Positions 1 to 64,000 of a DNA stretch of 64,000 nt are shown one piece after another. The notes beneath the pieces were generated by a model. The model searched no databases and was not told the origin of the DNA. It worked only from the letters and a program-made list of their open reading frames with translations. This stretch comes from Novosphingobium sp. GTDB lineage: Bacteria; Pseudomonadota; Alphaproteobacteria; Sphingomonadales; Sphingomonadaceae. Location of the stretch: the NCBI RefSeq assembly GCF_027486195.1, contig NZ_JAIXPP010000073.1, positions 62,001 through 126,000 on the forward strand, written 5' to 3'. The first letter of the stretch is position 1; each line of letters starts with the position of its first letter. The translations under genes were made by a program, and so were the position numbers.

Positions 1-2
1 TG

Positions 3-1190
3 AAGTGGGCCTGCGAGCCGGCGCGGGCGGAAGACGTGCCCGCCGCGATCGCGCGGGCCTATCATGTCGCGATGGAGCCGCCATGGGGCCCCACGTTCGT
101 CTCGGTGCCCATCGACGATTGGGATCAGCCCTGCGAGCCGATCCCGGCGCGCCGCATGTTCGCGCGCAATCCCGGCGATCCGGCAGCGCTCGCGGAAGTG
201 GCGGCAGCGCTGGCGAAGGCCGCGAGCCCGGTTATCGTGGTGGGTGCGGGGGCCGGACGTGACGGGGCTTGGGATCAGGTCATCGCGCTCGCCGAGCGCC
301 ACGGTGCGGGCGTCTGGGTCGCACCGCTAGCCTCGCAGTGCAGCTTTCCCGAAAACCACCCGCTGTTTCGGGGCTTCCTGACCGCCGGGCGCGAGGCGAT
401 CGTCGAGAGCCTTGCCGGGCACGATCTGATCCTCGTGCTGGGGGGGCCGATGTCGCTCTATCATGTCGAGGGGTTTGGGCCGCATGTGCCGGAGGGCGCA
501 AGCCTCTGGTTAATTGGTGATAATTCGGTCCATGCGGCGTGGCTGCCCGATGGCAATGCCGTGGTGGCCAATTGCCGGCTTGCGCTGGATACGCTGCTCG
601 CCGCCGCCGCGCCGGTGCGGCGCGATGTGCTGCCGCCGACTGCGCCGCTGCCGAGGCTGGATGGCAGCGTGATGACCGATGCCTACGTGCTGCAACAGAT
701 CGCAGCGCTGCGCCCTGCGGGCTCGATCATCGTGGAGGAAGCCGCGTCCAGTCGTGGCGCGATGCACGAACGCCTGCCGATCACCGAACCTGACACGTTC
801 TACACAACGGCCAGCGGCGGTCTCGGCTACGGCCTCCCCGCCGCAATCGGCACCGCACTTGCACGCCGCGGCGACAAGGTCGTCGCGGTGCTGGGTGACG
901 GCGCCAGCATGTACGCGATCCAGGGCCTTCATGCCGCGGCGCAGTTGGGCACGCCGGTCAGCTTCGTGATCATCAAGAACGGGCGCTACGAGGCGCTCCA
1001 CAGCTTCGGCCGCAAGTTCGGCATGCAATCGCTGCCGGGTACGCAGCTGCCGCATCTCGATTTCTGCGCGCTAGCGCAGGCGCAGGGCGTGGCAGCGCGG
1101 CGGGCGGAAACGGCGGCGGCACTCGACGAGGCGCTGGCGTGGTCGTTTGCCGCCGATGTCCCGACCCTCGTGGAGGCCGTCGTCGACTAA
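3..1190 (+). CDS. ThDP-dependent enzyme, benzoylformate decarboxylase-like (5' end outside window)
   Basis: Reading frame is open from base 3 (KWACEPARAEDVPAAIARAYHVA...), ThDP-binding region GDGASMYAIQGLHAAAQLGTPVSFVIIKNGRYEAL; family resemblance to benzoylformate decarboxylase/acetolactate synthase-like proteins. Confidence 0.85.
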   Translation, partial: KWACEPARAEDVPAAIARAYHVAMEPPWGPTFVSVPIDDWDQPCEPIPARRMFARNPGDPAALAEVAAALAKAASPVIVVGAGAGRDGAWDQVIALAERHGAGVWVAPLASQCSFPENHPLFRGFLTAGREAIVESLAGHDLILVLGGPMSLYHVEGFGPHVPEGASLWLIGDNSVHAAWLPDGNAVVANCRLALDTLLAAAAPVRRDVLPPTAPLPRLDGSVMTDAYVLQQIAALRPAGSIIVEEAASSRGAMHERLPITEPDTFYTTASGGLGYGLPAAIGTALARRGDKVVAVLGDGASMYAIQGLHAAAQLGTPVSFVIIKNGRYEALHSFGRKFGMQSLPGTQLPHLDFCALAQAQGVAARRAETAAALDEALAWSFAADVPTLVEAVVD

Positions 1191-1205
1191 TTGAGGGAGA
1201 GTGCC

Positions 1206-1730
1206 ATGTCAGTGCCGAGCGGAGCGTTCATTCAGGTCTGCCACGTGGTGGACAACCTCGAGGCCGCCTGCGCGCGCTACAACAAGCTCTTCGGCATGGG
1301 GCCGTTTATCGGGGGCGGGCAGGGCGTGCTTTCGGACCATGTCTATCGCGGTGCGCCGGCAGAGCCGATCCGCATCCGCGGCGTGTTCGTGCAGAGCGGT
1401 GACCTCAATATCGAACTCGTGGAGCTCGTTTCCACCGGCCCGAGCGCGTTCCATGACATGTATCCGAATGGTCAGCAGGGCATCCACCACATGGCGATGT
1501 TCTGCGAGGACTACGAGGGCACGCGCGACCGCTATGTCGCGGCGGGGATGCCGGTGGCGAGCGAGTTCGTGGTCAGCTTCGGCGCGAAGATCTGCTACAT
1601 CGATGCGCGCACCACGATGGGACACATGATCGAACTCTATCCCGAGAGCGAGATCATTCGCGGGATGTATGCAAGGGCCCGCCATGAGTCCGAAAACTGG
1701 GACGGCAAGCAGCTGATCATCCCCTGGTAG
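1206..1730 (+). CDS. VOC (glyoxalase/bleomycin resistance) family protein
   Basis: MSVPSGAFIQVCHVVDNLEAACARYNKLFGMGPF...GIHHMAMFCEDY; VOC fold pattern; start 16 bp after the preceding stop. Confidence 0.8.
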   Translation: MSVPSGAFIQVCHVVDNLEAACARYNKLFGMGPFIGGGQGVLSDHVYRGAPAEPIRIRGVFVQSGDLNIELVELVSTGPSAFHDMYPNGQQGIHHMAMFCEDYEGTRDRYVAAGMPVASEFVVSFGAKICYIDARTTMGHMIELYPESEIIRGMYARARHESENWDGKQLIIPW

Positions 1731-1742
1731 GGCCGCCAGTCG

Positions 1743-2855
1743 TCATTCCTGCCAGCAGCCTTCGGCCAGAAAGCGCGTCATGCGGGCCTCGTCGGCGCTG
1801 ACATCCAGCCCCTGCACGCGCAGCCAATCGTCGCTGAATAGCGTGGAGGCATAGCGCTCCCCGGAATCGCACAGGATCGAGACGATAGCCCCGTCCTCGC
1901 CGCGCGCCGCCATCTCGCCCGCGAGACGCGCGCAGGCGACAAGGTTGGTGCCGGTAGAACCGCCGACCCGCCGCCCGAGATGGCGGGAGAGCGCGCGGGC
2001 CGCGCCAATCGAGGCGCTGTCGCTGACCACTTCCGCACGGTCGATCACGCTAGGTACGAACGAGGCTTCGACACGCGGGCGGCCAATGCCCTCGATATGG
2101 CAAGGCTCGCCGCTGCCCGCGTGTCGCGTGCGGTCGTACCAGTGGCGGTGGAAGGCGGACGATTCCGGATCGGCAAGGCACAGGCGCGAGGGGTGGCGAT
2201 AGTAGCGCAGGAAGCGGCCGATGGTGGCCGAAGTGCCGCCGGTCCCCGCGCCGCAGACGATCCAGGTCGGCACGGGATGTGGTTCGCGGCGCATCTGCGT
2301 GAAGATGCTCTCGGCAATGTTGTTGTTGCCGCGCCAGTCGGTTGCGCGTTCGGCAAAGGTGAACTGGTCCATGTGGTGTCCGCCGCATTCGGCGGCGATG
2401 CGGGAGGCGACCGCGTGGACGGTGCCGGGATCGGTGACGGGATGGCAGGTGCCGCCCAGCGCTTCGATCGCCGCGATCTTCTCGCGCGCCGTCCGCTCGG
2501 GGATCACCGCCACGAAGGGCAGGCCAAGCATGCGCGCGAAATAGGCTTCGGACACCGCAGTCGAACCCGATGAAGCCTCCACCACCGTCGTTTCCGGCCC
2601 GATCCATCCGCTGCACAGCGCGTGGAGGAACAGCGAGCGGGCGAGCCGGTGCTTTAGGCTGCCGGTCGGGTGGCTGCTCTCGTCCTTGAGGTAGATCGCA
2701 ATGCCCGGCAGTGCGGCAAGCGGCACCGGGAGCAGGTGCGTATCGGCAGATCGCGCATAATCGGCCTCAATGCGGCCGATCGCCCAGTGGACCCAGGATT
2801 GATGGGCCGACGGCTGATCCTGCCGCGCTTTGGGCATGGTTTGCGGGGCGTGCAT
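1743..2855 (-). CDS. PLP-dependent cysteine synthase family protein
   Basis: [19 protein letters not shown] (PLP lysine context), [40 protein letters not shown]; start reassigned to the internal [15 protein letters not shown]. Confidence 0.82.
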
Positions 2856-2904
2856 TCTCGTTCCTTCTGCCAGTTCCAGCGCGGGCTGGCTTGGGCGAGG
2901 GACC

Positions 2905-4365
2905 TTAGGCGAGGGGTGGGGGCGGCTCAAGGCCGGTGGCGGCTTTCCATGCCGCGCGCAATGTTTCCGGATCGCCCGCGCCGAAGACATGGCGGTCTGG
3001 CCGCACGAGCACAGCATCGGTGCGATGCCTGTCGAGCCAGTTTCCCAGCTTTTCGGCAAAGGGGGCGAGGGCTTCTCCAGCAAGCTCGCTGCGGCTTATC
3101 AGCCAGGCGCCAGGGCCAAGGCGGTCATCCAGTTTCGCCCCGTCGCGCGCGATGGACTGCGGGAAGTAGCGGCCAGCCCCCGGGCTGTCCGCAAGGATTG
3201 CGCCTGCCGAAATCGGCGGATAATCGGGCGGCGTGGTGGGCAGCTTGCCCAGCGCACGGCCGATGCGCATCTTCGTGTCGCGCAGGAAGGCGCCCCAGCG
3301 ACTGGTGGTGCAGACCATGCGGCCCATCATGATCGCCATCGCGATCGTCGCGCGCAGGTTGGGTTCGCGCTCGGGCTGGTAGCTGTCCAGCAGGCTTTCC
3401 GGCGCACCGTCCTTGATCACCGCGGCGAGCTTCCACGCGAGATTGGCGGCATCGCGCAGGCCCGAACACATGCCCTGTCCGGCAAACGGCGGGGTCTGAT
3501 GCGCGGCATCGCCGGCCAGGCAGACGCGGCCTTTGCGCCAGACGCGGGCAATGCGGGCGCGGAAGGTATAGACCGCCTTGCGCTCGATGCGCACCGCACC
3601 TTCGACATTCCACGGCTTCATCAGCCCCGCAATGAAGGCATCCTCGCTCACCTGTTCGGGCGTCTCGCCCGGCAGGATCATGAATTCCCAGCGATGCCGC
3701 CCTTCGCCCATCAGCACGCAAGTCGTCGGGCGCTTGGGATCGCAGATCTGAAGATTGGCCGTGGGCAGGCGCGAGGGATCGTCGACGAGCACATCGACCA
3801 CCAGCCAGGGTTCCTCGAAATCGAGATCGTCGAAGGCGATGCCCATGGCCTTGCGCACCGGCGAGCGCGCGCCGTCCGCGCCGATCAGCCAGCGCGTGCG
3901 GATCGTGCGCAGGCCGTCAGGTGTGGCGATCTCAGCCGTTACGCCCTCGGCATCCTCGGCAAAGGCGCCGAGCTCCCAACCGCCGTGCAGCGCCGCTTCG
4001 GGACAGGTGGCGAGGCTGGAGCGCAGCGCCCGCTCGACCGAGGGCTGGTGGATCATGTTGGCACCCGGCCAGCCGCCGGGGCCGGTCCGGTCGGAGCCTT
4101 CCAAACACAGCAGAACCTCGCCGCGCGCATTGCGGAATTCATAGCGCGCGGCGCGGCGGCAGGTGGCCATGACCGCCTCTGCTGCCCCCGCCTCCTGCAG
4201 GATACGCATGCCTTCGTGATCGATGTGCGCGGCGCGGGGGAGGGGATAGATGTCGCCGGCCTTCTCCGCGACGATCACCCTCACGCCGCGCTGTGCGAGG
4301 AGGATCGCCAGCACGACGCCGGTCGGCCCGCCGCCGGCAATCAGGACGTCGCAATCAAAGGCCAT
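2905..4365 (-). CDS. FAD-dependent aromatic monooxygenase (PheA/TfdB, MhpA-like)
   Basis: N-terminal [36 protein letters not shown] (FAD GxGxxG), [34 protein letters not shown] (GD motif). Confidence 0.9.
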
Positions 4366-4369
4366 GGCC

Positions 4370-5209
4370 TTACCCTTCCGCGATCATCGTGCCTTCGATG
4401 TGGCCGAGACCGTCGATCTCGCAGCGCACGACATCGCCCGCCTGCAGGAACCGGCGCGGGTCCATCGCGGCTCCGACACCGCCGGGCGTGCCGGTGAAGA
4501 GGCAGTCGCCGGGCTCCAGCGTCATGCCGACGGAGAGGTGCTCGACTTGCTGCCAGATGTTGAAAACGAGGTGTGACGTATTGGAATCCTGCCGCTTTTC
4601 ACCATTCACAAAGCAGCGCAGGCCGAGCGCGTGGGGATCGCCCACTTCATCGGCGGTGACGATCCACGGGCCCATCGGGGCGTGGGTGTCAAAACTCTTG
4701 CCCAGCGACCATTGCGGCGAGGCGTGCTGCCACATGCGTTCGGTCACATCGTTGCCGACGCAGTAGCCGAAGATCGCGGCAGAGGCGTCAGCGGCGGACA
4801 CATGCTTGCCGCCCTTGCCGATCACCGCGACGAGCTCGACTTCATAGTCGGTGGTCATCTGGTCCTTGGTGATCTCGATCCCGGCATAGGGGGCATTTAC
4901 GCTGGTCTGTGCCTTGGTGAACCACACCTGCCGTTCCGGTGTCTTCATATTGGATTCAGCAATATGGTCAGCATAGTTGAGGCCGATTGCGAAGATTTTG
5001 CCCGGCCGCTGGACTGGTGCTTCGAGCGTTACATCGGCCAGCGGAATGCCGCCCCCTGCAGCTGCCTTTACGGCCAGATCGTCCTTCACTGCATCCCAAT
5101 CGCGGATCAGGTCGATCATCGTTCCGTCGATGCCGGTGTCGATGATCTTGTCGTCAACAACGATCCCGGTGCGGGTATGGCCGTCGGCGGTAAATGTGGC
5201 GAGCTTCAT
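4370..5209 (-). CDS. fumarylacetoacetate hydrolase family protein
   Basis: IFAIGLNYADHIAESN...DYEVELVAVIGKGGKHVSAADASAAIFGYCVGNDVTERMWQ...GDCLFTGTPGGVG; start MKLATFTADGHTRTG. Confidence 0.9.
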   Translation of the reverse strand: MKLATFTADGHTRTGIVVDDKIIDTGIDGTMIDLIRDWDAVKDDLAVKAAAGGGIPLADVTLEAPVQRPGKIFAIGLNYADHIAESNMKTPERQVWFTKAQTSVNAPYAGIEITKDQMTTDYEVELVAVIGKGGKHVSAADASAAIFGYCVGNDVTERMWQHASPQWSLGKSFDTHAPMGPWIVTADEVGDPHALGLRCFVNGEKRQDSNTSHLVFNIWQQVEHLSVGMTLEPGDCLFTGTPGGVGAAMDPRRFLQAGDVVRCEIDGLGHIEGTMIAEG

Positions 5210-6237
5210 GTGGGGGTTCCTTCGGGTTTGCGGCGGAAAAGGCGAGCCAGGCGCAGGCGCAGCGCCATGAGGAAGCCGACGAGGCCGGCCGGCGGGGCAA
5301 GGCGGCCAGCCTGCATGGGATGGGGCGAACCCCACTGTACTGCAAGCAGCGCCTGAAAAGTCTGCTTCTGCGGCGGATCGGCGGCGGTGAAAAGGTCTCC
5401 GTCGGTCCAGTGCTCAAGCTCGTTGCCGAACGGATCGAGCCAGTAATCGAAGATCTGGCTGCCCATGATGTGGCGGCCCACGCCCCATGCGGGCTTGCGG
5501 CCCGCCGCCTTGAGGTGCTGGTGGCCGAGCATGAGGTCATCGAGATTGGCGACTTCGAAAGCAGCGTGAAGCAGGCCCGGCGGGCCGGGCAGTTCGGCGA
5601 GGAAGAGCGTGTGGTGATCGCTGGGCACATCGCCGCGATCGCAGCGCAGGAAGGCGCCCAGAGGGACGCCTTTTGCGGCTTCCACCTCGTCCGAAGTGAT
5701 CAGGCCGAAGCGCGCCTTGTACCACGCCTCCGATGAGCGGAAATCGCGGACGCGCAGGACGGCATGGCCGATGCGCTGGATATGGGCCGGCGCGTTCCTG
5801 AGCCGCAAAGGCGCGCGAAGGCGAGGCTTGGCCGCCGCCGTGTTGCGCGGCGGATCGGTGAGGGGCGGTGCGGGGGCGCGGACATCCTGTCCGGCAACGA
5901 CTTCGACCCGGTGGCCGTCCGGATCGACCAGCCGAACGACATGGCCGCCGCCGGGCTCCTCCAGCGTCTCGACAGGCACCCCTTCGGCGCTCGCAAGCGT
6001 TTCCAGATCGGCGAGCGAGGCAGCACGCAGGCCCACGGCGAGGAAGCGCGCCTCACCGGGCTCGGTCACATGGACGAAGGCCCGGCCATCGCAGCCGCGC
6101 CCATAAAGCCGTCCGCCTTCCTCGAAAGTCTCGAAGCCGAAGTCATTCAGAAAGCCGCGCATCATGGTGAGATCGGGCGCGGCGAAGCGGACATGTGCAA
6201 CGTCCACTATTCTGATGATCGGCGCGATCACCGGCAT
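5206..6237 (-). CDS. two-domain VOC family extradiol dioxygenase-like protein
   Basis: Two VOC repeats (VDVAHVRFAAPDLTMMRGFLNDFG; RIGHAVLRVRDFRSSEAWYKARFG), C-terminal DPFGNELEHWTDGD; 4-bp ATGA overlap with the FAA hydrolase start. Confidence 0.82.
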   Translation of the reverse strand: MPVIAPIIRIVDVAHVRFAAPDLTMMRGFLNDFGFETFEEGGRLYGRGCDGRAFVHVTEPGEARFLAVGLRAASLADLETLASAEGVPVETLEEPGGGHVVRLVDPDGHRVEVVAGQDVRAPAPPLTDPPRNTAAAKPRLRAPLRLRNAPAHIQRIGHAVLRVRDFRSSEAWYKARFGLITSDEVEAAKGVPLGAFLRCDRGDVPSDHHTLFLAELPGPPGLLHAAFEVANLDDLMLGHQHLKAAGRKPAWGVGRHIMGSQIFDYWLDPFGNELEHWTDGDLFTAADPPQKQTFQALLAVQWGSPHPMQAGRLAPPAGLVGFLMALRLRLARLFRRKPEGTPT

Positions 6238-6285
6238 GGCGTTCTCTCCCGGCTGGCTCGCGCATGGGCTCCACGCGAGTCGCAG

Positions 6286-6328
6286 TTGACTATATGGTCA
6301 AATAACTTGCTTTTGACCATATAGTCAA
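6286..6328. promoter_or_regulatory. candidate TetR operator: perfect 16-bp inverted repeat
   Basis: TTGACTATATGGTCAA (6286-6301), 11-bp spacer, TTGACCATATAGTCAA (6313-6328); arms are exact reverse complements and each is itself nearly palindromic; lies between the divergent genes starting at 6237(-) and 6341(+). Confidence 0.85.
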
Positions 6329-6340
6329 GTATACAGGGGC

Positions 6341-6982
6341 ATGGCATCGCATCCCGCCCCTTCGCCCCCAACGCTGTCCCCCAGGGCCGCGCGCACCCGC
6401 AGCGCGCTGATCGCCGCCGGCTTTGAACTGCTGGCCGAAAAGCCGATCGATGCAATACCGATCGACGAAGTCGTGGCGCGGGCAGGCGTGGCAAAGGGAA
6501 GCTTCTTCAACCACTTTGCGGACAAAGCTGCCTTCGCTTCTGCGATTGGCGACGAGGTTCGGCTTGAACTTGAGGGGCGCATCACTGCGGCCAATGACGG
6601 CATTGCTGATCCGCTCGTCCGGATTGGCGGCGGCATGCGCACCGGCGCGATCTTCGCATTGGCCGAGCCCAAGCGCACGATCGTGCTGCTGCGCAGCCAC
6701 GCGAACTCGACCCTCAGCAGCCACCCGCTCAATCGCGGACTGGCGGGCGACATGGCTGCGGCCATCGCTGGCGGACTGGTGCGCGAAGAGGCCCGGGAGG
6801 GCGGGGTGCTCTATTGGCTGGGCCTGTGTCAGGTGCTGATGGCGAACCTGGTGGAGCAGCAGCCCAGCCCTGAAGCCGCGCGCAGGGCGCTCGGCGCGAT
6901 GCTGGTTCTGGGGCTCACCGGGCTCGGGGCGACACCGGAGCGCGCCAGGGAGATTGCCGAGGCGGCCTGCCGGGGGCTCTAG
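6341..6982 (+). CDS. TetR/AcrR family transcriptional regulator
   Basis: N-terminal HTH RAARTRSALIAAGFELLAEKPIDAIPIDEVVARAGVAKGSFFNHFADKAAFASAI. Confidence 0.88.
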   Translation: MASHPAPSPPTLSPRAARTRSALIAAGFELLAEKPIDAIPIDEVVARAGVAKGSFFNHFADKAAFASAIGDEVRLELEGRITAANDGIADPLVRIGGGMRTGAIFALAEPKRTIVLLRSHANSTLSSHPLNRGLAGDMAAAIAGGLVREEAREGGVLYWLGLCQVLMANLVEQQPSPEAARRALGAMLVLGLTGLGATPERAREIAEAACRGL

Positions 6983-7380
6983 GCGGGCTCGGCTTTGGCC
7001 ACATCGCGCAGCACAACGGTCAGGTGCACCTTCAGCACCTCCGCCGGATCGGCATTGGCAAGCCCGCGTGCCATATCGAGCGGGGCATGCCAGTAGTCAC
7101 CCGCAGCGACCGGATAGGTTTCATCACCCAAGGTCGCGAGGCCGCGACCCGAGATGACGTAGTAGAATTCCTCGTAGGCGCCGGTGCCGTTGCGATCATC
7201 GGCATAGTGGACATGGCTGCCTTCGGCCGCGCCGGGTGGAATTTCCAGGATCAGGAAGCGCGTCGGCGCACCCTTGCCATCAAAACGGAAGTGGCGGACG
7301 ATGACGCTGCCGGGGCCGCCGCGCATGTGTTCCAGCGTTTCGCGGGCCTCACGGTCGCTCTCGATCGGACTTGCCGGCAT
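6979..7380 (-). CDS. cupin domain protein
   Basis: GSHVHYADDRNGTGAYEEFYYVISGRGLATLGDETYPVAAGDYWHAP (cupin motifs); 2-bp gap from the accA-like gene; 4-bp convergent overlap with the TetR gene. Confidence 0.8.
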   Translation of the reverse strand: MPASPIESDREARETLEHMRGGPGSVIVRHFRFDGKGAPTRFLILEIPPGAAEGSHVHYADDRNGTGAYEEFYYVISGRGLATLGDETYPVAAGDYWHAPLDMARGLANADPAEVLKVHLTVVLRDVAKAEPA

Positions 7381-7382
7381 GC

Positions 7383-8315
7383 CTACATCGAACCGAGCTT
7401 CATGAAGAACGACCAGCGGTCCTGGCGCAGTTCGTCTGCGTTCAGCGAGGTGAGGTCCTGCAGTTCGGCCCGCAGCGCGGTGCCGAGGCGCTTGATCGTT
7501 TCGGCATGGTTGCGGTGTGCGCCGCCGACCGGTTCGTAGATGACGCGGTGGATCACGCCGAGTTGCATGAGATCGGGCGCGGTCATCTTCATGGCCTCGG
7601 CCGCATCGGGGGCGCGATCATTGCCGCGCCACAGGATTGAGGCGCAGCCTTCGGGCGAGATGACCGAATAGACCGAATGTTCGAGCATCAGCACTCGGTT
7701 GGCCGAGGCGAGCGCGACTGCGCCGCCCGAGCCGCCTTCACCGACGATCACGGCAACCAGCGGCACGCCGATTTCAAGGCATTTCTCGGTGCTGCGCGCG
7801 ATGGCCTCGGCCTGCCCGCGCGCTTCCGCATCGACGCCGGGGAAGGCGCCGGGGGTATCGACCAGCGTGATGACTGGCAGGCCGAAGCGGTCGGCAATTT
7901 CCATCAGGCGGATCGCCTTGCGATAGCCTTCGGGCCGGGCCATGCCGAAATTGTGCCTGAGGCGCGTGGCGGTGTCCTCGCCCTTGGCATGGCCGATGAC
8001 CATGACTGCGCGCCCGCCAAGCCGCGCGAAGCCGCCGATGATGGCCTGATCATTGCCATAAAGCCGGTCGCCGCCCAGCGGCAGGAATTCCTCGAACAGG
8101 CCCTGCATATAGTGGATGAAGTGCGGCCGGGAGGGATGGCGCGCCACTTGCGTGCGCTGCCAGGGCGTCAGGCGTGCGTAGAGATCGGCGAGCTGGCGAT
8201 GCGCCCGCTCGTCGAGCATCAAGGCTTCCGCCTCGCCGCTTCCGCTCTCGCGCAGCGCAGCAGCGCGCTTCGCGAGAGCTTCGATCGGCTTTTCGAACGA
8301 CAGGTATTCCATCAA
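7383..8315 (-). CDS. accA: acetyl-CoA carboxylase carboxyltransferase alpha subunit-like protein
   Basis: HFIHYMQGLFEEFLPLGGDRLYGNDQAIIGGFARLGGRAVMVIGHAKGEDT...GMARPEGYRKAIRLMEIADRFGLPVITLVDTPGAFPGVDAEARGQAEAIARS; AccA hallmark sequence. Confidence 0.9.
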   Translation of the reverse strand: MMEYLSFEKPIEALAKRAAALRESGSGEAEALMLDERAHRQLADLYARLTPWQRTQVARHPSRPHFIHYMQGLFEEFLPLGGDRLYGNDQAIIGGFARLGGRAVMVIGHAKGEDTATRLRHNFGMARPEGYRKAIRLMEIADRFGLPVITLVDTPGAFPGVDAEARGQAEAIARSTEKCLEIGVPLVAVIVGEGGSGGAVALASANRVLMLEHSVYSVISPEGCASILWRGNDRAPDAAEAMKMTAPDLMQLGVIHRVIYEPVGGAHRNHAETIKRLGTALRAELQDLTSLNADELRQDRWSFFMKLGSM

Positions 8316-8325
8316 ACCGTCCCGG

Positions 8326-11300
8326 TCACACTGTCATCGACATCCCGCGATAGATGCGCGCACGATAGCGTGAATCCTCGGCATCGGGGAGGGGGGTGCC
8401 GACAAGCAGCACGGCGCGGGCAAACCGGCGGACCTCTTCGATATGCTCGTCAAGGTCGCGCGGTTCTTCCGAGCGAACGCGGCGGGTGAGGTTGATCTGG
8501 TTGACCGGCGCGCCGTGGACCAGACGCTCGTTCTCCACCGCAAGCGTGGCGGTGAACGAGTGCAGCGTCGTCTTGATGAAGTTTGCGAGCGCGAAGGCCG
8601 GGCTCTTGTCACCCATCGGCACGTCGGGCGAGACGAGGACGAGCTGGCAATCATCATAGAGCGAGGCCTTGCGGGCGACGCGGAAATGATTGGTCAGATT
8701 GTCGCCCACCAGCCCTCGGAATTCCTCCGGCGTGAGCAGCGCATCGGTCGCGAACAGCCGGTTCGGCAGCGGCTGCATGGGGGTCGAGACGATCGTGGTG
8801 GGATGGCCCCACTGGCGGAGGGCCTCGTCCATCGCAGCCTCGATGCCGCCGTCCAGCCCGACGTATTCAAGCGGCGGGTTCTCGATATCGTCGAGCTGGT
8901 CCTTGAGCGCAATGAACGCGCCTTCGGTGCCAGTCATCATCACCACGCGCGCGACATGGCAATCGGCGATGAACTGGCGCGCCGTCTCGGCGAGGTAGTC
9001 GGTGAGGTGCTCACCGATCATCCACACGGTGCGGCCGCGCATCTGATCGAGCCGTTCCTGCTTCGGGCTGCCGAACAGCTCGCGTTCGGTGGTCGAACGC
9101 TCGACGCTGAGGCCGCCCGAAGGCATGAACGTTTCGCCCGAGACGGCGCGGTCGGCGAGGAAGAACACCGTCGCCTGCGCCACGTCGGTCTCGGTCGGCA
9201 TCTTGCCGAGGAAGAGCTGCGAGAGCACGCCGGTGCCGACCTTCTTGGCCTCGACCGCGATCTTGTCGCCGGGGAGGAAGGGCTCGTCTTCCGGCGGCGT
9301 CTTGAGCAGCCAATCGCGGTTTGCCTCAGGCGTATCGGGCCGCTCGCCCCATTCCGGTGAATCGAGGAAGTAGCCGGCCCCGCGCAGGCGCGAGACGAGC
9401 TTGGCGGCGATATCCGGCGTCATCAGATACCGGTCCCAGGTGCACACACCGTCGCCCTCGCGCGCGCAGGCCAGCGCCAGCTCGCGGATTTCGCGCGGAT
9501 TGTTGGTATCGTGCGACATGCGCACGGTATCGTTGCGCGCGAGGCGGCTGAGCAGCGCCTCGACCCGCACCCCGCGCCGGAGCGACTTGACCGCAGCCGC
9601 ATGGATCGCGTTGAGGCGCTTGTTGGCGAGGATCAGCTTGCCGCGCCGCTCGAACAGGCCCGGCTTGCCGCCGGTGCCCGCCAGACGGTCGCCGTCGACA
9701 GGGCCGGGCGCAATCGCGTTGAACTGCACTTCGGGCCCGAGGTAGCGCGCCATCGATTCCACCATCGCGCGCTGGCCGGACTTGGAGGCGGCATAGTCTG
9801 CGCGGTTGGGATAGGCGACCGCGAGGTACTTCTCGCCGCCGAAGTAGGACGAGACGTTGAGCACGTAGCCCGACCCCTGCGCCTTCATGATCGGCACGAC
9901 GTGGTGCATCAGCGTGAAGTTCGAGATGAGGTTGGCGTCGAGCGTGTAGTTCCACGCGTCGAGGCTCATGTCGACGACCATCTCTTCCGCGCCCGCAACG
10001 CCGGCGTTGTTGATCAGATAGTCGATCCGCCCGAAGGCCTTGATCGTGGCGTCGACGGCTGCCTTGAGGCTGTCGAGATTGCTGACGTCCATCCCCGCCA
10101 TGGTCTGCACGCGGCGCTCGACGCCTGCGAAGCCGATATCCTCCAGCTCGCTGACGATGCGCGCGCGGGCGACTGCAAGCTCGCTCTCGCGGCGCGCCAC
10201 CATCATGACCTTGCCGCCTGCGAGCGCGAGGAGCCGTGCGACCTGGCCGCCGATGCCCGCCGAACCGCCGGTGATCAGCGCCACCTTGCCGAGGTGCAGG
10301 CCGGTGATGTTCTCGCTGAAGCCCGCCATCGCCTTGCGCGCGCCCGTTGCCTCACCGATGCTGCGCGGCACGTAGAGCGTGACTTCGGCGATCTTGCTTT
10401 CCTTGATCAGCACGCGCGCGGCGTGCCCGGCGGCAAAGCGCGTGTTCTCGCTTTCCGCATTGGAGAAGCGCACGATCTGGTTGCCCCATTCGCCTTGACG
10501 GCGGCGGCCATGGGCGACGTCGATCTCGCTCTCATCGCGCCAGATGCGGATCAGCTGCTCGATCGCGGCGCGCAGCACGTTGCCGTAGACGTTGTCCTTG
10601 CCGTCACTGGCGTTCGACATGAAGATGAAGCGCGGCGGCTGCAGCAGCGAGCCATGGCGCTTCCAATAGCGGCTGAGCGTGCGGGCGAGCGCCATCGCGC
10701 CGACGAGTTCGACATCCATGAAGGTGTCGATCATGTCGTCCTCGGCATCGACCAGACGGCCGCCGAATTCACCCGGGCCGAACACCGGCATGAAGATTGC
10801 GCCGGTGATTGGCGTGTTGTTCTCGGTGTAGGCGGCAAGCGCGGCCTCGATCGTGGCGGGCTCGGTACGGTTGAAGCGCACGATGGTGAGCGCGTCCCCT
10901 ATGCCTTCCGCCTTGGCGCGGGCCTGCGCAATGGCGACGTCGGCCTGGCGCGGCACGCCGAGCAGCACATTGGTGCCGCAATTGATCTGGATCCTGGCGA
11001 TCTCGAGCGCCTCTTCCCAGCCTTCACCGGCGGCGATGAGGATCGCAAGGCCTGCGCCGTCCATCGAGCGCATGGTGGGGCGCGCGAGGTAGGTCGAGCG
11101 CTCTTCCTTGCGCACGGTCATGCCGTGGGTCACTTCGAAATCGTGCCCGTTGTAGGCGGAGGATTCGTCGCTGCCGAGGAACACGCAGGTCGAGGCGATG
11201 TCGTCCGGCACCGGGAAGGTCTTGGCCTTGGGCGCGCCGCCGGTGCTGCGCTCCAGCGACATCATGTCGAAGAAAGTGTTCGCCGTGGTGCCCTGTTCGT

Positions 11301-12024
11301 CGCCGCGCATGGTGTCCATCGCGGCGAAGACGGTGCGGATCCGCTCGCTTTCGATGGGGCCGGGGAACACGAGATTGACGCGGATGCCGCGTGGGCCAAG
11401 TTCAAGCGAAAGCTCGCGCGACCACGCATTCATCGCCGCCTTGGGGACGACATAGGCCGCGCGCGCATAGTAGGGCGTGCGCGAGAAGATCGTCGAGACG
11501 TTGATGATCGAGCCGCCCTCGGGCATCGCCGCAGCAACCGTGCGGGCAAGGTTCCACGCGACACCGAAGATGTTGCGCATCGCGGCGGGGACGGTTTCTG
11601 TATCGGTCGAGCCGCGCTTCTGGAGGGCGGCAAGCTCCTCCTCGTCAAACGGAAGCTGCTCGATCGGCTGCTTGGGGCCAGCCGAACCTGCATTGTTGAC
11701 GAGGATGTCGATGCGGCCGAACCGCTTGACGACATCGGCCAAGCCATCACGCACGGACTGCGGATTGCCGCCATCGAGAATGACCGTGGCAAGGCGTGTG
11801 GCATCGACGCCGCTGGCCGCACGCATCGCTTCAGCGGCAGCTTCGAGGCGCGCCGCAGTGCGGCCAGTCATGACGACGGTGGCGCCCTCGGCGAGGTAGT
11901 GGCGCACGATATAGCCGCCGAGATTGCCGGCAGCGCCGGTCACAAGTGCGATCTTGCCTGCCAGCCTGCCAGAGGCGAATTGCGCTGCGAGCGGCGCGGT
12001 GGCGATAGTCTTTGCCTTGGCCAT
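8326..12024 (-). CDS. mcr: bifunctional malonyl-CoA reductase (malonyl-CoA to 3-hydroxypropionate), tandem SDR domains
   Basis: 1232 aa; two SDR modules (GRLAGKIALVTGAAGNLGG and HLGKVALITGGSAGIGGQ), INVSTIFSRTPYYARAAYVVPKAAMNA, LNVSSYFGGEKYLAVAYPNRADYAASKSGQRAM, ALANFIKTTLHSFTAT; recalled to be collinear with the Chloroflexus aurantiacus malonyl-CoA reductase (~1220 aa). Confidence 0.93.
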   Translation of the reverse strand: MAKAKTIATAPLAAQFASGRLAGKIALVTGAAGNLGGYIVRHYLAEGATVVMTGRTAARLEAAAEAMRAASGVDATRLATVILDGGNPQSVRDGLADVVKRFGRIDILVNNAGSAGPKQPIEQLPFDEEELAALQKRGSTDTETVPAAMRNIFGVAWNLARTVAAAMPEGGSIINVSTIFSRTPYYARAAYVVPKAAMNAWSRELSLELGPRGIRVNLVFPGPIESERIRTVFAAMDTMRGDEQGTTANTFFDMMSLERSTGGAPKAKTFPVPDDIASTCVFLGSDESSAYNGHDFEVTHGMTVRKEERSTYLARPTMRSMDGAGLAILIAAGEGWEEALEIARIQINCGTNVLLGVPRQADVAIAQARAKAEGIGDALTIVRFNRTEPATIEAALAAYTENNTPITGAIFMPVFGPGEFGGRLVDAEDDMIDTFMDVELVGAMALARTLSRYWKRHGSLLQPPRFIFMSNASDGKDNVYGNVLRAAIEQLIRIWRDESEIDVAHGRRRQGEWGNQIVRFSNAESENTRFAAGHAARVLIKESKIAEVTLYVPRSIGEATGARKAMAGFSENITGLHLGKVALITGGSAGIGGQVARLLALAGGKVMMVARRESELAVARARIVSELEDIGFAGVERRVQTMAGMDVSNLDSLKAAVDATIKAFGRIDYLINNAGVAGAEEMVVDMSLDAWNYTLDANLISNFTLMHHVVPIMKAQGSGYVLNVSSYFGGEKYLAVAYPNRADYAASKSGQRAMVESMARYLGPEVQFNAIAPGPVDGDRLAGTGGKPGLFERRGKLILANKRLNAIHAAAVKSLRRGVRVEALLSRLARNDTVRMSHDTNNPREIRELALACAREGDGVCTWDRYLMTPDIAAKLVSRLRGAGYFLDSPEWGERPDTPEANRDWLLKTPPEDEPFLPGDKIAVEAKKVGTGVLSQLFLGKMPTETDVAQATVFFLADRAVSGETFMPSGGLSVERSTTERELFGSPKQERLDQMRGRTVWMIGEHLTDYLAETARQFIADCHVARVVMMTGTEGAFIALKDQLDDIENPPLEYVGLDGGIEAAMDEALRQWGHPTTIVSTPMQPLPNRLFATDALLTPEEFRGLVGDNLTNHFRVARKASLYDDCQLVLVSPDVPMGDKSPAFALANFIKTTLHSFTATLAVENERLVHGAPVNQINLTRRVRSEEPRDLDEHIEEVRRFARAVLLVGTPLPDAEDSRYRARIYRGMSMTV

Positions 12025-12144
12025 GTCACTCTCCTGAAGAATGCGCGCGAAGTGCTGCGCCGGTTTGAGGTGGTACTAGGCCTGGGGAGGGCAGCTGGAA
12101 GGTGTGCGCCGCGCTAGCGCGGTGCGATCGTTCGTTGTCTTCGG

Positions 12145-15100
12145 CTATGCATTGCCGCCTTCCGCTTCCCGGACGGCCCAGGCTTCGAGCAGCGCGTCGC
12201 GGCTGCGCAGGCCCATGGCGGGGAGGGCGTGGTTGACGACATAGGTCGCACCAGAGTGGCGGTTGTCCCACATCGACTGGTGGGCTTCGGGCAGGCCGTC
12301 CCACCCGACAACCTCGGGCTCGGTGACTTCGAGCAGCCCTGCCGCGATCATGTCGTTCATGCGCGCAACCTCGAAGGCATTGCAGAGGTGCGTGCCGAGG
12401 ATCGACGCGGTGGGCATGAGGATCTTGCGCTGGCGGGTCCAGACCTGCGGCGCATAGAACGTGAAGCGGCTGCCGGTGAGGTCTTCAGCGAAGACGACCC
12501 GTCCGGTGAAGGGCTTCACCAGCGAGGTCGAGACGCCGAGCGTGTCCTGTCCGGTGCGTTCGAAAACCAGATCGGGCGCGCCGCGCGGGTTATCGGGCGA
12601 GCGCAGGATCTTGCCGATGGCCGAGCCGAACGGCTTCATCACGCGGTCCTGATAATCGCGCACCGCCGCCTTGAAGACCTCGATATCGACCTTGGCATCG
12701 GGCAGGCGCGGCATCGTGTCGGGCCAAAGGAAATTGTCCCCCTCGCGCCGACGGATGCTTTCCAGGCTGACGATGCCTTCGATGGCATCTTCAAGGCCGA
12801 GCGAGCCGAGGAATTCGCGCTGGCCGTCGGTGGTGGTGGCGACGACGCTGCGCGCGTTGAAGCGGCGCGCGGCTTCGATGATTTCGAGGCCCATGTCATC
12901 AAGCAGCGCGTCGGAGCCGGGACCGTAGTAGATCAGCACCGCTTCGCCGCCGCGCAGAGCGGCACGGCGCAGCATCTCTTCGGGGCTCGCCTTGCCGGGC
13001 TTGCCCATGAAGCTGAAGTGATAGCCCGAGGACGCGCCGTAGAAGGCCAGCGTGCCGTTTTCCGCCAGAAGCTGGAAGCTTCGAGGGAACGCCGTCTCGC
13101 CGGCATGGCTGACGACGTAATCCGCCAGCTTGCCGCCGTTGAGCGCCTTGTATTCCTCGACCAATGATGCACCGGCGGATTCCCAGGCGCGCGCGGCCTC
13201 GGCGTCTTCTGGCACCGTGGTGTAGAGATCGGCGAAGCGCGGATCCTTGCGGTTGATCGCGCCAACTGCACCTTGCTGGCCGGTGATGAACGCGGCGCGG
13301 TCAGGGCTGGAGACGAGGCCCGTCACCTGCAGGCCGGTGCGCACGGAGGAGCGCAGGGCATCGAGCCCGGTGCCGGTGGCGGCGCCTTCGACAAAGAGCG
13401 TGCGGCCGGGTGCGATCTGCAGCGTGGTGAACAGGCAGCGCGAGATCGTGCCGAGGTTGAGCACATAGCTCCCCGCCTGCTCCAGCGTCAGGTTTGGCGG
13501 GACCTTGTGCATCTGCGGCGCCTGCACCGTCAGGAACTGCGCGTGGCTGCCCGTTTCGGTCTCGTAGCCCTGGATCGAGAAATCCGCGTACATCGGATCG
13601 TTGCCGACCGCGGGCGAGAGCAGATCGTTGGTGCCGGAATAGACGGTGACGAGATCGCCGACCTTCACGCGGCCTTCCGAGCGCGTCTCGCTGCCGAGCG
13701 CGGCGACGAGCGCAATGCCGCCCGAGCCGGTGATCTGGACGTCTTCCTCGTGGCTATCGAACGGCGAGACGGGAATGCCCGTTAGCGCCCAGATATCGTT
13801 GAAGTTGACCTCGCTGGTCAGCATGTAGAGCAGCGCTTCGTTGGGCGCAGGCTCGGGCACCTTGACGATCAGCTCGCGCTCGTGAGTCGACGGCGGGCCG
13901 AAGCGCGGGGCGCCGGTATCGGGATCGCGGGCGATGCCGAAAGCATACTGGTACGGGGGGATTGCGGTGACGCCGGGATAGAATGGCGCACCGACAGGCA
14001 GCAGATCGCCACCCGCTTCCAGCTCTGCCGCGCGGGTCTCATGCTCGGCGTCGATCCACACGCCGTCGCGCCGCACCGGGAGCGGGGGCGCCACCTTGTC
14101 CATGAACTGGCGGATGCCGGTCTTGCCGCCTTCGGGATCGATGATCGCTTCGGCGAACAGTGCTGCCTCACGGGCGAGACCAGCGGACATGCCGGAGGCA
14201 AGGCCGGTGCGCACCGCATCGAGCGCGCGGGCACCCGCTGTGCCGCGTCCTGCCCAATCGAGCTGGCGCAGGATGCGCTGCAGGAAATCGTCCTCAAGCA
14301 CGGTATCGAGATCGACAGTGGAGGGCTTCTCCCACAGCACGGTCGCTTCCTCGCGCGCGGCGAAGGCTTTGCCCAGCGGGCTTTCCGCCCCGCGCTTCAC
14401 CCATTCACGCACCATGGCGTGGGCTTCGGCAAGCGCATCGCGGTGGCCTTCGGCCAGCGCATCGACGAGACCAATCTCCTGCGCCTGCGCAGCATCGATG
14501 CTGCGCCCGCCGAGGATGAGATCGAGCGCATCGCGTACGCCGGTTGCACTGTGGCGGTCTGCCAAGAGGCGCGGCAGGCGCTGCGTGCCGCCATAGCCCG
14601 GCAGAAGGCGCAGGCGGATTTCGGGCTGGCCGAAACGCGCGGTGGTTTCGGCCACGCGGACGTGGCACGCCAGCGCGAACTCCATTCCGCCACCGAGCGC
14701 GACGCCCTGAACCGCTGCGATGCATGGCTTGCCCATCATCTCGATCTTGCGGAAGGCGAGTTGCGCGTTGTTGGGCAGGACCAGCGCTTCGTCGTGGCTG
14801 TGGATTTCCTCCAGCATCTGCCGGATATCCGCGCCCGCGACGAACGAGGATGTGCCCTCGCCGGTGAAGACGACCGCGACGACATCGTCCTTGCGGCTGA
14901 GGTGCTCGACCACGATCACCAGTTCGTCGATCGCGCGTTCGTTGAGCGCGTTGACCGGCGCGTTGGTAACGGTGACGGTGGCGACGCGCTTGCCGGGGGC
15001 TACTGCATTGTATTGGATGAGGAAGTAGCGGTAGCGTTCGAACAGCGATTGCTCTTCCGAAAGGCGCTGCTGGCGCTGCCACGCGTCAATCGCGGTCTTG

Positions 15101-17625
15101 AGCTCGGTCAGGCTTTCCGGGTTGCGCAAGGTGGTGACGTCACCCAGTTCGCCGCCTTCGACCAGCGCGCGGACCATGCGGCGCATGTATTTGCCCGAAC
15201 GCGTTTCGGGGAACTGGCTGACTTCGATGAAATCGGCCGGTACCGCGACGGCGCCCTTTTCGGTGCGGACGAGATTGAACAGGCGCTGGCGGTCTTCCTC
15301 GGTGAGCTTGCGCCCCGCCACGGGGACGACGAAGGCGAGCGGGGTCAGCCCCTTCTCGCGGTGCGGCGCGCCGACGACGAGGACGTTGCCGACCGGTGAA
15401 TTGGGATCGAGCGCCTTGTCGCGCAGCACGGCGCCTTCGATTTCCTCGGTCCCCATGCGGTGGCCCGAAACGTTGATGACGTCATCCGAGCGGCCATGGA
15501 ACGAGAACGAGCCATCATCATGCGCGATGGCGAAATCGCCCTGGGTATAGGCCCACGCACCCTGCCAGCGGCTCCAGTAGCCGGATTCCCAGCGTCCGGC
15601 ATCGCCCTTCCAGTCGCCTTGAACGGTGCCGTCCTTGACGTTGAAGTTCAGAGCATCGCCCCAGATCGTGCGGGCCAGATAGGGATAGGGGGCGGCGATG
15701 ACGATCTCGCCCTTTTCGCCCGGTTCGGCGCGTCGCCAGGCGACACCTTCACTGCCGGAGCGGGTAAACGGGCTCTTGCCGGGCGTGGCGGCTTCGTCTT
15801 CCACCCAGACTTCGCCAACGATCCACGGCAGCGGGAAGGCGTGGGCATCGGCCTTGAGCGGGAAATCGGCGTTGCCGTAGAAATGCGTCCAGGCAATGCC
15901 GCCGTGCTCGGTCGCCCAGTAGCTGTTGATGTACTGCCGGGTCACGTTCTCCATGCCGAAGGCCTGCACGGAGGGACTGGTTGGCTCGGCGCAGAAGGTC
16001 GCGACACGAAGCGCGCTCATGTCATAGCGCTGCACATCCGCGAGGTTCGACGGATCGGACATGATCGACTTGAGGAAGGTGACGCCCGCCTTGAAGATCG
16101 TGATCTTGTGGCGCTCGATCATCGAGGCGAAGCGGCCCGCATGCGGGAACACGGGCGAACCTTCGGAAACGACCGTGGTGACGCGCGACAGAAGCGAGGC
16201 GGAGATCTGGTAGCTCTGTCCGGTGATCCAGCCCGGATCGGCGACCACGAACATCGTGTCACCCGGGCGCGCATCGAAGGCGACCCGCATCGATTCCGCG
16301 ATGCCGGCGGTGTAGCCGCCGTGAACGTGGACGATGCCCTTGGGCTTTCCGGTGGAGCCCGAGGTGTAGATGAAGAACAGCGGATATTCGGAATCGACCG
16401 GAAGCGGCTTCGAGCTGGCCCAGATCGCCCGGACAAACTCTCCGTCAGGCAGCGCCATCAGCGCATCTTCGCTTGCGACATTGGCCTTTTCGAGGATGGT
16501 TTCGAGCGCTGCGTCGGTGAGTTCGTGGCTCCACCGATCGCGCTCGGTGCGCCAGACGATATCGGGCTGCGCGGTGTGGCGCACCACGATCACGGTATCG
16601 ACGCGCGGCGGCAGGGTGACGAGGCTGGAGGCGATGGCAAGGCGCACGCGCGCGGCATCGCTGGCGCCGATGCGGCCGGATTCGCCGAGCTTGATGAGCG
16701 CACGGCCAACGCCGCGCATGACATCGGAGCGCTCGACGGTGACTTCGCCCGCCAGCGTTTCCGCAACGGTATCGGTGATGACGGCAGCGTCCGCCGCATC
16801 AAGGCCGAGGTCGGTGGCGGCGAGAACGGCAAGCGCGGTGCTCACCGGCACATAGTTGTCGAGCGCCGGGTCGGTATAGGCCGTCTTGAAGGCGGCAACC
16901 TGCGCGTTGCGGTAGCTGCCGTCAGACGTCACGATGACGCGCGCACCGGCGTCGGCAATGCGGTCCGACAGGGTCTTGTCGCTGAAGCCGCCGAAAACGG
17001 CTGTGTAGACGATGCCCAGCCGCTTGGCCGCCTCGGTCCAGAAGATCTGCGGCACGATGCTCGGCATGTTGAGCGCGATGCGATCGCCCGCCTTGAGGCC
17101 GAGGCCCTCCAAGGCGATGGCGCACTTGGCAACTTCAAGCAGCAGGCGCTTGCGGCTGACAGTGAAGGTATCGACCGGCGCGCCGCGCCCGCCGTCCGCC
17201 GCCATGTCCCAGCGGTCGCCCTCGAAGATCAGCGCGGCTTCGGCGCCGTGTCCCGAAAGGACATGGCGGTCGATCTCGTTGAACGCAGCATTGGTGCGCG
17301 CGCCGGTAAACCAGCGCCAGTGGGGCGGGGTGCTGTCGTCAAACGCCCTGGTCCAGGGCGCGAAGGTTGCCGGGAGTTCGGGGGTAACGGGCGCGCCGGT
17401 GGCGGCATCCCATCCGGCCCAGGTGCCCGCATCGTCCTTGGTGAGCCACGCGCCGTCAGGCCCGCAATTGGCAACGAACCAGTGGATGCGCCGCGCGGCG
17501 ATATCGCCGTGGAATGCGCCGGGATCGGCGAGCGCAGCAGCGCGCATGGCTTCCCAATCCGCGCGAGTACGCACCGGATTGATTTCGGCCTGCGGGGCCT
17601 TCTCGATAACTTGGCCCTCGGTCAT
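12145..17625 (-). CDS. pcs: trifunctional propionyl-CoA synthase (3-hydroxypropionyl-CoA synthetase / dehydratase / acryloyl-CoA reductase)
   Basis: 1826 aa with acyl-CoA synthetase domain (FFIYTSGSTGKPKGIVHVHGG), enoyl-CoA hydratase domain (FVAGADIRQML...GVALGGGMEFALACHVRVAE) and C-terminal MDR reductase domain (GSYVLNLGTISRCLFTTLQIAPGRTLFVEGAATGTG); size and domain order match propionyl-CoA synthase. Confidence 0.93.
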   Translation of the reverse strand: MTEGQVIEKAPQAEINPVRTRADWEAMRAAALADPGAFHGDIAARRIHWFVANCGPDGAWLTKDDAGTWAGWDAATGAPVTPELPATFAPWTRAFDDSTPPHWRWFTGARTNAAFNEIDRHVLSGHGAEAALIFEGDRWDMAADGGRGAPVDTFTVSRKRLLLEVAKCAIALEGLGLKAGDRIALNMPSIVPQIFWTEAAKRLGIVYTAVFGGFSDKTLSDRIADAGARVIVTSDGSYRNAQVAAFKTAYTDPALDNYVPVSTALAVLAATDLGLDAADAAVITDTVAETLAGEVTVERSDVMRGVGRALIKLGESGRIGASDAARVRLAIASSLVTLPPRVDTVIVVRHTAQPDIVWRTERDRWSHELTDAALETILEKANVASEDALMALPDGEFVRAIWASSKPLPVDSEYPLFFIYTSGSTGKPKGIVHVHGGYTAGIAESMRVAFDARPGDTMFVVADPGWITGQSYQISASLLSRVTTVVSEGSPVFPHAGRFASMIERHKITIFKAGVTFLKSIMSDPSNLADVQRYDMSALRVATFCAEPTSPSVQAFGMENVTRQYINSYWATEHGGIAWTHFYGNADFPLKADAHAFPLPWIVGEVWVEDEAATPGKSPFTRSGSEGVAWRRAEPGEKGEIVIAAPYPYLARTIWGDALNFNVKDGTVQGDWKGDAGRWESGYWSRWQGAWAYTQGDFAIAHDDGSFSFHGRSDDVINVSGHRMGTEEIEGAVLRDKALDPNSPVGNVLVVGAPHREKGLTPLAFVVPVAGRKLTEEDRQRLFNLVRTEKGAVAVPADFIEVSQFPETRSGKYMRRMVRALVEGGELGDVTTLRNPESLTELKTAIDAWQRQQRLSEEQSLFERYRYFLIQYNAVAPGKRVATVTVTNAPVNALNERAIDELVIVVEHLSRKDDVVAVVFTGEGTSSFVAGADIRQMLEEIHSHDEALVLPNNAQLAFRKIEMMGKPCIAAVQGVALGGGMEFALACHVRVAETTARFGQPEIRLRLLPGYGGTQRLPRLLADRHSATGVRDALDLILGGRSIDAAQAQEIGLVDALAEGHRDALAEAHAMVREWVKRGAESPLGKAFAAREEATVLWEKPSTVDLDTVLEDDFLQRILRQLDWAGRGTAGARALDAVRTGLASGMSAGLAREAALFAEAIIDPEGGKTGIRQFMDKVAPPLPVRRDGVWIDAEHETRAAELEAGGDLLPVGAPFYPGVTAIPPYQYAFGIARDPDTGAPRFGPPSTHERELIVKVPEPAPNEALLYMLTSEVNFNDIWALTGIPVSPFDSHEEDVQITGSGGIALVAALGSETRSEGRVKVGDLVTVYSGTNDLLSPAVGNDPMYADFSIQGYETETGSHAQFLTVQAPQMHKVPPNLTLEQAGSYVLNLGTISRCLFTTLQIAPGRTLFVEGAATGTGLDALRSSVRTGLQVTGLVSSPDRAAFITGQQGAVGAINRKDPRFADLYTTVPEDAEAARAWESAGASLVEEYKALNGGKLADYVVSHAGETAFPRSFQLLAENGTLAFYGASSGYHFSFMGKPGKASPEEMLRRAALRGGEAVLIYYGPGSDALLDDMGLEIIEAARRFNARSVVATTTDGQREFLGSLGLEDAIEGIVSLESIRRREGDNFLWPDTMPRLPDAKVDIEVFKAAVRDYQDRVMKPFGSAIGKILRSPDNPRGAPDLVFERTGQDTLGVSTSLVKPFTGRVVFAEDLTGSRFTFYAPQVWTRQRKILMPTASILGTHLCNAFEVARMNDMIAAGLLEVTEPEVVGWDGLPEAHQSMWDNRHSGATYVVNHALPAMGLRSRDALLEAWAVREAEGGNA

Positions 17626-17814
17626 GACCGAATCGCCTCTCCCTTTTTGGTGTTGAAGCGACAGGGAGCCTCAACATCGCAGTCTTGGCAATATCATCAC
17701 GCGGGCGCGCACGAATGCGCAAGAAACAACGAAAATCTGGACTGAATGCGAAATATCGTTTGTTTCTCGCACCATGTCCGAAACAGAGGCGTTGAGCATG
17801 CTGGTTCGCTGGAA

Positions 17815-17890
17815 CAGCAATTAAATATCCAAATGGGTTAATTGCTGGAGGTCGAGACAAGCCCTCCGATAAGGGTTATCCACAGGATAA
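17815..17890. promoter_or_regulatory. candidate pcs promoter/operator region with nested dyads
   Basis: CAGCAATTAA-13 bp-TTAATTGCTG (17815-17847, perfect 10-bp arms), GATAA-GGG-TTATC (17868-17880) and TTATCC-ACA-GGATAA (17876-17890) within the 452-bp gap upstream of pcs. Confidence 0.6.
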
Positions 17891-18077
17891 GTGGCGCAAT
17901 TTTTTCCCGAATGTAACTTTCCGTTATCCCTTTCCCGACCCGCTCACTCCGACCGTCACGCACCGAAATCGTAGATTGCGGTTAGAAATGGTCCTCGGGA
18001 AATGCCCCTTGGGGCATGTGCGACGAACCGGGCGAATTACGCCGTCTGTTGCAGCATAGACGCACATTTGCGCGGTT

Positions 18078-19712
18078 TCAGCGGGCGGAAAGTCCGAGCT
18101 CAGCTTCCATCATGCGGCGCATCTCGAACTTCTGCGCCTTGCCCGTGACAGTCATCGCGAAGCTTTCGACCACGCGGACATGGCGAGGGACCTTGTAGTG
18201 CGCGATGCGGCCGCGGCAGTGGCCGAGGATGTCGTCCGGCCCCAGCGCGGCGCCGGCGCGGGCGATCACCCAGGCGCAGACTTCCTCGCCGTACTTCTCG
18301 TCGCTCACGCCGAAGACCTGCGCGTCGGCTACATGCGGGTGGGTGAGGAGGAACTCCTCGATCTCACGCGGGTAGATGTTCTCACCGCCGCGAATGATCA
18401 TGTCCTTGATGCGGCCGGTGATGCGCACATAACCTTGGGCGTCCATCGTGGCGAGATCGCCCGAATGCATCCAGCCATCGGCGTCGATTGCCTCGGCGGT
18501 CTTGGCCGGATCGTCCCAGTAGCCGAGCATGACGGCATAGCCGCGCGAGCAGTATTCGCCCTGCTCGCCGATCGGCAGGGTCTGCCCATCCGGCCCGACG
18601 ATCTTCGCTTCGGCATGGGGATGGACCCGCCCGACAGTGCCGACGCGCTCTTCCAGCGGATCGTTGCGAGCGGTCTGCGTGGTCAGCGGGCTCGTTTCGG
18701 TCATGCCGTAACCGATGGTGACTTCGCGCATGCAGAGCCGGTCGATCACCTGCCGCATCACCGTTACGGGGCAGGGGGAGCCTGCCATGATGCCGGTGCG
18801 CAGGGTGGAGACATCGGTCGTATCCAGCGCAGGCTGGCCGAGCACCGCGATGAACATTGTCGGCACGCCATAAAGCGCGGTGCAGCCCTCGGCTTCCACG
18901 GCCTGCAGAACAGCCGCCGGATCAAACGCCTCACCGGGATAGACCATCGCCGCGCCGCTGGTCAGCGCCGCCATATTGCCCAGCACCATGCCGAAACAGT
19001 GGTAGAGCGGCACCGGAATGCAGATGCGGTCCGCCTCCGTCAGCGCGATGGTCTGCGCGGTGAAGTAGCCGTTATTGAGGGTGTTGCGGTGGGTGAGCGT
19101 GGCGCCCTTGGGAAAACCGGTCGTGCCGCTCGTGAACTGGATATTGATCGCGTCATCAGCACCCAGGCCAGCGCCCGCTGCGGCAAGCTCGTCTGCATCG
19201 GCTGTTGTGTCGAGCGTATCCCACGGCAGGAAACCTTCATGCGCGTCTGCGCCGATGGTCACGATATGCCGCAGATGGGGCAGCTTGGCCGGGCCGATCT
19301 CACGCAGCATCGCAAGGTAGTCGCTGGTCTTGAAGCGCACCGCGGTGACGAGCAGGCTGCAGCCGACCTTGTTGAGCGCGTATTCGATTTCGTTGACCCG
19401 GTAGGCCGGGTTGATCGTGACGAGGATCGCCCCGATCCGCGCGGTGGCAAACTGGATCACCGTCCATTCCGCGCAGTTGGGTGCCCAGATGCCGACACGG
19501 TCTCCCGCCGTGACCCCGAGCCGTAGCAGCCCCGTCGCGACGCGGTCTACCGCCGCATCGAGCTCGCTCCAGGTCCAGCGCAGTCCCTGATGGCGCGATA
19601 CAAGGGCCAGGCCATCGGCCCAGCGCTCCGCCGCGTGGCGCAGCGCCGTGCCGATGGTGGTATCGAGCAGGGGTACCTCGGTCGGCCCCTTGGCATAGGA
19701 CAAACCGTGCAC
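18078..19712 (-). CDS. AMP-binding acyl-CoA synthetase (FadD-like)
   Basis: [84 protein letters not shown]. Confidence 0.9.
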
Positions 19713-19723
19713 GCCCGCAGTAC

Positions 19724-21937
19724 TCAGAACTTAACGCCTGCGGTTACGCCGTACATCCGCGGATTGCCGATGTGGTTGTAATCGAGCCCGAAGCCGGTGA
19801 GATCGATGCGCGAGGTGAAGTAGAACTTGTTGCCCAGATTGCGCGCCCAGGCCGAGAGGCTGTAGCGCCCGTCGTTGCTGTTCCAATCGATGTGGCCGCC
19901 GAAGAGCGCGTAGGATTCCTGGCGCAGGCGCGGGATGTTGATGTTCTCGAAGAACTGGCTCGCCTGATAGGCCACTTCGGGGTGGACCGAGAACGCGCCG
20001 AAGCCGCCCTGTACCACGGTCCAGTCGAAGCTCGCGTTGAAGGTCAGCGAAGGCGCATTGGAGAGTCGGTTACCGGAGACGTTGATGCCGCTGACGATGC
20101 CTTCCTTGATCTTCGTCGAAAGCAGGCCAAGCCCGCCGTGGAAGGTGAAGGTATCGCTGGGCCGCACGGTCAGCTCGGCCTCGGCGCCGTAGAGCTCGGA
20201 CTTGGGAATGTTGAGCAGCTGCTGCGAGGCATCGGCCGGGTTCACGTTGATGAACTGCTGGTTCTTGTAGGTGTAGTAGAACGCAGCCATGTTGAGCGTG
20301 ATGCGGCGATCCCAGAACTGGGTCTTTGCACCGGCCTCGAACGCGGTGACCTGTTCAGCCTTGGCGACGCCGAGTTCGGTCGGCGTGAAGAAGGCCTGGG
20401 CATTGAAGCTGGGCGCACGGTAGCCGCGACTGACGCTGGCGTAGAGCAGATCGCCGCTCGCCAGCTTGTAATCCAGCCCGATCTTGCCCGAGAGGTTGTT
20501 CTGTTTGAAGCGCAAGTTCGAGAGCGGGATGAGGTTCGCGACGAAGCTGTCGTCAACGCCCAGCGCATCGGACGAGAAGCCGGTCTGCTCACCATCGTCG
20601 TGGGTATAGCGCAGGCCGCCGCGCACGGTCAGTGCATCGGTGAGCTTGTACTTGAGATCGGTGTAGAGCGCGAAGCTCTTCTTGACCTGATCGAACTGGT
20701 TGCGGACCTTGCAGGCCACCGGCAGGCCCGCAGCGCAATCCGCCGCGTTGATCACGCCGTCCTCGTTCACGTCGGTATCGTTGAACACCTCAAGCGTGGT
20801 CTGGTTGTAGACCTTCTCGCGGTTGAAATAGGCGCCGAGGATGAAATCGAACGGCCCGCCGGTATTGCTGGTCAGGCGCAGGTCCTGCGCAAACTGGCTG
20901 GCCCGGTCGAAGTAGGGCACTTCAAGGTTTCTGGCGGTGATGCCGTCGGTGTCTTCCTTGAAGAACAGCGAGCCCTTGTCATAGCTGGTGATGCTGGTGA
21001 CGGCGAGCGTATCCGAAACATCGTAGTTCACGGTGAGCGCCACCGAGGTGGTCACCGCGCGGCGCTTGTCACGCACGTTGGAGGCGATCTGGAACTGGCC
21101 GAGGCCGGGGCGGTTGACCGCTTCGGGTTGGGCGTAAATCCCGTAGTTCTGCGGGTTCTGGAAGCTGTGCGAGGCGCGCAGGGTAATCTTCACCCGGTCG
21201 CTCGGCTCCAGCTTGAGCGTGCCGCGCAGGCCCCATTCATCGGTGCTGGCGAGATCGGGAAAGCCGGGGTTGACGTTCTTGAACCAGCCATCCGCCTTGG
21301 CATACGTGCCCGCGATGCGCAGTGCGGCCTTCTCGCCCAGTGCCACGTTGACCGCGCCGTTGAGATCGACGCGGTTGTAGTTGCCGTAGCCAGCATTGAA
21401 ATAGCCGCTGGTTTCGCCGAGCTTGGCATCGCGGCTGATCAGGTTGACCGCACCGCCGGTGGTGTTCTTGCCGTAGAGCGTGCCCTGCGGCCCGCGCAGC
21501 ACCTCGACGCGCTCGATATCGTAGAGCGCGATGCCGAGGAACGCGAAGTTGCCCTAGTAGACTTCGTCGTAATAGGTCGCGACCGGGCTCGACTGGTTGA
21601 GGCTGAAGTCCGACATCGAGACGCCGCGCAGCGCGAAGATCGGGGTGTTGTCACCCACGGTCGAGGTCAGCTGGAGGTTGGCGACCTTGTTGACGAGGCT
21701 GTCTACGCTGGTGATGCGCGACTTGGACAGCGCTTCGCCGCCGATTGCCGAAACCGAAATCGGCACGGACTGCAGGTTTTCCGAACGCTTGGCGGCGGTC
21801 ACGACGATTTCGCCGGAGTCTTGCGCCTCGGTACCGGTCGTCGCCTGTGCTGCCTGCTGAGCGTAGGCGGGTTGCACCGCCAGCATCAACGCCATCGGCG
21901 CGGCCAGCGCGGCGCTGGAAAGAAATACAGTCCTCAT
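19724..21937 (-). pseudogene. TonB-dependent receptor interrupted by one in-frame TAG (21554-21556)
   Basis: N-terminal signal peptide and plug (MRTVFLSSAALAAP...GEIVVTAAKRSENLQSVPISVSAIGG...SPVATYYDEVY*) and barrel (GNFAFLGIALYDIERVEVLRGPQGTLYGKNTTGGAVN...VTAGVKF) lie in the same reading frame on either side of one stop. Confidence 0.85.
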
Positions 21938-21971
21938 GGGTTTTCCCTCGCTTCTTTTCAAACTTCGCTGA

Positions 21972-22451
21972 TTATTGTGATTGATGCTCATGCGTCTTGG
22001 CAAAACCGGCCACCAGACGCGCTCTCATGGCGGCGCGTTCCAGGCGGAGCGGGTTTTGGCGCAGGCGCCCGATTTCCTCGGCCGTGTAGGGCTGGAAATT
22101 CTGCGGCACATGCGCCGGATCGAACCGGAACAAGGTCCAGTTGACGAGATTGGCCAGGCGGTCATCGGGCAGATCGACCGTGGCGACACCCGGCACGCGG
22201 CCGATGAATTCGCGCCCGCCCGGCACGCTGAGGAAGCGCGCGACAATGCCGCGCATCGGCGGGTTCGAATGGTCATCGCCGCCACCATCCGGGCGATGGC
22301 AACCCTGGCACTTGAGCTGATAGTCGGTGCGGGCCTGATAGGCATCGCGCACGCCGGGAATGGCCGCCTCATCCGCTTTCACTGCCGCGCTTGCCGCCAA
22401 TCCAAGGCCAAGCGGAAGGCCTGCGAGAAGGGCAAGGCGGCCGAGCTTCAT
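21972..22451 (-). CDS. mono-haem cytochrome c-like protein
   Basis: Signal peptide MKLGRLALLAGLPLGLGLAASAAVKA and one CQGCH haem motif. Confidence 0.8.
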   Translation of the reverse strand: MKLGRLALLAGLPLGLGLAASAAVKADEAAIPGVRDAYQARTDYQLKCQGCHRPDGGGDDHSNPPMRGIVARFLSVPGGREFIGRVPGVATVDLPDDRLANLVNWTLFRFDPAHVPQNFQPYTAEEIGRLRQNPLRLERAAMRARLVAGFAKTHEHQSQ

Positions 22452-22996
22452 TGGCCGCCCGCAGCGGCGTGGAGCTTGCCGACATCTTGCGCGGAAAGCG
22501 AAGCGCCGCCCGCCCGGATTGTCGCCACTTCGGCTTCGGCGAAAGGCCTGAAGGCGGGTCCGGTCTTGGCAATCTCGGTACCGACATGGTTGAGCACCGC
22601 CGCCACCGAGGCATCATCGAGCGTCGCCTGCGCGGGCATCACCCCGGCATAGGGCTTGCCGCCGACCTTGATCGGGCCGCTGACCCCGCGCGTGACGACG
22701 AGTGCGAGATAGCGGCGCCCGGCATCGCTTGATGCCATGACGCGGAAGTCCTCGCCAAGCGGCGGGAAGACGCCGGGCACGCCTGCACCGGTCTTGGTGT
22801 GGCAAGCTGCGCACCGGCCATAGATCGCCGCGCCATCTGCAGCCGCGTGGACCGGCAGCGTCAGGCCGGCGAGGGCCGCAGCGCCGCCAGCGACGAGGGC
22901 GAGGGCGGCCGCGCGCTTCACTTGGCCGCCGGTAGCGCTACGCCGATGACCGCCGCCACCGAGCAATTGTAGACCGAGCTCTCCGAGCCGAGGCAC
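22448..22996 (-). CDS. mono-haem cytochrome c
   Basis: One CAACH motif with ...VPGVFPPLGEDFRV...PYAGVMPAQATLDD; the true start is probably an internal GTG (VKRAAALALVAGG) just downstream of the aauA stop. Confidence 0.8.
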   Translation of the reverse strand: MPRLGELGLQLLGGGGHRRSATGGQVKRAAALALVAGGAAALAGLTLPVHAAADGAAIYGRCAACHTKTGAGVPGVFPPLGEDFRVMASSDAGRRYLALVVTRGVSGPIKVGGKPYAGVMPAQATLDDASVAAVLNHVGTEIAKTGPAFRPFAEAEVATIRAGGASLSAQDVGKLHAAAGGQ

Positions 22997-23493
22997 CAGT
23001 TGTAATCGTTGTTCGATTGCGGCCGGACCTGCGGGCGATCACCTTCGTTGCGGTTGCACAGGCACTGCCCGCAAGAGGAGGTGCCGCAGCAATCGTTGTA
23101 GCTGATGACATAGGCGCGGCCATCGGCTGGGTTGGTGCAGGTGCCGATCCAGGTGATGGGCGACATTTCGGTGCCCGGCGGGCAGGTGTTGACCGAGCCG
23201 CCGCAGCATGAGCAGAGGAACCCGTCGATGGCGCAGTAGCGCCAGTAATCGCAAGACGACTGATCGCCCGGATCCTGCTCCAGCCCGGAGACAACGGCAG
23301 GCCGGGCAGCGCCCGCGCCGTGTGCGCCGTGCGGCGCTTCCGGGGCCGGGGTTGCCGCGCGGGCAACGGGCAGGAGCGGGATGGAGGCCGCGCCGGTCAT
23401 CCCCGCGCCCAGAAAGGCGAGCAGCGAACGGCGCGAGGTGCCACGGGCAATCCCGCGCGCGAGGTTTTCAGTGAGCTTGTCGAAACGCGCCAT
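22918..23493 (-). CDS. aauA: aralkylamine/methylamine dehydrogenase light (TTQ) subunit
   Basis: SSCDYWRYCAIDGFLCSCCGGSVNTCPPGTEMSPITWIGTC...CCGTSSCGQCLCN...NWCLGSES; Cys-rich TTQ subunit pattern, closer in recalled sequence to aromatic amine dehydrogenase; Tat-like signal TSRRSLLAFLG. Confidence 0.9.
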   Translation of the reverse strand: MARFDKLTENLARGIARGTSRRSLLAFLGAGMTGAASIPLLPVARAATPAPEAPHGAHGAGAARPAVVSGLEQDPGDQSSCDYWRYCAIDGFLCSCCGGSVNTCPPGTEMSPITWIGTCTNPADGRAYVISYNDCCGTSSCGQCLCNRNEGDRPQVRPQSNNDYNWCLGSESSVYNCSVAAVIGVALPAAK

Positions 23494-23496
23494 GGG

Positions 23497-24114
23497 TCAG
23501 GCCTCCTGATGGTTGTGCGCCTGGCGGCGAGAGAGAAATTCCTGGATCGAGGCGACGCCCCGTTCCTTTGCCTCGAACAGGCTTTCCAGATGTTCGCGGC
23601 TATTGATGAGGCCGAGCGAGGCGACGCGGCCTTCCTCGTCGAGAAGCACGGCATAGGGCAACTTGGAAACGCCAAACGCGCGGCCCAGCGCTTCGGACAG
23701 AACCATCGGCAGTGCCTCCAGCCCGTGTTCGCGCGCCATCGCGAGATAGCCGGACTTGCTGCCGTCGCCCGCCAACACGATATCGAGCCAGCCAGCCTCG
23801 GCGCGCGCGGCGCTCCTCACCACGGGGAGCAGCGATTTGCACATCGGGCAATCGGGCGAGGCGAAGAACAGAAGCTGACTGCGACCATCGCGCGTCCCGC
23901 CGATGGCAACGCCTGCGCCGTTCACGTCTGCCAGCGTCATCGGTGTGGCCTTTTCGCCCAGCGCAACCTTCTGGTGCAGCGTAAGCGCGCCGGCCGGGGC
24001 GATGCGTTCGTGGAGGATGCCGACCTGACGCGCGAGCGCGGCGATCAGCAGGGCTTGGCCGATGACCGCCGCCCACAGGAGGATCTGACTTGTCAGCATC
24101 AGGCTGCTTTCCAT
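23497..24114 (-). CDS. aauD: MauD/AauD-type thioredoxin-fold accessory protein
   Basis: ILLWAAVIGQALLIAALARQVGILHERIAPAGAL...LLFFASPDCPMCKSLLPVVRS (CPMC); an alternative start at 24099 overlaps the mauE-like stop (TGATG). Confidence 0.87.
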   Translation of the reverse strand: MESSLMLTSQILLWAAVIGQALLIAALARQVGILHERIAPAGALTLHQKVALGEKATPMTLADVNGAGVAIGGTRDGRSQLLFFASPDCPMCKSLLPVVRSAARAEAGWLDIVLAGDGSKSGYLAMAREHGLEALPMVLSEALGRAFGVSKLPYAVLLDEEGRVASLGLINSREHLESLFEAKERGVASIQEFLSRRQAHNHQEA

Positions 24115-24587
24115 TGCGGCGCCGGGATCGCGAGAAGTTCGCTGGCGCCAAGGTAGAGTGCAAGGAGCCCGGCCGCCGCGAACGGGGCATCGAGCGTGAG
24201 CGGCGCGTCCGGAAACAGGGCAACGCCTGCGGCCAGCAGCGCGAGACCGCCCGCGCGCAGCACTTGCGCCGTGCTGACGGGCTTGGGGCGCGCAGCAAGA
24301 TCGCACCCGCAATCGAGCGTTTCGCCGCGGCGGCGGGCAAGGGCGAGGGCATATGTGCCCCAGACCAGCGCCGCGATGACCGCGCCGGCAAGGCGCAGCG
24401 GCGCAGCCAGCAGGCAGGCGGCGGCCACAAGTTCCAGCGTCCCGGCAAGCACCAGCAGCAGCTGACCCGGCACCGCGCCGACGCCAACGAGCCGCGCGGT
24501 CGCCTCAGCCAGCCGATCACGGGCCAGAACCTTGTGCAAGGCCGAGGCCGCGAGCAGGCCCGCGCAGAAGAGGACCAATGCGGCCAT
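24099..24587 (-). CDS. aauE: MauE/AauE-type membrane accessory protein
   Basis: Multi-TM 162 aa protein with DCGCDLAARPKPVS; position between B and D genes as in mau/aau clusters. Confidence 0.82.
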   Translation of the reverse strand: MAALVLFCAGLLAASALHKVLARDRLAEATARLVGVGAVPGQLLLVLAGTLELVAAACLLAAPLRLAGAVIAALVWGTYALALARRRGETLDCGCDLAARPKPVSTAQVLRAGGLALLAAGVALFPDAPLTLDAPFAAAGLLALYLGASELLAIPAPQWKAA

Positions 24588-25768
24588 CAGGGCACCTGGA
24601 TCACGATCGGATTGGCCGCGACGGTGGCCCCAAGCGTGCGCACGAAGGCGCCCGTTGCCGCATCATAGATGTCGATCGCACCGCCGGCCTGTGCGACCAC
24701 GAGATGCGGTGTCGCCTCACGCGTCACGGCAATGGCGACAGACTGGCCCTTCAGCGCAATGCGCATGGTGCGGGCCTTCTTGGCTGGATCGACCACCCAC
24801 ACTTCGCTGCCGCCGTCCTTGTGGCTGCCTTCCTTGCCGTAGGGGCTCATCAGCACATAGAGCTTGCCCGCGGCATCGGCGTTGATGACCTGCCAGCCGC
24901 CGGGACGCCATTCCGGCGATCCGCCATCGGCTGTGCCGACGCTGAAGCTGCCGGGGAGGGGCTTGGCGACGGTGCCCGAAAGATCGAAGCCCTGGATCAT
25001 GCCATGAAAGCTGACGAACCACGCTGTCGTGCCGACCATGGCCGGGGTGCCGAACAGCGCCTGGTTGTCGATATCCTGCACCTTGGGCACCGACTTCGAC
25101 GAAGCGGCCGCGCCATTGGCATCGAGCGCCACGCTGAAAAGCGAGCCATCGGCGCAGAGGCTGGTAAAACCGCGCTCACCGGTGGGATAAATCTGCGAAC
25201 AGCCGGGCAGATCGATCTCGCCCAGCACCTTGCGCGCGGCCAGATCGACCACGGTGACGGACTGGGCCGGCGTGAAGTTGGCCACGAGTGCCCATTTGCC
25301 GCCGTTGGTCAGCTGGAACAGGTGCGGATAAGTAACCGATTGCTGGCGCTTGCCGCCGGGCAGCACGATCTCGCCCTTGGGCTGCAGCGTCGAGGCATCC
25401 CAGATGGTGATCGCGTCCGTGCGCTCACCGCGTGTCAGGCGGGTGTAGAACGTCTCGGCGGTGTAGAGTTCGCCGCGATCCTTCGCGATGAGGAAGTTGG
25501 CAAACTGCGACGCGCGGACGAGGCCCTTGAGCGGCTGGACCGTATCGGCCGTATCAACCACCGCGATGCGGCCATCGATGATCGCGTTGAAGTGGAAATC
25601 GTGGATCGTGACCCAGCTTTGCGGCCATGTGGCGGGCAGCTTTGCGACGCTGGGGAGGGTTTCTTCGGCCAGTGGCTGCGGGAAACGGTTTTCGGCCGCC
25701 ATGACGGGTGAGGCCAGAACAGCGGAGAGGCACAGCGCAGATGCGAAAACGGGTGCGATCAATCGCAT
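24587..25768 (-). CDS. aauB: aralkylamine/methylamine dehydrogenase heavy subunit
   Basis: Signal peptide MRLIAPVFASALCLSAVLASPVMA, then beta-propeller-like sequence SVAKLPATWPQSWVTIHDFHFNAIIDGRIAVVDTA...VWVVDPAKKARTMRI; gene order B-E-D-A. Confidence 0.87.
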   Translation of the reverse strand: MRLIAPVFASALCLSAVLASPVMAAENRFPQPLAEETLPSVAKLPATWPQSWVTIHDFHFNAIIDGRIAVVDTADTVQPLKGLVRASQFANFLIAKDRGELYTAETFYTRLTRGERTDAITIWDASTLQPKGEIVLPGGKRQQSVTYPHLFQLTNGGKWALVANFTPAQSVTVVDLAARKVLGEIDLPGCSQIYPTGERGFTSLCADGSLFSVALDANGAAASSKSVPKVQDIDNQALFGTPAMVGTTAWFVSFHGMIQGFDLSGTVAKPLPGSFSVGTADGGSPEWRPGGWQVINADAAGKLYVLMSPYGKEGSHKDGGSEVWVVDPAKKARTMRIALKGQSVAIAVTREATPHLVVAQAGGAIDIYDAATGAFVRTLGATVAANPIVIQVP

Positions 25769-25907
25769 TCTATTTCCCTTTCGAAACGGGCGGACCCCGC
25801 TTTCCCGTCCGCAAAATGGCCCAACCAGCATAAAATTGTCAACTGTCCTAAATTGGACGATGGACATAAATTCAACCTGGGTTAGGATGTTCAAATGGCA
25901 CTTCGCC

Positions 25908-26573
25908 ATGCCGGAGACTGATATGGACGGTATCCCGAAGCTGGTGACCGACCTGATGATGCCCGATCGCGACGGCGGATATGCCAAGGGGTATGAGACC
26001 CGCGAACTCATCCTGCGCACCTCGCTGCATATCCTGATCGAAGAGGGTTACCGCGCCATGTCGATGCGCCGGATCGCGGCGGCTTGCGGCATGCGCCTCG
26101 GCAATCTCACCTATCACTACCCGACGCGCGAGGATCTCGTGCGCGAATTGCTCAATGCGGTGATCAGCAGTTACGAGGTCGAGTTCGGCGCGATTGTCCA
26201 TGCCCCCGGCCTTGCACCGGAAGAACGCCTCACGCGTCTGTGCAGTCTCATCATCGAGGATATCGGCAGCAAGAAGACGACGCGCCTGTTTCCCGAGCTC
26301 TGGGCGCTCGCGAACCACGATGCCTTCGTCTACGAACGCGTCCACGAACTCTATGACCGCGCCCGCGCGCCACTGGTCGAAATCATCGCGGAAATGCGCC
26401 CCGATCTGCCGGAAGTGGCGCGTCTTGACCTTGCGCTGTTCATCTCCGCCTCCATGGAGGGGCTTACCGTTTTCGCCGGGTATCAGATGCCGTTTGCGCA
26501 GCGGATGCCGGCGGTGGAGCATATCGCGGTCCGCTCCTTCATCGATATCGTGCGCAGCTTCAACCCGGCCTAG
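25908..26573 (+). CDS. TetR family transcriptional regulator
   Basis: ETRELILRTSLHILIEEGYRAMSMRRIAAACGMRLGNLTYHYPTREDLVRELL; divergent from aauB; start uncertain (25887, 25908 or 25923). Confidence 0.85.
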   Translation: MPETDMDGIPKLVTDLMMPDRDGGYAKGYETRELILRTSLHILIEEGYRAMSMRRIAAACGMRLGNLTYHYPTREDLVRELLNAVISSYEVEFGAIVHAPGLAPEERLTRLCSLIIEDIGSKKTTRLFPELWALANHDAFVYERVHELYDRARAPLVEIIAEMRPDLPEVARLDLALFISASMEGLTVFAGYQMPFAQRMPAVEHIAVRSFIDIVRSFNPA

Positions 26574-28030
26574 GCGACGCTGCCTTCGAGGATCTGCAGC
26601 GTCTTGAGGTCCGAGTGGAAATCGAGCGCATAATCGCCGCCCTCGCGCCCGATCCCAGAGATGCCGATGCCGCCGAATGGCGCGGTAAGATCGCGCACCA
26701 GGAAGGTGTTCACCCACACCGTGCCCCCGCGCACGGCCCGGCCAACGCGCTGGGCACGCTCTTCGCTGCCGGTGTAGACTATGCCGGAGAGGCCATAGGC
26801 GGTCGAATTGGCTAGCATCACACCTTCGGCTTCGTCCTTGAACGTCTGGAAGGTCAGGACGGGGCCGAAGACTTCGCTCTGGACGACTTCGCTCTGGTTG
26901 TCCTTCGGCACGATCAGCGTCGGCTCGATCCAGTTCGCGCCCTCCTTCCAGCGTTTGCCGCCGCGCACGATGGTATCGCCCGCCGCCCGGGCGCGGTCGA
27001 TGAAGCCGAGGACGCGCTCCGCGTGGACGGGATGGATCAGCGCAGACATCGTGGTCGCGGGATCGCGGCTGTCGCCCATCACATGCGCGTCGGTGTAGGC
27101 GTGGAATTTCGCGAGGAATTCGTCCTTCACGCTGTCCTCGACGATGATGCGCGTGCCGGCCATGCAGACCTGCCCGCTGTCATCGAACTGGCCCGCCGCC
27201 TTCTTTGCCGCAGCATCGATATCGGCGTCCGCGAACACGAGCAGCGGCGATTTGCCCCCAAGCTCAGCGGTGAAGGGCACGATGTTCTCTGCCGCCGCCT
27301 TGCCGATCACCCGCGCAGTCGGCACGGAGCCGGTAAAACTGATGCGCTTGATGCGCGGATCGGACGTCAGCGCATTGCCAAGCTCCGCGCCAAGGCCCTG
27401 CACGATGTTGAACACGCCCGCTGGAAAGCCCGCTTCCGCGATCAGGTCACCGAGGATCGAGGCCGAGAGCGGCGACCAGTCAGCGGGCTTGAGGATCACC
27501 GTATTACCAGCGGCGAGCGCAGGCGCGCATTTCCACGTTGAAAGCATGAATGGCGCGTTCCACGGCGTGATGATCAGCGCCGGGCCAGCAGGCATCCGGA
27601 TCACCCGGTTGAGCGTGCCGCGCGAGGACCAGACTCGTTCTTCGTGATCGGTCGCCAGATCGGCATAGTTGCGGAAATTCGTCGCGCCGCGCAGGATCAC
27701 CCGCAGGCGCAGGCTTTCGAGCAGCATCCCCATGTCGAGGCATTCGACCGTGGCCAGCTTTTCGACATTGGCCTCGATCAGGTCCGCCAGCCGGTGCAGA
27801 TATGCGCCCCGTTCAGCCGCAGTCAGTGCTGCCCAGGCTGGAAATGCTGCGCTCGCTGCTTCTGCAGCAAGGACCGCCGTCTGCGCATCGCCGCGCGCCA
27901 TATCGGCCAGCTTGCGGTCCCACTCGAACGGACAGCGCGTCTCGAACGTTTCGGGCGAGCTGACCCGCTTGCCGCCGATAAAATGGTCGGGCGAGACGGC
28001 AAAGCCGCCGATATCGATGCGTTCGCGCAT
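26570..28030 (-). CDS. NAD(P)-dependent aldehyde dehydrogenase
   Basis: IITPWNAPFMLSTWKCAPALAAGNTVILKPADWSP, FTAELGGKSPLLVFADADID, GQVCMAGTRI; start MRERIDIGGFAVSPDHFIGG. Confidence 0.9.
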   Translation of the reverse strand: MRERIDIGGFAVSPDHFIGGKRVSSPETFETRCPFEWDRKLADMARGDAQTAVLAAEAASAAFPAWAALTAAERGAYLHRLADLIEANVEKLATVECLDMGMLLESLRLRVILRGATNFRNYADLATDHEERVWSSRGTLNRVIRMPAGPALIITPWNAPFMLSTWKCAPALAAGNTVILKPADWSPLSASILGDLIAEAGFPAGVFNIVQGLGAELGNALTSDPRIKRISFTGSVPTARVIGKAAAENIVPFTAELGGKSPLLVFADADIDAAAKKAAGQFDDSGQVCMAGTRIIVEDSVKDEFLAKFHAYTDAHVMGDSRDPATTMSALIHPVHAERVLGFIDRARAAGDTIVRGGKRWKEGANWIEPTLIVPKDNQSEVVQSEVFGPVLTFQTFKDEAEGVMLANSTAYGLSGIVYTGSEERAQRVGRAVRGGTVWVNTFLVRDLTAPFGGIGISGIGREGGDYALDFHSDLKTLQILEGSVA

Positions 28031-28041
28031 GGCGCTTCCCG

Positions 28042-29382
28042 TCAGATGTAGTGGAGGTAGTAGGCGAGCTGTTCCTCGGCCGACTTGCCTTCGAGAATGC
28101 GCACTTCCTCGCGTTTGATGGCGATGAAGTTGTCGACCAGATCCTGCCCGATCGCGCCGGAAAGCACCGTGTCCGCCTCCAGCGCATCGAGCGCGGCACC
28201 GAGATCGTGCGGGGTGTGGCGATCGGTGCTGATCGTCTCCAGCCCGTCGTTCACTTCCTCCGGCGGCAGTTCGTAGCCGTTGTCGAGACCGAGCAGACCT
28301 GCCTGCAGCATCGCGGCCATTGCGAAATAGGGGCTGGCGGCGCAGTCTGCCATGCGGTGCTCGATGCGCGCGGCAGGGCCGGTCTCGGCCGAGACGCGCA
28401 CGGTCACGCTGCGGTGATCGATGCCCCAGTTGGCCCAATAGCCGGAAAGGCTGGCAGGCTGGAGTCTTGCATAGCTCTGGGTGAGCGGCGCCATGATCGC
28501 GGACAGAGCCTCGTGGTGCTGCAGCATTCCGGCGATCGCGCCCTGCATCGTGGGCGAAAGCGTGCCGCTCGCCACATCGTTCGCAAAGGCATTGCTGCCG
28601 TCCGCCTGGGTGAAACTGAGGTTGAAATGCAGCCCGCTGCCGCTCTTTTCGGCGAAGGGCTTGGGTAGGAACGAGAGCAGGTAGCCGCGCTTGTAAAGCA
28701 CCTCGCGCGCCATCTGGCGGAAGAGGAAGGCATCGTCCGCCGCCTTCATCGCATCGGCATAGCGCAGGGTAAGCTCGAACTGCGGCGCATCGAATTCGGC
28801 ATTGATGGATTCGATGGGGATGCCGCAGGCCGCCGCCGTCGCCCAGACTTCCTCGATCAGGCCAGCCGGATCGGCGAACGGGCCGGTGCCGTAAACGAAC
28901 CCGCCCGGCGTGTCATAGGGCACCCACGAGCCGTCCGGCGCGCGCTGGAAGACATAGGCTTCCATCTCGATGCCCACCATCGGATCAAGTCCGCGCGCCC
29001 GCCACGCCTCGATCGCGCGGGCGAGCGCAGAACGACCGCACAGCGCGAACGGCTCGCCCTTGAAGCGCAGCGCGCCCAGCGCGATCTGCGTATTTGCCTC
29101 CCACGAGGGGCGCATTTCCGCGGGATCGAAGGTCACTTCCATATCGGGCAGACCTGTCAGCAGCCCGCCGCCCGGTGCTGCGACCAGCGCCTTGTCATAG
29201 GTCACCGCAAAGGTGCCGACGCACATGCGCGCATGGCCCTTGGCCGCCTCGCTCATCGGCACATATTTGCCGCGCGCGAGATTGAGCTGGTCGGCGAAGA
29301 GAATCCGGCATCTTTCGAAGGCTTTGGGTTCGAAGCTCTCGGCGCGCACCTGCTGCGGTTCGATCTTGGACATGCGGTTCAT
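28042..29382 (-). CDS. glutamine synthetase family protein (gamma-glutamylamide synthetase-like)
   Basis: GIEMEAYVFQ, NAEFDAPQFELTLRYADAMKAADDAFLFRQ, EKSGSGLHFNLSF, RIEHRMADCAASPYFAMAAMLQAGLLGL. Confidence 0.88.
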   Translation of the reverse strand: MNRMSKIEPQQVRAESFEPKAFERCRILFADQLNLARGKYVPMSEAAKGHARMCVGTFAVTYDKALVAAPGGGLLTGLPDMEVTFDPAEMRPSWEANTQIALGALRFKGEPFALCGRSALARAIEAWRARGLDPMVGIEMEAYVFQRAPDGSWVPYDTPGGFVYGTGPFADPAGLIEEVWATAAACGIPIESINAEFDAPQFELTLRYADAMKAADDAFLFRQMAREVLYKRGYLLSFLPKPFAEKSGSGLHFNLSFTQADGSNAFANDVASGTLSPTMQGAIAGMLQHHEALSAIMAPLTQSYARLQPASLSGYWANWGIDHRSVTVRVSAETGPAARIEHRMADCAASPYFAMAAMLQAGLLGLDNGYELPPEEVNDGLETISTDRHTPHDLGAALDALEADTVLSGAIGQDLVDNFIAIKREEVRILEGKSAEEQLAYYLHYI

Positions 29383-29393
29383 CTCTCTCCCCT

Positions 29394-30659
29394 TCAGCGC
29401 GCTTTTACGCGTACCGGCAGATGCTTTATGCCGTGAATGAAATTGCTGCGCAAAAAGGCATGATCGCGCACTTGTTCGATGGCGGTCAGGCGCTTGGCCA
29501 GTTCCTGCATGACGATAGCGACTTCAAGCTTGGCAAGCCACATGCCGAGGCAGATATGCGGGCCGCCCTGGCCGAACGAGAGGAACGGATTGCGCTCCCG
29601 GCTCAGGTCGATGCGATAGGGATCGGCAATCGCCATCTCGTCGCGGTTGCCGGAAATGAACCACAGCAGCACCTTGTCGCCTTCGTGCACCTGTTTGTCA
29701 TGGAAGGTGAAATCGCGGGTCGCGGTGCGGCGGAAATGGGTTGTGGGCGAGGCATAGCGGATCATTTCGTCCGCCGCCGCTTCCCAGCTGTGAAATTCCC
29801 CGCGCTGCAACTGGCCGAGCAGCGCCGGATCATTCGCCAGTGCATGGATCGTGGCGGAGATCGAGTAGCGCGTCGTGTCGTTCCCCGCCGCCACCAGCAG
29901 GCAGAAGAAATTCCGGAACTCGTCGCGCGACATTTGCGCGCCGCTGTTGGTCGGCTCGCGCACCAGATTGAGCACGCCGATCTGTTCGCCCGCATCCATG
30001 CGGTCGAGCAGTTTGTTGGCATAGTCGAACAAGTCCATCGCCGCCGGCGAGCGGAACGGGAGCATGCGGTAGGCATCGCTATCGAGCTGGTCGACGACGA
30101 AATCGGTATAGTCCGGATCCGCATTGGAAATCAGCGCATCGCCCTTTTCGACGAGCCACGGGCCGTCTTCCTGCGGCACGCCCATGATCTGCGCCAGCAT
30201 CTGCATGGGCAAGCGCCGCGCGATGCGGTCGACCGCGTCGAACTCGCCTTCCTCAAGCGCGACATCGAGCAGTTCGGTCACGATCTTGCGGATCTGGTCC
30301 TCGAACTGGGCAACGGTGCCTTTGGCAAAGGCCTTGGAAACGAGCGCGCGAAAGCCCCGGTGATGCGGCGCATCGGTTTCCTGAAAGGTCTTGCGCGCCT
30401 CGACTTCCTCCATGGTCTGGTCTTCCATGCGGATCCCGCGCGCTGAGGAGAGGAGATCGGCCTGCCGGTTGAGCTCGAGCAGATCGGCATGGCGCGTTAC
30501 TGACCAGAAGCCCGTCTCGCCACTCGTCATTTCAGACCACGCCATCGGCACTTCGCGGCGCATCCGCGCGAAGGTTTCGAAAGGGGCGCCGTCGTTGAAG
30601 GCATCGAGCGAGGACAGATCGACGTGCGCGTCAGCCTGGCGCGAGAATGCAAATGGCAT
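29394..30659 (-). CDS. cytochrome P450
   Basis: I-helix VAAGNDTTRYSISATIHALA, ETRR-like region, haem ligand FLSFGQGGPHICLGMWLAKLEV. Confidence 0.93.
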   Translation of the reverse strand: MPFAFSRQADAHVDLSSLDAFNDGAPFETFARMRREVPMAWSEMTSGETGFWSVTRHADLLELNRQADLLSSARGIRMEDQTMEEVEARKTFQETDAPHHRGFRALVSKAFAKGTVAQFEDQIRKIVTELLDVALEEGEFDAVDRIARRLPMQMLAQIMGVPQEDGPWLVEKGDALISNADPDYTDFVVDQLDSDAYRMLPFRSPAAMDLFDYANKLLDRMDAGEQIGVLNLVREPTNSGAQMSRDEFRNFFCLLVAAGNDTTRYSISATIHALANDPALLGQLQRGEFHSWEAAADEMIRYASPTTHFRRTATRDFTFHDKQVHEGDKVLLWFISGNRDEMAIADPYRIDLSRERNPFLSFGQGGPHICLGMWLAKLEVAIVMQELAKRLTAIEQVRDHAFLRSNFIHGIKHLPVRVKAR

Positions 30660-30720
30660 GGGAACCTCTCCTGTTCGATTGCCGTGCTAGTCCCACCTTG
30701 GGCCGAGGGACTTGGCATAA

Positions 30721-30744
30721 CCGGACAGAGTGCGCTGTGTCCGG
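30721..30744. promoter_or_regulatory. candidate operator in the divergent P450 / dioxygenase promoter
   Basis: CCGGACAGAGTGCGCTGTGTCCGG: 24-bp dyad with perfect 7-bp outer arms, 20 of 24 positions symmetric. Confidence 0.6.
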
Positions 30745-30812
30745 CTTGGGGGCCTTCTTGTCCGCGCGCAGCGGGCCTATTGAGCGCTCATCACAGCACA
30801 AGGAACCGCAAC

Positions 30813-31667
30813 ATGGGTGAGATCATCGGAGCAGGGCTCGTTGCACACGCGCCGACCATCATGATGTCCGAGGCGGACCGCTACGAGCTCAACGAGGGCA
30901 AGGAAATCAGCCTCGTGCCCGGATTGCGGCGGCTGAAGAGCGAAGTGCTTGATGTGCTGAAGCCCGATGTAATCGTGCTGTTCGATACGCACTGGTTCAC
31001 CATCGTGGAGTTCTGCATCGCCGCGCACGCGCGCCGGACGGGGCTCTTCACATCGGACGAACTGCCGCGCGGCATGAAGCAGATTCCCTACGATATTCCG
31101 GGCTGCCCCGAACTCGCCGCCGCAATGGCGCAGCGCGCGACCGAGCACGGGGTGCGTACCACGGCGAACGATGACCCCTACCTCCCGATGCACTATCCCA
31201 CGGTCAATCTCTCGACCTTCCTGCAAGGCGAGGAAAAGTGGATTTCGGTGAGCCACGCCTATTCGGCTGAGCCGCACAATTTCCTCGGCGTCGGCGCAGG
31301 GATCGGGCAGGCGATCCGCGAATCCGACAAGCGCGTGGTGCTCATTGCCAGCGGCTCGATGAGCCACCGCTTCTGGCCCTTCGACCAGATCGCGCAGCAC
31401 GAAGCCTCCGATCCCATCCACATTTCCTCGCCCGTGGCGCGCGAGGCGGATCTTGAGCGGTTGCGCTGGTTTGCCGAGGGCAATCACGCTGCAGTGATTG
31501 ACACGATGCCCGACTACCTCCGCCACGCGCCTGAGGCGCGCTTCGGTCACTACCTGATGATGGCGGCGGCCTGCGGCGGGCACGAATGGAAGGCCAGGGG
31601 CCGGCAGTTTTCGGACTATGAGAACGCGACCGGGACCAGCCAGGTGCATGTTTGGTTTGATATGTAG
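30813..31667 (+). CDS. class III (LigB/HpaD-type) extradiol ring-cleavage dioxygenase
   Basis: MGEIIGAGLVAHAPTIMMSEADRYELNEGKEISLVPGLRRL...DVIVLFDTHWFTIVEFCIAAHARRTGLF...VLIASGSMSHRFWPFDQ. Confidence 0.87.
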   Translation: MGEIIGAGLVAHAPTIMMSEADRYELNEGKEISLVPGLRRLKSEVLDVLKPDVIVLFDTHWFTIVEFCIAAHARRTGLFTSDELPRGMKQIPYDIPGCPELAAAMAQRATEHGVRTTANDDPYLPMHYPTVNLSTFLQGEEKWISVSHAYSAEPHNFLGVGAGIGQAIRESDKRVVLIASGSMSHRFWPFDQIAQHEASDPIHISSPVAREADLERLRWFAEGNHAAVIDTMPDYLRHAPEARFGHYLMMAAACGGHEWKARGRQFSDYENATGTSQVHVWFDM

Positions 31668-31706
31668 GGTTTGGTTCCGGAGCGTTTCGGGTTCAAGAAG
31701 AAGGCG

Positions 31707-31863
31707 TTTCGCGCAGAGACGCGGAGGCACGCAGAGGGCGCGAAGAGGGTGTGATTGGGGCACCGCCGCGTAGCGGCTCTGGGCATGGCGATTCTGGACG
31801 AGCGCCTGCGGCGCAGCAGGACGTCTCTGCGCCCTCTGCTCGCCTTTGCGTCTCTGCGAGAAA
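31707..31863. repeat. imperfect inverted repeat, 35-bp arms
   Basis: TTTCGCGCAGAGACGCGGAGGCACGCAGAGGGCGC (31707-31741) and the reverse complement of 31829-31863 (TTTCTCGCAGAGACGCAAAGGCGAGCAGAGGGCGC) differ at about 5 positions. Confidence 0.75.
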
Positions 31864-32334
31864 CCTGAATGCAGTGCGGCTGTTGGATTTGGCGGCGCGG
31901 CGGTGGGCTGTTCGGGCAATGGGGAGTGATCGCGCGACCGGTGCGGCACCTGCACAGGTGCTGCGGGAGGGGCGTCGTATTCCGCCGGGTGCGAGTGGCC
32001 GGACTGCGGAAGAGGTCCGGCGCAGCCATTTGTGTCGATCATGGCCCGGGACCGGGGTAGCGGCTCGCAGGCGTGCCGGTCTTTGCTCGCGTCCGGCAGA
32101 AGCGGGACGGGAGCCATGATCCTGTGCTGGCGCGGTAAGTGCCTGGCCAAGGACTTTGGGGAAACCGCCCCACCTTGAACCCGCAGCCCGCACCGGTCGC
32201 GTTGGCCTGTTACGGCCAAAGGAGCGAGGGCGAGGCCGGCCAAGCCTGCTCCCGATCTGGGCGGGGCGTATAACCTATATGGTTCATTTTGTCAAGGGTT
32301 GTGTGCCTCCGGGATCGCGGCGCACCTCCACACA

Positions 32335-32423
32335 CCTTCGTCATTCCCGCGAAGGCGGGAATCCAGAGCTCCAAACGCCGCGCTTGCCGCTCTGGATTCC
32401 CGCCTTCGCGGGAATGACGAAGG
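32335..32423. repeat. REP-like inverted repeat pair (copy A)
   Basis: CCTTCGTCATTCCCGCGAAGGCGGGAATCCAGAGC (32335-32369) and its exact reverse complement (32389-32423). Confidence 0.92.
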
Positions 32424-32447
32424 TTTGTATGCTAGCGGATTGGTCGA

Positions 32448-33281
32448 TTAAAGCACCTTCGCCTCGATCCAGGCGAGGATTTCCGCGCGGCGGGTGCGGT
32501 TGTCCAACACATCCTCGTCAACGCCAAGCTGCCATGCGAGACCGGAATTTGCCGGATCGGCCGCTAGCGTTGCCAGCTTCTCGCGGTAGGTCACCAGTTC
32601 AGCCATATCGGCAAAGAACCCCTGCGCGACCATGTCTTCGGCGTAGAGCGTGTAGAGCTGCACGAGCTGCCCGAGATCGAACTCGGGGTGATACTGCACC
32701 GCCCAGACTTCGCTGTTGGCCAGCGGGATCACCGCCGCTTGAATTTCGCTGTGCGCATTGGAAGCGAGCAGCGTCGCGGTTTCGGGCAGGCGGATCACTT
32801 CGTCATAATGGATGCAGGGCGCGTCGAACACAGGGGCCTTGCCCTTAAACATCGGGTGCGCGCGGCCAGCCTCGTTCAGCAGGATCTTGCGCGCAAAACC
32901 CACTTCGCGGCCCTTGGGGTTGAAGGCGACTTCGCCGCCCGCCGCGACCGCCGCGATCTGCAAGCCCCAGCACGAACCAAAGATGGGCAGGCCCGCCTCC
33001 GCCGCCTCGATCAGCAGCGCGATCTGGTTGGTCACCGCAAACTCTGCATCATAGGCATGGAGTGCCGAGCCGGTGACGACAAAGCCCGCATAGTCGGACC
33101 ACGTGCGCCCACCGGGGATCGTCTCGCCTTCATCCGCGCCGTTCAGCACGTCGAGTGCAATATCGGGGTAATGCGCGGCAATCGCCTCGATATAGATCTC
33201 GCTCGAGGTGCGCACGCCGAGTTCATGGGCGCGGGCGCGCTTGGGCGCGGTGTTGCCTTCAAGCAGCAGCAGTCGGGTCAT
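32448..33281 (-). CDS. class I glutamine amidotransferase-like protein
   Basis: IFGSCWGLQIAAVAAGGEV (nucleophile Cys) and VQYHPEFD (His/Glu) motifs. Confidence 0.87.
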   Translation of the reverse strand: MTRLLLLEGNTAPKRARAHELGVRTSSEIYIEAIAAHYPDIALDVLNGADEGETIPGGRTWSDYAGFVVTGSALHAYDAEFAVTNQIALLIEAAEAGLPIFGSCWGLQIAAVAAGGEVAFNPKGREVGFARKILLNEAGRAHPMFKGKAPVFDAPCIHYDEVIRLPETATLLASNAHSEIQAAVIPLANSEVWAVQYHPEFDLGQLVQLYTLYAEDMVAQGFFADMAELVTYREKLATLAADPANSGLAWQLGVDEDVLDNRTRRAEILAWIEAKVL

Positions 33282-33296
33282 GGTCTGTCCTGAAAA

Positions 33297-34313
33297 TCAG
33301 TGCGCCGTGCCGGCCAGGTTCGTCCGGAACGCTTGCGGGGAAATCCCGCTCCAGCGGTGGAAAGCGCGGGTGAAATTGCTGTGCTCGGCATAGCCCAGCC
33401 TTAGCGCGATCTGCGCGATCGACAAATCGGGGCGTACGCGAAATTCGAACACGGCCTGCCGCATCCGGCATTCATCGAGCACCTGCTGGAACGAACTCCC
33501 CTGCTCGGTCAGCTTGCGGCGCAAGGTGCGGCTCGACATTCCCATCTCGCGGGCAAAGCGTTCCTGCTCGATGGCGCAGGAATTGAGATCGCGCAGCACC
33601 ATCTGGCTCAGCCGGTCGACCAGCGGGGTCTCGCGCCGCTTGGCGACGATCGAGCGGGTGAGCTGGCGCACATCCGCCACCGGCGGATTGGCCTGCGCCG
33701 GAAGTGCGAGGTCGAGCAGCGCGGCGGGAAAGCGGATCTGATTGGTATCCGCGCCGAAGGTGCAGGGCGCGCAGACCACCTTGCCGATATCGCCGCGCAT
33801 CTCGTGGCTTTCCGCCTCGAATGCGAACTCGATCTTGTCCCAGTGCCCGCCCAAGTGGCCATGGAGCCCGCGCTTCAGGATCTGGCTGACGATCCCCAGC
33901 GTGAACATCGCATCATGGTGGCGCGGCCAGATATCGGGATCGAGGATACGGTAGCTGACCGAGGCCATGTCGTCCTCAAGCCCCAGGCGGATATCCGTGC
34001 AGTCCTGCAACAGCGAAAAGTAGTCCACCAGCCGCCGCAGGGCCGAACCCACGCGGCCTGCCGAGTTGATCGCATCGCCCAGCGGTCCGAGCGCGGCGAG
34101 ATCGTAGTTGCCCCCGGCCAGCCACGGGATCGCCACATCGCGGGTGCGGGCGACAACGGCTTCCGAGAAGCGGACAAATTCCGCCAGCGGCATGGATTCT
34201 GGCTGCAGCTCATCCGCCAGCGGGCCATCGCCCAGCACGGGCGCGGCGGCGCGGTCTTCCAGAAAGCTCTCCCAGCCGTTCATTGCGGCGGCGCGTACGG
34301 TCGCTGGTGCCAT
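33297..34313 (-). CDS. AraC family transcriptional regulator
   Basis: C-terminal HTH: FAREMGMSSRTLRRKLTEQGSSFQQVLDECRMRQAV...LSIAQIALRLGYAEHSNFTRAFHRWSGISPQAFR. Confidence 0.9.
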   Translation of the reverse strand: MAPATVRAAAMNGWESFLEDRAAAPVLGDGPLADELQPESMPLAEFVRFSEAVVARTRDVAIPWLAGGNYDLAALGPLGDAINSAGRVGSALRRLVDYFSLLQDCTDIRLGLEDDMASVSYRILDPDIWPRHHDAMFTLGIVSQILKRGLHGHLGGHWDKIEFAFEAESHEMRGDIGKVVCAPCTFGADTNQIRFPAALLDLALPAQANPPVADVRQLTRSIVAKRRETPLVDRLSQMVLRDLNSCAIEQERFAREMGMSSRTLRRKLTEQGSSFQQVLDECRMRQAVFEFRVRPDLSIAQIALRLGYAEHSNFTRAFHRWSGISPQAFRTNLAGTAH

Positions 34314-34385
34314 GCTGTCTCCCCGGGGGCACGCGTAGGCGTGTTCTTGTGCTGCGAGGCTAAGCGATTCGCAGCTTAGGGATAT

Positions 34386-34419
34386 TGATCCAAATCATCA
34401 AATCATGATCCAAATAATC
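34386..34419. promoter_or_regulatory. candidate AraC-family binding site: tandem direct repeat, 20-bp period
   Basis: TGATCCAAATCATC (34386-34399) and TGATCCAAATAATC (34406-34419), one mismatch in 14, between the araC-like gene (-) and the MFS gene (+). Confidence 0.65.
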
Positions 34420-34523
34420 GTGGGCTTGGGCATGGACGCGGCGGCCGGAATGTCCGATCCTGCCAAGCGGGCGCGCCCCTGCCATGCAAGGGCACCGGGG
34501 ATAGACGGGGAGACAAACGGCAG

Positions 34524-35699
34524 ATGGCGAACGCAACGCCCGCGCGGCGCGACATTGACGTCAATGGCTGGCCGGCGATCCTCTGCGCGGTGATCCTCGG
34601 CACGATCGGCGTGCTCTCGTTCATCATCCAGCCGGGCGTGGTGCAAGGCTATGTCACGCAGCTTCATGTGGACGAGGCGACTGCGGTCAACCTCGCGGGC
34701 GTCGAGATGCTGGGGGTCGCGCTGGCGACGATTTTCATGGCGGTGTGGGGCACGCGGATCAACTGGCGCTGGGTTGTGGCGGCGGGACTTGTCGTTGCAG
34801 CACTCGGCAACTTTGCCTCGCTCGGTGCCCCGCAGGGCGGCCCCTTCGAGATTGCGCGCTTTGTCACAGGGCTCGGCGAGGGGACGATCACCTCGATCAG
34901 CTTCACTTTTGTCGGCGTGACCATTCGCGCCGAACGCAACCTCGCGCTCTATCTCACGTTGCTGCTCACCTATGGCGCGTTTGGGCTGTGGTATCTCCCG
35001 GAATTCCTGGGCAGCCATGGCCTTGACGGCATGTTCATCGGTTTCGCGGTGCTCTCGCTGGCTTCGCTCGCTACTCTGCCGTTCCTGCCGCACGCCTATT
35101 CGCCCGAGGAAATGGTCAATCCCGAAGCCCGCCAACTGGCGACGCCGATGCTGGTCGTCGCACTGGCCGGGGTGCTGGCTTACAACATCGCGCAAGGGAT
35201 CGCCTGGGCGGTCCTGTTCCTCGTCGGCATCGGCGCAGGGCTGGCCGAGCAGTCTGTCGCAGACGCGCTGTTCCTCTCGCAGATCCTCGCCGTTGGCGGC
35301 GCGCTCGCTTCGGTGTTCCTCGCGGGGCGCATCAGCCGCAATGGTGCCATCGCGTTCGGCATCCTTGCTGGTGCGGCGAGCATCACGCTGCTGATCGGCA
35401 AGCCCACGCTGATGCTCTTCGTGGTCGGTGTGTGCGGTTTCAACGTGCTGTGGAACTTCGTGCTGCCGTTCATCCTTGGCCGCGTCTGCGATTTCGATGA
35501 AAGCGGGCGGATGATGTCGTTCGCGATCATGATGCAGATGATCGGCCTCGGCGGCGGGCCGCTGATCGCGGCGCAGCTGCTTGATGGCAGCGGCTACCGC
35601 TCGGCAGAATTGCTTTGCGTGGCGCTGTTCATCGTAAGCTATGCACTGTTGCTGGTTCCCATTCGCAAGCATCAGGCGCTATCCGCGCTTCCAACCTGA
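34524..35699 (+). CDS. MFS transporter
   Basis: Hydrophobic 12-TM-like protein: GWPAILCAVILGTIGVLSFIIQPGVVQGYV...; 391 aa. Confidence 0.85.
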   Translation: MANATPARRDIDVNGWPAILCAVILGTIGVLSFIIQPGVVQGYVTQLHVDEATAVNLAGVEMLGVALATIFMAVWGTRINWRWVVAAGLVVAALGNFASLGAPQGGPFEIARFVTGLGEGTITSISFTFVGVTIRAERNLALYLTLLLTYGAFGLWYLPEFLGSHGLDGMFIGFAVLSLASLATLPFLPHAYSPEEMVNPEARQLATPMLVVALAGVLAYNIAQGIAWAVLFLVGIGAGLAEQSVADALFLSQILAVGGALASVFLAGRISRNGAIAFGILAGAASITLLIGKPTLMLFVVGVCGFNVLWNFVLPFILGRVCDFDESGRMMSFAIMMQMIGLGGGPLIAAQLLDGSGYRSAELLCVALFIVSYALLLVPIRKHQALSALPT

Positions 35700-35723
35700 T
35701 TCCGTTTCAAGAGGAGCTCATGC

Positions 35724-37133
35724 GTGTTTGAAACCGTGCCCGAAGGCACCGGCCTTGCTGTCCATAACCCGGCGACCGGCGCGCTGATCGCCACCGTGCG
35801 CGACTATGCACCCGCCGAGATCGCCGCGATCATCGATGCCGCCGATGCCGCACGCCCCGCCTGGGCAGCCGAAACAGCCAAGGCCCGCGCAGCCGTGCTG
35901 CGCCGCTGGTACGGCCTCATCATGGAACGGCAGGAGGAACTCGCCGCGCTCATCACCGCCGAATGCGGCAAGCCGCTCGCCGAAGCGCGCGGCGAGGTGG
36001 CCTACGGCGCTTCGTTCATCGAGTGGTTCGCCGAAGAAGCCAAGCGCGCCTATGGCGAAACGGTGCCAACCTTCGCGGCGGGCAAGCGCGTCCTCACCAT
36101 CAAGCAGCCGGTTGGCACTTGCGCCGCGATCACGCCGTGGAACTTCCCCATCGCGATGATCACCCGCAAGGTTGGCCCGGCGCTCGCCGCGGGCTGCTCG
36201 ATCGTGGTCAAGCCCGCCGAGGCGACGCCGCTGTCTGCCCTCGCGCTGGAAACACTGGCGCGCGAGGCAGGGGTGCCCGCAGACCTGTTCCGCGTTACCC
36301 CCTCCAACGATCCGGCGGGCGTCGGCACCTTGTTCTGCCGGCATCCCAAAGTGCGCAAACTGAGCTTCACCGGCTCGACCCGCGTCGGCAAGATCCTGAT
36401 GGCGCAGGCGGCGGAAAACGTCACCCGGCTCAGCCTCGAACTCGGCGGCAATGCGCCGTTCATCGTGTTCGATGATGCGGATCTCGATGCCGCCGCGGAT
36501 GGCCTGATGGCCTCCAAGTTCCGCAACGCCGGGCAAACTTGCGTCTGCGCCAACCGCGTGCTGGTGCAGGACGGCGTCTACGATGCCTTTGTCGAGAAGG
36601 TGCGCGCGAAGGTCGCCGCGCTGGTTGTCGGCGATGGTGCGGCCCCCGGCACGACCATTGGCCCGCTGATCAATGCGGCCGCAGTGGACAAGGTCGAAAG
36701 CCTTGTCGCCGACGCGCTGGCGAGCGGCGCCACCGCGCTGATGGGCGGCAACCGCTCGAACGCCGGACCCGGCTTTTTCGAGCCGACGCTCCTCTCCGGC
36801 GTGCGCGGCGACATGGCGATTGCCAGCTCCGAAATCTTCGGCCCCGTGGTGCCGCTGATCCGCTTCGCCGATGAGGATGACGCCGTTCGCCGAGCGAACG
36901 ACACACCCTTTGGTCTCGCCGCCTACTTCTTCGCGCGCGATCTGGGCCGCGTCTGGCGCGTGATGGAAGCGCTCGAATACGGCATGGTCGGCGTGAACGA
37001 CGGCATCATCTCGACCGAAGTTGCGCCGTTCGGCGGCATCAAGCAGTCCGGCCTTGGCCGCGAAGGTTCGCGCCATGGCCTCGATGAATATCTCGAACTC
37101 AAATACTGCCTCATGGGGGGAATTGGCCGATGA
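35724..37133 (+). CDS. gabD: NAD(P)-dependent succinate-semialdehyde dehydrogenase
   Basis: GTCAAITPWNFPIAMITRKVGPALAAGCSIVVKPAEATPLSALAL, LELGGNAPFIVFDDADLDAA, FRNAGQTCVCANRVLVQ, IKQSGLGREGSRHGLDEYLELKY; GTG start. Confidence 0.88.
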   Translation: MFETVPEGTGLAVHNPATGALIATVRDYAPAEIAAIIDAADAARPAWAAETAKARAAVLRRWYGLIMERQEELAALITAECGKPLAEARGEVAYGASFIEWFAEEAKRAYGETVPTFAAGKRVLTIKQPVGTCAAITPWNFPIAMITRKVGPALAAGCSIVVKPAEATPLSALALETLAREAGVPADLFRVTPSNDPAGVGTLFCRHPKVRKLSFTGSTRVGKILMAQAAENVTRLSLELGGNAPFIVFDDADLDAAADGLMASKFRNAGQTCVCANRVLVQDGVYDAFVEKVRAKVAALVVGDGAAPGTTIGPLINAAAVDKVESLVADALASGATALMGGNRSNAGPGFFEPTLLSGVRGDMAIASSEIFGPVVPLIRFADEDDAVRRANDTPFGLAAYFFARDLGRVWRVMEALEYGMVGVNDGIISTEVAPFGGIKQSGLGREGSRHGLDEYLELKYCLMGGIGR

Positions 37134-38425
37134 CCAGCAATCAGGACCTCTGGGCCCGCCGCGAAGCCGCCGTGCCGCGCGGGGTCTCCTCGATCCACTC
37201 GCGCTTCTTCGAGCGCGGCGTGAATGCCGAAGCGTTTGACGCAGACGGCAACCGCTATATCGACTTCGCGACCGGCATCGCGGTGTGCAACACCGGCCAT
37301 TCCGACCCGCGCATTGTCGATGCGGTGAAGCGCCAGCTTGACCAGTTCTCGCACTGCTCGTTTCAGGTGACGCCGTACGAGAGCTACATTTCGCTGGCCG
37401 AGCAGCTCAACGCGGCGGCGCCCATCGAAGGCCCGGTCAAGACGATTTTCCTGACCACCGGCGCGGAAGCGCTGGAAAACGCTGTGAAGATCGCGCGGAT
37501 GGCAACAGGACGGCGCGGCATCATCACCTTCCAGGGCGGCTATCACGGCCGCACGCTGCTCACGCTGGCGATGACCGGCAAGGTGCTTCCCTACAAGGCC
37601 GGGTTCGGCCCGCTGCCCGGTGATGTGTTCCACACCCGCTTCCCGATCCCCTACCACGGCTTTGACGAAAAGCAGGCCGTAGCCGCGCTCGAAGCGCTGT
37701 TCGCCTCGACGATCGAGCCCGCCGCAGTCGCCGCCATCGTGCTCGAGCCGGTGCTGGGCGAGGGCGGGTTCTACACCGCCTCCTACGCTTTCTTCCGCGC
37801 CCTGCGCGATATCTGCGACAAGCACGGCATCCTCCTGATTGCCGACGAGGTCCAGTCGGGCTTCGCGCGCACAGGCCGCCTCTTCGCGATGGACTGGGTG
37901 CGTGAGGCGACCGGCGTGACGCCCGATATCATGACCATCGCCAAGGCCATGGCGGGCGGCTTCCCGATTTCGGGCGTGATGGGCCGCGCCGATATCATGG
38001 ACGCACCCGATGCCGGCGGCCTCGGCGGCACCTATGGCGGCTCGCCGCTCGGCTGCGTGGCGGGGCTGGAAGTGCTCAAGATCATCGCCGAGGATGGGCT
38101 TTGCGAACGCGCGGTCACCATCGGCAACACGATCAAGGGCACCCTTCGCGCGCTGCAGCAGGGCGGCATGCGCGTGATCGGCGATGTGCGCGGCCCCGGC
38201 GCGATGATCGCAATGGAGCTTGTCCACGATGGCGATCCGGACCGGCCCAATCCTGAGCTGACCAAGGCTATCGTCCAGGAAGGCGCGAAGGACGGGCTGC
38301 TGCTGCTCTCCTGCGGGATGCGCGGCAACGTCGTGCGCTTCCTGCCGGCACTGACCATGCCCGATGATCTGCTGAACGAAGCCATGGACCGGCTGAGCGG
38401 ACTGATGCGTCGCGTGGCTGGATAA
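37130..38425 (+). CDS. gabT: 4-aminobutyrate aminotransferase (class III)
   Basis: FDADGNRYIDFATGIAVCNTGHSDPRIVDAV, YHGRTLLTLAMTGK, LIADEVQSGFARTGRLFAM, TIAKAMAGGFPISGVMGRA; ATGA overlap with gabD. Confidence 0.9.
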   Translation: MTSNQDLWARREAAVPRGVSSIHSRFFERGVNAEAFDADGNRYIDFATGIAVCNTGHSDPRIVDAVKRQLDQFSHCSFQVTPYESYISLAEQLNAAAPIEGPVKTIFLTTGAEALENAVKIARMATGRRGIITFQGGYHGRTLLTLAMTGKVLPYKAGFGPLPGDVFHTRFPIPYHGFDEKQAVAALEALFASTIEPAAVAAIVLEPVLGEGGFYTASYAFFRALRDICDKHGILLIADEVQSGFARTGRLFAMDWVREATGVTPDIMTIAKAMAGGFPISGVMGRADIMDAPDAGGLGGTYGGSPLGCVAGLEVLKIIAEDGLCERAVTIGNTIKGTLRALQQGGMRVIGDVRGPGAMIAMELVHDGDPDRPNPELTKAIVQEGAKDGLLLLSCGMRGNVVRFLPALTMPDDLLNEAMDRLSGLMRRVAG

Positions 38426-38434
38426 CCAGATTGG

Positions 38435-38457
38435 AAATAGGGACTGTCCCTATTTTT
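38435..38457 (+). terminator. hairpin terminator after gabT
   Basis: AAATAGGGAC-T-GTCCCTATTT followed by TT, 9 bp after the gabT stop. Confidence 0.7.
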
Positions 38458-39466
38458 GCGCCGCGCCCTCTCCCTTTCGGTAGCGTCCCGGTGGAACGCC
38501 GAAATGGCGGGCGAAGGCGCGGGTGAAGCTCGCGCTTTCGGCAAAGCCAACGTCGAGCGCGATCATGCTGACATTGCGGCGGCTGTTGCGCAGCAGGCGT
38601 GCGGCGGTTTCCATGCGGTGTTCATGCACCAGCTTGCGCCAGCCTGTGCCCTCAGCGGTCAGGCGGCGGTGCAAGGTGGGCACGGAAAGGTCCAGCCGCC
38701 GGGCCGCTTCGGCAAGGTCGGGCGGTGCATCGAGCGGTGCCTGCTCGATCATCGCGCGGACCTGTTCCGACAGCGATGCCGCCGTCCCGCGACCGGCCAA
38801 CCGTTGGAGATGTTCCTCGAGGATCGGATGGAGGCTCGGGCTCAGCACCCGGCCGCGTGCATCGAGATAGCGCCCATCCATCGCAATCGCGTTGCAGTCC
38901 TGCTCGAAGAACACGTCGCAGCCGAAGAAGTCGCGGTAGCGCGCGTAGTCTCCCACCCGTTCGTGCTCGAAGCGAACCTCGCGCAGCTCGATCTCGCCGC
39001 CGGTGAATTGCCGCGCAAGGCTGACCATCGCGCCTATCGAGTATTCTGCATCCTGCCGCCGCCGCGTGAGCGATTGATCGAGCACGCCGTAGGAGAACGT
39101 GGCCCAGCCGCCTTCATCAGCGAACTGGTTCCGGCTTGCTTGCTGCATGGTTGCAAGGTGGCGGGTAAAGCTGGTGAACGCGGTGCGCAGGTCTGGCGCG
39201 CTGAGGAACAGGAAGCTGAGCGGACCGAGGCTGTCCGATCCCGAAAGCCGCCCGGCATGCAGCCCGAAGTGCGGGTTCCGCACCAGTTCCGCCGCGTCCT
39301 CGAAGAACGAGACGAAGCTTGCCAGCGGGATCAGCCCGTCCGGATCTTCCAGCACCTCACGCGTCACGCCGATGCGCGCCAGCAGTCCCGCCGCCGAATG
39401 GCCGGTCAGCTCGACACAATTGGCCACGTGGCGCAGAAACTGCGCGGCGATCTGGGGTTCGGCCAT
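38450..39466 (-). CDS. AraC family transcriptional regulator
   Basis: LDLSVPTLHRRLTAEGTGWRKLVHEHRMETAARLLRNSRRNVSMIALDVGFAESASFTRAFARHFGVPPGRYR. Confidence 0.9.
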   Translation of the reverse strand: MAEPQIAAQFLRHVANCVELTGHSAAGLLARIGVTREVLEDPDGLIPLASFVSFFEDAAELVRNPHFGLHAGRLSGSDSLGPLSFLFLSAPDLRTAFTSFTRHLATMQQASRNQFADEGGWATFSYGVLDQSLTRRRQDAEYSIGAMVSLARQFTGGEIELREVRFEHERVGDYARYRDFFGCDVFFEQDCNAIAMDGRYLDARGRVLSPSLHPILEEHLQRLAGRGTAASLSEQVRAMIEQAPLDAPPDLAEAARRLDLSVPTLHRRLTAEGTGWRKLVHEHRMETAARLLRNSRRNVSMIALDVGFAESASFTRAFARHFGVPPGRYRKGEGAAQK

Positions 39467-39508
39467 GCGACCTAGCCTATCAGCAGCGACCGTGCAGGCA
39501 AGGCGCGG

Positions 39509-40396
39509 CTACTTCTTGTCGAGCGCGGACTCATAGAACGCCGCGCCCTGGCCGCCCGCCGCGCGCTTGCCGCGGAATTCCCAGTCACCGCCCATCGCGG
39601 TGGAGATCACTTCCTCGGACTCGGTCGGCTGCGCGCCGCAATCGTCGCGGATCGGGGTGGGGCCATGGACGATGGTGTTGGTGAGTTTGCCGAGCCCTTC
39701 GACTTCCACTTCCACCACATCACCCGGCTGCACCGGCCGGCTGTTGGCAGGCGTGCCCGAAAGCAGCACGTCGCCCGGCTCCAGCGTGATCGTGCGGGCA
39801 ATATCCGCGACGAGGTAGTGCATGTCCCACTCCATCTCGCTGGTATTGCCGTCCTGCCGGACTTCGCCGTTGACGATGGTGCGGATCTGCTTGTTCCGGA
39901 AATCCCAGCCCGTCACGAGGCCGGGGCCGATCGGGCAGAGCGTGTCCGATCCCTTCACCCGCAGCATCGAGCCGGCGTCGGTATCGCGGAAATCGTGGAG
40001 GCCGTAGTCGTTGGCGACCGAGTAGCCGAGGATGTAGTCGGCGGCCTCATCCGGCGAGATGTTGCGGCAGCTCTTGCCGATGACAATGGCGATTTCGCCT
40101 TCGTAGTTGAGGTACTTGCAGCGTTCTGGGCGCACGACTGCGCCCTTGTGGGTGTTGAGCGCGGTCAGCGGCTTCTGGAAGTAGGTCGGCGCGGCGGGGA
40201 GCTTGGTGATGAACTCCTTGACCCGGCTGATGTAGTTCAGATGGACGCAGATGATCTTGCTCGGGTTGCAGGGCGCCAGATGTACTGCTTCATCGACGCC
40301 AATGCTGCGCCCGTCCTTGGTGACAAGCTCGTCGCCGTGGCGGGTGGTCAGGATGGGATAGCCATCGAGCAGGATGCGGCGGTATTCGGTGGTCAT
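39509..40396 (-). CDS. fumarylacetoacetate hydrolase family protein
   Basis: KIICVHLNYISRVKEF...YLNYEGEIAIVIGKSCRNISPDEAADYILGYSVANDYGLHDFRDTD...GDVLLSGTPANSRPVQPGDVVEVEVEGLG. Confidence 0.87.
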   Translation of the reverse strand: MTTEYRRILLDGYPILTTRHGDELVTKDGRSIGVDEAVHLAPCNPSKIICVHLNYISRVKEFITKLPAAPTYFQKPLTALNTHKGAVVRPERCKYLNYEGEIAIVIGKSCRNISPDEAADYILGYSVANDYGLHDFRDTDAGSMLRVKGSDTLCPIGPGLVTGWDFRNKQIRTIVNGEVRQDGNTSEMEWDMHYLVADIARTITLEPGDVLLSGTPANSRPVQPGDVVEVEVEGLGKLTNTIVHGPTPIRDDCGAQPTESEEVISTAMGGDWEFRGKRAAGGQGAAFYESALDKK

Positions 40397-40453
40397 CGTG
40401 AGGCCCTCGTTTCCATTTGTGATAAGCCTTAGCGTCCTCACGCGCCACAGGCA

Positions 40454-40470
40454 TTGGCCGCTGCGGCCAA
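40454..40470. promoter_or_regulatory. candidate operator palindrome between divergent FAA hydrolase and ADC genes
   Basis: TTGGCCGC-T-GCGGCCAA, perfect 17-bp palindrome. Confidence 0.5.
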
Positions 40471-40521
40471 GCTTGGCGGGGCGGGGGCGCTAGAAGCAGG
40501 TGACAGCATCGAGACGAGGTA

Positions 40522-41328
40522 ATGATGAGCGACCTGAAGGGCCTGTTCTATCCCCGCACGCCGAGCGGCAAGGCGAGCATCGTACCGCCGGTGCCGTGGC
40601 ACTATTCGGGCGAGCTCATCACGCTGGAATACCGCACTGACCCTGCGAAGATTGCGGCGCTGCTGCCCGAGGGCTTCACGCTGGCCGACGAAGATCCCGG
40701 CGCGGTCGCGGCGATCTGGGCGGATTGGCAATCGACCTCCGACGATCCCTTGCAGATCCTTGATCCGGTGCGGGTGCAGTACAAGGAGATGTTCATCGTG
40801 GTGCGGTGCCAGTTCCAGGGCAAGACCTGGTCGCGCTGCGTCTATATCTGGGTGGACAAGGAATTCGCGATGCTGCGCGGCCAGCATCAGGGGTATCCGA
40901 AGAAGCTCGGCTCGATCCAGATGAGCCGCCCGGTCTACGTCGGCAAGGCTGGCCCGCGCCTGCAGCCGGGCGGCACGTTCGGCGTGACGCTGGCGGCGTT
41001 CGACCGGCGGCTGGCCGAGGGGCGCTTCACCATCACCGAGGCGGCGGAAAAGCCCGGCTTCGTCAACGGCCTGCCAATGGTCCACAACCGCTGGATGCCC
41101 GCGATCGAGACCGACGGCACCCAGAGCCTCGACGAAGTGGTCACCATGTCGAGCTACGACGTGGACTTCGGCCGCTGCTTCAAGGGCGATTTCGATCTCA
41201 CGTACTTCGATTCCCCGGTCGAGGAATTGCTCGATATCGCGCCGCAGGAGAAGATCGCCGGGTACTGGCACGAAGTCGGCGTTTCGTGGCGGGCAGGCAC
41301 CACGCTTGCGCGGAACAACCTCGTCTGA
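40522..41328 (+). CDS. acetoacetate decarboxylase family protein
   Basis: RCVYIWVDKEFAMLRGQHQGYPKKLGSIQMSRP (Schiff-base lysine context). Confidence 0.85.
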   Translation: MMSDLKGLFYPRTPSGKASIVPPVPWHYSGELITLEYRTDPAKIAALLPEGFTLADEDPGAVAAIWADWQSTSDDPLQILDPVRVQYKEMFIVVRCQFQGKTWSRCVYIWVDKEFAMLRGQHQGYPKKLGSIQMSRPVYVGKAGPRLQPGGTFGVTLAAFDRRLAEGRFTITEAAEKPGFVNGLPMVHNRWMPAIETDGTQSLDEVVTMSSYDVDFGRCFKGDFDLTYFDSPVEELLDIAPQEKIAGYWHEVGVSWRAGTTLARNNLV

Positions 41329-42591
41329 TCACCGGACTACCGCACCACCCTTCATCACCAGCTTGATGCGGGCAAGCGCGGAAAGATCGCGCGTCGGGTC
41401 GCCCTCAACAGCAATCAGATCGGCGAGCAGGCCGAGCTTGACCGCACCGCGGTCGGTAAGGTGGAAGGCCTGCGCATTGCCCGAGGTGGCGGCGATGAGG
41501 ACGGCGGCGGGGCTCATCCCGGCGGCGGCCATCGAGGTCATTTCGCGCACGTTCTCGCCGTGGGCAAAGACGCCGACATCGCCGCCCATGCAGATCGGAA
41601 CCCCGGCAGCGAGCGCGGTGCGGAAGGCGGTACGGCCCTCGGCGACGCCGGCGGGCGGGTGTTCGGGATCGGTCCAGCCGCGATAGCGCGCGATGGCCTC
41701 CCCGGCGGCGAGCGTGGGGCAAAAGGCGATGCGCTTGGCGGCCATGGCCTTGAACACGGCGGGCGTGCCTTCATCGCCGTGCTCGATGGTATCGACCCCG
41801 GCATTGATGGCGCGGCGCATGCCTTCCGCCGTTACGGCATGGACCGCGACCGTGCGGCCCGCATCGTGCGCGGCGGCGGTGGCGGCATCCATTTCGGCCT
41901 GGCTGAAAGTGGGCAGGCTCGGCTCGCCCGGGCGGTAGTGGTAATCGGCATAGAGCTTCACGACGTCTGCGCCCGCCGCGATCTGATTGCGGACGGCGCG
42001 GACAACGCCCTCCACACCGCTCGCTTCCTCGGCGCCCTGCGGGACGGCGACGCCGGGTTCGAAGCCCTTGGGGCCATAGGCGCCCTGCGCGACAATGGCG
42101 CGGGTGGCGACGAGGAGGCGGGGGCCGGGGGTGAGGCCGCCGTCGATCGCCTTCCTGAGGCCGACATCGGCATAGCCCGCGCCTTCAGTGCCAAGATCGC
42201 GCTCCGTGGTGAAGCCAGCGCGCAGCGTGGTTTCGGCGGCCTTGGCGGCGCGGATGGTGCGCAGGGCGAGGGACTCGTGGAGGACCTGATCGTCCCACGG
42301 CGTCTCGTTGTAGGGGTGGAGGAACAAGTGGCCGTGGCCCTCGATCAGGCCGGGCATGAGGGTCTGGCCGGGGAGGTCCACGGTGGCGGTGCCCGGCGGC
42401 ACGGTGAGGTTGGGGCCGACGGCGGCGATCCTGTCGCCCTCAACCAGCACCTGCCAGCCGAGATGGGGCGCGGGATCGGTGCCATCGAACACAGCTGCGG
42501 GGCGGAGCAGGGTGCGCTGCGGTTCGGCAGCGCCTGCGGCGGCGGGGAGGGCGAGGACAAGCGCGAGCGCGGTGGTGAGATGGGCCTTCAT
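41329..42591 (-). CDS. secreted amidohydrolase (imidazolonepropionase-like)
   Basis: Signal peptide MKAHLTTALALVLALPAAAGA; GQTLMPGLIEGHGHLFLHP, VAVHAVTAEGMRRAINAGVDTIEHGDEGT, GGDVGVFAHGENVREM. Confidence 0.87.
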   Translation of the reverse strand: MKAHLTTALALVLALPAAAGAAEPQRTLLRPAAVFDGTDPAPHLGWQVLVEGDRIAAVGPNLTVPPGTATVDLPGQTLMPGLIEGHGHLFLHPYNETPWDDQVLHESLALRTIRAAKAAETTLRAGFTTERDLGTEGAGYADVGLRKAIDGGLTPGPRLLVATRAIVAQGAYGPKGFEPGVAVPQGAEEASGVEGVVRAVRNQIAAGADVVKLYADYHYRPGEPSLPTFSQAEMDAATAAAHDAGRTVAVHAVTAEGMRRAINAGVDTIEHGDEGTPAVFKAMAAKRIAFCPTLAAGEAIARYRGWTDPEHPPAGVAEGRTAFRTALAAGVPICMGGDVGVFAHGENVREMTSMAAAGMSPAAVLIAATSGNAQAFHLTDRGAVKLGLLADLIAVEGDPTRDLSALARIKLVMKGGAVVR

Positions 42592-42894
42592 GCGCGGTGC
42601 GCTCCGTTTGAATTCAGGTCAGGTTGACACAGTTGACACAGTCCAGAGGAGAAACTCGCGGGGGCTTTTCCGGCGGGGGCGCTGGCGGCCGGCGGGGCCG
42701 AGCGGGTGACGGAATTGCAGGGGTTTCTGATCATGCGGGGAGTGTATCGCAGAGCGATGCTGTAGGACAGGGGCGCTGGGCAGGCTTTGCTGTCCTGCCC
42801 ATTGCGGTGCGGTCGGCTTTGCGGTGTTTCGTGGCAAATGCTGCCGTTCTGTAAGCGACCCCATTGCGGACATCGCGTGAGGTGGTAGCCTCAC

Positions 42895-43377
42895 ATGATG
42901 AGACTGTTCCTCTTCGTCGTATCGCTGCTGCCCATTGATGCGACCGCCGCGTCGGTGGTCGCGGCCTTGAGGGTTGAGGCAGATGCATCAGCATTTACGG
43001 TACAGGTCACGGAAGGACTTACCGGTGGCTACCAGATTGCGATTGATTGCACTGAAAACTGCGCAAAGGCGATTCACTATCGCGAGACAACCGGTGATGC
43101 GCCCCTAGGGCTGTTTTCTCGTGATCAGAACGGCTTAGTGTTCTCCATCTGGTCCGGAGGATCAGCCTATCGCGTGATGGTTTGGTCGGTGGCTGGGACC
43201 AGCGTGCAGAAAGTTGTCGAACTATCCAGCCGGGGTAGACCCAACTTTCTGTCCGACGCAAATGGTCGGCCAGTGATCGAAATCTTTGAAGGCGACAGCG
43301 GCATCGCTCCGCCGCACCGGGTACGTTGGACCTTTATCAAGGGTCACTTCATTCGCTCTGCCGCGAAGGTCAACTAA
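42895..43377 (+). CDS. hypothetical protein with signal peptide
   Basis: MMRLFLFVVSLLPIDATAASVVA...; 160 aa intact ORF with no antisense competitor of known family. Confidence 0.5.
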   Translation: MMRLFLFVVSLLPIDATAASVVAALRVEADASAFTVQVTEGLTGGYQIAIDCTENCAKAIHYRETTGDAPLGLFSRDQNGLVFSIWSGGSAYRVMVWSVAGTSVQKVVELSSRGRPNFLSDANGRPVIEIFEGDSGIAPPHRVRWTFIKGHFIRSAAKVN

Positions 43378-43398
43378 CCACCAGAACACCCCAACCCT

Positions 43399-43505
43399 CG
43401 TCATTCCCGCGAAGGCGGGAATCCAGAGCGGCATGGCGCACCGGAACGATAAGCGGGTTCAAGCTGAAACGTGGGAACTGGATTCCCGCCTTCGCGGGAA
43501 TGACG
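43399..43505. repeat. REP-like inverted repeat pair (copy B)
   Basis: CGTCATTCCCGCGAAGGCGGGAATCCAG (43399-43426) and exact reverse complement (43478-43505). Confidence 0.92.
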
Positions 43506-43777
43506 AAAACGAAAAGTTGGACCGCCAGCTTCCCGCCAAATGCTGCCATCTGCGTTCCCTAAGGCACTCCCCGTTAGCTGTCATTGCACCGGAACCACGG
43601 ATGGCCCGGCACGGCCATTGGGGGGAGGGGCGCGAATGCGAAAGCCAAGCTCCGTGTCAAGCACGGGGCGATGGGGAGGGATGACGTGGGGGGAGGTCTG
43701 GACTTCCGCCCTTAGTGCCTGTGGACCGCACCTTGAAGCGGGGTGACAAATTCCGCGGGGGCGGTTAGCTGATCGAG

Positions 43778-44833
43778 GTGACCGTACTAGAACTCCAGAA
43801 GCCCGCCGAATCCCTTATCGAGCGCACTGCCGCTGCGCCGATTGATCCGCGGCAGCTCGCGCGCGATTTGCAGGCCTTCCGCGATCCGGTCCCCATACGC
43901 AGCGGGTGGGAACTGGCGATCACGCTGGTGCCGTTCATGGCCTTGTTTGCGCTGATCGCGATTGCGGTGAAAGCGGGCTATTGGCTGGCACTGGCGGCGA
44001 CTCCGCTGGCCGGGCTGTTTCTGCTGCGGCTGTTCATCATCCAGCATGATTGCGGGCACGGTGCCTTCTTGCGCAACCGCACCAGCAATGACTGGATCGG
44101 TCGCGCGCTGGGCGTGTTGACCTTTACGCCCTATGATTGCTGGCGGCGCTCGCATGCGCTGCACCACGCTGGCACCGGCAATCTCGAGGCACGCGGGTTC
44201 GGCGATGTGGATATGCTGACGGTGCGCGAGTATCGGGAGCGTAGCTGGCTGGGACGGTTCGCGTATCGGCTCTATCGTCATCCGGCGGTGCTGCTGGGAC
44301 TGGGGCCAGCCTATCTGTTCCTGCTGCGCCACCGGTTGCCGATCGGCCTGATGAACGAAGGCTGGACTTATTGGGTGAGCGCCATGGCCACCAATGCGGT
44401 GACCGCGCTGGTGCTGGCCTTGCCGCTCTATTTTTTCGGGTTTGGTGTGACGGCGCTGGTGTTCTTCCCTGTGCTGCTGTGTGCGGCATCGCTGGGGGTC
44501 TGGCTGTTTTACGTGCAGCATCAGTTCGAGGACGCGTACTGGAAGCAGCGGGCGGACTGGTCGTTCTACGATGCTGCATTGCTGGGCAGTTCGTACCTTG
44601 AATTGCCACGCATTCTTGGCTGGTTCACGGGGCATATCGGGATCCACCATGTCCATCATCTATCGAGCCAGATCCCCTTCTATCGCTTGCCTGAAGTGCT
44701 GAAACAGCATCCGGCCTTGCGCGATCTGAACCGGTTCAACGCGCTGCAGGCGTGCGGAACATTGCGGCTGGCGCTGTGGGACGAGGACCGGCGCGGGATG
44801 GTTTCGTTTCGCGAGGCGGCGGGCTCTGTGTGA
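43778..44833 (+). CDS. fatty acid desaturase
   Basis: Three His boxes: QHDCGHGAF, RRSHALHHAGTGN, GIHHVHHL; GTG start. Confidence 0.9.
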   Translation: MTVLELQKPAESLIERTAAAPIDPRQLARDLQAFRDPVPIRSGWELAITLVPFMALFALIAIAVKAGYWLALAATPLAGLFLLRLFIIQHDCGHGAFLRNRTSNDWIGRALGVLTFTPYDCWRRSHALHHAGTGNLEARGFGDVDMLTVREYRERSWLGRFAYRLYRHPAVLLGLGPAYLFLLRHRLPIGLMNEGWTYWVSAMATNAVTALVLALPLYFFGFGVTALVFFPVLLCAASLGVWLFYVQHQFEDAYWKQRADWSFYDAALLGSSYLELPRILGWFTGHIGIHHVHHLSSQIPFYRLPEVLKQHPALRDLNRFNALQACGTLRLALWDEDRRGMVSFREAAGSV

Positions 44834-44865
44834 TCCGCGGGCGCTGCGCGGCTGCCCACCCCAGA

Positions 44866-44894
44866 CCCCTCCCGCAGGCGGGAGGGGCTTTTTC
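44866..44894 (+). terminator. rho-independent terminator after desaturase
   Basis: CCCCTCCCGC-AG-GCGGGAGGGG followed by CTTTTTC. Confidence 0.85.
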
Positions 44895-44907
44895 GTACTA
44901 GCGCTGC

Positions 44908-46353
44908 TTAAGGAAGCGGCCCGTCCGGCAGGCCGAGCGCGGCGCGGTCTGCGGTCGCGCCGGCAAGGTCTATGCCAGCAAGGGCCGCGCGGGCCTGCGC
45001 ATCAAGGAGGCGGACGCGGGCGTCGGTTGCAGCCTCTTCACGCATGTTGAGCAGGAAGAAGTCGCTCGCGCCGAGATCGAAGCGGCGGCGTTCGGCGGCG
45101 GCGAGGTCGTCGGCGAGGCGGGCTTCATCATCTGCAAGGCGGGCGGTCTTGGCGGCACCATCGACGGCGATGCCGATGCCCTTGACTTCGACCGCGATCT
45201 GTTCGCGCACGAGCTGCTGGCGGGTGCGCAGGCCATCGATTTCGGCGCGGGCCTCGGCGATCTTGCCCTTGGCGCTGCGGCGCTGGAGCGGGACGGTGAG
45301 GCGCACGCCGACGATGGCTTCCTCGCCATCGCGGGATTTGCCGCCGGGGCCGGTCCTGCCCAGATCGTAGGACAGCTCGCCGCGCAGATCGAGCCGCGGT
45401 TTCAGCTCGTTTTCGGCGAGCGCGAGCTTGAGTTCGGACTGGGCGAGGCGGGCGCTGATGGTCTGGACGTCGGGGCGGTCAATCGGCTGGCCGGGGCGGG
45501 TGGGGCGGAAGCCGGGGAGGCTGGCGGGCAGGCGTTCGGGGCCGGCGAGGATGCGCTCGCCATTCTCGTCACGGTAGAAGAACGAGAGCGCGTTGGCGGC
45601 GGCGCCGAATTCCTGTTCGGACCGGACGACGAGCGCGCGGCGGCGGACGATGTTGGTGTCGGCCTCGGTGAGGAGGATGGCAGGGCGCGCGCCGAGCTGG
45701 ACCTGACGGGCGATGCCGGCGCGGCGCTGTTCGGCGAGATCGAGGAGGGCCTGATAGGCCTTGAGGCGCAGGCCGGCGGCGACCCAGTTCTGATAATTGG
45801 CGGCGGCGCGCGCCTGGACGCCGATCGCGACCATCTCGCGTTCGAGGCGCGCGGCATCGATATCGCGTGCGGCCATGGCAATGCGGCCGCGGCGCTCGTC
45901 GATCGCGCGGTCGCGCAGGAGGGAGAACAGGCCGCCGATCTTCAGTTCGCCAAGGCGGTCGGTATAGGCCTTGTCTTCGTAGATCGGGAAGGTGCCGCTG
46001 CTGACGCGGTAGCCGCCGTAGATCGAGCCGCCGTTGTCCGTGAGGGGTCTGGTGGCCTTTCCTTCGAGATACGAGCCTGAGTAGTAGCCGAGGACGCGGC
46101 TTCCGGCATCGACATCGAACACGGTGTCGAACGCGCCTTCGGCGGAAAGCGCGCGGCCTTCCGCCTGGCGGACGCGGGCCATCGCCTCAACGATCTGGGG
46201 TGCCTGCGCGGCGGAGCTCGCCAGGATTTCGCCCAGCGTGAGGGGACCGGACGCGGGGCTCGCCGCCGGTGCCGGATCGGCGGGCAGCTGCGCGGCGAGC
46301 GGCCATGCGCAGCCGAGCGCGAGCGCGGCGAGGACAGGTCGGATCAGGCGCAT
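44908..46353 (-). CDS. TolC family outer membrane efflux protein
   Basis: Signal peptide and helical repeats: VRLTVPLQRRSAKGKIAEARAEIDGLRTRQQLVREQIAVEVKG; adjacent to HlyD-like gene. Confidence 0.83.
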   Translation of the reverse strand: MRLIRPVLAALALGCAWPLAAQLPADPAPAASPASGPLTLGEILASSAAQAPQIVEAMARVRQAEGRALSAEGAFDTVFDVDAGSRVLGYYSGSYLEGKATRPLTDNGGSIYGGYRVSSGTFPIYEDKAYTDRLGELKIGGLFSLLRDRAIDERRGRIAMAARDIDAARLEREMVAIGVQARAAANYQNWVAAGLRLKAYQALLDLAEQRRAGIARQVQLGARPAILLTEADTNIVRRRALVVRSEQEFGAAANALSFFYRDENGERILAGPERLPASLPGFRPTRPGQPIDRPDVQTISARLAQSELKLALAENELKPRLDLRGELSYDLGRTGPGGKSRDGEEAIVGVRLTVPLQRRSAKGKIAEARAEIDGLRTRQQLVREQIAVEVKGIGIAVDGAAKTARLADDEARLADDLAAAERRRFDLGASDFFLLNMREEAATDARVRLLDAQARAALAGIDLAGATADRAALGLPDGPLP

Positions 46354-46368
46354 GTTAGCGGGGTCCCG

Positions 46369-47475
46369 TCACTTGGGCTTGCCCGCCTTGCGCACGGTGG
46401 CGTCGTCGTCCTTCGAGACGCTGTCTCCATCGCCGCCCTTGGCATCCTTGCCGCTGATCGAGGCCTTGATGTCCTTGCTGAATTCAAGCGGGAAATCGTT
46501 GAGCTGACGCCACAGTTCGTAGCCGACGGAGACGGTTTCCATCTGGATCCAGCCGCGCACCTTGGCGCCGAGCTTGGTGAAGCGCAGGTCGGGCCAGGGG
46601 CGCTGGCCGGGCGCGGGATCGATGAGGACGCGGAACAGGCCGCCCGAGCCGGAGGTGGGATCGACGGCGCGCACGCGGCCATCGAAGATGCCCTGCGCGA
46701 CCGAGGGCCAGCCGCTGAACTGGATGGCCGGCCAGCCTTCGAATTCGAGGCGGACCTGCTGGCCGGGGCGCACCAGCGCGATATCGCGGCCATCGATGTA
46801 GAGCGCGACGGCGCGGGTCGCGGTTTCGGGGGCGATTGTGGCGAGCACCGAGCCGGGCGAGACGACGCCGCCGCTGAGGCCGGCGTTGACGGTCTGCACG
46901 CGGCCGGCGCGCGGCGCACGCACGAGCTGGCTGGACTGGCGGGCCAGCTGCACGTCGATGCGCTGGAGCTTGGCGCGCGATTCTGCGAGCTTGGCGCCGC
47001 CTTCGGCGACCTTGATCTGCGCGAGTTCGACATCGCGCCGGGCGATCAGGCCTTCGCGGAACAGCGCTTGCGCACGGTTCACATCGAGCATGGCGGTGGC
47101 GCGCGACTGGGTGACCGAGCCGATTTCCGCTTCGATCTGCGCGCGTTCGGCGGCGAGGCGGGTGAGGTAATCAGGATCGAGATCGACCACGCGGGCGATG
47201 GGCTGCCCGGCTGCGACCAGTTCGCCGTCCTTGACGTACCATTCGGTGATGCGCCCGCTGACGAGCGCGGAGACGTCTGCCGAGCGGTCATCGGGATTGA
47301 GCGCGACGACGAGGCCGTCGCCATTGGCGGTCTGCACCCAGGGCACGAAGGCCATGACCAGCGCGGCGGCGGTGATCGCGAGAGCGACCATCCACGCGGT
47401 GATGACCACCACGCGCGGCGCCTTCATGCGGGCGAGCGTGGGGAAATGTTCGATGTGTTCAAGCCGATAGGGCAC
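46369..47475 (-). CDS. HlyD family membrane fusion protein
   Basis: One N-terminal [75 protein letters not shown]. Confidence 0.87.
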
Positions 47476-49156
47476 GTGCGGCCTCCCGTTCTTTCACATG
47501 GGCCTGCAGTTCGGCGGCGGAGGCAAAGCGGAGCTGTTCCTGCTTGCCGAGCCAGAGCCAGCCATCGAGCGCTAACGAGCCGGGGCGGGAGGTGCACAGC
47601 ATCACGGTGGTGCCGGCGGCCTTGAGCCGTTCGAGTACGCCGAACAGCTGCGCGGGCGGCATGACATCGAACACCGGCGCGAGCACGAGCACCTTGGGGC
47701 AGGCAAGCAGCGCGTTGGCGAGCTTGAGCTCCATTACCTCGCCCACGGTGAGCGGCCAGCCCGAATTGGCAAGCGGCGTGTCGAGTCCATCGGGCAGGCT
47801 GGCGATGCGTTCGCTGAGGCCGACCGCATCGAGCGCATCGAGGATGCTCTCCGAGGTTGCATCGGAGATCGCGAGATTGAGGTACTCGCGGATGGTGACC
47901 TCGACGATCGTCGGCCGGTCAAGCACGATGATTTCGGAGCGCAACATGTACATGTTGAGCCCGCCGAGATCCGAGCCGCCGACAGTGACAAGGCCGTGAT
48001 CGGGCGCGACATGGCGCTTGAGAAGCATCGAAAGCGTGCGCTCCACCCCGGCTTCGGGCACGGTGACGACGCGCTCGCCGGCGTGAAGCGAGAAGTTGAG
48101 GTGCGTTTCGCCGAGCTTGACGTCGCGCAGCGCAATCGCGCCGTCGCGCGGGCCCTGGGTGCTGGGGATCGGCAGCTTTTCCTGCGTGATGCCATAGAGC
48201 AGCGAGAGTTCCTCGCAGCTGGCGACGAGATCGTAGAAGGTATCGAGGTACCAGCCGAGCTGGCCGACGCCGTAGAACACGCTGGAGAGGATGAGCTCGG
48301 CGCCGACGAGCTGGCCGATGGTGAGCTCGCCCGCGAGGATCAGGTTGCCGCCCAGCGCAAGGAGCGCGGCCGAGGCGGTGGCGTAGAGCGTGAAGAACGC
48401 CAGCGTCTGCGCAAAGCTGTAGCGGAAGTAGCCCTTGTGCTTGGCGATGTAGTTGGCGGTCATCGCCTCCGACCGGTCCATCGCGAAGCCGACATGGCGG
48501 CTCGACTTGTAGAAGCCGTTGGAGCCGCCGACGCTTTCGAGCCAGCGCGCGGTATCGTGCTTGGCGTGGCTCAAGGCGACCGCGCTAGTCATCGAGCCGC
48601 GTGACCACAGCAGCCAGATCACGAGGAGCGCGAGCAGCAGCACCACGTTGAAGGCGAGGAAGAACGGGTGATAGAAGCTGGTGACGATCAGGCCGACCGC
48701 CGATTGCAGCACGATGGTGAAGCCGCCGATCAGCAGGCTCGGCACCGATTTCTGCACGACGGTGAGATCGAAGAAGCGGTTGAACAGGTCTGCCCGCCGC
48801 GCATCGCCGAAGAAGGGATCGCGCGCATGAACCGCGCGAATGGTGATCTCGGCGACGATGCGGGCAAACAGGCGCCGCTCGAACAGCGTCATGATGTAGA
48901 CGCGCAGCGCCGAAAGCATCGCGACGACGAAGAGGAGTGTGAAGAGGAGGACAGCGAGCGTCCACAACTGTGCTGGCAGTGCGGTGTAGGCGACGCTGTT
49001 GATGAGCAGCTGAACTGAAATGGGCGTGGCGAGCGACAGCAAGCCGATGGCTATGCCGTATACCGCTGCCAATCGCAGATAGCCGGCATCTGGCCCGATG
49101 ATTTCGGCCAGCCAGCGTATTGCATCGCGCAGTTCGACCCGCGTTGGTGCAGCCAT
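47459..49156 (-). CDS. ABC exporter-like membrane protein with degenerate nucleotide-binding domain
   Basis: TM domain followed by a C-terminal region alignable to an ABC NBD (HAGERVVTVPEAGVERTLSMLLKRH...NSGWPLTVGEVMELKLANALLACPKVLVLAPVFDVM) but lacking canonical motifs; intact ORF. Confidence 0.85.
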   Translation of the reverse strand: MAAPTRVELRDAIRWLAEIIGPDAGYLRLAAVYGIAIGLLSLATPISVQLLINSVAYTALPAQLWTLAVLLFTLLFVVAMLSALRVYIMTLFERRLFARIVAEITIRAVHARDPFFGDARRADLFNRFFDLTVVQKSVPSLLIGGFTIVLQSAVGLIVTSFYHPFFLAFNVVLLLALLVIWLLWSRGSMTSAVALSHAKHDTARWLESVGGSNGFYKSSRHVGFAMDRSEAMTANYIAKHKGYFRYSFAQTLAFFTLYATASAALLALGGNLILAGELTIGQLVGAELILSSVFYGVGQLGWYLDTFYDLVASCEELSLLYGITQEKLPIPSTQGPRDGAIALRDVKLGETHLNFSLHAGERVVTVPEAGVERTLSMLLKRHVAPDHGLVTVGGSDLGGLNMYMLRSEIIVLDRPTIVEVTIREYLNLAISDATSESILDALDAVGLSERIASLPDGLDTPLANSGWPLTVGEVMELKLANALLACPKVLVLAPVFDVMPPAQLFGVLERLKAAGTTVMLCTSRPGSLALDGWLWLGKQEQLRFASAAELQAHVKEREAARALSA

Positions 49157-49249
49157 GAAATTCCCTGAGAGCTCTGATTTTCCGAAACGGTAATGCCTGT
49201 CTAAGCCATTGTGCACCGCAGCGCCAATTACAACTCTTGTCTGGAGACT

Positions 49250-49264
49250 ATAACCTGTGGTTAT
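49250..49264. promoter_or_regulatory. candidate LysR-type operator
   Basis: ATAACC-TGT-GGTTAT, perfect 15-bp palindrome 8 bp upstream of the LysR ATG and in the divergent gap. Confidence 0.6.
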
Positions 49265-49272
49265 GGTCCTCA

Positions 49273-50184
49273 ATGACCACCATCCGCCAGTTGCAGTATC
49301 TCGTCGCGCTTGCCGACGAAGGCTCGTTCGCCGAGGCCGCGCGGATCAGCCACGTTTCGCAGCCGGCGCTGAGCCAGCAGGTCAAGGCGCTGGAGGAGCG
49401 GCTGGGGGTGCGGCTGCTTGACCGGTCCACCACCGGCGCGATCCTGACGCCGATCGGGCGGAGCATCGTTTCCAAGGCGCGCGGGATCCTGGGCGAAGTG
49501 CGCGGGATCGAGGAACTGGCGCGCAGCGCCGCGACGGGCCTCACCGGCACCTTGCGCCTGGGGACGACGCCGACGCTGGGGCCCTATCTGCTCTCGCCGA
49601 TCATCGCCGACCTCCACCGCGCGGCACCGGGCCTCAGGCTCTATGTGCGCGAGGGGATTCCCGACGAGCAGGCGCTGCAGGTCTCGCGCGGGGAGCTTGA
49701 CGTGATGCTGGGGCCGCTGCCGATCCGGGGCGACGATCTCGAGATCGAGCCCTTGTTCCGTGAGCCGCTCGATCTGGTGGCGGCAGTGGACAGCCCGCTG
49801 GCGCGCGGTCCGGTGGAGTCTTCGGCACTGGCGGGGCAAGTGCTGCTATCGCTTGATACGCGGCATCACCTGCACCGCGAAACGCGCGAGATTGCCGAGA
49901 CCCATGGCATGGCGCTGAGCCCGGACTACGAAGGCACGAGCCTTGATAGCTTGCACATGATGGCGGCCTCGGGCCTTGGCCTCACGGTGCTGCCGCGGCT
50001 CTATTTGCAGAGCGACGTGGGCGGACTTTCGGGGCTGAGCGTCGTCGAAGTGGAAGGCTGGAAGGCGCACCGGTCGGTGGCGCTGGCCTGGCGGCGCGGC
50101 ACGAGCATGGAAGCGGCGTTTCGCGTGATTGCGGAACATGTGCAGCGCTCGGCCCGCCGGATGCTGGAGCGGGAACTGGGTTGA
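49273..50184 (+). CDS. LysR family regulator, OxyR-like but cysteine-free
   Basis: MTTIRQLQYLVALADEGSFAEAARISHVSQPALSQQVKALEERLGVRLLDR (LysR HTH); no Cys anywhere in the 304 aa from this start. Confidence 0.9.
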   Translation: MTTIRQLQYLVALADEGSFAEAARISHVSQPALSQQVKALEERLGVRLLDRSTTGAILTPIGRSIVSKARGILGEVRGIEELARSAATGLTGTLRLGTTPTLGPYLLSPIIADLHRAAPGLRLYVREGIPDEQALQVSRGELDVMLGPLPIRGDDLEIEPLFREPLDLVAAVDSPLARGPVESSALAGQVLLSLDTRHHLHRETREIAETHGMALSPDYEGTSLDSLHMMAASGLGLTVLPRLYLQSDVGGLSGLSVVEVEGWKAHRSVALAWRRGTSMEAAFRVIAEHVQRSARRMLERELG

Positions 50185-50186
50185 GC

Positions 50187-50222
50187 CGCTCTGGATTCCC
50201 GCCTGCGCGGGAATGACGAAGA
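50187..50222. repeat. solo REP-like element (copy C), hairpin between convergent genes
   Basis: CTCTGGATTCCCGCCTGCGCGGGAATGACGAAG; ATTCCCGC-CTGC-GCGGGAAT hairpin; occupies essentially the whole LysR/efflux intergenic gap. Confidence 0.88.
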
Positions 50223-51635
50223 TCAGGGGGCGGTGCTTGCGGCCTGCCAGCCGCCGCCGAGGGCCTTGAACACGCTGATCTGGGCGTCGGCGCGGTCCGC
50301 TTCGGCCTGGGCGAGCGCGGCGCGGGTCTGGGCGCGCTGGCGTTCGGCGTCGAGGAGTTGCAGGAAGCTGTCCGCGCCGTAGTCGAAGCGGGTGCGCGAA
50401 AGGCGGGCGGCATCGCTGCTGGCGATCATTGCGCGGCGCAGCGCATCTTCGCGGGCTGTGGCCCCGCCGGCGCGGGCGAGGGCCTGTTCGGCTTCCTTGA
50501 GCGCGTTGAGAACAGCGGCGTCGAAGCGGGCGAGCGAGCCTTGCGCGGTCGCTTCGCTCTGCCGGACGCGGGCGCGCGCGGCGCCGTTCAGCGGGAAGTT
50601 CCAGCTGATCAGCGGGCCGACGGAATAGCCGACCGAGCCTGAATTGCCGAGATTGCTGAAGCGCGTGGCGCCGAGCGAGACGCTGCCGAGCAAGCTGATC
50701 GAGGGATAGAGCGCGGCGGTGGCGACGCCGATGCGCGCGGTATCGGCGGCCAGCGTGCGTTCGGCCTGGCGCACATCCGGGCGGCGCGCGAGGAGGGCCT
50801 GACCATCGCCGACGGGGAGCGGTTCGCTCGCTGCGGGCACGGTGCGGCACTTGGCCGCCGCGCTGCCCAGGATCGCGGCGGGGGGATCGCCGGTGAGGAC
50901 TGCGAGCGCATAAAGTGCGGAACGGCGCTCGGCTTCGAACACGGGCACCTGCGCGCGGGCCTGCTCGACAAGGACGGTGGCCTGATCGACTTCGCTGCGC
51001 TTGCCTCTGCCGGCGGAAAGGCGGCGTTCGGTGAGTTCGAGCGTGCGGGCCTGAAGCGCCTCGGTCTCGCGCGCGACGTCGGCCTGTTCGCCGAAACCGC
51101 AGGCCGACGCATAGGCGCGCGCCGTTTCAGCGGCGACGGCAACGCGCGCGGCATCGACGGCAGCCTGCGCGGAAGCCGCATCGGCGCGCGCGGCTTCGAT
51201 CGAACGGCTCACCCCGCCGAAGAGATCGGCTTCGTAGGACGCATCGAAGCCTACCGTGAAGAAATCGTTGGTGATCGCGCGGCCGAAGGCGGGGATGACC
51301 TGGCGGCTATGGCTGTATTGCGCGCTGGTGGTCGAGGTGGGCAGGCGCGCGGCCCCCGCTTCGGAGAGCGCTGCGCGGGCGCGCTGGAGATTGGCGGCGG
51401 CGACGCGCAGATCGGTGTTCTTTGCCAGCGCCTGCGTGACGAGCCGGTCGAGCTCCGGATCCTTGAACAACTGCCACCACTGGTCCGGCAGCGGCGAGGG
51501 CGTGACCGTGCCGTTTTCGAGCGCTTCGGTGAGGCGCACTTGTTCCGGCGGCAGCGCGGCGGGGCGCTTGTAGTCTGGCCCCACGGCGCAGGCAGCAACG
51601 AGAAGCGCAGGGATCAGCGCGGCGAGACGCTTCAT
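50223..51635 (-). CDS. RND efflux outer membrane lipoprotein (NodT/OprM family)
   Basis: MKRLAALIPALLVAACAVGPDYKRP (lipobox), PDQWWQLFKDPELDRLVTQALAKNTDLRVAAANLQRARA. Confidence 0.92.
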   Translation of the reverse strand: MKRLAALIPALLVAACAVGPDYKRPAALPPEQVRLTEALENGTVTPSPLPDQWWQLFKDPELDRLVTQALAKNTDLRVAAANLQRARAALSEAGAARLPTSTTSAQYSHSRQVIPAFGRAITNDFFTVGFDASYEADLFGGVSRSIEAARADAASAQAAVDAARVAVAAETARAYASACGFGEQADVARETEALQARTLELTERRLSAGRGKRSEVDQATVLVEQARAQVPVFEAERRSALYALAVLTGDPPAAILGSAAAKCRTVPAASEPLPVGDGQALLARRPDVRQAERTLAADTARIGVATAALYPSISLLGSVSLGATRFSNLGNSGSVGYSVGPLISWNFPLNGAARARVRQSEATAQGSLARFDAAVLNALKEAEQALARAGGATAREDALRRAMIASSDAARLSRTRFDYGADSFLQLLDAERQRAQTRAALAQAEADRADAQISVFKALGGGWQAASTAP

Positions 51636-54600
51636 GCCTCGCTCTCCGGAGCGGCTGGAAGCTCGTCAACTGGCTTGGGCTTGCGGCGCAGCATGGCGCC
51701 GACCCGTTCGCCGAAATTGCGGCTGATGATGTAGAACGACGGCGTGAAGAGGAGGCCGAAGCCGGTCACCCCGATCATCCCGAAGAACACCGCGATGCCG
51801 AGTGCCTGGCGCATTTCCGCGCCGGGGCCTGTGGCGATGACAAGCGGCAGGGTGCCGAGGATGAAGGCGATCGAGGTCATCAGGATCGGGCGCAGGCGCT
51901 GGTGCGCGGCGCGTTCGGCGGCGGCGCGGGCCTCAAGACCATCATCCTCGCCCTGCCGCGCGAATTCGACGATGAGGATCGCGTTCTTGGCGGCGAGGCC
52001 GATCAGCACGACGAGGCCGATCTGGGTGAGGATGTTGTTGTCACGCCCCATCAGGCCGACGCCGACGATGGCAGCGAGCAGGCACATCGGCACGATCAGG
52101 ATCACCGCCAGCGGCAGCACGAGGCTTTCATACTGCGCGGCGAGCAGGAGGAACACAAAGATCACCGCGAGGCCGAAGACGAGGCTGCCGGTGTTGCCCG
52201 CCTGCTGCTGCTGGAAGGCAAGTTCGGTCCATTCATAGGTGAACCCGGCGGGCAAGTTGGCCTTAGCTAGCTTGTCCATGGTGGTGAGCGACTGGCCCGA
52301 GGAGAAGCCGCGCGTGGTATCGCCCTGCAATTCGGCGGCGGGATAGAGGTTGAACCGCACGACGCGGTAGGGGCCGCTATCGTTCTTGAGCGTCATTACC
52401 GCAGCGAGCGGCACCATCGTGCCCGAGGCCGAGCGGGTCTTGAGCCGCAGGATATCGCCGATATCGTCGCGGTAGGGCGCGTCTGCCTCCGCCGTCACGC
52501 GGAAGGTGCGGCCGAGGAAGTTGAAGTCGTTGACGTAAGTGCTGCCCAGATAAGTGCCGAGCGTGGAGAACACGCGCTCGACCGGCACGCCGATCTGCTC
52601 GGCGCGCTCGCGGTCGATGTCTGCCTTGAGGCGCGGGGTCTTGGTGTTGAAGGTGGTGAAGACCGAATTGAGCCCGGGTTCCTGATTGGCGGCCATCATC
52701 ATCTTGAAGGCGGCACCTTCGAGCGCGGCGTAGCCTGCGCCCGAGCGGTCCTCGATCATCATCTTGAAGCCGCCGCCGGTGCCGATGCCGCGCACCGGGG
52801 GCGGCGGGACGACGAGAACATTGCCCGCGGTGATCGCGCCATAGGCCTTGCGCAGTTCGTTCGCGACCTGATCCGACGAGGCGGTGCGGTGGTCGAAATC
52901 CTTGAGCGTGATAAAGATCGCGCCTGCGTTCGGCGCGGTGGTGAAGGTCGCGCCGTCGAAGCCGGCAAACGCGATGGTGGTCTTCACCGCCGGATTTTCG
53001 CGCGCGATCTTGGCGGCCGCTTGTACGATCTCGTCGGTGCGCTGGAGCGAGGCACCCGGCGGCAGCTGGACGACGCCGATCAGGTAGCTCTGGTCCTGCG
53101 CGGGGATGAATCCGGTCGGCGTTGCATAGAAGCGCCAGCCGGCGATGGCGAGGAGCAGCACATAGGCGATGCCGATCATGCCAAGCGCGCGCACCAGCCG
53201 CGCGGTCAGCTTGCCGTAGCGCACCGACAGGCGTTCGAAGCCGTTGTTGAAGCCGCGAGCAAAGCGAACCGGCAGGCCGCGCCAGCCTGCCGGGGGTGCG
53301 GTTTCCTCGTGGCTCTTGGGCTTGAGGATCAGCGCGGCGAGCGCCGGCGAAAGGGTGAGCGAGACGAACGCGGAAATCGCGGTGGCGCTGACGATGGTGA
53401 GCGCAAACTGCTTGTAGAACGCGCCCGAGATGCCGGGGATGAAGGCGGTGGGGATGAACACGCCGCACAGCACCAGCGCAATGGCGATGAGGGCGCCGGA
53501 AACCTCGTCCATCGTCTTGTGCGCGGCGGCGCGGGGGGCGAGGCCTTCTTCCATCAGGCGCTCGATGTTCTCGACCACGACGATGGCGTCGTCGACGACG
53601 ATGCCGATGGCGAGAACGAGGCCGAACAGCGAGAGGTTGTTGAGCGAAAAGCCGAAGGCGGCCATCGCTGCGAAGCTGCCGACCAGCGAGACCGGGATCG
53701 CGATGATCGGGATGATCGAGGCGCGCCAGCTCTGCAGGAACACCAGCACGACCAGCGCGACGAGCACGATCGCCTCGAACAGTGTTTCCTCCACTGCGGC
53801 GATCGAGGCGCTGATGTATTCGGTCGGGTGGTAGGGAATGGAGTAGATCAGGCCGGGCGGGAAGGCCTTCGACAGCGCTTCCATTTCCGCCTCGACCGCA
53901 GCGGCTGTCTTGAGCGCGTTGGAGCCGGGGAGCTGGGTGACGGCGACGCCGATCGACGGGTAGTTGTCGCGATAGGCGTTGGTGCCGTAATCCTGCGCGC
54001 CGAGCTCGATGCGGGCGATATCACTCAGGCGGGTAAGGCGGCCATCATCAGAGCGCTTGATGATGATATCGCCGAACTCTTCGGTCGTTGTGAGGCGTCC
54101 GGTGGTCTGGATGCCGAGCTGGAAGGCGGTGCCGCCCTGGTTGAAGGGCGGCTGGCCGACCGAGCCGGCGGCGACCTGCGCGTTCTGGGCGCGGATCGCG
54201 GCGATGATCTCGTCCACCGTGAGATTGCGGCTGGCGGCGGCATCGGGATCGATCCACACGCGCATGTTGTAATCGCGCCCGCCGATGATGCGCACGCCGC
54301 CCACGCCGGGCACGCGGCTCAGCCGGTCGACCACCTGCAGGGTTGCATAGTTGGCGACATATTGCTGGCTGAGCGACTTGTCCGGCGAATAGAGGTTCAT
54401 CACCATGAGCAGGTCGGGCGAGTTCTTGCGCACCGTCACGCCGATCTGGCGGACTTCCTCGGGCAGGCGTGGCTCTGCCGTGGCGACGCGGTTCTGCACC
54501 AGCACCTGCGCCTGATCGACATTGGTGCCAGCCTTGAAGGTGACGGTGATCGAGACATTGCCGTCGCCCGTGGAGGACGACTGCATGTAGATCATGTTCT

Positions 54601-54823
54601 CGACGCCGTTGATCGATTCCTCGAGCGGGGCGGCGATGGTTTCGGCCAGGGTTTCGGCGGTTGCGCCGGGGTAGTTGGCCGAGACGACGACGGTGGGCGG
54701 GGCGATTTCCGGATACTGGCCGACAGGCAGCGAGGGATAGGCGATCGCCCCGATGATGACGATCAGGATCGACAGCACCGCCGCGAAGATCGGCCGGTCG
54801 ATAAAGAAATGCGGCAGGCGCAT
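51632..54823 (-). CDS. RND efflux inner membrane permease (HAE1/AcrB family)
   Basis: MRLPHFFIDRPIFAAVLSILIVIIGAIAYPSLPVGQYPEIAPPTVVVSANYPGA; NNLSLFGLVLAIGIVVDDAIVVVENIERLM; 1063 aa. Confidence 0.96.
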   Translation of the reverse strand: MRLPHFFIDRPIFAAVLSILIVIIGAIAYPSLPVGQYPEIAPPTVVVSANYPGATAETLAETIAAPLEESINGVENMIYMQSSSTGDGNVSITVTFKAGTNVDQAQVLVQNRVATAEPRLPEEVRQIGVTVRKNSPDLLMVMNLYSPDKSLSQQYVANYATLQVVDRLSRVPGVGGVRIIGGRDYNMRVWIDPDAAASRNLTVDEIIAAIRAQNAQVAAGSVGQPPFNQGGTAFQLGIQTTGRLTTTEEFGDIIIKRSDDGRLTRLSDIARIELGAQDYGTNAYRDNYPSIGVAVTQLPGSNALKTAAAVEAEMEALSKAFPPGLIYSIPYHPTEYISASIAAVEETLFEAIVLVALVVLVFLQSWRASIIPIIAIPVSLVGSFAAMAAFGFSLNNLSLFGLVLAIGIVVDDAIVVVENIERLMEEGLAPRAAAHKTMDEVSGALIAIALVLCGVFIPTAFIPGISGAFYKQFALTIVSATAISAFVSLTLSPALAALILKPKSHEETAPPAGWRGLPVRFARGFNNGFERLSVRYGKLTARLVRALGMIGIAYVLLLAIAGWRFYATPTGFIPAQDQSYLIGVVQLPPGASLQRTDEIVQAAAKIARENPAVKTTIAFAGFDGATFTTAPNAGAIFITLKDFDHRTASSDQVANELRKAYGAITAGNVLVVPPPPVRGIGTGGGFKMMIEDRSGAGYAALEGAAFKMMMAANQEPGLNSVFTTFNTKTPRLKADIDRERAEQIGVPVERVFSTLGTYLGSTYVNDFNFLGRTFRVTAEADAPYRDDIGDILRLKTRSASGTMVPLAAVMTLKNDSGPYRVVRFNLYPAAELQGDTTRGFSSGQSLTTMDKLAKANLPAGFTYEWTELAFQQQQAGNTGSLVFGLAVIFVFLLLAAQYESLVLPLAVILIVPMCLLAAIVGVGLMGRDNNILTQIGLVVLIGLAAKNAILIVEFARQGEDDGLEARAAAERAAHQRLRPILMTSIAFILGTLPLVIATGPGAEMRQALGIAVFFGMIGVTGFGLLFTPSFYIISRNFGERVGAMLRRKPKPVDELPAAPESEA

Positions 54824-56010
54824 TACTTGGCCGTTGCCTCGGCCGCAGCAGGTGCCTTGATGGCATTGGAAGCAGGCGAATCCGCCGCCGCGCGGGGCTT
54901 CAGCGGGATGACCTTGGCATCGACGTCCATGCCCGGCTGGAGCCGCGCGAGGCCATCGAGAATGACCTTCTCGCTGGGCGCCAGGCCTGTCTTGATCACG
55001 CGCAGGCCTTCGACGAGCGGGCCGGTTTCGACGTTGCGCTGGACGGTCTTGCCATCCTTGCCGACGACATAGACGAAGCGGCGGGTCTGGTCGGTTACGA
55101 TGGATTCATCGGGCACCAGCAGCGCGCTGTAGGTGCCCGAACCAAGCAGGCGGGCGCGGCCGAACATGCCGGGGACGAGGAAGCCGGTGGGATTGTCGAC
55201 TTCGGCAAAGGCGCGGATCGTGCCCGAATTGCGGTCGATCGCGTTGTCGACGAACTTCATCAACCCGTGCCAGCGATAGTTCGTTTCATCCGCAAGCTTG
55301 ATGTCGACCGGATTGGGGGCATAGCGCGAGGATTCGCGCTCGCCCGATTGGGCCTGGCGTACATATTTGAGGTAGAAGGTTTCCGCGCCTTCGAACGCGA
55401 AGCGGATCGGATTGACGGTGACGACGCGGGTCAGCACCGTCTGCCCGGCGGCAACGTAGGTGCCGATCGAAACGCGCTTGTCCGAGATGCGGCCGCTGAT
55501 CGGCGAGCGGATCGTGGTGAAGGACAGATCGAGCGACTTCGCCTCAAGGTTGGCGCGGGCCGCCCCGGCTGCGGCCACGGCGCTGCGCAGATTGGCTTCC
55601 TTGGTCTCGAACTCCTCGCGGCTGATCGCCTGCGCATCGACGAGTTTCTGCGCGCGGGCCAGCTCGGTGCGGGCATTGGTGACGAGCGCCTGCGCCTTGG
55701 CGAGATCGGCGCGGGCCTGCTGCGCGGCGGCGCGATAGGGGCGCGGATCGATCGTGAAGAGCACCTGGCCCTTGGACACCTCAACGCCTTCGCGGAAGTT
55801 CACGCTATCGACCGCGCCGGAGATACGCGGACGGATCTCCACATCCTGGACCGCCTCGAACCGGCCTACATAGTCATCCCAGTCCACGACCTGACGCTTG
55901 AGCGGCACGGCAACCGAGACATGGGGCTTGGGCGGCGGAGGCGGGGCTGAGGGGGAGCAGGCGGCGAGCGCCGCAGTTGCGAAAAGCGGGGGGAGGATGA
56001 TTCGGCGCAC
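54823..56010 (-). CDS. RND efflux periplasmic adaptor (AcrA/MexA family)
   Basis: Lipobox LAACSPS, GRFEAVQDVEIRPRISGAVDSVNFREGVEVSKGQVLFTIDPRPY. Confidence 0.94.
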   Translation of the reverse strand: MRRIILPPLFATAALAACSPSAPPPPPKPHVSVAVPLKRQVVDWDDYVGRFEAVQDVEIRPRISGAVDSVNFREGVEVSKGQVLFTIDPRPYRAAAQQARADLAKAQALVTNARTELARAQKLVDAQAISREEFETKEANLRSAVAAAGAARANLEAKSLDLSFTTIRSPISGRISDKRVSIGTYVAAGQTVLTRVVTVNPIRFAFEGAETFYLKYVRQAQSGERESSRYAPNPVDIKLADETNYRWHGLMKFVDNAIDRNSGTIRAFAEVDNPTGFLVPGMFGRARLLGSGTYSALLVPDESIVTDQTRRFVYVVGKDGKTVQRNVETGPLVEGLRVIKTGLAPSEKVILDGLARLQPGMDVDAKVIPLKPRAAADSPASNAIKAPAAAEATAK

Positions 56011-56203
56011 GCCTTCAAAGTATGGGCATGCCGGTTACAGCGCAACCGTTGCTGCGGTGCAGTGAGGGCCCCCCAGCGGTTGGAGCAATTCCGACATACT
56101 TGGGGAGGGGCCGTGTTGCCAGTGGCGCAGGCTGAAATCCGTTGCTAAAAGCGACCTATTGCGACACGCAACGCAGTGATTGCTTCCAGGGGAGTGGTAA
56201 ATC

Positions 56204-56713
56204 GTGGCTATCGAGGCAAAGGTTAACGGAAAGCCGGTCAGCTTCGCGGTCGAGCCGGATACGCCGCTGCTTTGGGCCATCCGCGAGGAGCTGGGGATGA
56301 CCGGCACCAAGTTCGGGTGCGGGATCGCAGCCTGCGGTGCATGCAGCGTGCATGTTGACGGCGAAATCACCCGATCGTGCAGCGTGCCCGTAAGCGATGT
56401 GGCCGGAAAATCGATTACCACGATCGAGGGCCTCTCCGGGGCAGAGGGCACGTTGACGGCCTTGCAGCAGGCGTGGACCGCGCATCAGGTGCCGCAGTGC
56501 GGGTACTGCCAATCGGGCCAGATCATGGCAGCGGCCGCGCTGCTGGCGAAGACGCCCAAGCCCACCGACGCCGATATCGATGCGGCGATGACCAATATCT
56601 GCCGCTGCGGGACCTATCCCCGCATCCGCGCGGCGATCCACGATGTGGCCGGCACGGCAGCGGCTCCGGCCCCTGCTGCCACGCCCGCGACCACCCCCGC
56701 AACCCCCGCCTGA
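56204..56713 (+). CDS. (2Fe-2S) small subunit of molybdenum hydroxylase (isoquinoline 1-oxidoreductase alpha-like)
   Basis: [24 protein letters not shown] and [11 protein letters not shown]...[15 protein letters not shown] motifs. Confidence 0.92.
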
Positions 56714-56724
56714 GGAGCAAGCAC

Positions 56725-58920
56725 ATGGGCATGATCCGCAGAACATTCCTGATTGGCGGCGCGGCACTGGTTGGCGGCGGCATCTTCGCAGTCCAGTATG
56801 GCGACAGCTCGGCCAAGTCGCAGGCCGCCAAGCTGACCGACGGCACTGGTGGACACAATTTCGGCACCTGGCTGCGCATCGGCGAGGACGACACCGTCAC
56901 CATCTATTCGCCGCACACCGATATCGGGCAGGGCTCGAACACCGGCCTTGCGCAGATGCTGGCCGAGGAGCTGGATGCTGATTGGAGCAAGCTCTCGGTC
57001 GTCTCGGCACCGGCGGAAGCGGCTTTTGCCAATGCCGTGCTGGGCAAGGGCTTCCTTTCCGAAATGAGCGGCTATCCCGGCATCATCGGCGCGATGCCGA
57101 TGTCGCTGCTGGGCATGGTCGCGCGCCAGCTCAACCTGCAGATCACCGGCGGCTCTTCGGCGCTGCGCTTCACCGGGCAGCAGGGGCTGCGCGTGCTCGG
57201 CGCGGGCACGCGTCAGGCGCTGATCGAGACGGCAGCGGGGCGCATGGGCGTTCCGGCTGGCGAGCTGACGACGGCGGACGGCAAGGTGCTCCACGCCAAG
57301 TCCGGCAAGTCGCTGCGTTATGGCGAACTGGCGGCGGAGGCGGCGACGCGGAGTCTTTCCACCAAGGTGGCGCTGAAGGACCCCAAAGACTTCAAGCACA
57401 TGGGCAAGTCGGTCCCGCGCTTCGACATTCCGGCCAAGGTCAACGGCACCGCGCAATACGGCATGGACGTGGTGAAGCCCGGCATGCGGGTGGCGACGGT
57501 CATCGCCGCGCCGGTGCGCGGCGGCAAGCTGCTCTCGGTCGATCCGGCACCGGCCATGGCGGTTGGCGGCGTCGAGAAGGTGATCAGCCTTGAAAGCGCC
57601 GTCGTGGTGGTTGCCAAGGGCTACTGGCAGGCGCTGAAAGGCGCCCGCGCGCTGGCGCCCAAGTTCAGCGACGGCGGCAACGGGCTCATCACCACGGCCA
57701 CGATCTTCGCCGAGCAGGACAAGCTGCGCGCCGAGGGCAAGCCGACCAAGACCGCAGGCGAAGGCGATGTCGATGCCGCGCTCAAGGCTGACGGCGTGAA
57801 ACTGCTCGATGCCGACTACAAGATGCCCTTCCTCCACCACGCGATGATGGAGCCCTTTGCGCTGACGGCGCACTACAGGGACGGGCACCTCGATCTGTGG
57901 GGCGGGATGCAGGACCCGCTGGGCGCAAAGGCGGCAGCGGCCACCGCGGCGGGCCTCGGCGCGGACAAGGTGACGTTCCATCCTATGCTGATCGGTGGCA
58001 GTTTCGGCCGCCGTCTGCCGATGTACATGGAGATCGTCGATCAGGTGGCGCGGGTTGCCATGCAGGTGCCGTTCCCGGTCAAGCTGATCTGGTCGCGCGA
58101 GGAGGAAGTGTCGCAAGGCGCATACCGTCCGCAAAGCTCGGCGAAGCTGACTGCAGCGCTCGGGGCCGATGGCAGGATCACGGCGTGGCGCAACGATTTC
58201 GCCCAGCCAGAGGATGGCCTGCGCGAAGTGCCGTTCTTCTATGATGTGCCGGCTGTGGCGCGGCGGCACTTTAAGCAGGTCTCGAACCAGACCGTCGGCG
58301 CATGGCGTTCGGTCAACGCCACGCAGCACGGTTTCACGACCGAGAGCTTCATGGACGAGCTTGCGCATCTGGCGGGCGCCGATCCGGTGGAATTCCGCCT
58401 CAAGCACTTGAAGCCCGGGCGGCATCGGACGGTGCTGGAGGAAGTGGCCAAGCGCAGCGGCTGGGGTTCCCCGCTCGAACCGGGCCGCGCACGCGGTGTG
58501 GCGGTGGTCGAATGCTTCAACACGATCGTCGGCCAGGTGATCGAGGCCTCGCTGGCCGAGGACGGCACACCCAAGGTGCACAAGGCCTTTGCCGTGGTCG
58601 ATTGCGGCACGGTGGTGAACCCGGTGGCGGCCGAAGGGCAGATCCTTGGCGGGCTGGTGATGGGGCTTTCGTCCGGCATCGGTGAGGCGATCACCGTCGA
58701 CAAGGGCGCGGTGCAACAGAGCAACTTCAGCGACTATGAAGTGCTCAAGCTGGCCAATGCGCCGACGGTCGACGTGCACTTCATCAGCAGCGGCGCGGAA
58801 ATGGGCGGGATCGGCGAGCCGGGCCTGCCACCCGCAACGCCAGCGCTGGCCAACGCGCTGTTTGCGCTGACGGGCAAGCGCGTGCGCAGTCTGCCGATCA
58901 GGGATCAGGCGAAGGCTTGA
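56725..58920 (+). CDS. molybdopterin-binding large subunit of molybdenum hydroxylase (isoquinoline 1-oxidoreductase beta-like)
   Basis: Tat-like MGMIRRTFLIGGAALVGGG; SPHTDIGQGSNTGLAQMLAEELDADW; IGGSFGRRLPMYMEIVDQVARVA; MGGIGEPGLPPATPALANALFALTGKRVRSLPI. Confidence 0.92.
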   Translation: MGMIRRTFLIGGAALVGGGIFAVQYGDSSAKSQAAKLTDGTGGHNFGTWLRIGEDDTVTIYSPHTDIGQGSNTGLAQMLAEELDADWSKLSVVSAPAEAAFANAVLGKGFLSEMSGYPGIIGAMPMSLLGMVARQLNLQITGGSSALRFTGQQGLRVLGAGTRQALIETAAGRMGVPAGELTTADGKVLHAKSGKSLRYGELAAEAATRSLSTKVALKDPKDFKHMGKSVPRFDIPAKVNGTAQYGMDVVKPGMRVATVIAAPVRGGKLLSVDPAPAMAVGGVEKVISLESAVVVVAKGYWQALKGARALAPKFSDGGNGLITTATIFAEQDKLRAEGKPTKTAGEGDVDAALKADGVKLLDADYKMPFLHHAMMEPFALTAHYRDGHLDLWGGMQDPLGAKAAAATAAGLGADKVTFHPMLIGGSFGRRLPMYMEIVDQVARVAMQVPFPVKLIWSREEEVSQGAYRPQSSAKLTAALGADGRITAWRNDFAQPEDGLREVPFFYDVPAVARRHFKQVSNQTVGAWRSVNATQHGFTTESFMDELAHLAGADPVEFRLKHLKPGRHRTVLEEVAKRSGWGSPLEPGRARGVAVVECFNTIVGQVIEASLAEDGTPKVHKAFAVVDCGTVVNPVAAEGQILGGLVMGLSSGIGEAITVDKGAVQQSNFSDYEVLKLANAPTVDVHFISSGAEMGGIGEPGLPPATPALANALFALTGKRVRSLPIRDQAKA

Positions 58921-58973
58921 GGGGACGGTTAGCGGGACCCCGGCGCAAGTCCGGGTGTGCCGCTCCCTCCGTT

Positions 58974-59055
58974 CGTCATTCCCGCGAAGGCGGGAATCCA
59001 GGGCGGTTGGCGCTATGGTATGCCGCTCTGGATTCCCGCCTTCGCGGGAATGACG
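58974..59055. repeat. REP-like inverted repeat pair (copy D)
   Basis: CGTCATTCCCGCGAAGGCGGGAATCCAG (58974-59001) and exact reverse complement (59028-59055). Confidence 0.92.
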
Positions 59056-59074
59056 AGGGTGGGGAGGTTGTCCC

Positions 59075-62000
59075 TCACGGCGCGATTTTCACCTTGCGAT
59101 CGGGCGTGTTCCAGCCTCGGATCGCAATGCTGGCGGGCTTGGCGCTGGCTGGCACCCGCACTGTGATCATGCGTGCTTCGCCGGGCATCAGCGAAACGTA
59201 GTTGTCCTCGAAATAGGCGGGCAGAACGCGCGCCCCGGACTTGTCGAGGACGGTGAGCTTGATCGCGAGCGCGGGGGTCTTGCCGGTGTTGGCGAGGGTG
59301 AGCATCAGCGGTCGGTCGGCGCCTTGCTGCTGGCCCGACTGCGCTTTCATGCTGATGGCGGCAGCGGGCATTGAGCCGAGTTCGCGATAGGCGGACGGAT
59401 CGCGCCCCCGCCAGTAGAGGTTGCGGCTGAGGACGGCGCCCTTCGCATCGATCAGTTCGAGCGCGACGAGGACCATGCCGCCCTTGTCCATCAGCGGGGC
59501 AAGATCGACCGTGCCTGCGGGTGTGGCGGCGTTGGCGGGCGCCGCAAGTGTCTGCTCTTTCTGCAGCAAGGTGCGGCCCGCTAGATCGGTGACGCGCACT
59601 TTGGCAGTGAGGTCCGGCAGATCGCCTCGCGTGGTATTGATCACCATGAGCTGGTTGTCCGGCAGATTGATCTGCACATGCACCGGCTCGGCCCCGGCGC
59701 GGGCGCCGTAGTAAGCAGCGTGGGTGTCCATATCTGAGCTGTAGAGCTGCCAGGCGTTTGACGGCCACGAGGGGTGCGTCATCCAGAACAGGCGGCCGGA
59801 GTTCTTCGTCCAGAGGTGGCCGACGAAGCCCTCCATCATCGCCTTGTGCGTTTCGAGGTTCATCATCTGCGCCTTGCGCTCGAAGTCGGCGAGGCTGGTT
59901 GCTGGGCCGAACATCTGGGCCAGCGTATCCATGAACGTGCGCGTGTCGCCGTTCCCGCTGAAGTGCCAGTCGTGGTAGGCCATCGTATCGCCGAGCGGCC
60001 AGCGGTCGGCGGCAGGGACGCTGGCCTCGATCGCTTCGCGCGTGGCGAGCGACGGCGTGCCGGTCTCGACCGAGAAGCCTGAGGCGAGATCGGTGAAATA
60101 GCCTTGGGGCGGGCGGTAATTGTAGGGGCCGGAGCCCTGCAGGTTCACGACGTTGGACGAGCCGGTGTACCAGCGCGTGCCATCGAGCTTCGTGACCAGC
60201 GCATCGAGGCCTTCGTTGAGCGCGGGGTAGGGCACGCCCTCGTTGCGGCCGAACCAGACCACGATGCTCGGGTGATTGCGATAGCGCGCGATGGTGTCTG
60301 CCGCGTTGGCGAGGAAGAGCTGGGGGTCCTCGGGCTCGATCTGGAAATCCTGCGTGGACTGCCAGAAGTCGTTGAGGATCATCATGCCGTTCTCGTCGGC
60401 TAGGTCGTAGAACGCAGGCTCGGTGTTGTTGCCCATCCAGTTGCGGATCACGTTCATGTGGGCCTCCCGCTCAAGACGGAAATAGGGTTCGAGTTCGGCG
60501 CGGCCGAAGCGCTTCATCGCATCGTCCATGCCCCAGCTGCCACCGCGCACGGCGATGCGGACGCCGTTGACGCGCAAGGTGAGGTGCGGGAGCGCGATGG
60601 AGGGCGGGACGGGGCGGACTGCGGGGGACTTTTCCCCCGCTGGCGTCAGGCTTTGCGCCCAGCCTAGCGGGGTTTGCTTGATGGCGGCGTGACGGACGTC
60701 GATCAGCGGGAGTTCGCCGGGTTTGGCATCGGTGGGATCGACTTCGACGCGGTTCAGGCGGCCATCGCTGCCGAACAGCGAGAGTTCGTAGCTGATTTCG
60801 CGGATGCCGAAGCGAAGGGTTCGGGTGTCTGACGGCGCGCTGTTGGCGGCGGCGCTGATGGACAGACTGTAGAGTGCGGGATCGCCGTAGCCGTTGGGCC
60901 ACCACAGGCGCGGGTTCGCGATGTGAAGTGCGGGGTCGGTCCGGGGCGAGAAGGTGACGGTGGTTTCGCCGGGGGCGGCGGTGAGCGCGCGAGTGAGAGT
61001 GATCTCGCCGATTTTGGCGGTGACGGTGAGCGGGACGGACTGGCTGGCCGTGTTGGTGAGGGGCACCGTGATCGTGATGTCTGCGCTATCGGTGCGCGGC
61101 AAGGGCAGGTCGGTGATGACATGGGGATCGCCGAGGCGCACCGGGCCGGTGGCTTCCAGCGTGACGCCCTGCCAGAGGCCGGTGTTGCGATCGCGGATGC
61201 CAGGGATCCAGTCCCAGCCTTCGGTGGCGACAAACGTCGGCCCGTCGATGGCGAGCTGGCCACCGTTTTCACCGACGCCGCCTTTGACGGACTGTTCATG
61301 CGGAATGCCGGGGTGCGGCGGGGGGCTGACGCGCACTGCGACGACGTTTTCGCCTACTGCGGGCGTGAAGGTAAAACGGCCGCGGGAGAACGCGCCTTTG
61401 GTTGAGCCTTGCCGCGCGCCGTTGATCCAGACTTCCGCGGCGTAGTTGATGCCGTCGAAGCGCAGGGCGAGGGCCTTGCCAGCGGCTTCCGCAGGGACCG
61501 TGAAGCTGGTGCGATACCAGTAGTCCTGCCGGGCGAGGCTTTCGGGAATCGCGAGGTTGTTGAGGCCGTAATAGGGGTCAGGATAGATCCCGCGGTCGAC
61601 CATGGTGGCGAGAACAGTGCCGGGGACGCGGGCGGCGAGCCAATTGGCGGTATCGACGCCTTGGCGGGACAGGGCGGCACCGTCAGCCGGGCCGAGATCG
61701 GGGGCGGGGATCAGTTTCCAGCCATTGACCTGCCACTGGCTTGGGGCGGTGGGGGCGAGTGCGGGCAGGGGTGTGATGGGCACGGCGCGCGGGGCGCCGG
61801 GCGGCGTCTTGGCATGTGGGAGCAGCCAGGGGTCCTGCTGCTCGGTGAGGCCGATATTGGCCTTGCGCTGGAACGGCCAGCCGACCCCGACATCGCGGAA
61901 CTGGATGGTGGCGAAATCCGGACGGGCGGCGAAAAGCGCGGCGGGATCGCCGAGCGCGTCATCGATTTGCGCGGCGGCGAGTGCTCCGGCGAAGTGCGGC

Positions 62001-62476
62001 TTGCCGGGCAGCGGCGGGGCAATGGCGATGCGGGGATCGGCGGCGGGGCTGGCGGCGGTTTGCTGGCCAGCGGGTTTGCCGTCGATGAAGAGGCGTGCCG
62101 TCTTGCCGTCATAAGTGGCAGTGAGCTGGCTCCAGCGTCCAGCGGGGAGGGGGGCGGCGGCGGCCAGCAGGGTTTGGTCCAGCCGCAGGGCCGGGCGGCC
62201 ATCGACGAGGACGAGGGCGCGGCGGCCCTGCTCGATCAGGGTGACTTCGCCGGGCTGGATGCGGCTGGGCTGAACCCATGCGGACAGCGTGAAGGCGGCG
62301 CCCGCTGCGAGGATCGGGCTGGCAGCGGGGAGTTCGCGCTCGATCCCGATGCCGCCTTCGAGGATGCGGACATTGTAGGGGCCGCCGTTGTCAGGCACTT
62401 CGGCGCAGAGCGGCGTTGCGTTGAGGACGCTCGCTGCAAGGAGGAGCGGCGCCAGATGGCGCTGGGATCTCGGCAT
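59075..62476 (-). CDS. glycoside hydrolase family 2 protein with N-terminal LamG-like domain (exo-beta-glucosaminidase / mannosidase-like)
   Basis: Signal peptide, AAGAAFTLSAWVQPSRIQPGEVTLIEQG (LamG-like), RNWMGNNTEPAFYDLADENGMMILNDFWQS, HPSIVVWFGRNEGVPYPALNEGL. Confidence 0.87.
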   Translation of the reverse strand: MPRSQRHLAPLLLAASVLNATPLCAEVPDNGGPYNVRILEGGIGIERELPAASPILAAGAAFTLSAWVQPSRIQPGEVTLIEQGRRALVLVDGRPALRLDQTLLAAAAPLPAGRWSQLTATYDGKTARLFIDGKPAGQQTAASPAADPRIAIAPPLPGKPHFAGALAAAQIDDALGDPAALFAARPDFATIQFRDVGVGWPFQRKANIGLTEQQDPWLLPHAKTPPGAPRAVPITPLPALAPTAPSQWQVNGWKLIPAPDLGPADGAALSRQGVDTANWLAARVPGTVLATMVDRGIYPDPYYGLNNLAIPESLARQDYWYRTSFTVPAEAAGKALALRFDGINYAAEVWINGARQGSTKGAFSRGRFTFTPAVGENVVAVRVSPPPHPGIPHEQSVKGGVGENGGQLAIDGPTFVATEGWDWIPGIRDRNTGLWQGVTLEATGPVRLGDPHVITDLPLPRTDSADITITVPLTNTASQSVPLTVTAKIGEITLTRALTAAPGETTVTFSPRTDPALHIANPRLWWPNGYGDPALYSLSISAAANSAPSDTRTLRFGIREISYELSLFGSDGRLNRVEVDPTDAKPGELPLIDVRHAAIKQTPLGWAQSLTPAGEKSPAVRPVPPSIALPHLTLRVNGVRIAVRGGSWGMDDAMKRFGRAELEPYFRLEREAHMNVIRNWMGNNTEPAFYDLADENGMMILNDFWQSTQDFQIEPEDPQLFLANAADTIARYRNHPSIVVWFGRNEGVPYPALNEGLDALVTKLDGTRWYTGSSNVVNLQGSGPYNYRPPQGYFTDLASGFSVETGTPSLATREAIEASVPAADRWPLGDTMAYHDWHFSGNGDTRTFMDTLAQMFGPATSLADFERKAQMMNLETHKAMMEGFVGHLWTKNSGRLFWMTHPSWPSNAWQLYSSDMDTHAAYYGARAGAEPVHVQINLPDNQLMVINTTRGDLPDLTAKVRVTDLAGRTLLQKEQTLAAPANAATPAGTVDLAPLMDKGGMVLVALELIDAKGAVLSRNLYWRGRDPSAYRELGSMPAAAISMKAQSGQQQGADRPLMLTLANTGKTPALAIKLTVLDKSGARVLPAYFEDNYVSLMPGEARMITVRVPASAKPASIAIRGWNTPDRKVKIAP

Positions 62477-62576
62477 GGTATGTCTCTCTCCCCGTACCCG
62501 AGCGTTCTTGCCCGGACATCTGACAACGCAATCAATTTAGCACGTCATCCATAAATTAAAATGCATAATAGATGCA

Positions 62577-64000
62577 TTATTTAGGCACCGACTTGCACCC
62601 GGCGAGGATATCGCCCTTCGTGCCCAGCGTCACGCTGGCAAGACCGAACGAGAGCGAGCCGCGCGTGGTGAGTACGAGGGGGCTTGAGACGGTCTGGCTC
62701 GCCGATCCCGCCGGAAGCAGGCACTTCAGCGGGACGGCGAAGGTCTGCCATGTGCCGAGGGGCATGGCGGCGAGTTCGGGCAGCGCCACCGGCGCACCGC
62801 AGGGGCCGCTGGCGCAATGCGCGGACAGGGTGACCGGCGCGCCGGGCCGGGCATCGAGCCGCAGGTTGATCAGCAGCAGGACATCTCCGTTGGTTTCTCG
62901 CGCAAGATCCTGCGGCGTGGCGGCTTCGAGCGCGATGGTGGCGGGCTGCGACCCGGCGGCGAGCGTGATGCGGCGTGCGCCTTCCTGCACATCCTTGTCG
63001 ATTGCGGTGATGGTCAGGCGGCCTCCCGGCGTGGCGGCGGGGACCGGGCCGACGGTGTGCGGCGCGGCGGCGGGATCGGTCAGCACTAGCGACCAGCCGG
63101 GCGCGGCCTGACCGCGCTGGAGAAAGACGCCGGGCAGAGCTTCCGGCGCGACGCCGGGATCTTCGGGCAAGGCCGTCCATGGTGCGGGTCCGCCGGCCAT
63201 CGACAGGCCGTAGCCATAGGCGAAGAGCGGATCATCGCCGGTGCGCGCGGTGCGCGGCCATGCGGTGGGGAGGCGGCCGGTGAAGTCCGCGCCATCCTTT
63301 GCATAGAGCACATCGGCGACGCCGCCGCCTTCCGATCCCGGCAACCAGGCGACGACGAAGGCATCGGCGGCGTTAAGTTCCGGGTTCACGAACAAGGGCC
63401 TGCCGGTGAGCATGACCGCGACGACGGGGATGCCTTGCGCTTTCAGAGCCTTCATCGTGGCGAGTGGGCCGGTGAGATCGCTGCGCAGCTGGAGCGAGCG
63501 GATATCGCCCTGAAACTCGGCATAGGGCGTTTCGCCGAAGACCACGATGGCGGCATCGGGCTTTTGGGTGAAGCGGCCATCGGGCGCGAGCTGCGCGCTG
63601 CCGCCGGAAGCTTCGGCCGCCGCCTTGAGGCCCTCCCACAGCGTCGTCGCGCCGGGGAACTGGTCGCGCGTCAGGCCGGTGCCCTGCCAGGTGATCGTCC
63701 AGCCGCCGGACTGGCGCGCAACATCATCTGCACCATCGCCCGCGACAAGCAGACGCGCGCCATGCTTCAGCGGAAGGACGCCGGTGTTCTTGAGCAGGAC
63801 CAGCGACTTGCGCACGGCTTCGCGGGCGATGGCGCGGTGCTCGGCGCTGCCGAGGAGGTTCCACTGGCCCGCCAAAGGCCGAGTGGAAGGCGCCCCCATC
63901 TCAAACAGGCCGAGGCGCAGTTTGACGCGCAGGATGCGGCTGACGGCGTCGTCCAGCCGGGCCATCGGCACAGTGCCGTCCTGGACCTGTTTCAGCAGGC
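62577..64000 (-). CDS. glycoside hydrolase family 3 beta-glucosidase-like, C-terminal part (5' end outside window)
   Basis: LDDAVSRILRVKLRLGLFEMG...HRAIAREAVRKSLVLLKNTGVLPLKHGARLLVAGDGADDVARQSGGWTITWQG; frame open to window end. Confidence 0.88.
   Translation of the reverse strand, partial: LLKQVQDGTVPMARLDDAVSRILRVKLRLGLFEMGAPSTRPLAGQWNLLGSAEHRAIAREAVRKSLVLLKNTGVLPLKHGARLLVAGDGADDVARQSGGWTITWQGTGLTRDQFPGATTLWEGLKAAAEASGGSAQLAPDGRFTQKPDAAIVVFGETPYAEFQGDIRSLQLRSDLTGPLATMKALKAQGIPVVAVMLTGRPLFVNPELNAADAFVVAWLPGSEGGGVADVLYAKDGADFTGRLPTAWPRTARTGDDPLFAYGYGLSMAGGPAPWTALPEDPGVAPEALPGVFLQRGQAAPGWSLVLTDPAAAPHTVGPVPAATPGGRLTITAIDKDVQEGARRITLAAGSQPATIALEAATPQDLARETNGDVLLLINLRLDARPGAPVTLSAHCASGPCGAPVALPELAAMPLGTWQTFAVPLKCLLPAGSASQTVSSPLVLTTRGSLSFGLASVTLGTKGDILAGCKSVPK

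Follow-up and report, generated by a model that had tools for sequence, protein, structure and literature searches.

Propionyl-CoA synthase (Pcs) and malonyl-CoA reductase (Mcr) are enzymes of the 3-hydroxypropionate bi-cycle of Chloroflexus aurantiacus. Most aerobic anoxygenic phototrophs, a common group in lakes and seas, have no RuBisCO, and the extent of light-enabled CO2 fixation in these organisms is a standing question. A partial 3-hydroxypropionate (3HP) pathway has been described in a sphingomonad phototroph, Porphyrobacter sp. ULC335, in which the 3HP genes are up in daytime and co-assimilation of CO2 was proposed, as we propose here; the accessible part of that report deals with a single strain and does not state how general the association is (PMC10674011). 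In bloom phototrophs the 3HP pathway was suspected and propionyl-CoA carboxylase was not detected (PMC11089705).

We analyzed a stretch of 64,000 nucleotides, hereafter the window, from a Novosphingobium-like genome. The open reading frames of pcs, mcr, accA and a cupin gene were all found on the minus strand where the first-pass annotation had placed them (Table 1), and the compact arrangement that it reported was reproduced, with gaps of 2 bp between accA and the cupin gene and 10 bp between mcr and accA (13 bp if accA starts at the ATG of its second codon instead of TTG); pcs and mcr are separated by 120 bp. In all the related loci with sufficient flank, pcs and mcr adjoin on one strand, the exception being Aneurinibacillus danicus, and chance is excluded as the source of the four-gene observation. 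The four genes are presumably co-transcribed. The idea that the operon is a foreign island was discarded on base composition (GC 0.663, window 0.66).

Table 1. Features of the pcs-mcr locus in the window
Feature	Coordinates	Strand	Remarks
pcs, propionyl-CoA synthase, 1826 aa	12145..17625	-	acyl-CoA synthetase, enoyl-CoA hydratase and acrylyl-CoA reductase domains
mcr, bifunctional malonyl-CoA reductase, 1232 aa	8326..12024	-	four tandem SDR domains
accA-type acetyl-CoA carboxylase carboxyltransferase alpha subunit, 310 aa	7383..8315	-	genome's second copy
Cupin_2 protein, small, lineage-specific	6979..7380	-	PF07883, 7.6e-11
pcs upstream region, putative promoter	17626..18077	-	boxes AAACAAACGATATTTC and GATATTGCCAAG common within Novosphingobium
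TetR-family regulator, convergent with the cupin gene	6341..6982	+	kept only in Novosphingobium loci

Pcs carries AMP-binding, enoyl-CoA hydratase and MDR reductase domains on a single chain (Pfam and NCBIfam), and its residues 20-1824 are collinear with the enzyme of Erythrobacter sp. NAP1 (PDB 6eqo, 2913 bits), a full-length match in which the three domains are alike and the catalytic Lys and Glu are kept. K812, which we take to be the catalytic lysine of the ligase, and E982/E1002, presumably the glutamate pair of the hydratase (both by homology, to acetyl-CoA synthetase and crotonase), are intact and identical across 80/80 homologous stretches (one X). At the NAP1 locus, as in the window, pcs lies immediately before mcr; the loci of the NAP1 Pcs clade have no accA after mcr, whereas the Pcs of the window belongs to the accA-bearing clade.

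Mcr shows tandem SDR domains by Pfam and NCBIfam, and matches closely the Porphyrobacter/Erythrobacter dokdonensis structures 6k8s and 6k8v and, over its full length, the Chloroflexales structures 8hi4 and 8hjw, with which it shares the four-SDR build and the active-site motifs. It carries Y-x-x-R-x-x-Y motifs together with T/Y/K and S/Y/K triads. The residues examined, which are those given as catalytic in PMC10470521 (T178-Y191-K195, S726-Y744-K748, Y738-R741 and R780/L790/R794), are all intact and do not vary across 70 homologues (one F at Y185). No functional difference from the E. dokdonensis or Chloroflexales enzymes was seen. The E. dokdonensis locus (L095) also has the order pcs-mcr-accA, but no cupin gene was found there at the search sensitivity used. 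The identities that the first-pass annotation gave to both fusion proteins, and the Erythrobacter-like relationship that it named, are borne out by these matches.

The product of the third gene matches the AccA profile over its full length, above the NCBIfam equivalog cut-off, as well as an AccA in the PDB. Besides this copy, the host genome has another full-length AccA on contig C100. In the AccA tree the operonic proteins form their own clade, and a single gain within the sphingomonads best accounts for operonic accA. Three near-complete relatives (G031, G114 and G220) gave no full-length AccA other than the operonic type, which argues that it would be functional. A PF01039 search of the host genome gave no AccD-type match, perhaps as a consequence of the incompleteness of the assembly. 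Only loci of the Novosphingobium type have the cupin gene next to the operon.

The enzymes leading from malonyl-CoA to succinyl-CoA are all encoded in the host genome; the alpha and beta subunits of propionyl-CoA carboxylase, the epimerase and methylmalonyl-CoA mutase form a single cluster on contig C23, away from the operon. Propionyl-CoA carboxylase, which was not detected in the bloom phototrophs of PMC11089705, is present in this genome. Photosynthesis genes (pufLM, bchZ, bchX, bchD, bchB, bchP and ppsR) are also present elsewhere in the genome, and given this PufLM/bacteriochlorophyll cluster the host is a probable aerobic anoxygenic phototroph. RuBisCO was not found in the assembly, which is 91.7% complete. 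The first-pass annotation had suggested a genome search for propionyl-CoA carboxylase, methylmalonyl-CoA mutase and photosynthesis genes, all of which were thus found; its remark that no autotrophy genes are visible stands for the window but not for the rest of the genome, where the photosynthesis genes lie. An isocitrate lyase of the 531-aa type is present as well; a role of the operon as replacement of the glyoxylate shunt was rejected, given that the isocitrate lyase profile matches 79/80 genomes with or without Pcs, and the host genome has a match too.

Gene content, conserved residues, downstream genes, photosynthesis genes and the association with PufLM described below are the basis of the role that we propose: the operon probably encodes an open first arm of the 3-hydroxypropionate bi-cycle, which adds CO2 at the expense of light in an aerobic anoxygenic phototroph. 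From these observations we infer the activity of the arm, the direction of its flux and its dependence on light. AccA, together with the remaining acetyl-CoA carboxylase subunits of the cell, would produce malonyl-CoA, which Mcr would reduce with two NADPH to 3-hydroxypropionate; Pcs would then carry out activation, dehydration and reduction to propionyl-CoA within a single protein, using ATP and NADPH. Propionyl-CoA would be converted to succinyl-CoA by the carboxylase, epimerase and mutase encoded outside the operon, so that two bicarbonates would be fixed per acetyl-CoA. Most likely ATP obtained from light funds the arm, and organic carbon would be spared. The acetyl-CoA to propionyl-CoA arm named in the first-pass annotation is supported, as is a reductant-consuming or an anaplerotic role, from C2 to C3/C4.

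The host could instead run the complete autotrophic bi-cycle, given that, as in C. aurantiacus, it encodes AccA and the enzymes that lead from malonyl-CoA to succinyl-CoA, and that complete bi-cycles are reported in phototrophic Burkholderiales and Gemmatimonadota (PMC9802188). Nevertheless, a second cycle that assimilates glyoxylate is not apparent here: the best two HpcH/HpaI matches, which are those compared, are not of the Chloroflexus malyl-CoA lyase type (72 and 66 bits to 4l7z), and ULC335 is described as lacking a full pathway (PMC10674011), all of which makes a complete cycle very improbable. One of the HpcH/HpaI matches is about equally near the Methylobacterium-type malyl-CoA lyase and CitE-like lyases. 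It is also unlikely, though less so, that C4 intermediates are not the main product and that the arm feeds propionyl-CoA to odd-chain or methyl-branched lipids or a storage polymer, or serves to take up external 3-hydroxypropionate. On haloarchaeal megaplasmids, and also in Aneurinibacillus, Pcs does occur without a nearby Mcr, and its 3-hydroxypropionate would come from elsewhere; in this operon, however, Mcr would make it inside the cell, and the enzymes that carry propionyl-CoA on to succinyl-CoA are in the genome.

The link of the proposed arm to light comes from the distribution of its genes, which the first-pass annotation missed, as it did the photosynthesis gene cluster of the genome. 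Pcs is present in 41/399 genomes of the family, and PufLM was found in 36/36 of the Pcs-bearing ones that are at least 90% complete, versus 73/362 of all such genomes (Fisher p ~1e-29, or 3.7e-6 counted by genus, for related family genomes with kinship ignored). Over Alpha-, Beta- and Gammaproteobacteria and Gemmatimonadota, 47/50 Pcs-bearing genomes have PufLM; the clear non-phototroph of the set, Aneurinibacillus, has Pcs and no Mcr. Pcs is dispensable for phototrophy, since 39/77 PufLM-bearing family genomes lack it, and the association is no measure of flux. The near-restriction of pcs-mcr to bacteria with photosynthesis genes suggests light as the energy source that funds additional CO2 uptake. 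The host assembly mixes strains, as indicated by an overlap at 93.7% identity between two contigs that both carry PufLM, and its estimated contamination is 3.25%; the photosynthesis contigs might then have been binned from another organism. Such an artefact is extremely improbable as the source of the link, because the operon pair and PufLM occur together in many isolates, among them N. fuchskuhlense, N. sediminis, Erythrobacter NAP1 and E. dokdonensis, and in single-contig genomes of the family.

Joint transfer of pcs-mcr and the photosynthesis cluster in one event was considered and rejected: the distance matrices do correlate (Mantel r 0.59), but the Pcs and PufLM trees show supported conflicts for NAP1 and Aerophototrophica. 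These conflicts, along with the scattered distribution of Pcs inside Gemmatimonadota, indicate that the two came together on more than one occasion, and repeated independent acquisition would be likelier than linkage. Plasmid carriage of the pair was also dismissed, as only haloarchaeal megaplasmids carry Pcs, without Mcr, and Mcr is on no plasmid record.

The flanks of the operon had led the first-pass annotation to tie it to the catabolism of neighboring aromatic or amine substrates, as a reductant sink or a C2-to-C3 route. The window does hold an extradiol-type dioxygenase, an FAA hydrolase, a CoA ligase and the heavy and light chains of methylamine dehydrogenase near the operon, and the ligase, TonB receptor, TetR and dioxygenase genes remain beside it in Novosphingobium. 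In other lineages these genes are not beside pcs-mcr and the common trait is phototrophy; the dioxygenase, ligase, receptor and cupin genes adjoin the pair only in close Novosphingobium relatives, and among the related loci compared no flank partner is common across clades, except accA in one clade. In addition, 452 bp lie between pcs and the upstream ligase gene, and this gap holds conserved boxes of its own. We hence consider this tie very unlikely. Both upstream boxes, AAACAAACGATATTTC and GATATTGCCAAG, are kept only in the close genus, and no sigma-70 consensus was found in the pcs upstream region. PpsR boxes (TGT-N12-ACA) are not enriched upstream of pcs (3/76 loci, 3.3 expected), so that the sequence shows no regulatory connection with photosynthesis. 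The TetR-family regulator has a weak likeness to AcuR in its DNA-binding part.

The enzymes of the arm were already known, and it is the breadth of their coupling to phototrophy that appears to be under-reported. A wider reading, which we hold to be evenly poised, is that pcs-mcr is a portable light-linked carbon-saving module, gained apart from the photosynthesis genes in several classes and in Gemmatimonadota, that would explain light-stimulated CO2 uptake in part of the phototrophs, with accA gained once, in sphingomonads, and capable of standing in for the housekeeping copy. Since pcs-mcr tracks the photosynthesis genes across phyla while following a separate evolutionary path, the question of light and CO2 becomes directly testable in cultures, and pcs adjoining mcr provides a gene marker to count possible CO2-co-assimilating phototrophs in metagenomes.

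The four open reading frames described by the first-pass annotation were found on the minus strand (see the table below). Domain profiles place acyl-CoA synthetase, enoyl-CoA hydratase and reductase domains in a single propionyl-CoA synthase (Pcs) chain. Its alignment with the Erythrobacter sp. NAP1 enzyme (PDB 6eqo) runs from end to end. Malonyl-CoA reductase (Mcr) matches the structures of both halves of the Porphyrobacter dokdonensis enzyme, N- and C-terminal (6k8v, 6k8s), as well as the full-length Chloroflexales enzymes 8hi4 and 8hjw. The residues identified as important by mutation in Roseiflexus Mcr (PMC10470521) align with T178, Y185, R188, Y191, K195, S726, Y738, R741, Y744, K748, R780, L790 and R794; all are kept, and across 70 homologues they are invariant except for one F at Y185. 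In Pcs, K812, E982 and E1002 are conserved in 80/80 homologous stretches, bar one unread residue. Loss of catalytic residues, the main refutation named by the first-pass annotation, is thus not what the sequence shows.

Pcs and Mcr are already known in aerobic phototrophs (Erythrobacter, Porphyrobacter), and the operon is one more instance of enzymes of known type. Full bi-cycles have been reported in phototrophic Burkholderiales and Gemmatimonadota (PMC9802188); Kentron symbionts, reported to have the second half of the bi-cycle and to lack Mcr and Pcs (PMC6593406), are the mirror image of the window, which carries the Mcr and Pcs half. From genome counts and from AccA, PufLM and Pcs trees, the pcs-mcr pair is nearly confined to phototrophs and was joined by accA once; no statement of either was found in the literature searched, largely open-access papers.

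Among 399 genomes of the family, Pcs occurs in 41, the reaction-centre proteins PufLM (counted above cut-off) in 77, and both in 38; the three with Pcs and without PufLM are 67-88% complete. With a completeness threshold of 90%, PufLM is present in every one of the 36 genomes that bear Pcs (Fisher p ~1e-29), and counting by genus, which lessens relatedness, gives p = 3.7e-6. Both Pcs-bearing genomes of a Pseudomonadota sample (2/397) have PufLM. A set of 50 genomes with Pcs, spanning Alpha-, Beta- and Gammaproteobacteria, Gemmatimonadota and one Firmicute, includes 47 with PufLM. Two of the three exceptions are metagenome bins with Mcr that may be incomplete; the third, Aneurinibacillus danicus, has Pcs but no Mcr anywhere, and haloarchaeal megaplasmids carry Pcs with no Mcr near by. 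Phototrophy is therefore tracked by the pair, not by Pcs alone. The Pcs of two such megaplasmids (L175, L176) and of A. danicus (L116) is full length with 53-59% identity, and these lineages are not known to be chlorophyll phototrophs. In Natrinema, genes for methylmalonyl-CoA mutase and MeaB are found near the Pcs gene. Six genomes of genus g7 (G006, G101, G163, G212, G315, G379) and G445, which holds locus L075, have four PufL/M-type matches each, that is, two reaction-centre gene sets in separate places of one genome.

Quick PufLM and Pcs trees of 40 genomes (SH-aLRT support only) agree broadly, with supported conflicts in places. NAP1 and a relative have PufLM of Erythrobacter and a Pcs beside those of Blastomonas and a Phyllobacteriaceae bin; Aerophototrophica has sphingomonad-type Pcs and AccA, yet its PufLM adjoins Steroidobacteraceae; Gemmatimonadota form a single PufLM group (support 93) with Pcs in several positions. 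These conflicts speak against a single joint inheritance of pcs-mcr and PufLM. Because genes of different histories appear to have been paired repeatedly, the trees would argue for a functional tie between pcs-mcr and phototrophy.

The operonic AccA is full length and scores above the equivalog cut-off. In a tree of 78 operonic and housekeeping sequences, the 44 copies that immediately follow mcr group in a single supported clade, separate from housekeeping AccA, whereas the two Glacieibacterium copies, encoded 2 kb farther along, group with the latter; on the Pcs tree the presence of a neighbouring accA maps to one fully supported change. The second AccA of the host genome (G000), on contig C100, clusters with other genomes of its genus. 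In three near-complete genomes of genus g31 (G031, G114, G220) the sole full-length AccA found is the copy beside pcs-mcr. The operonic type has apparently displaced the housekeeping gene there, a sign that it may be able to fill the essential role. The PF01039 carboxyltransferase profile matched AccA twice in G000 and nothing AccD-like, perhaps because of a gap in the assembly or because AccD is unusual there.

The first-pass annotation had tied the module to catabolism of flanking aromatic/amine substrates, and methylamine dehydrogenase chains are indeed part of the neighbourhood. Comparison of loci tells against this role: the cupin, TetR gene, extradiol-type dioxygenase, CoA ligase and TonB receptor accompany pcs-mcr in Novosphingobium-type loci only. 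When the flanking ORFs of 80 named loci were compared all against all, with Pfam on selected neighbours, no gene besides accA was common to several clades. The neighbourhood is thus a trait of the genus or strain, not of the module. In Methylibium sp. NZG (L106), mcr is followed by a gene for a Na+-dependent bicarbonate transporter (Sbt_1), and upstream of pcs there is a gene for a family III CoA-transferase (features at 6523-7752 and 19312-20334).

Features of the operon and its surroundings in the window
Feature	Position	Strand	Remark
cupin	6979-7380	-	operon
accA	7383-8315	-	operon
mcr	8326-12024	-	operon
pcs	12145-17625	-	operon
Putative boxes AAACAAACGATATTTC and GATATTGCCAAG	17626-18077		upstream of pcs; conservation limited to Novosphingobium
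Methylamine/aralkylamine dehydrogenase light chain	22918-23493	-	mau-type cluster
Thioredoxin-like gene	23497-24312	-	between light and heavy chains
Methylamine/aralkylamine dehydrogenase heavy chain	24587-26020	-	mau-type cluster 22918-26020

The closest named Pcs to that of G000 (4.73 Mb, 91.7% complete) are from Novosphingobium fuchskuhlense and N. sediminis. PCC, methylmalonyl-CoA mutase and photosynthesis genes, for which a genome search had been proposed, were all located. Contig C23 carries, in order, an ScfR-type regulator, PCC beta, thiolase, epimerase, methylmalonyl-CoA mutase and PCC alpha, so propionyl-CoA can be converted to succinyl-CoA. Contigs C19 and C52 bear pufLM with bchZ, bchX, bchD, bchB, bchP and ppsR; the two contigs (L149, L150) share an end of 3.58 kb with 93.7% identity, and this difference of about 6% indicates that the assembly mixes near strains. 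Lyase matches at identical coordinates on C14 and C111 likewise point to such mixing. In the related Porphyrobacter ULC335, which also carries these genes, their expression is reported to rise in daytime (PMC10674011). A sequence link to PpsR, sought upstream of pcs, was not found; light control, if real, would thus act by another route.

G000 encodes a 531-aa-type isocitrate lyase, and RuBisCO had no match in this 91.7% complete assembly. The glyoxylate shunt uses two acetyl-CoA per C4 and fixes no carbon; the 3-hydroxypropionate arm takes acetyl-CoA, 2 bicarbonate, 3 NADPH and 3 ATP (one to AMP) to methylmalonyl-CoA and then succinyl-CoA. Most likely, this arm would spare organic carbon in a cell that has light-made ATP and no RuBisCO.
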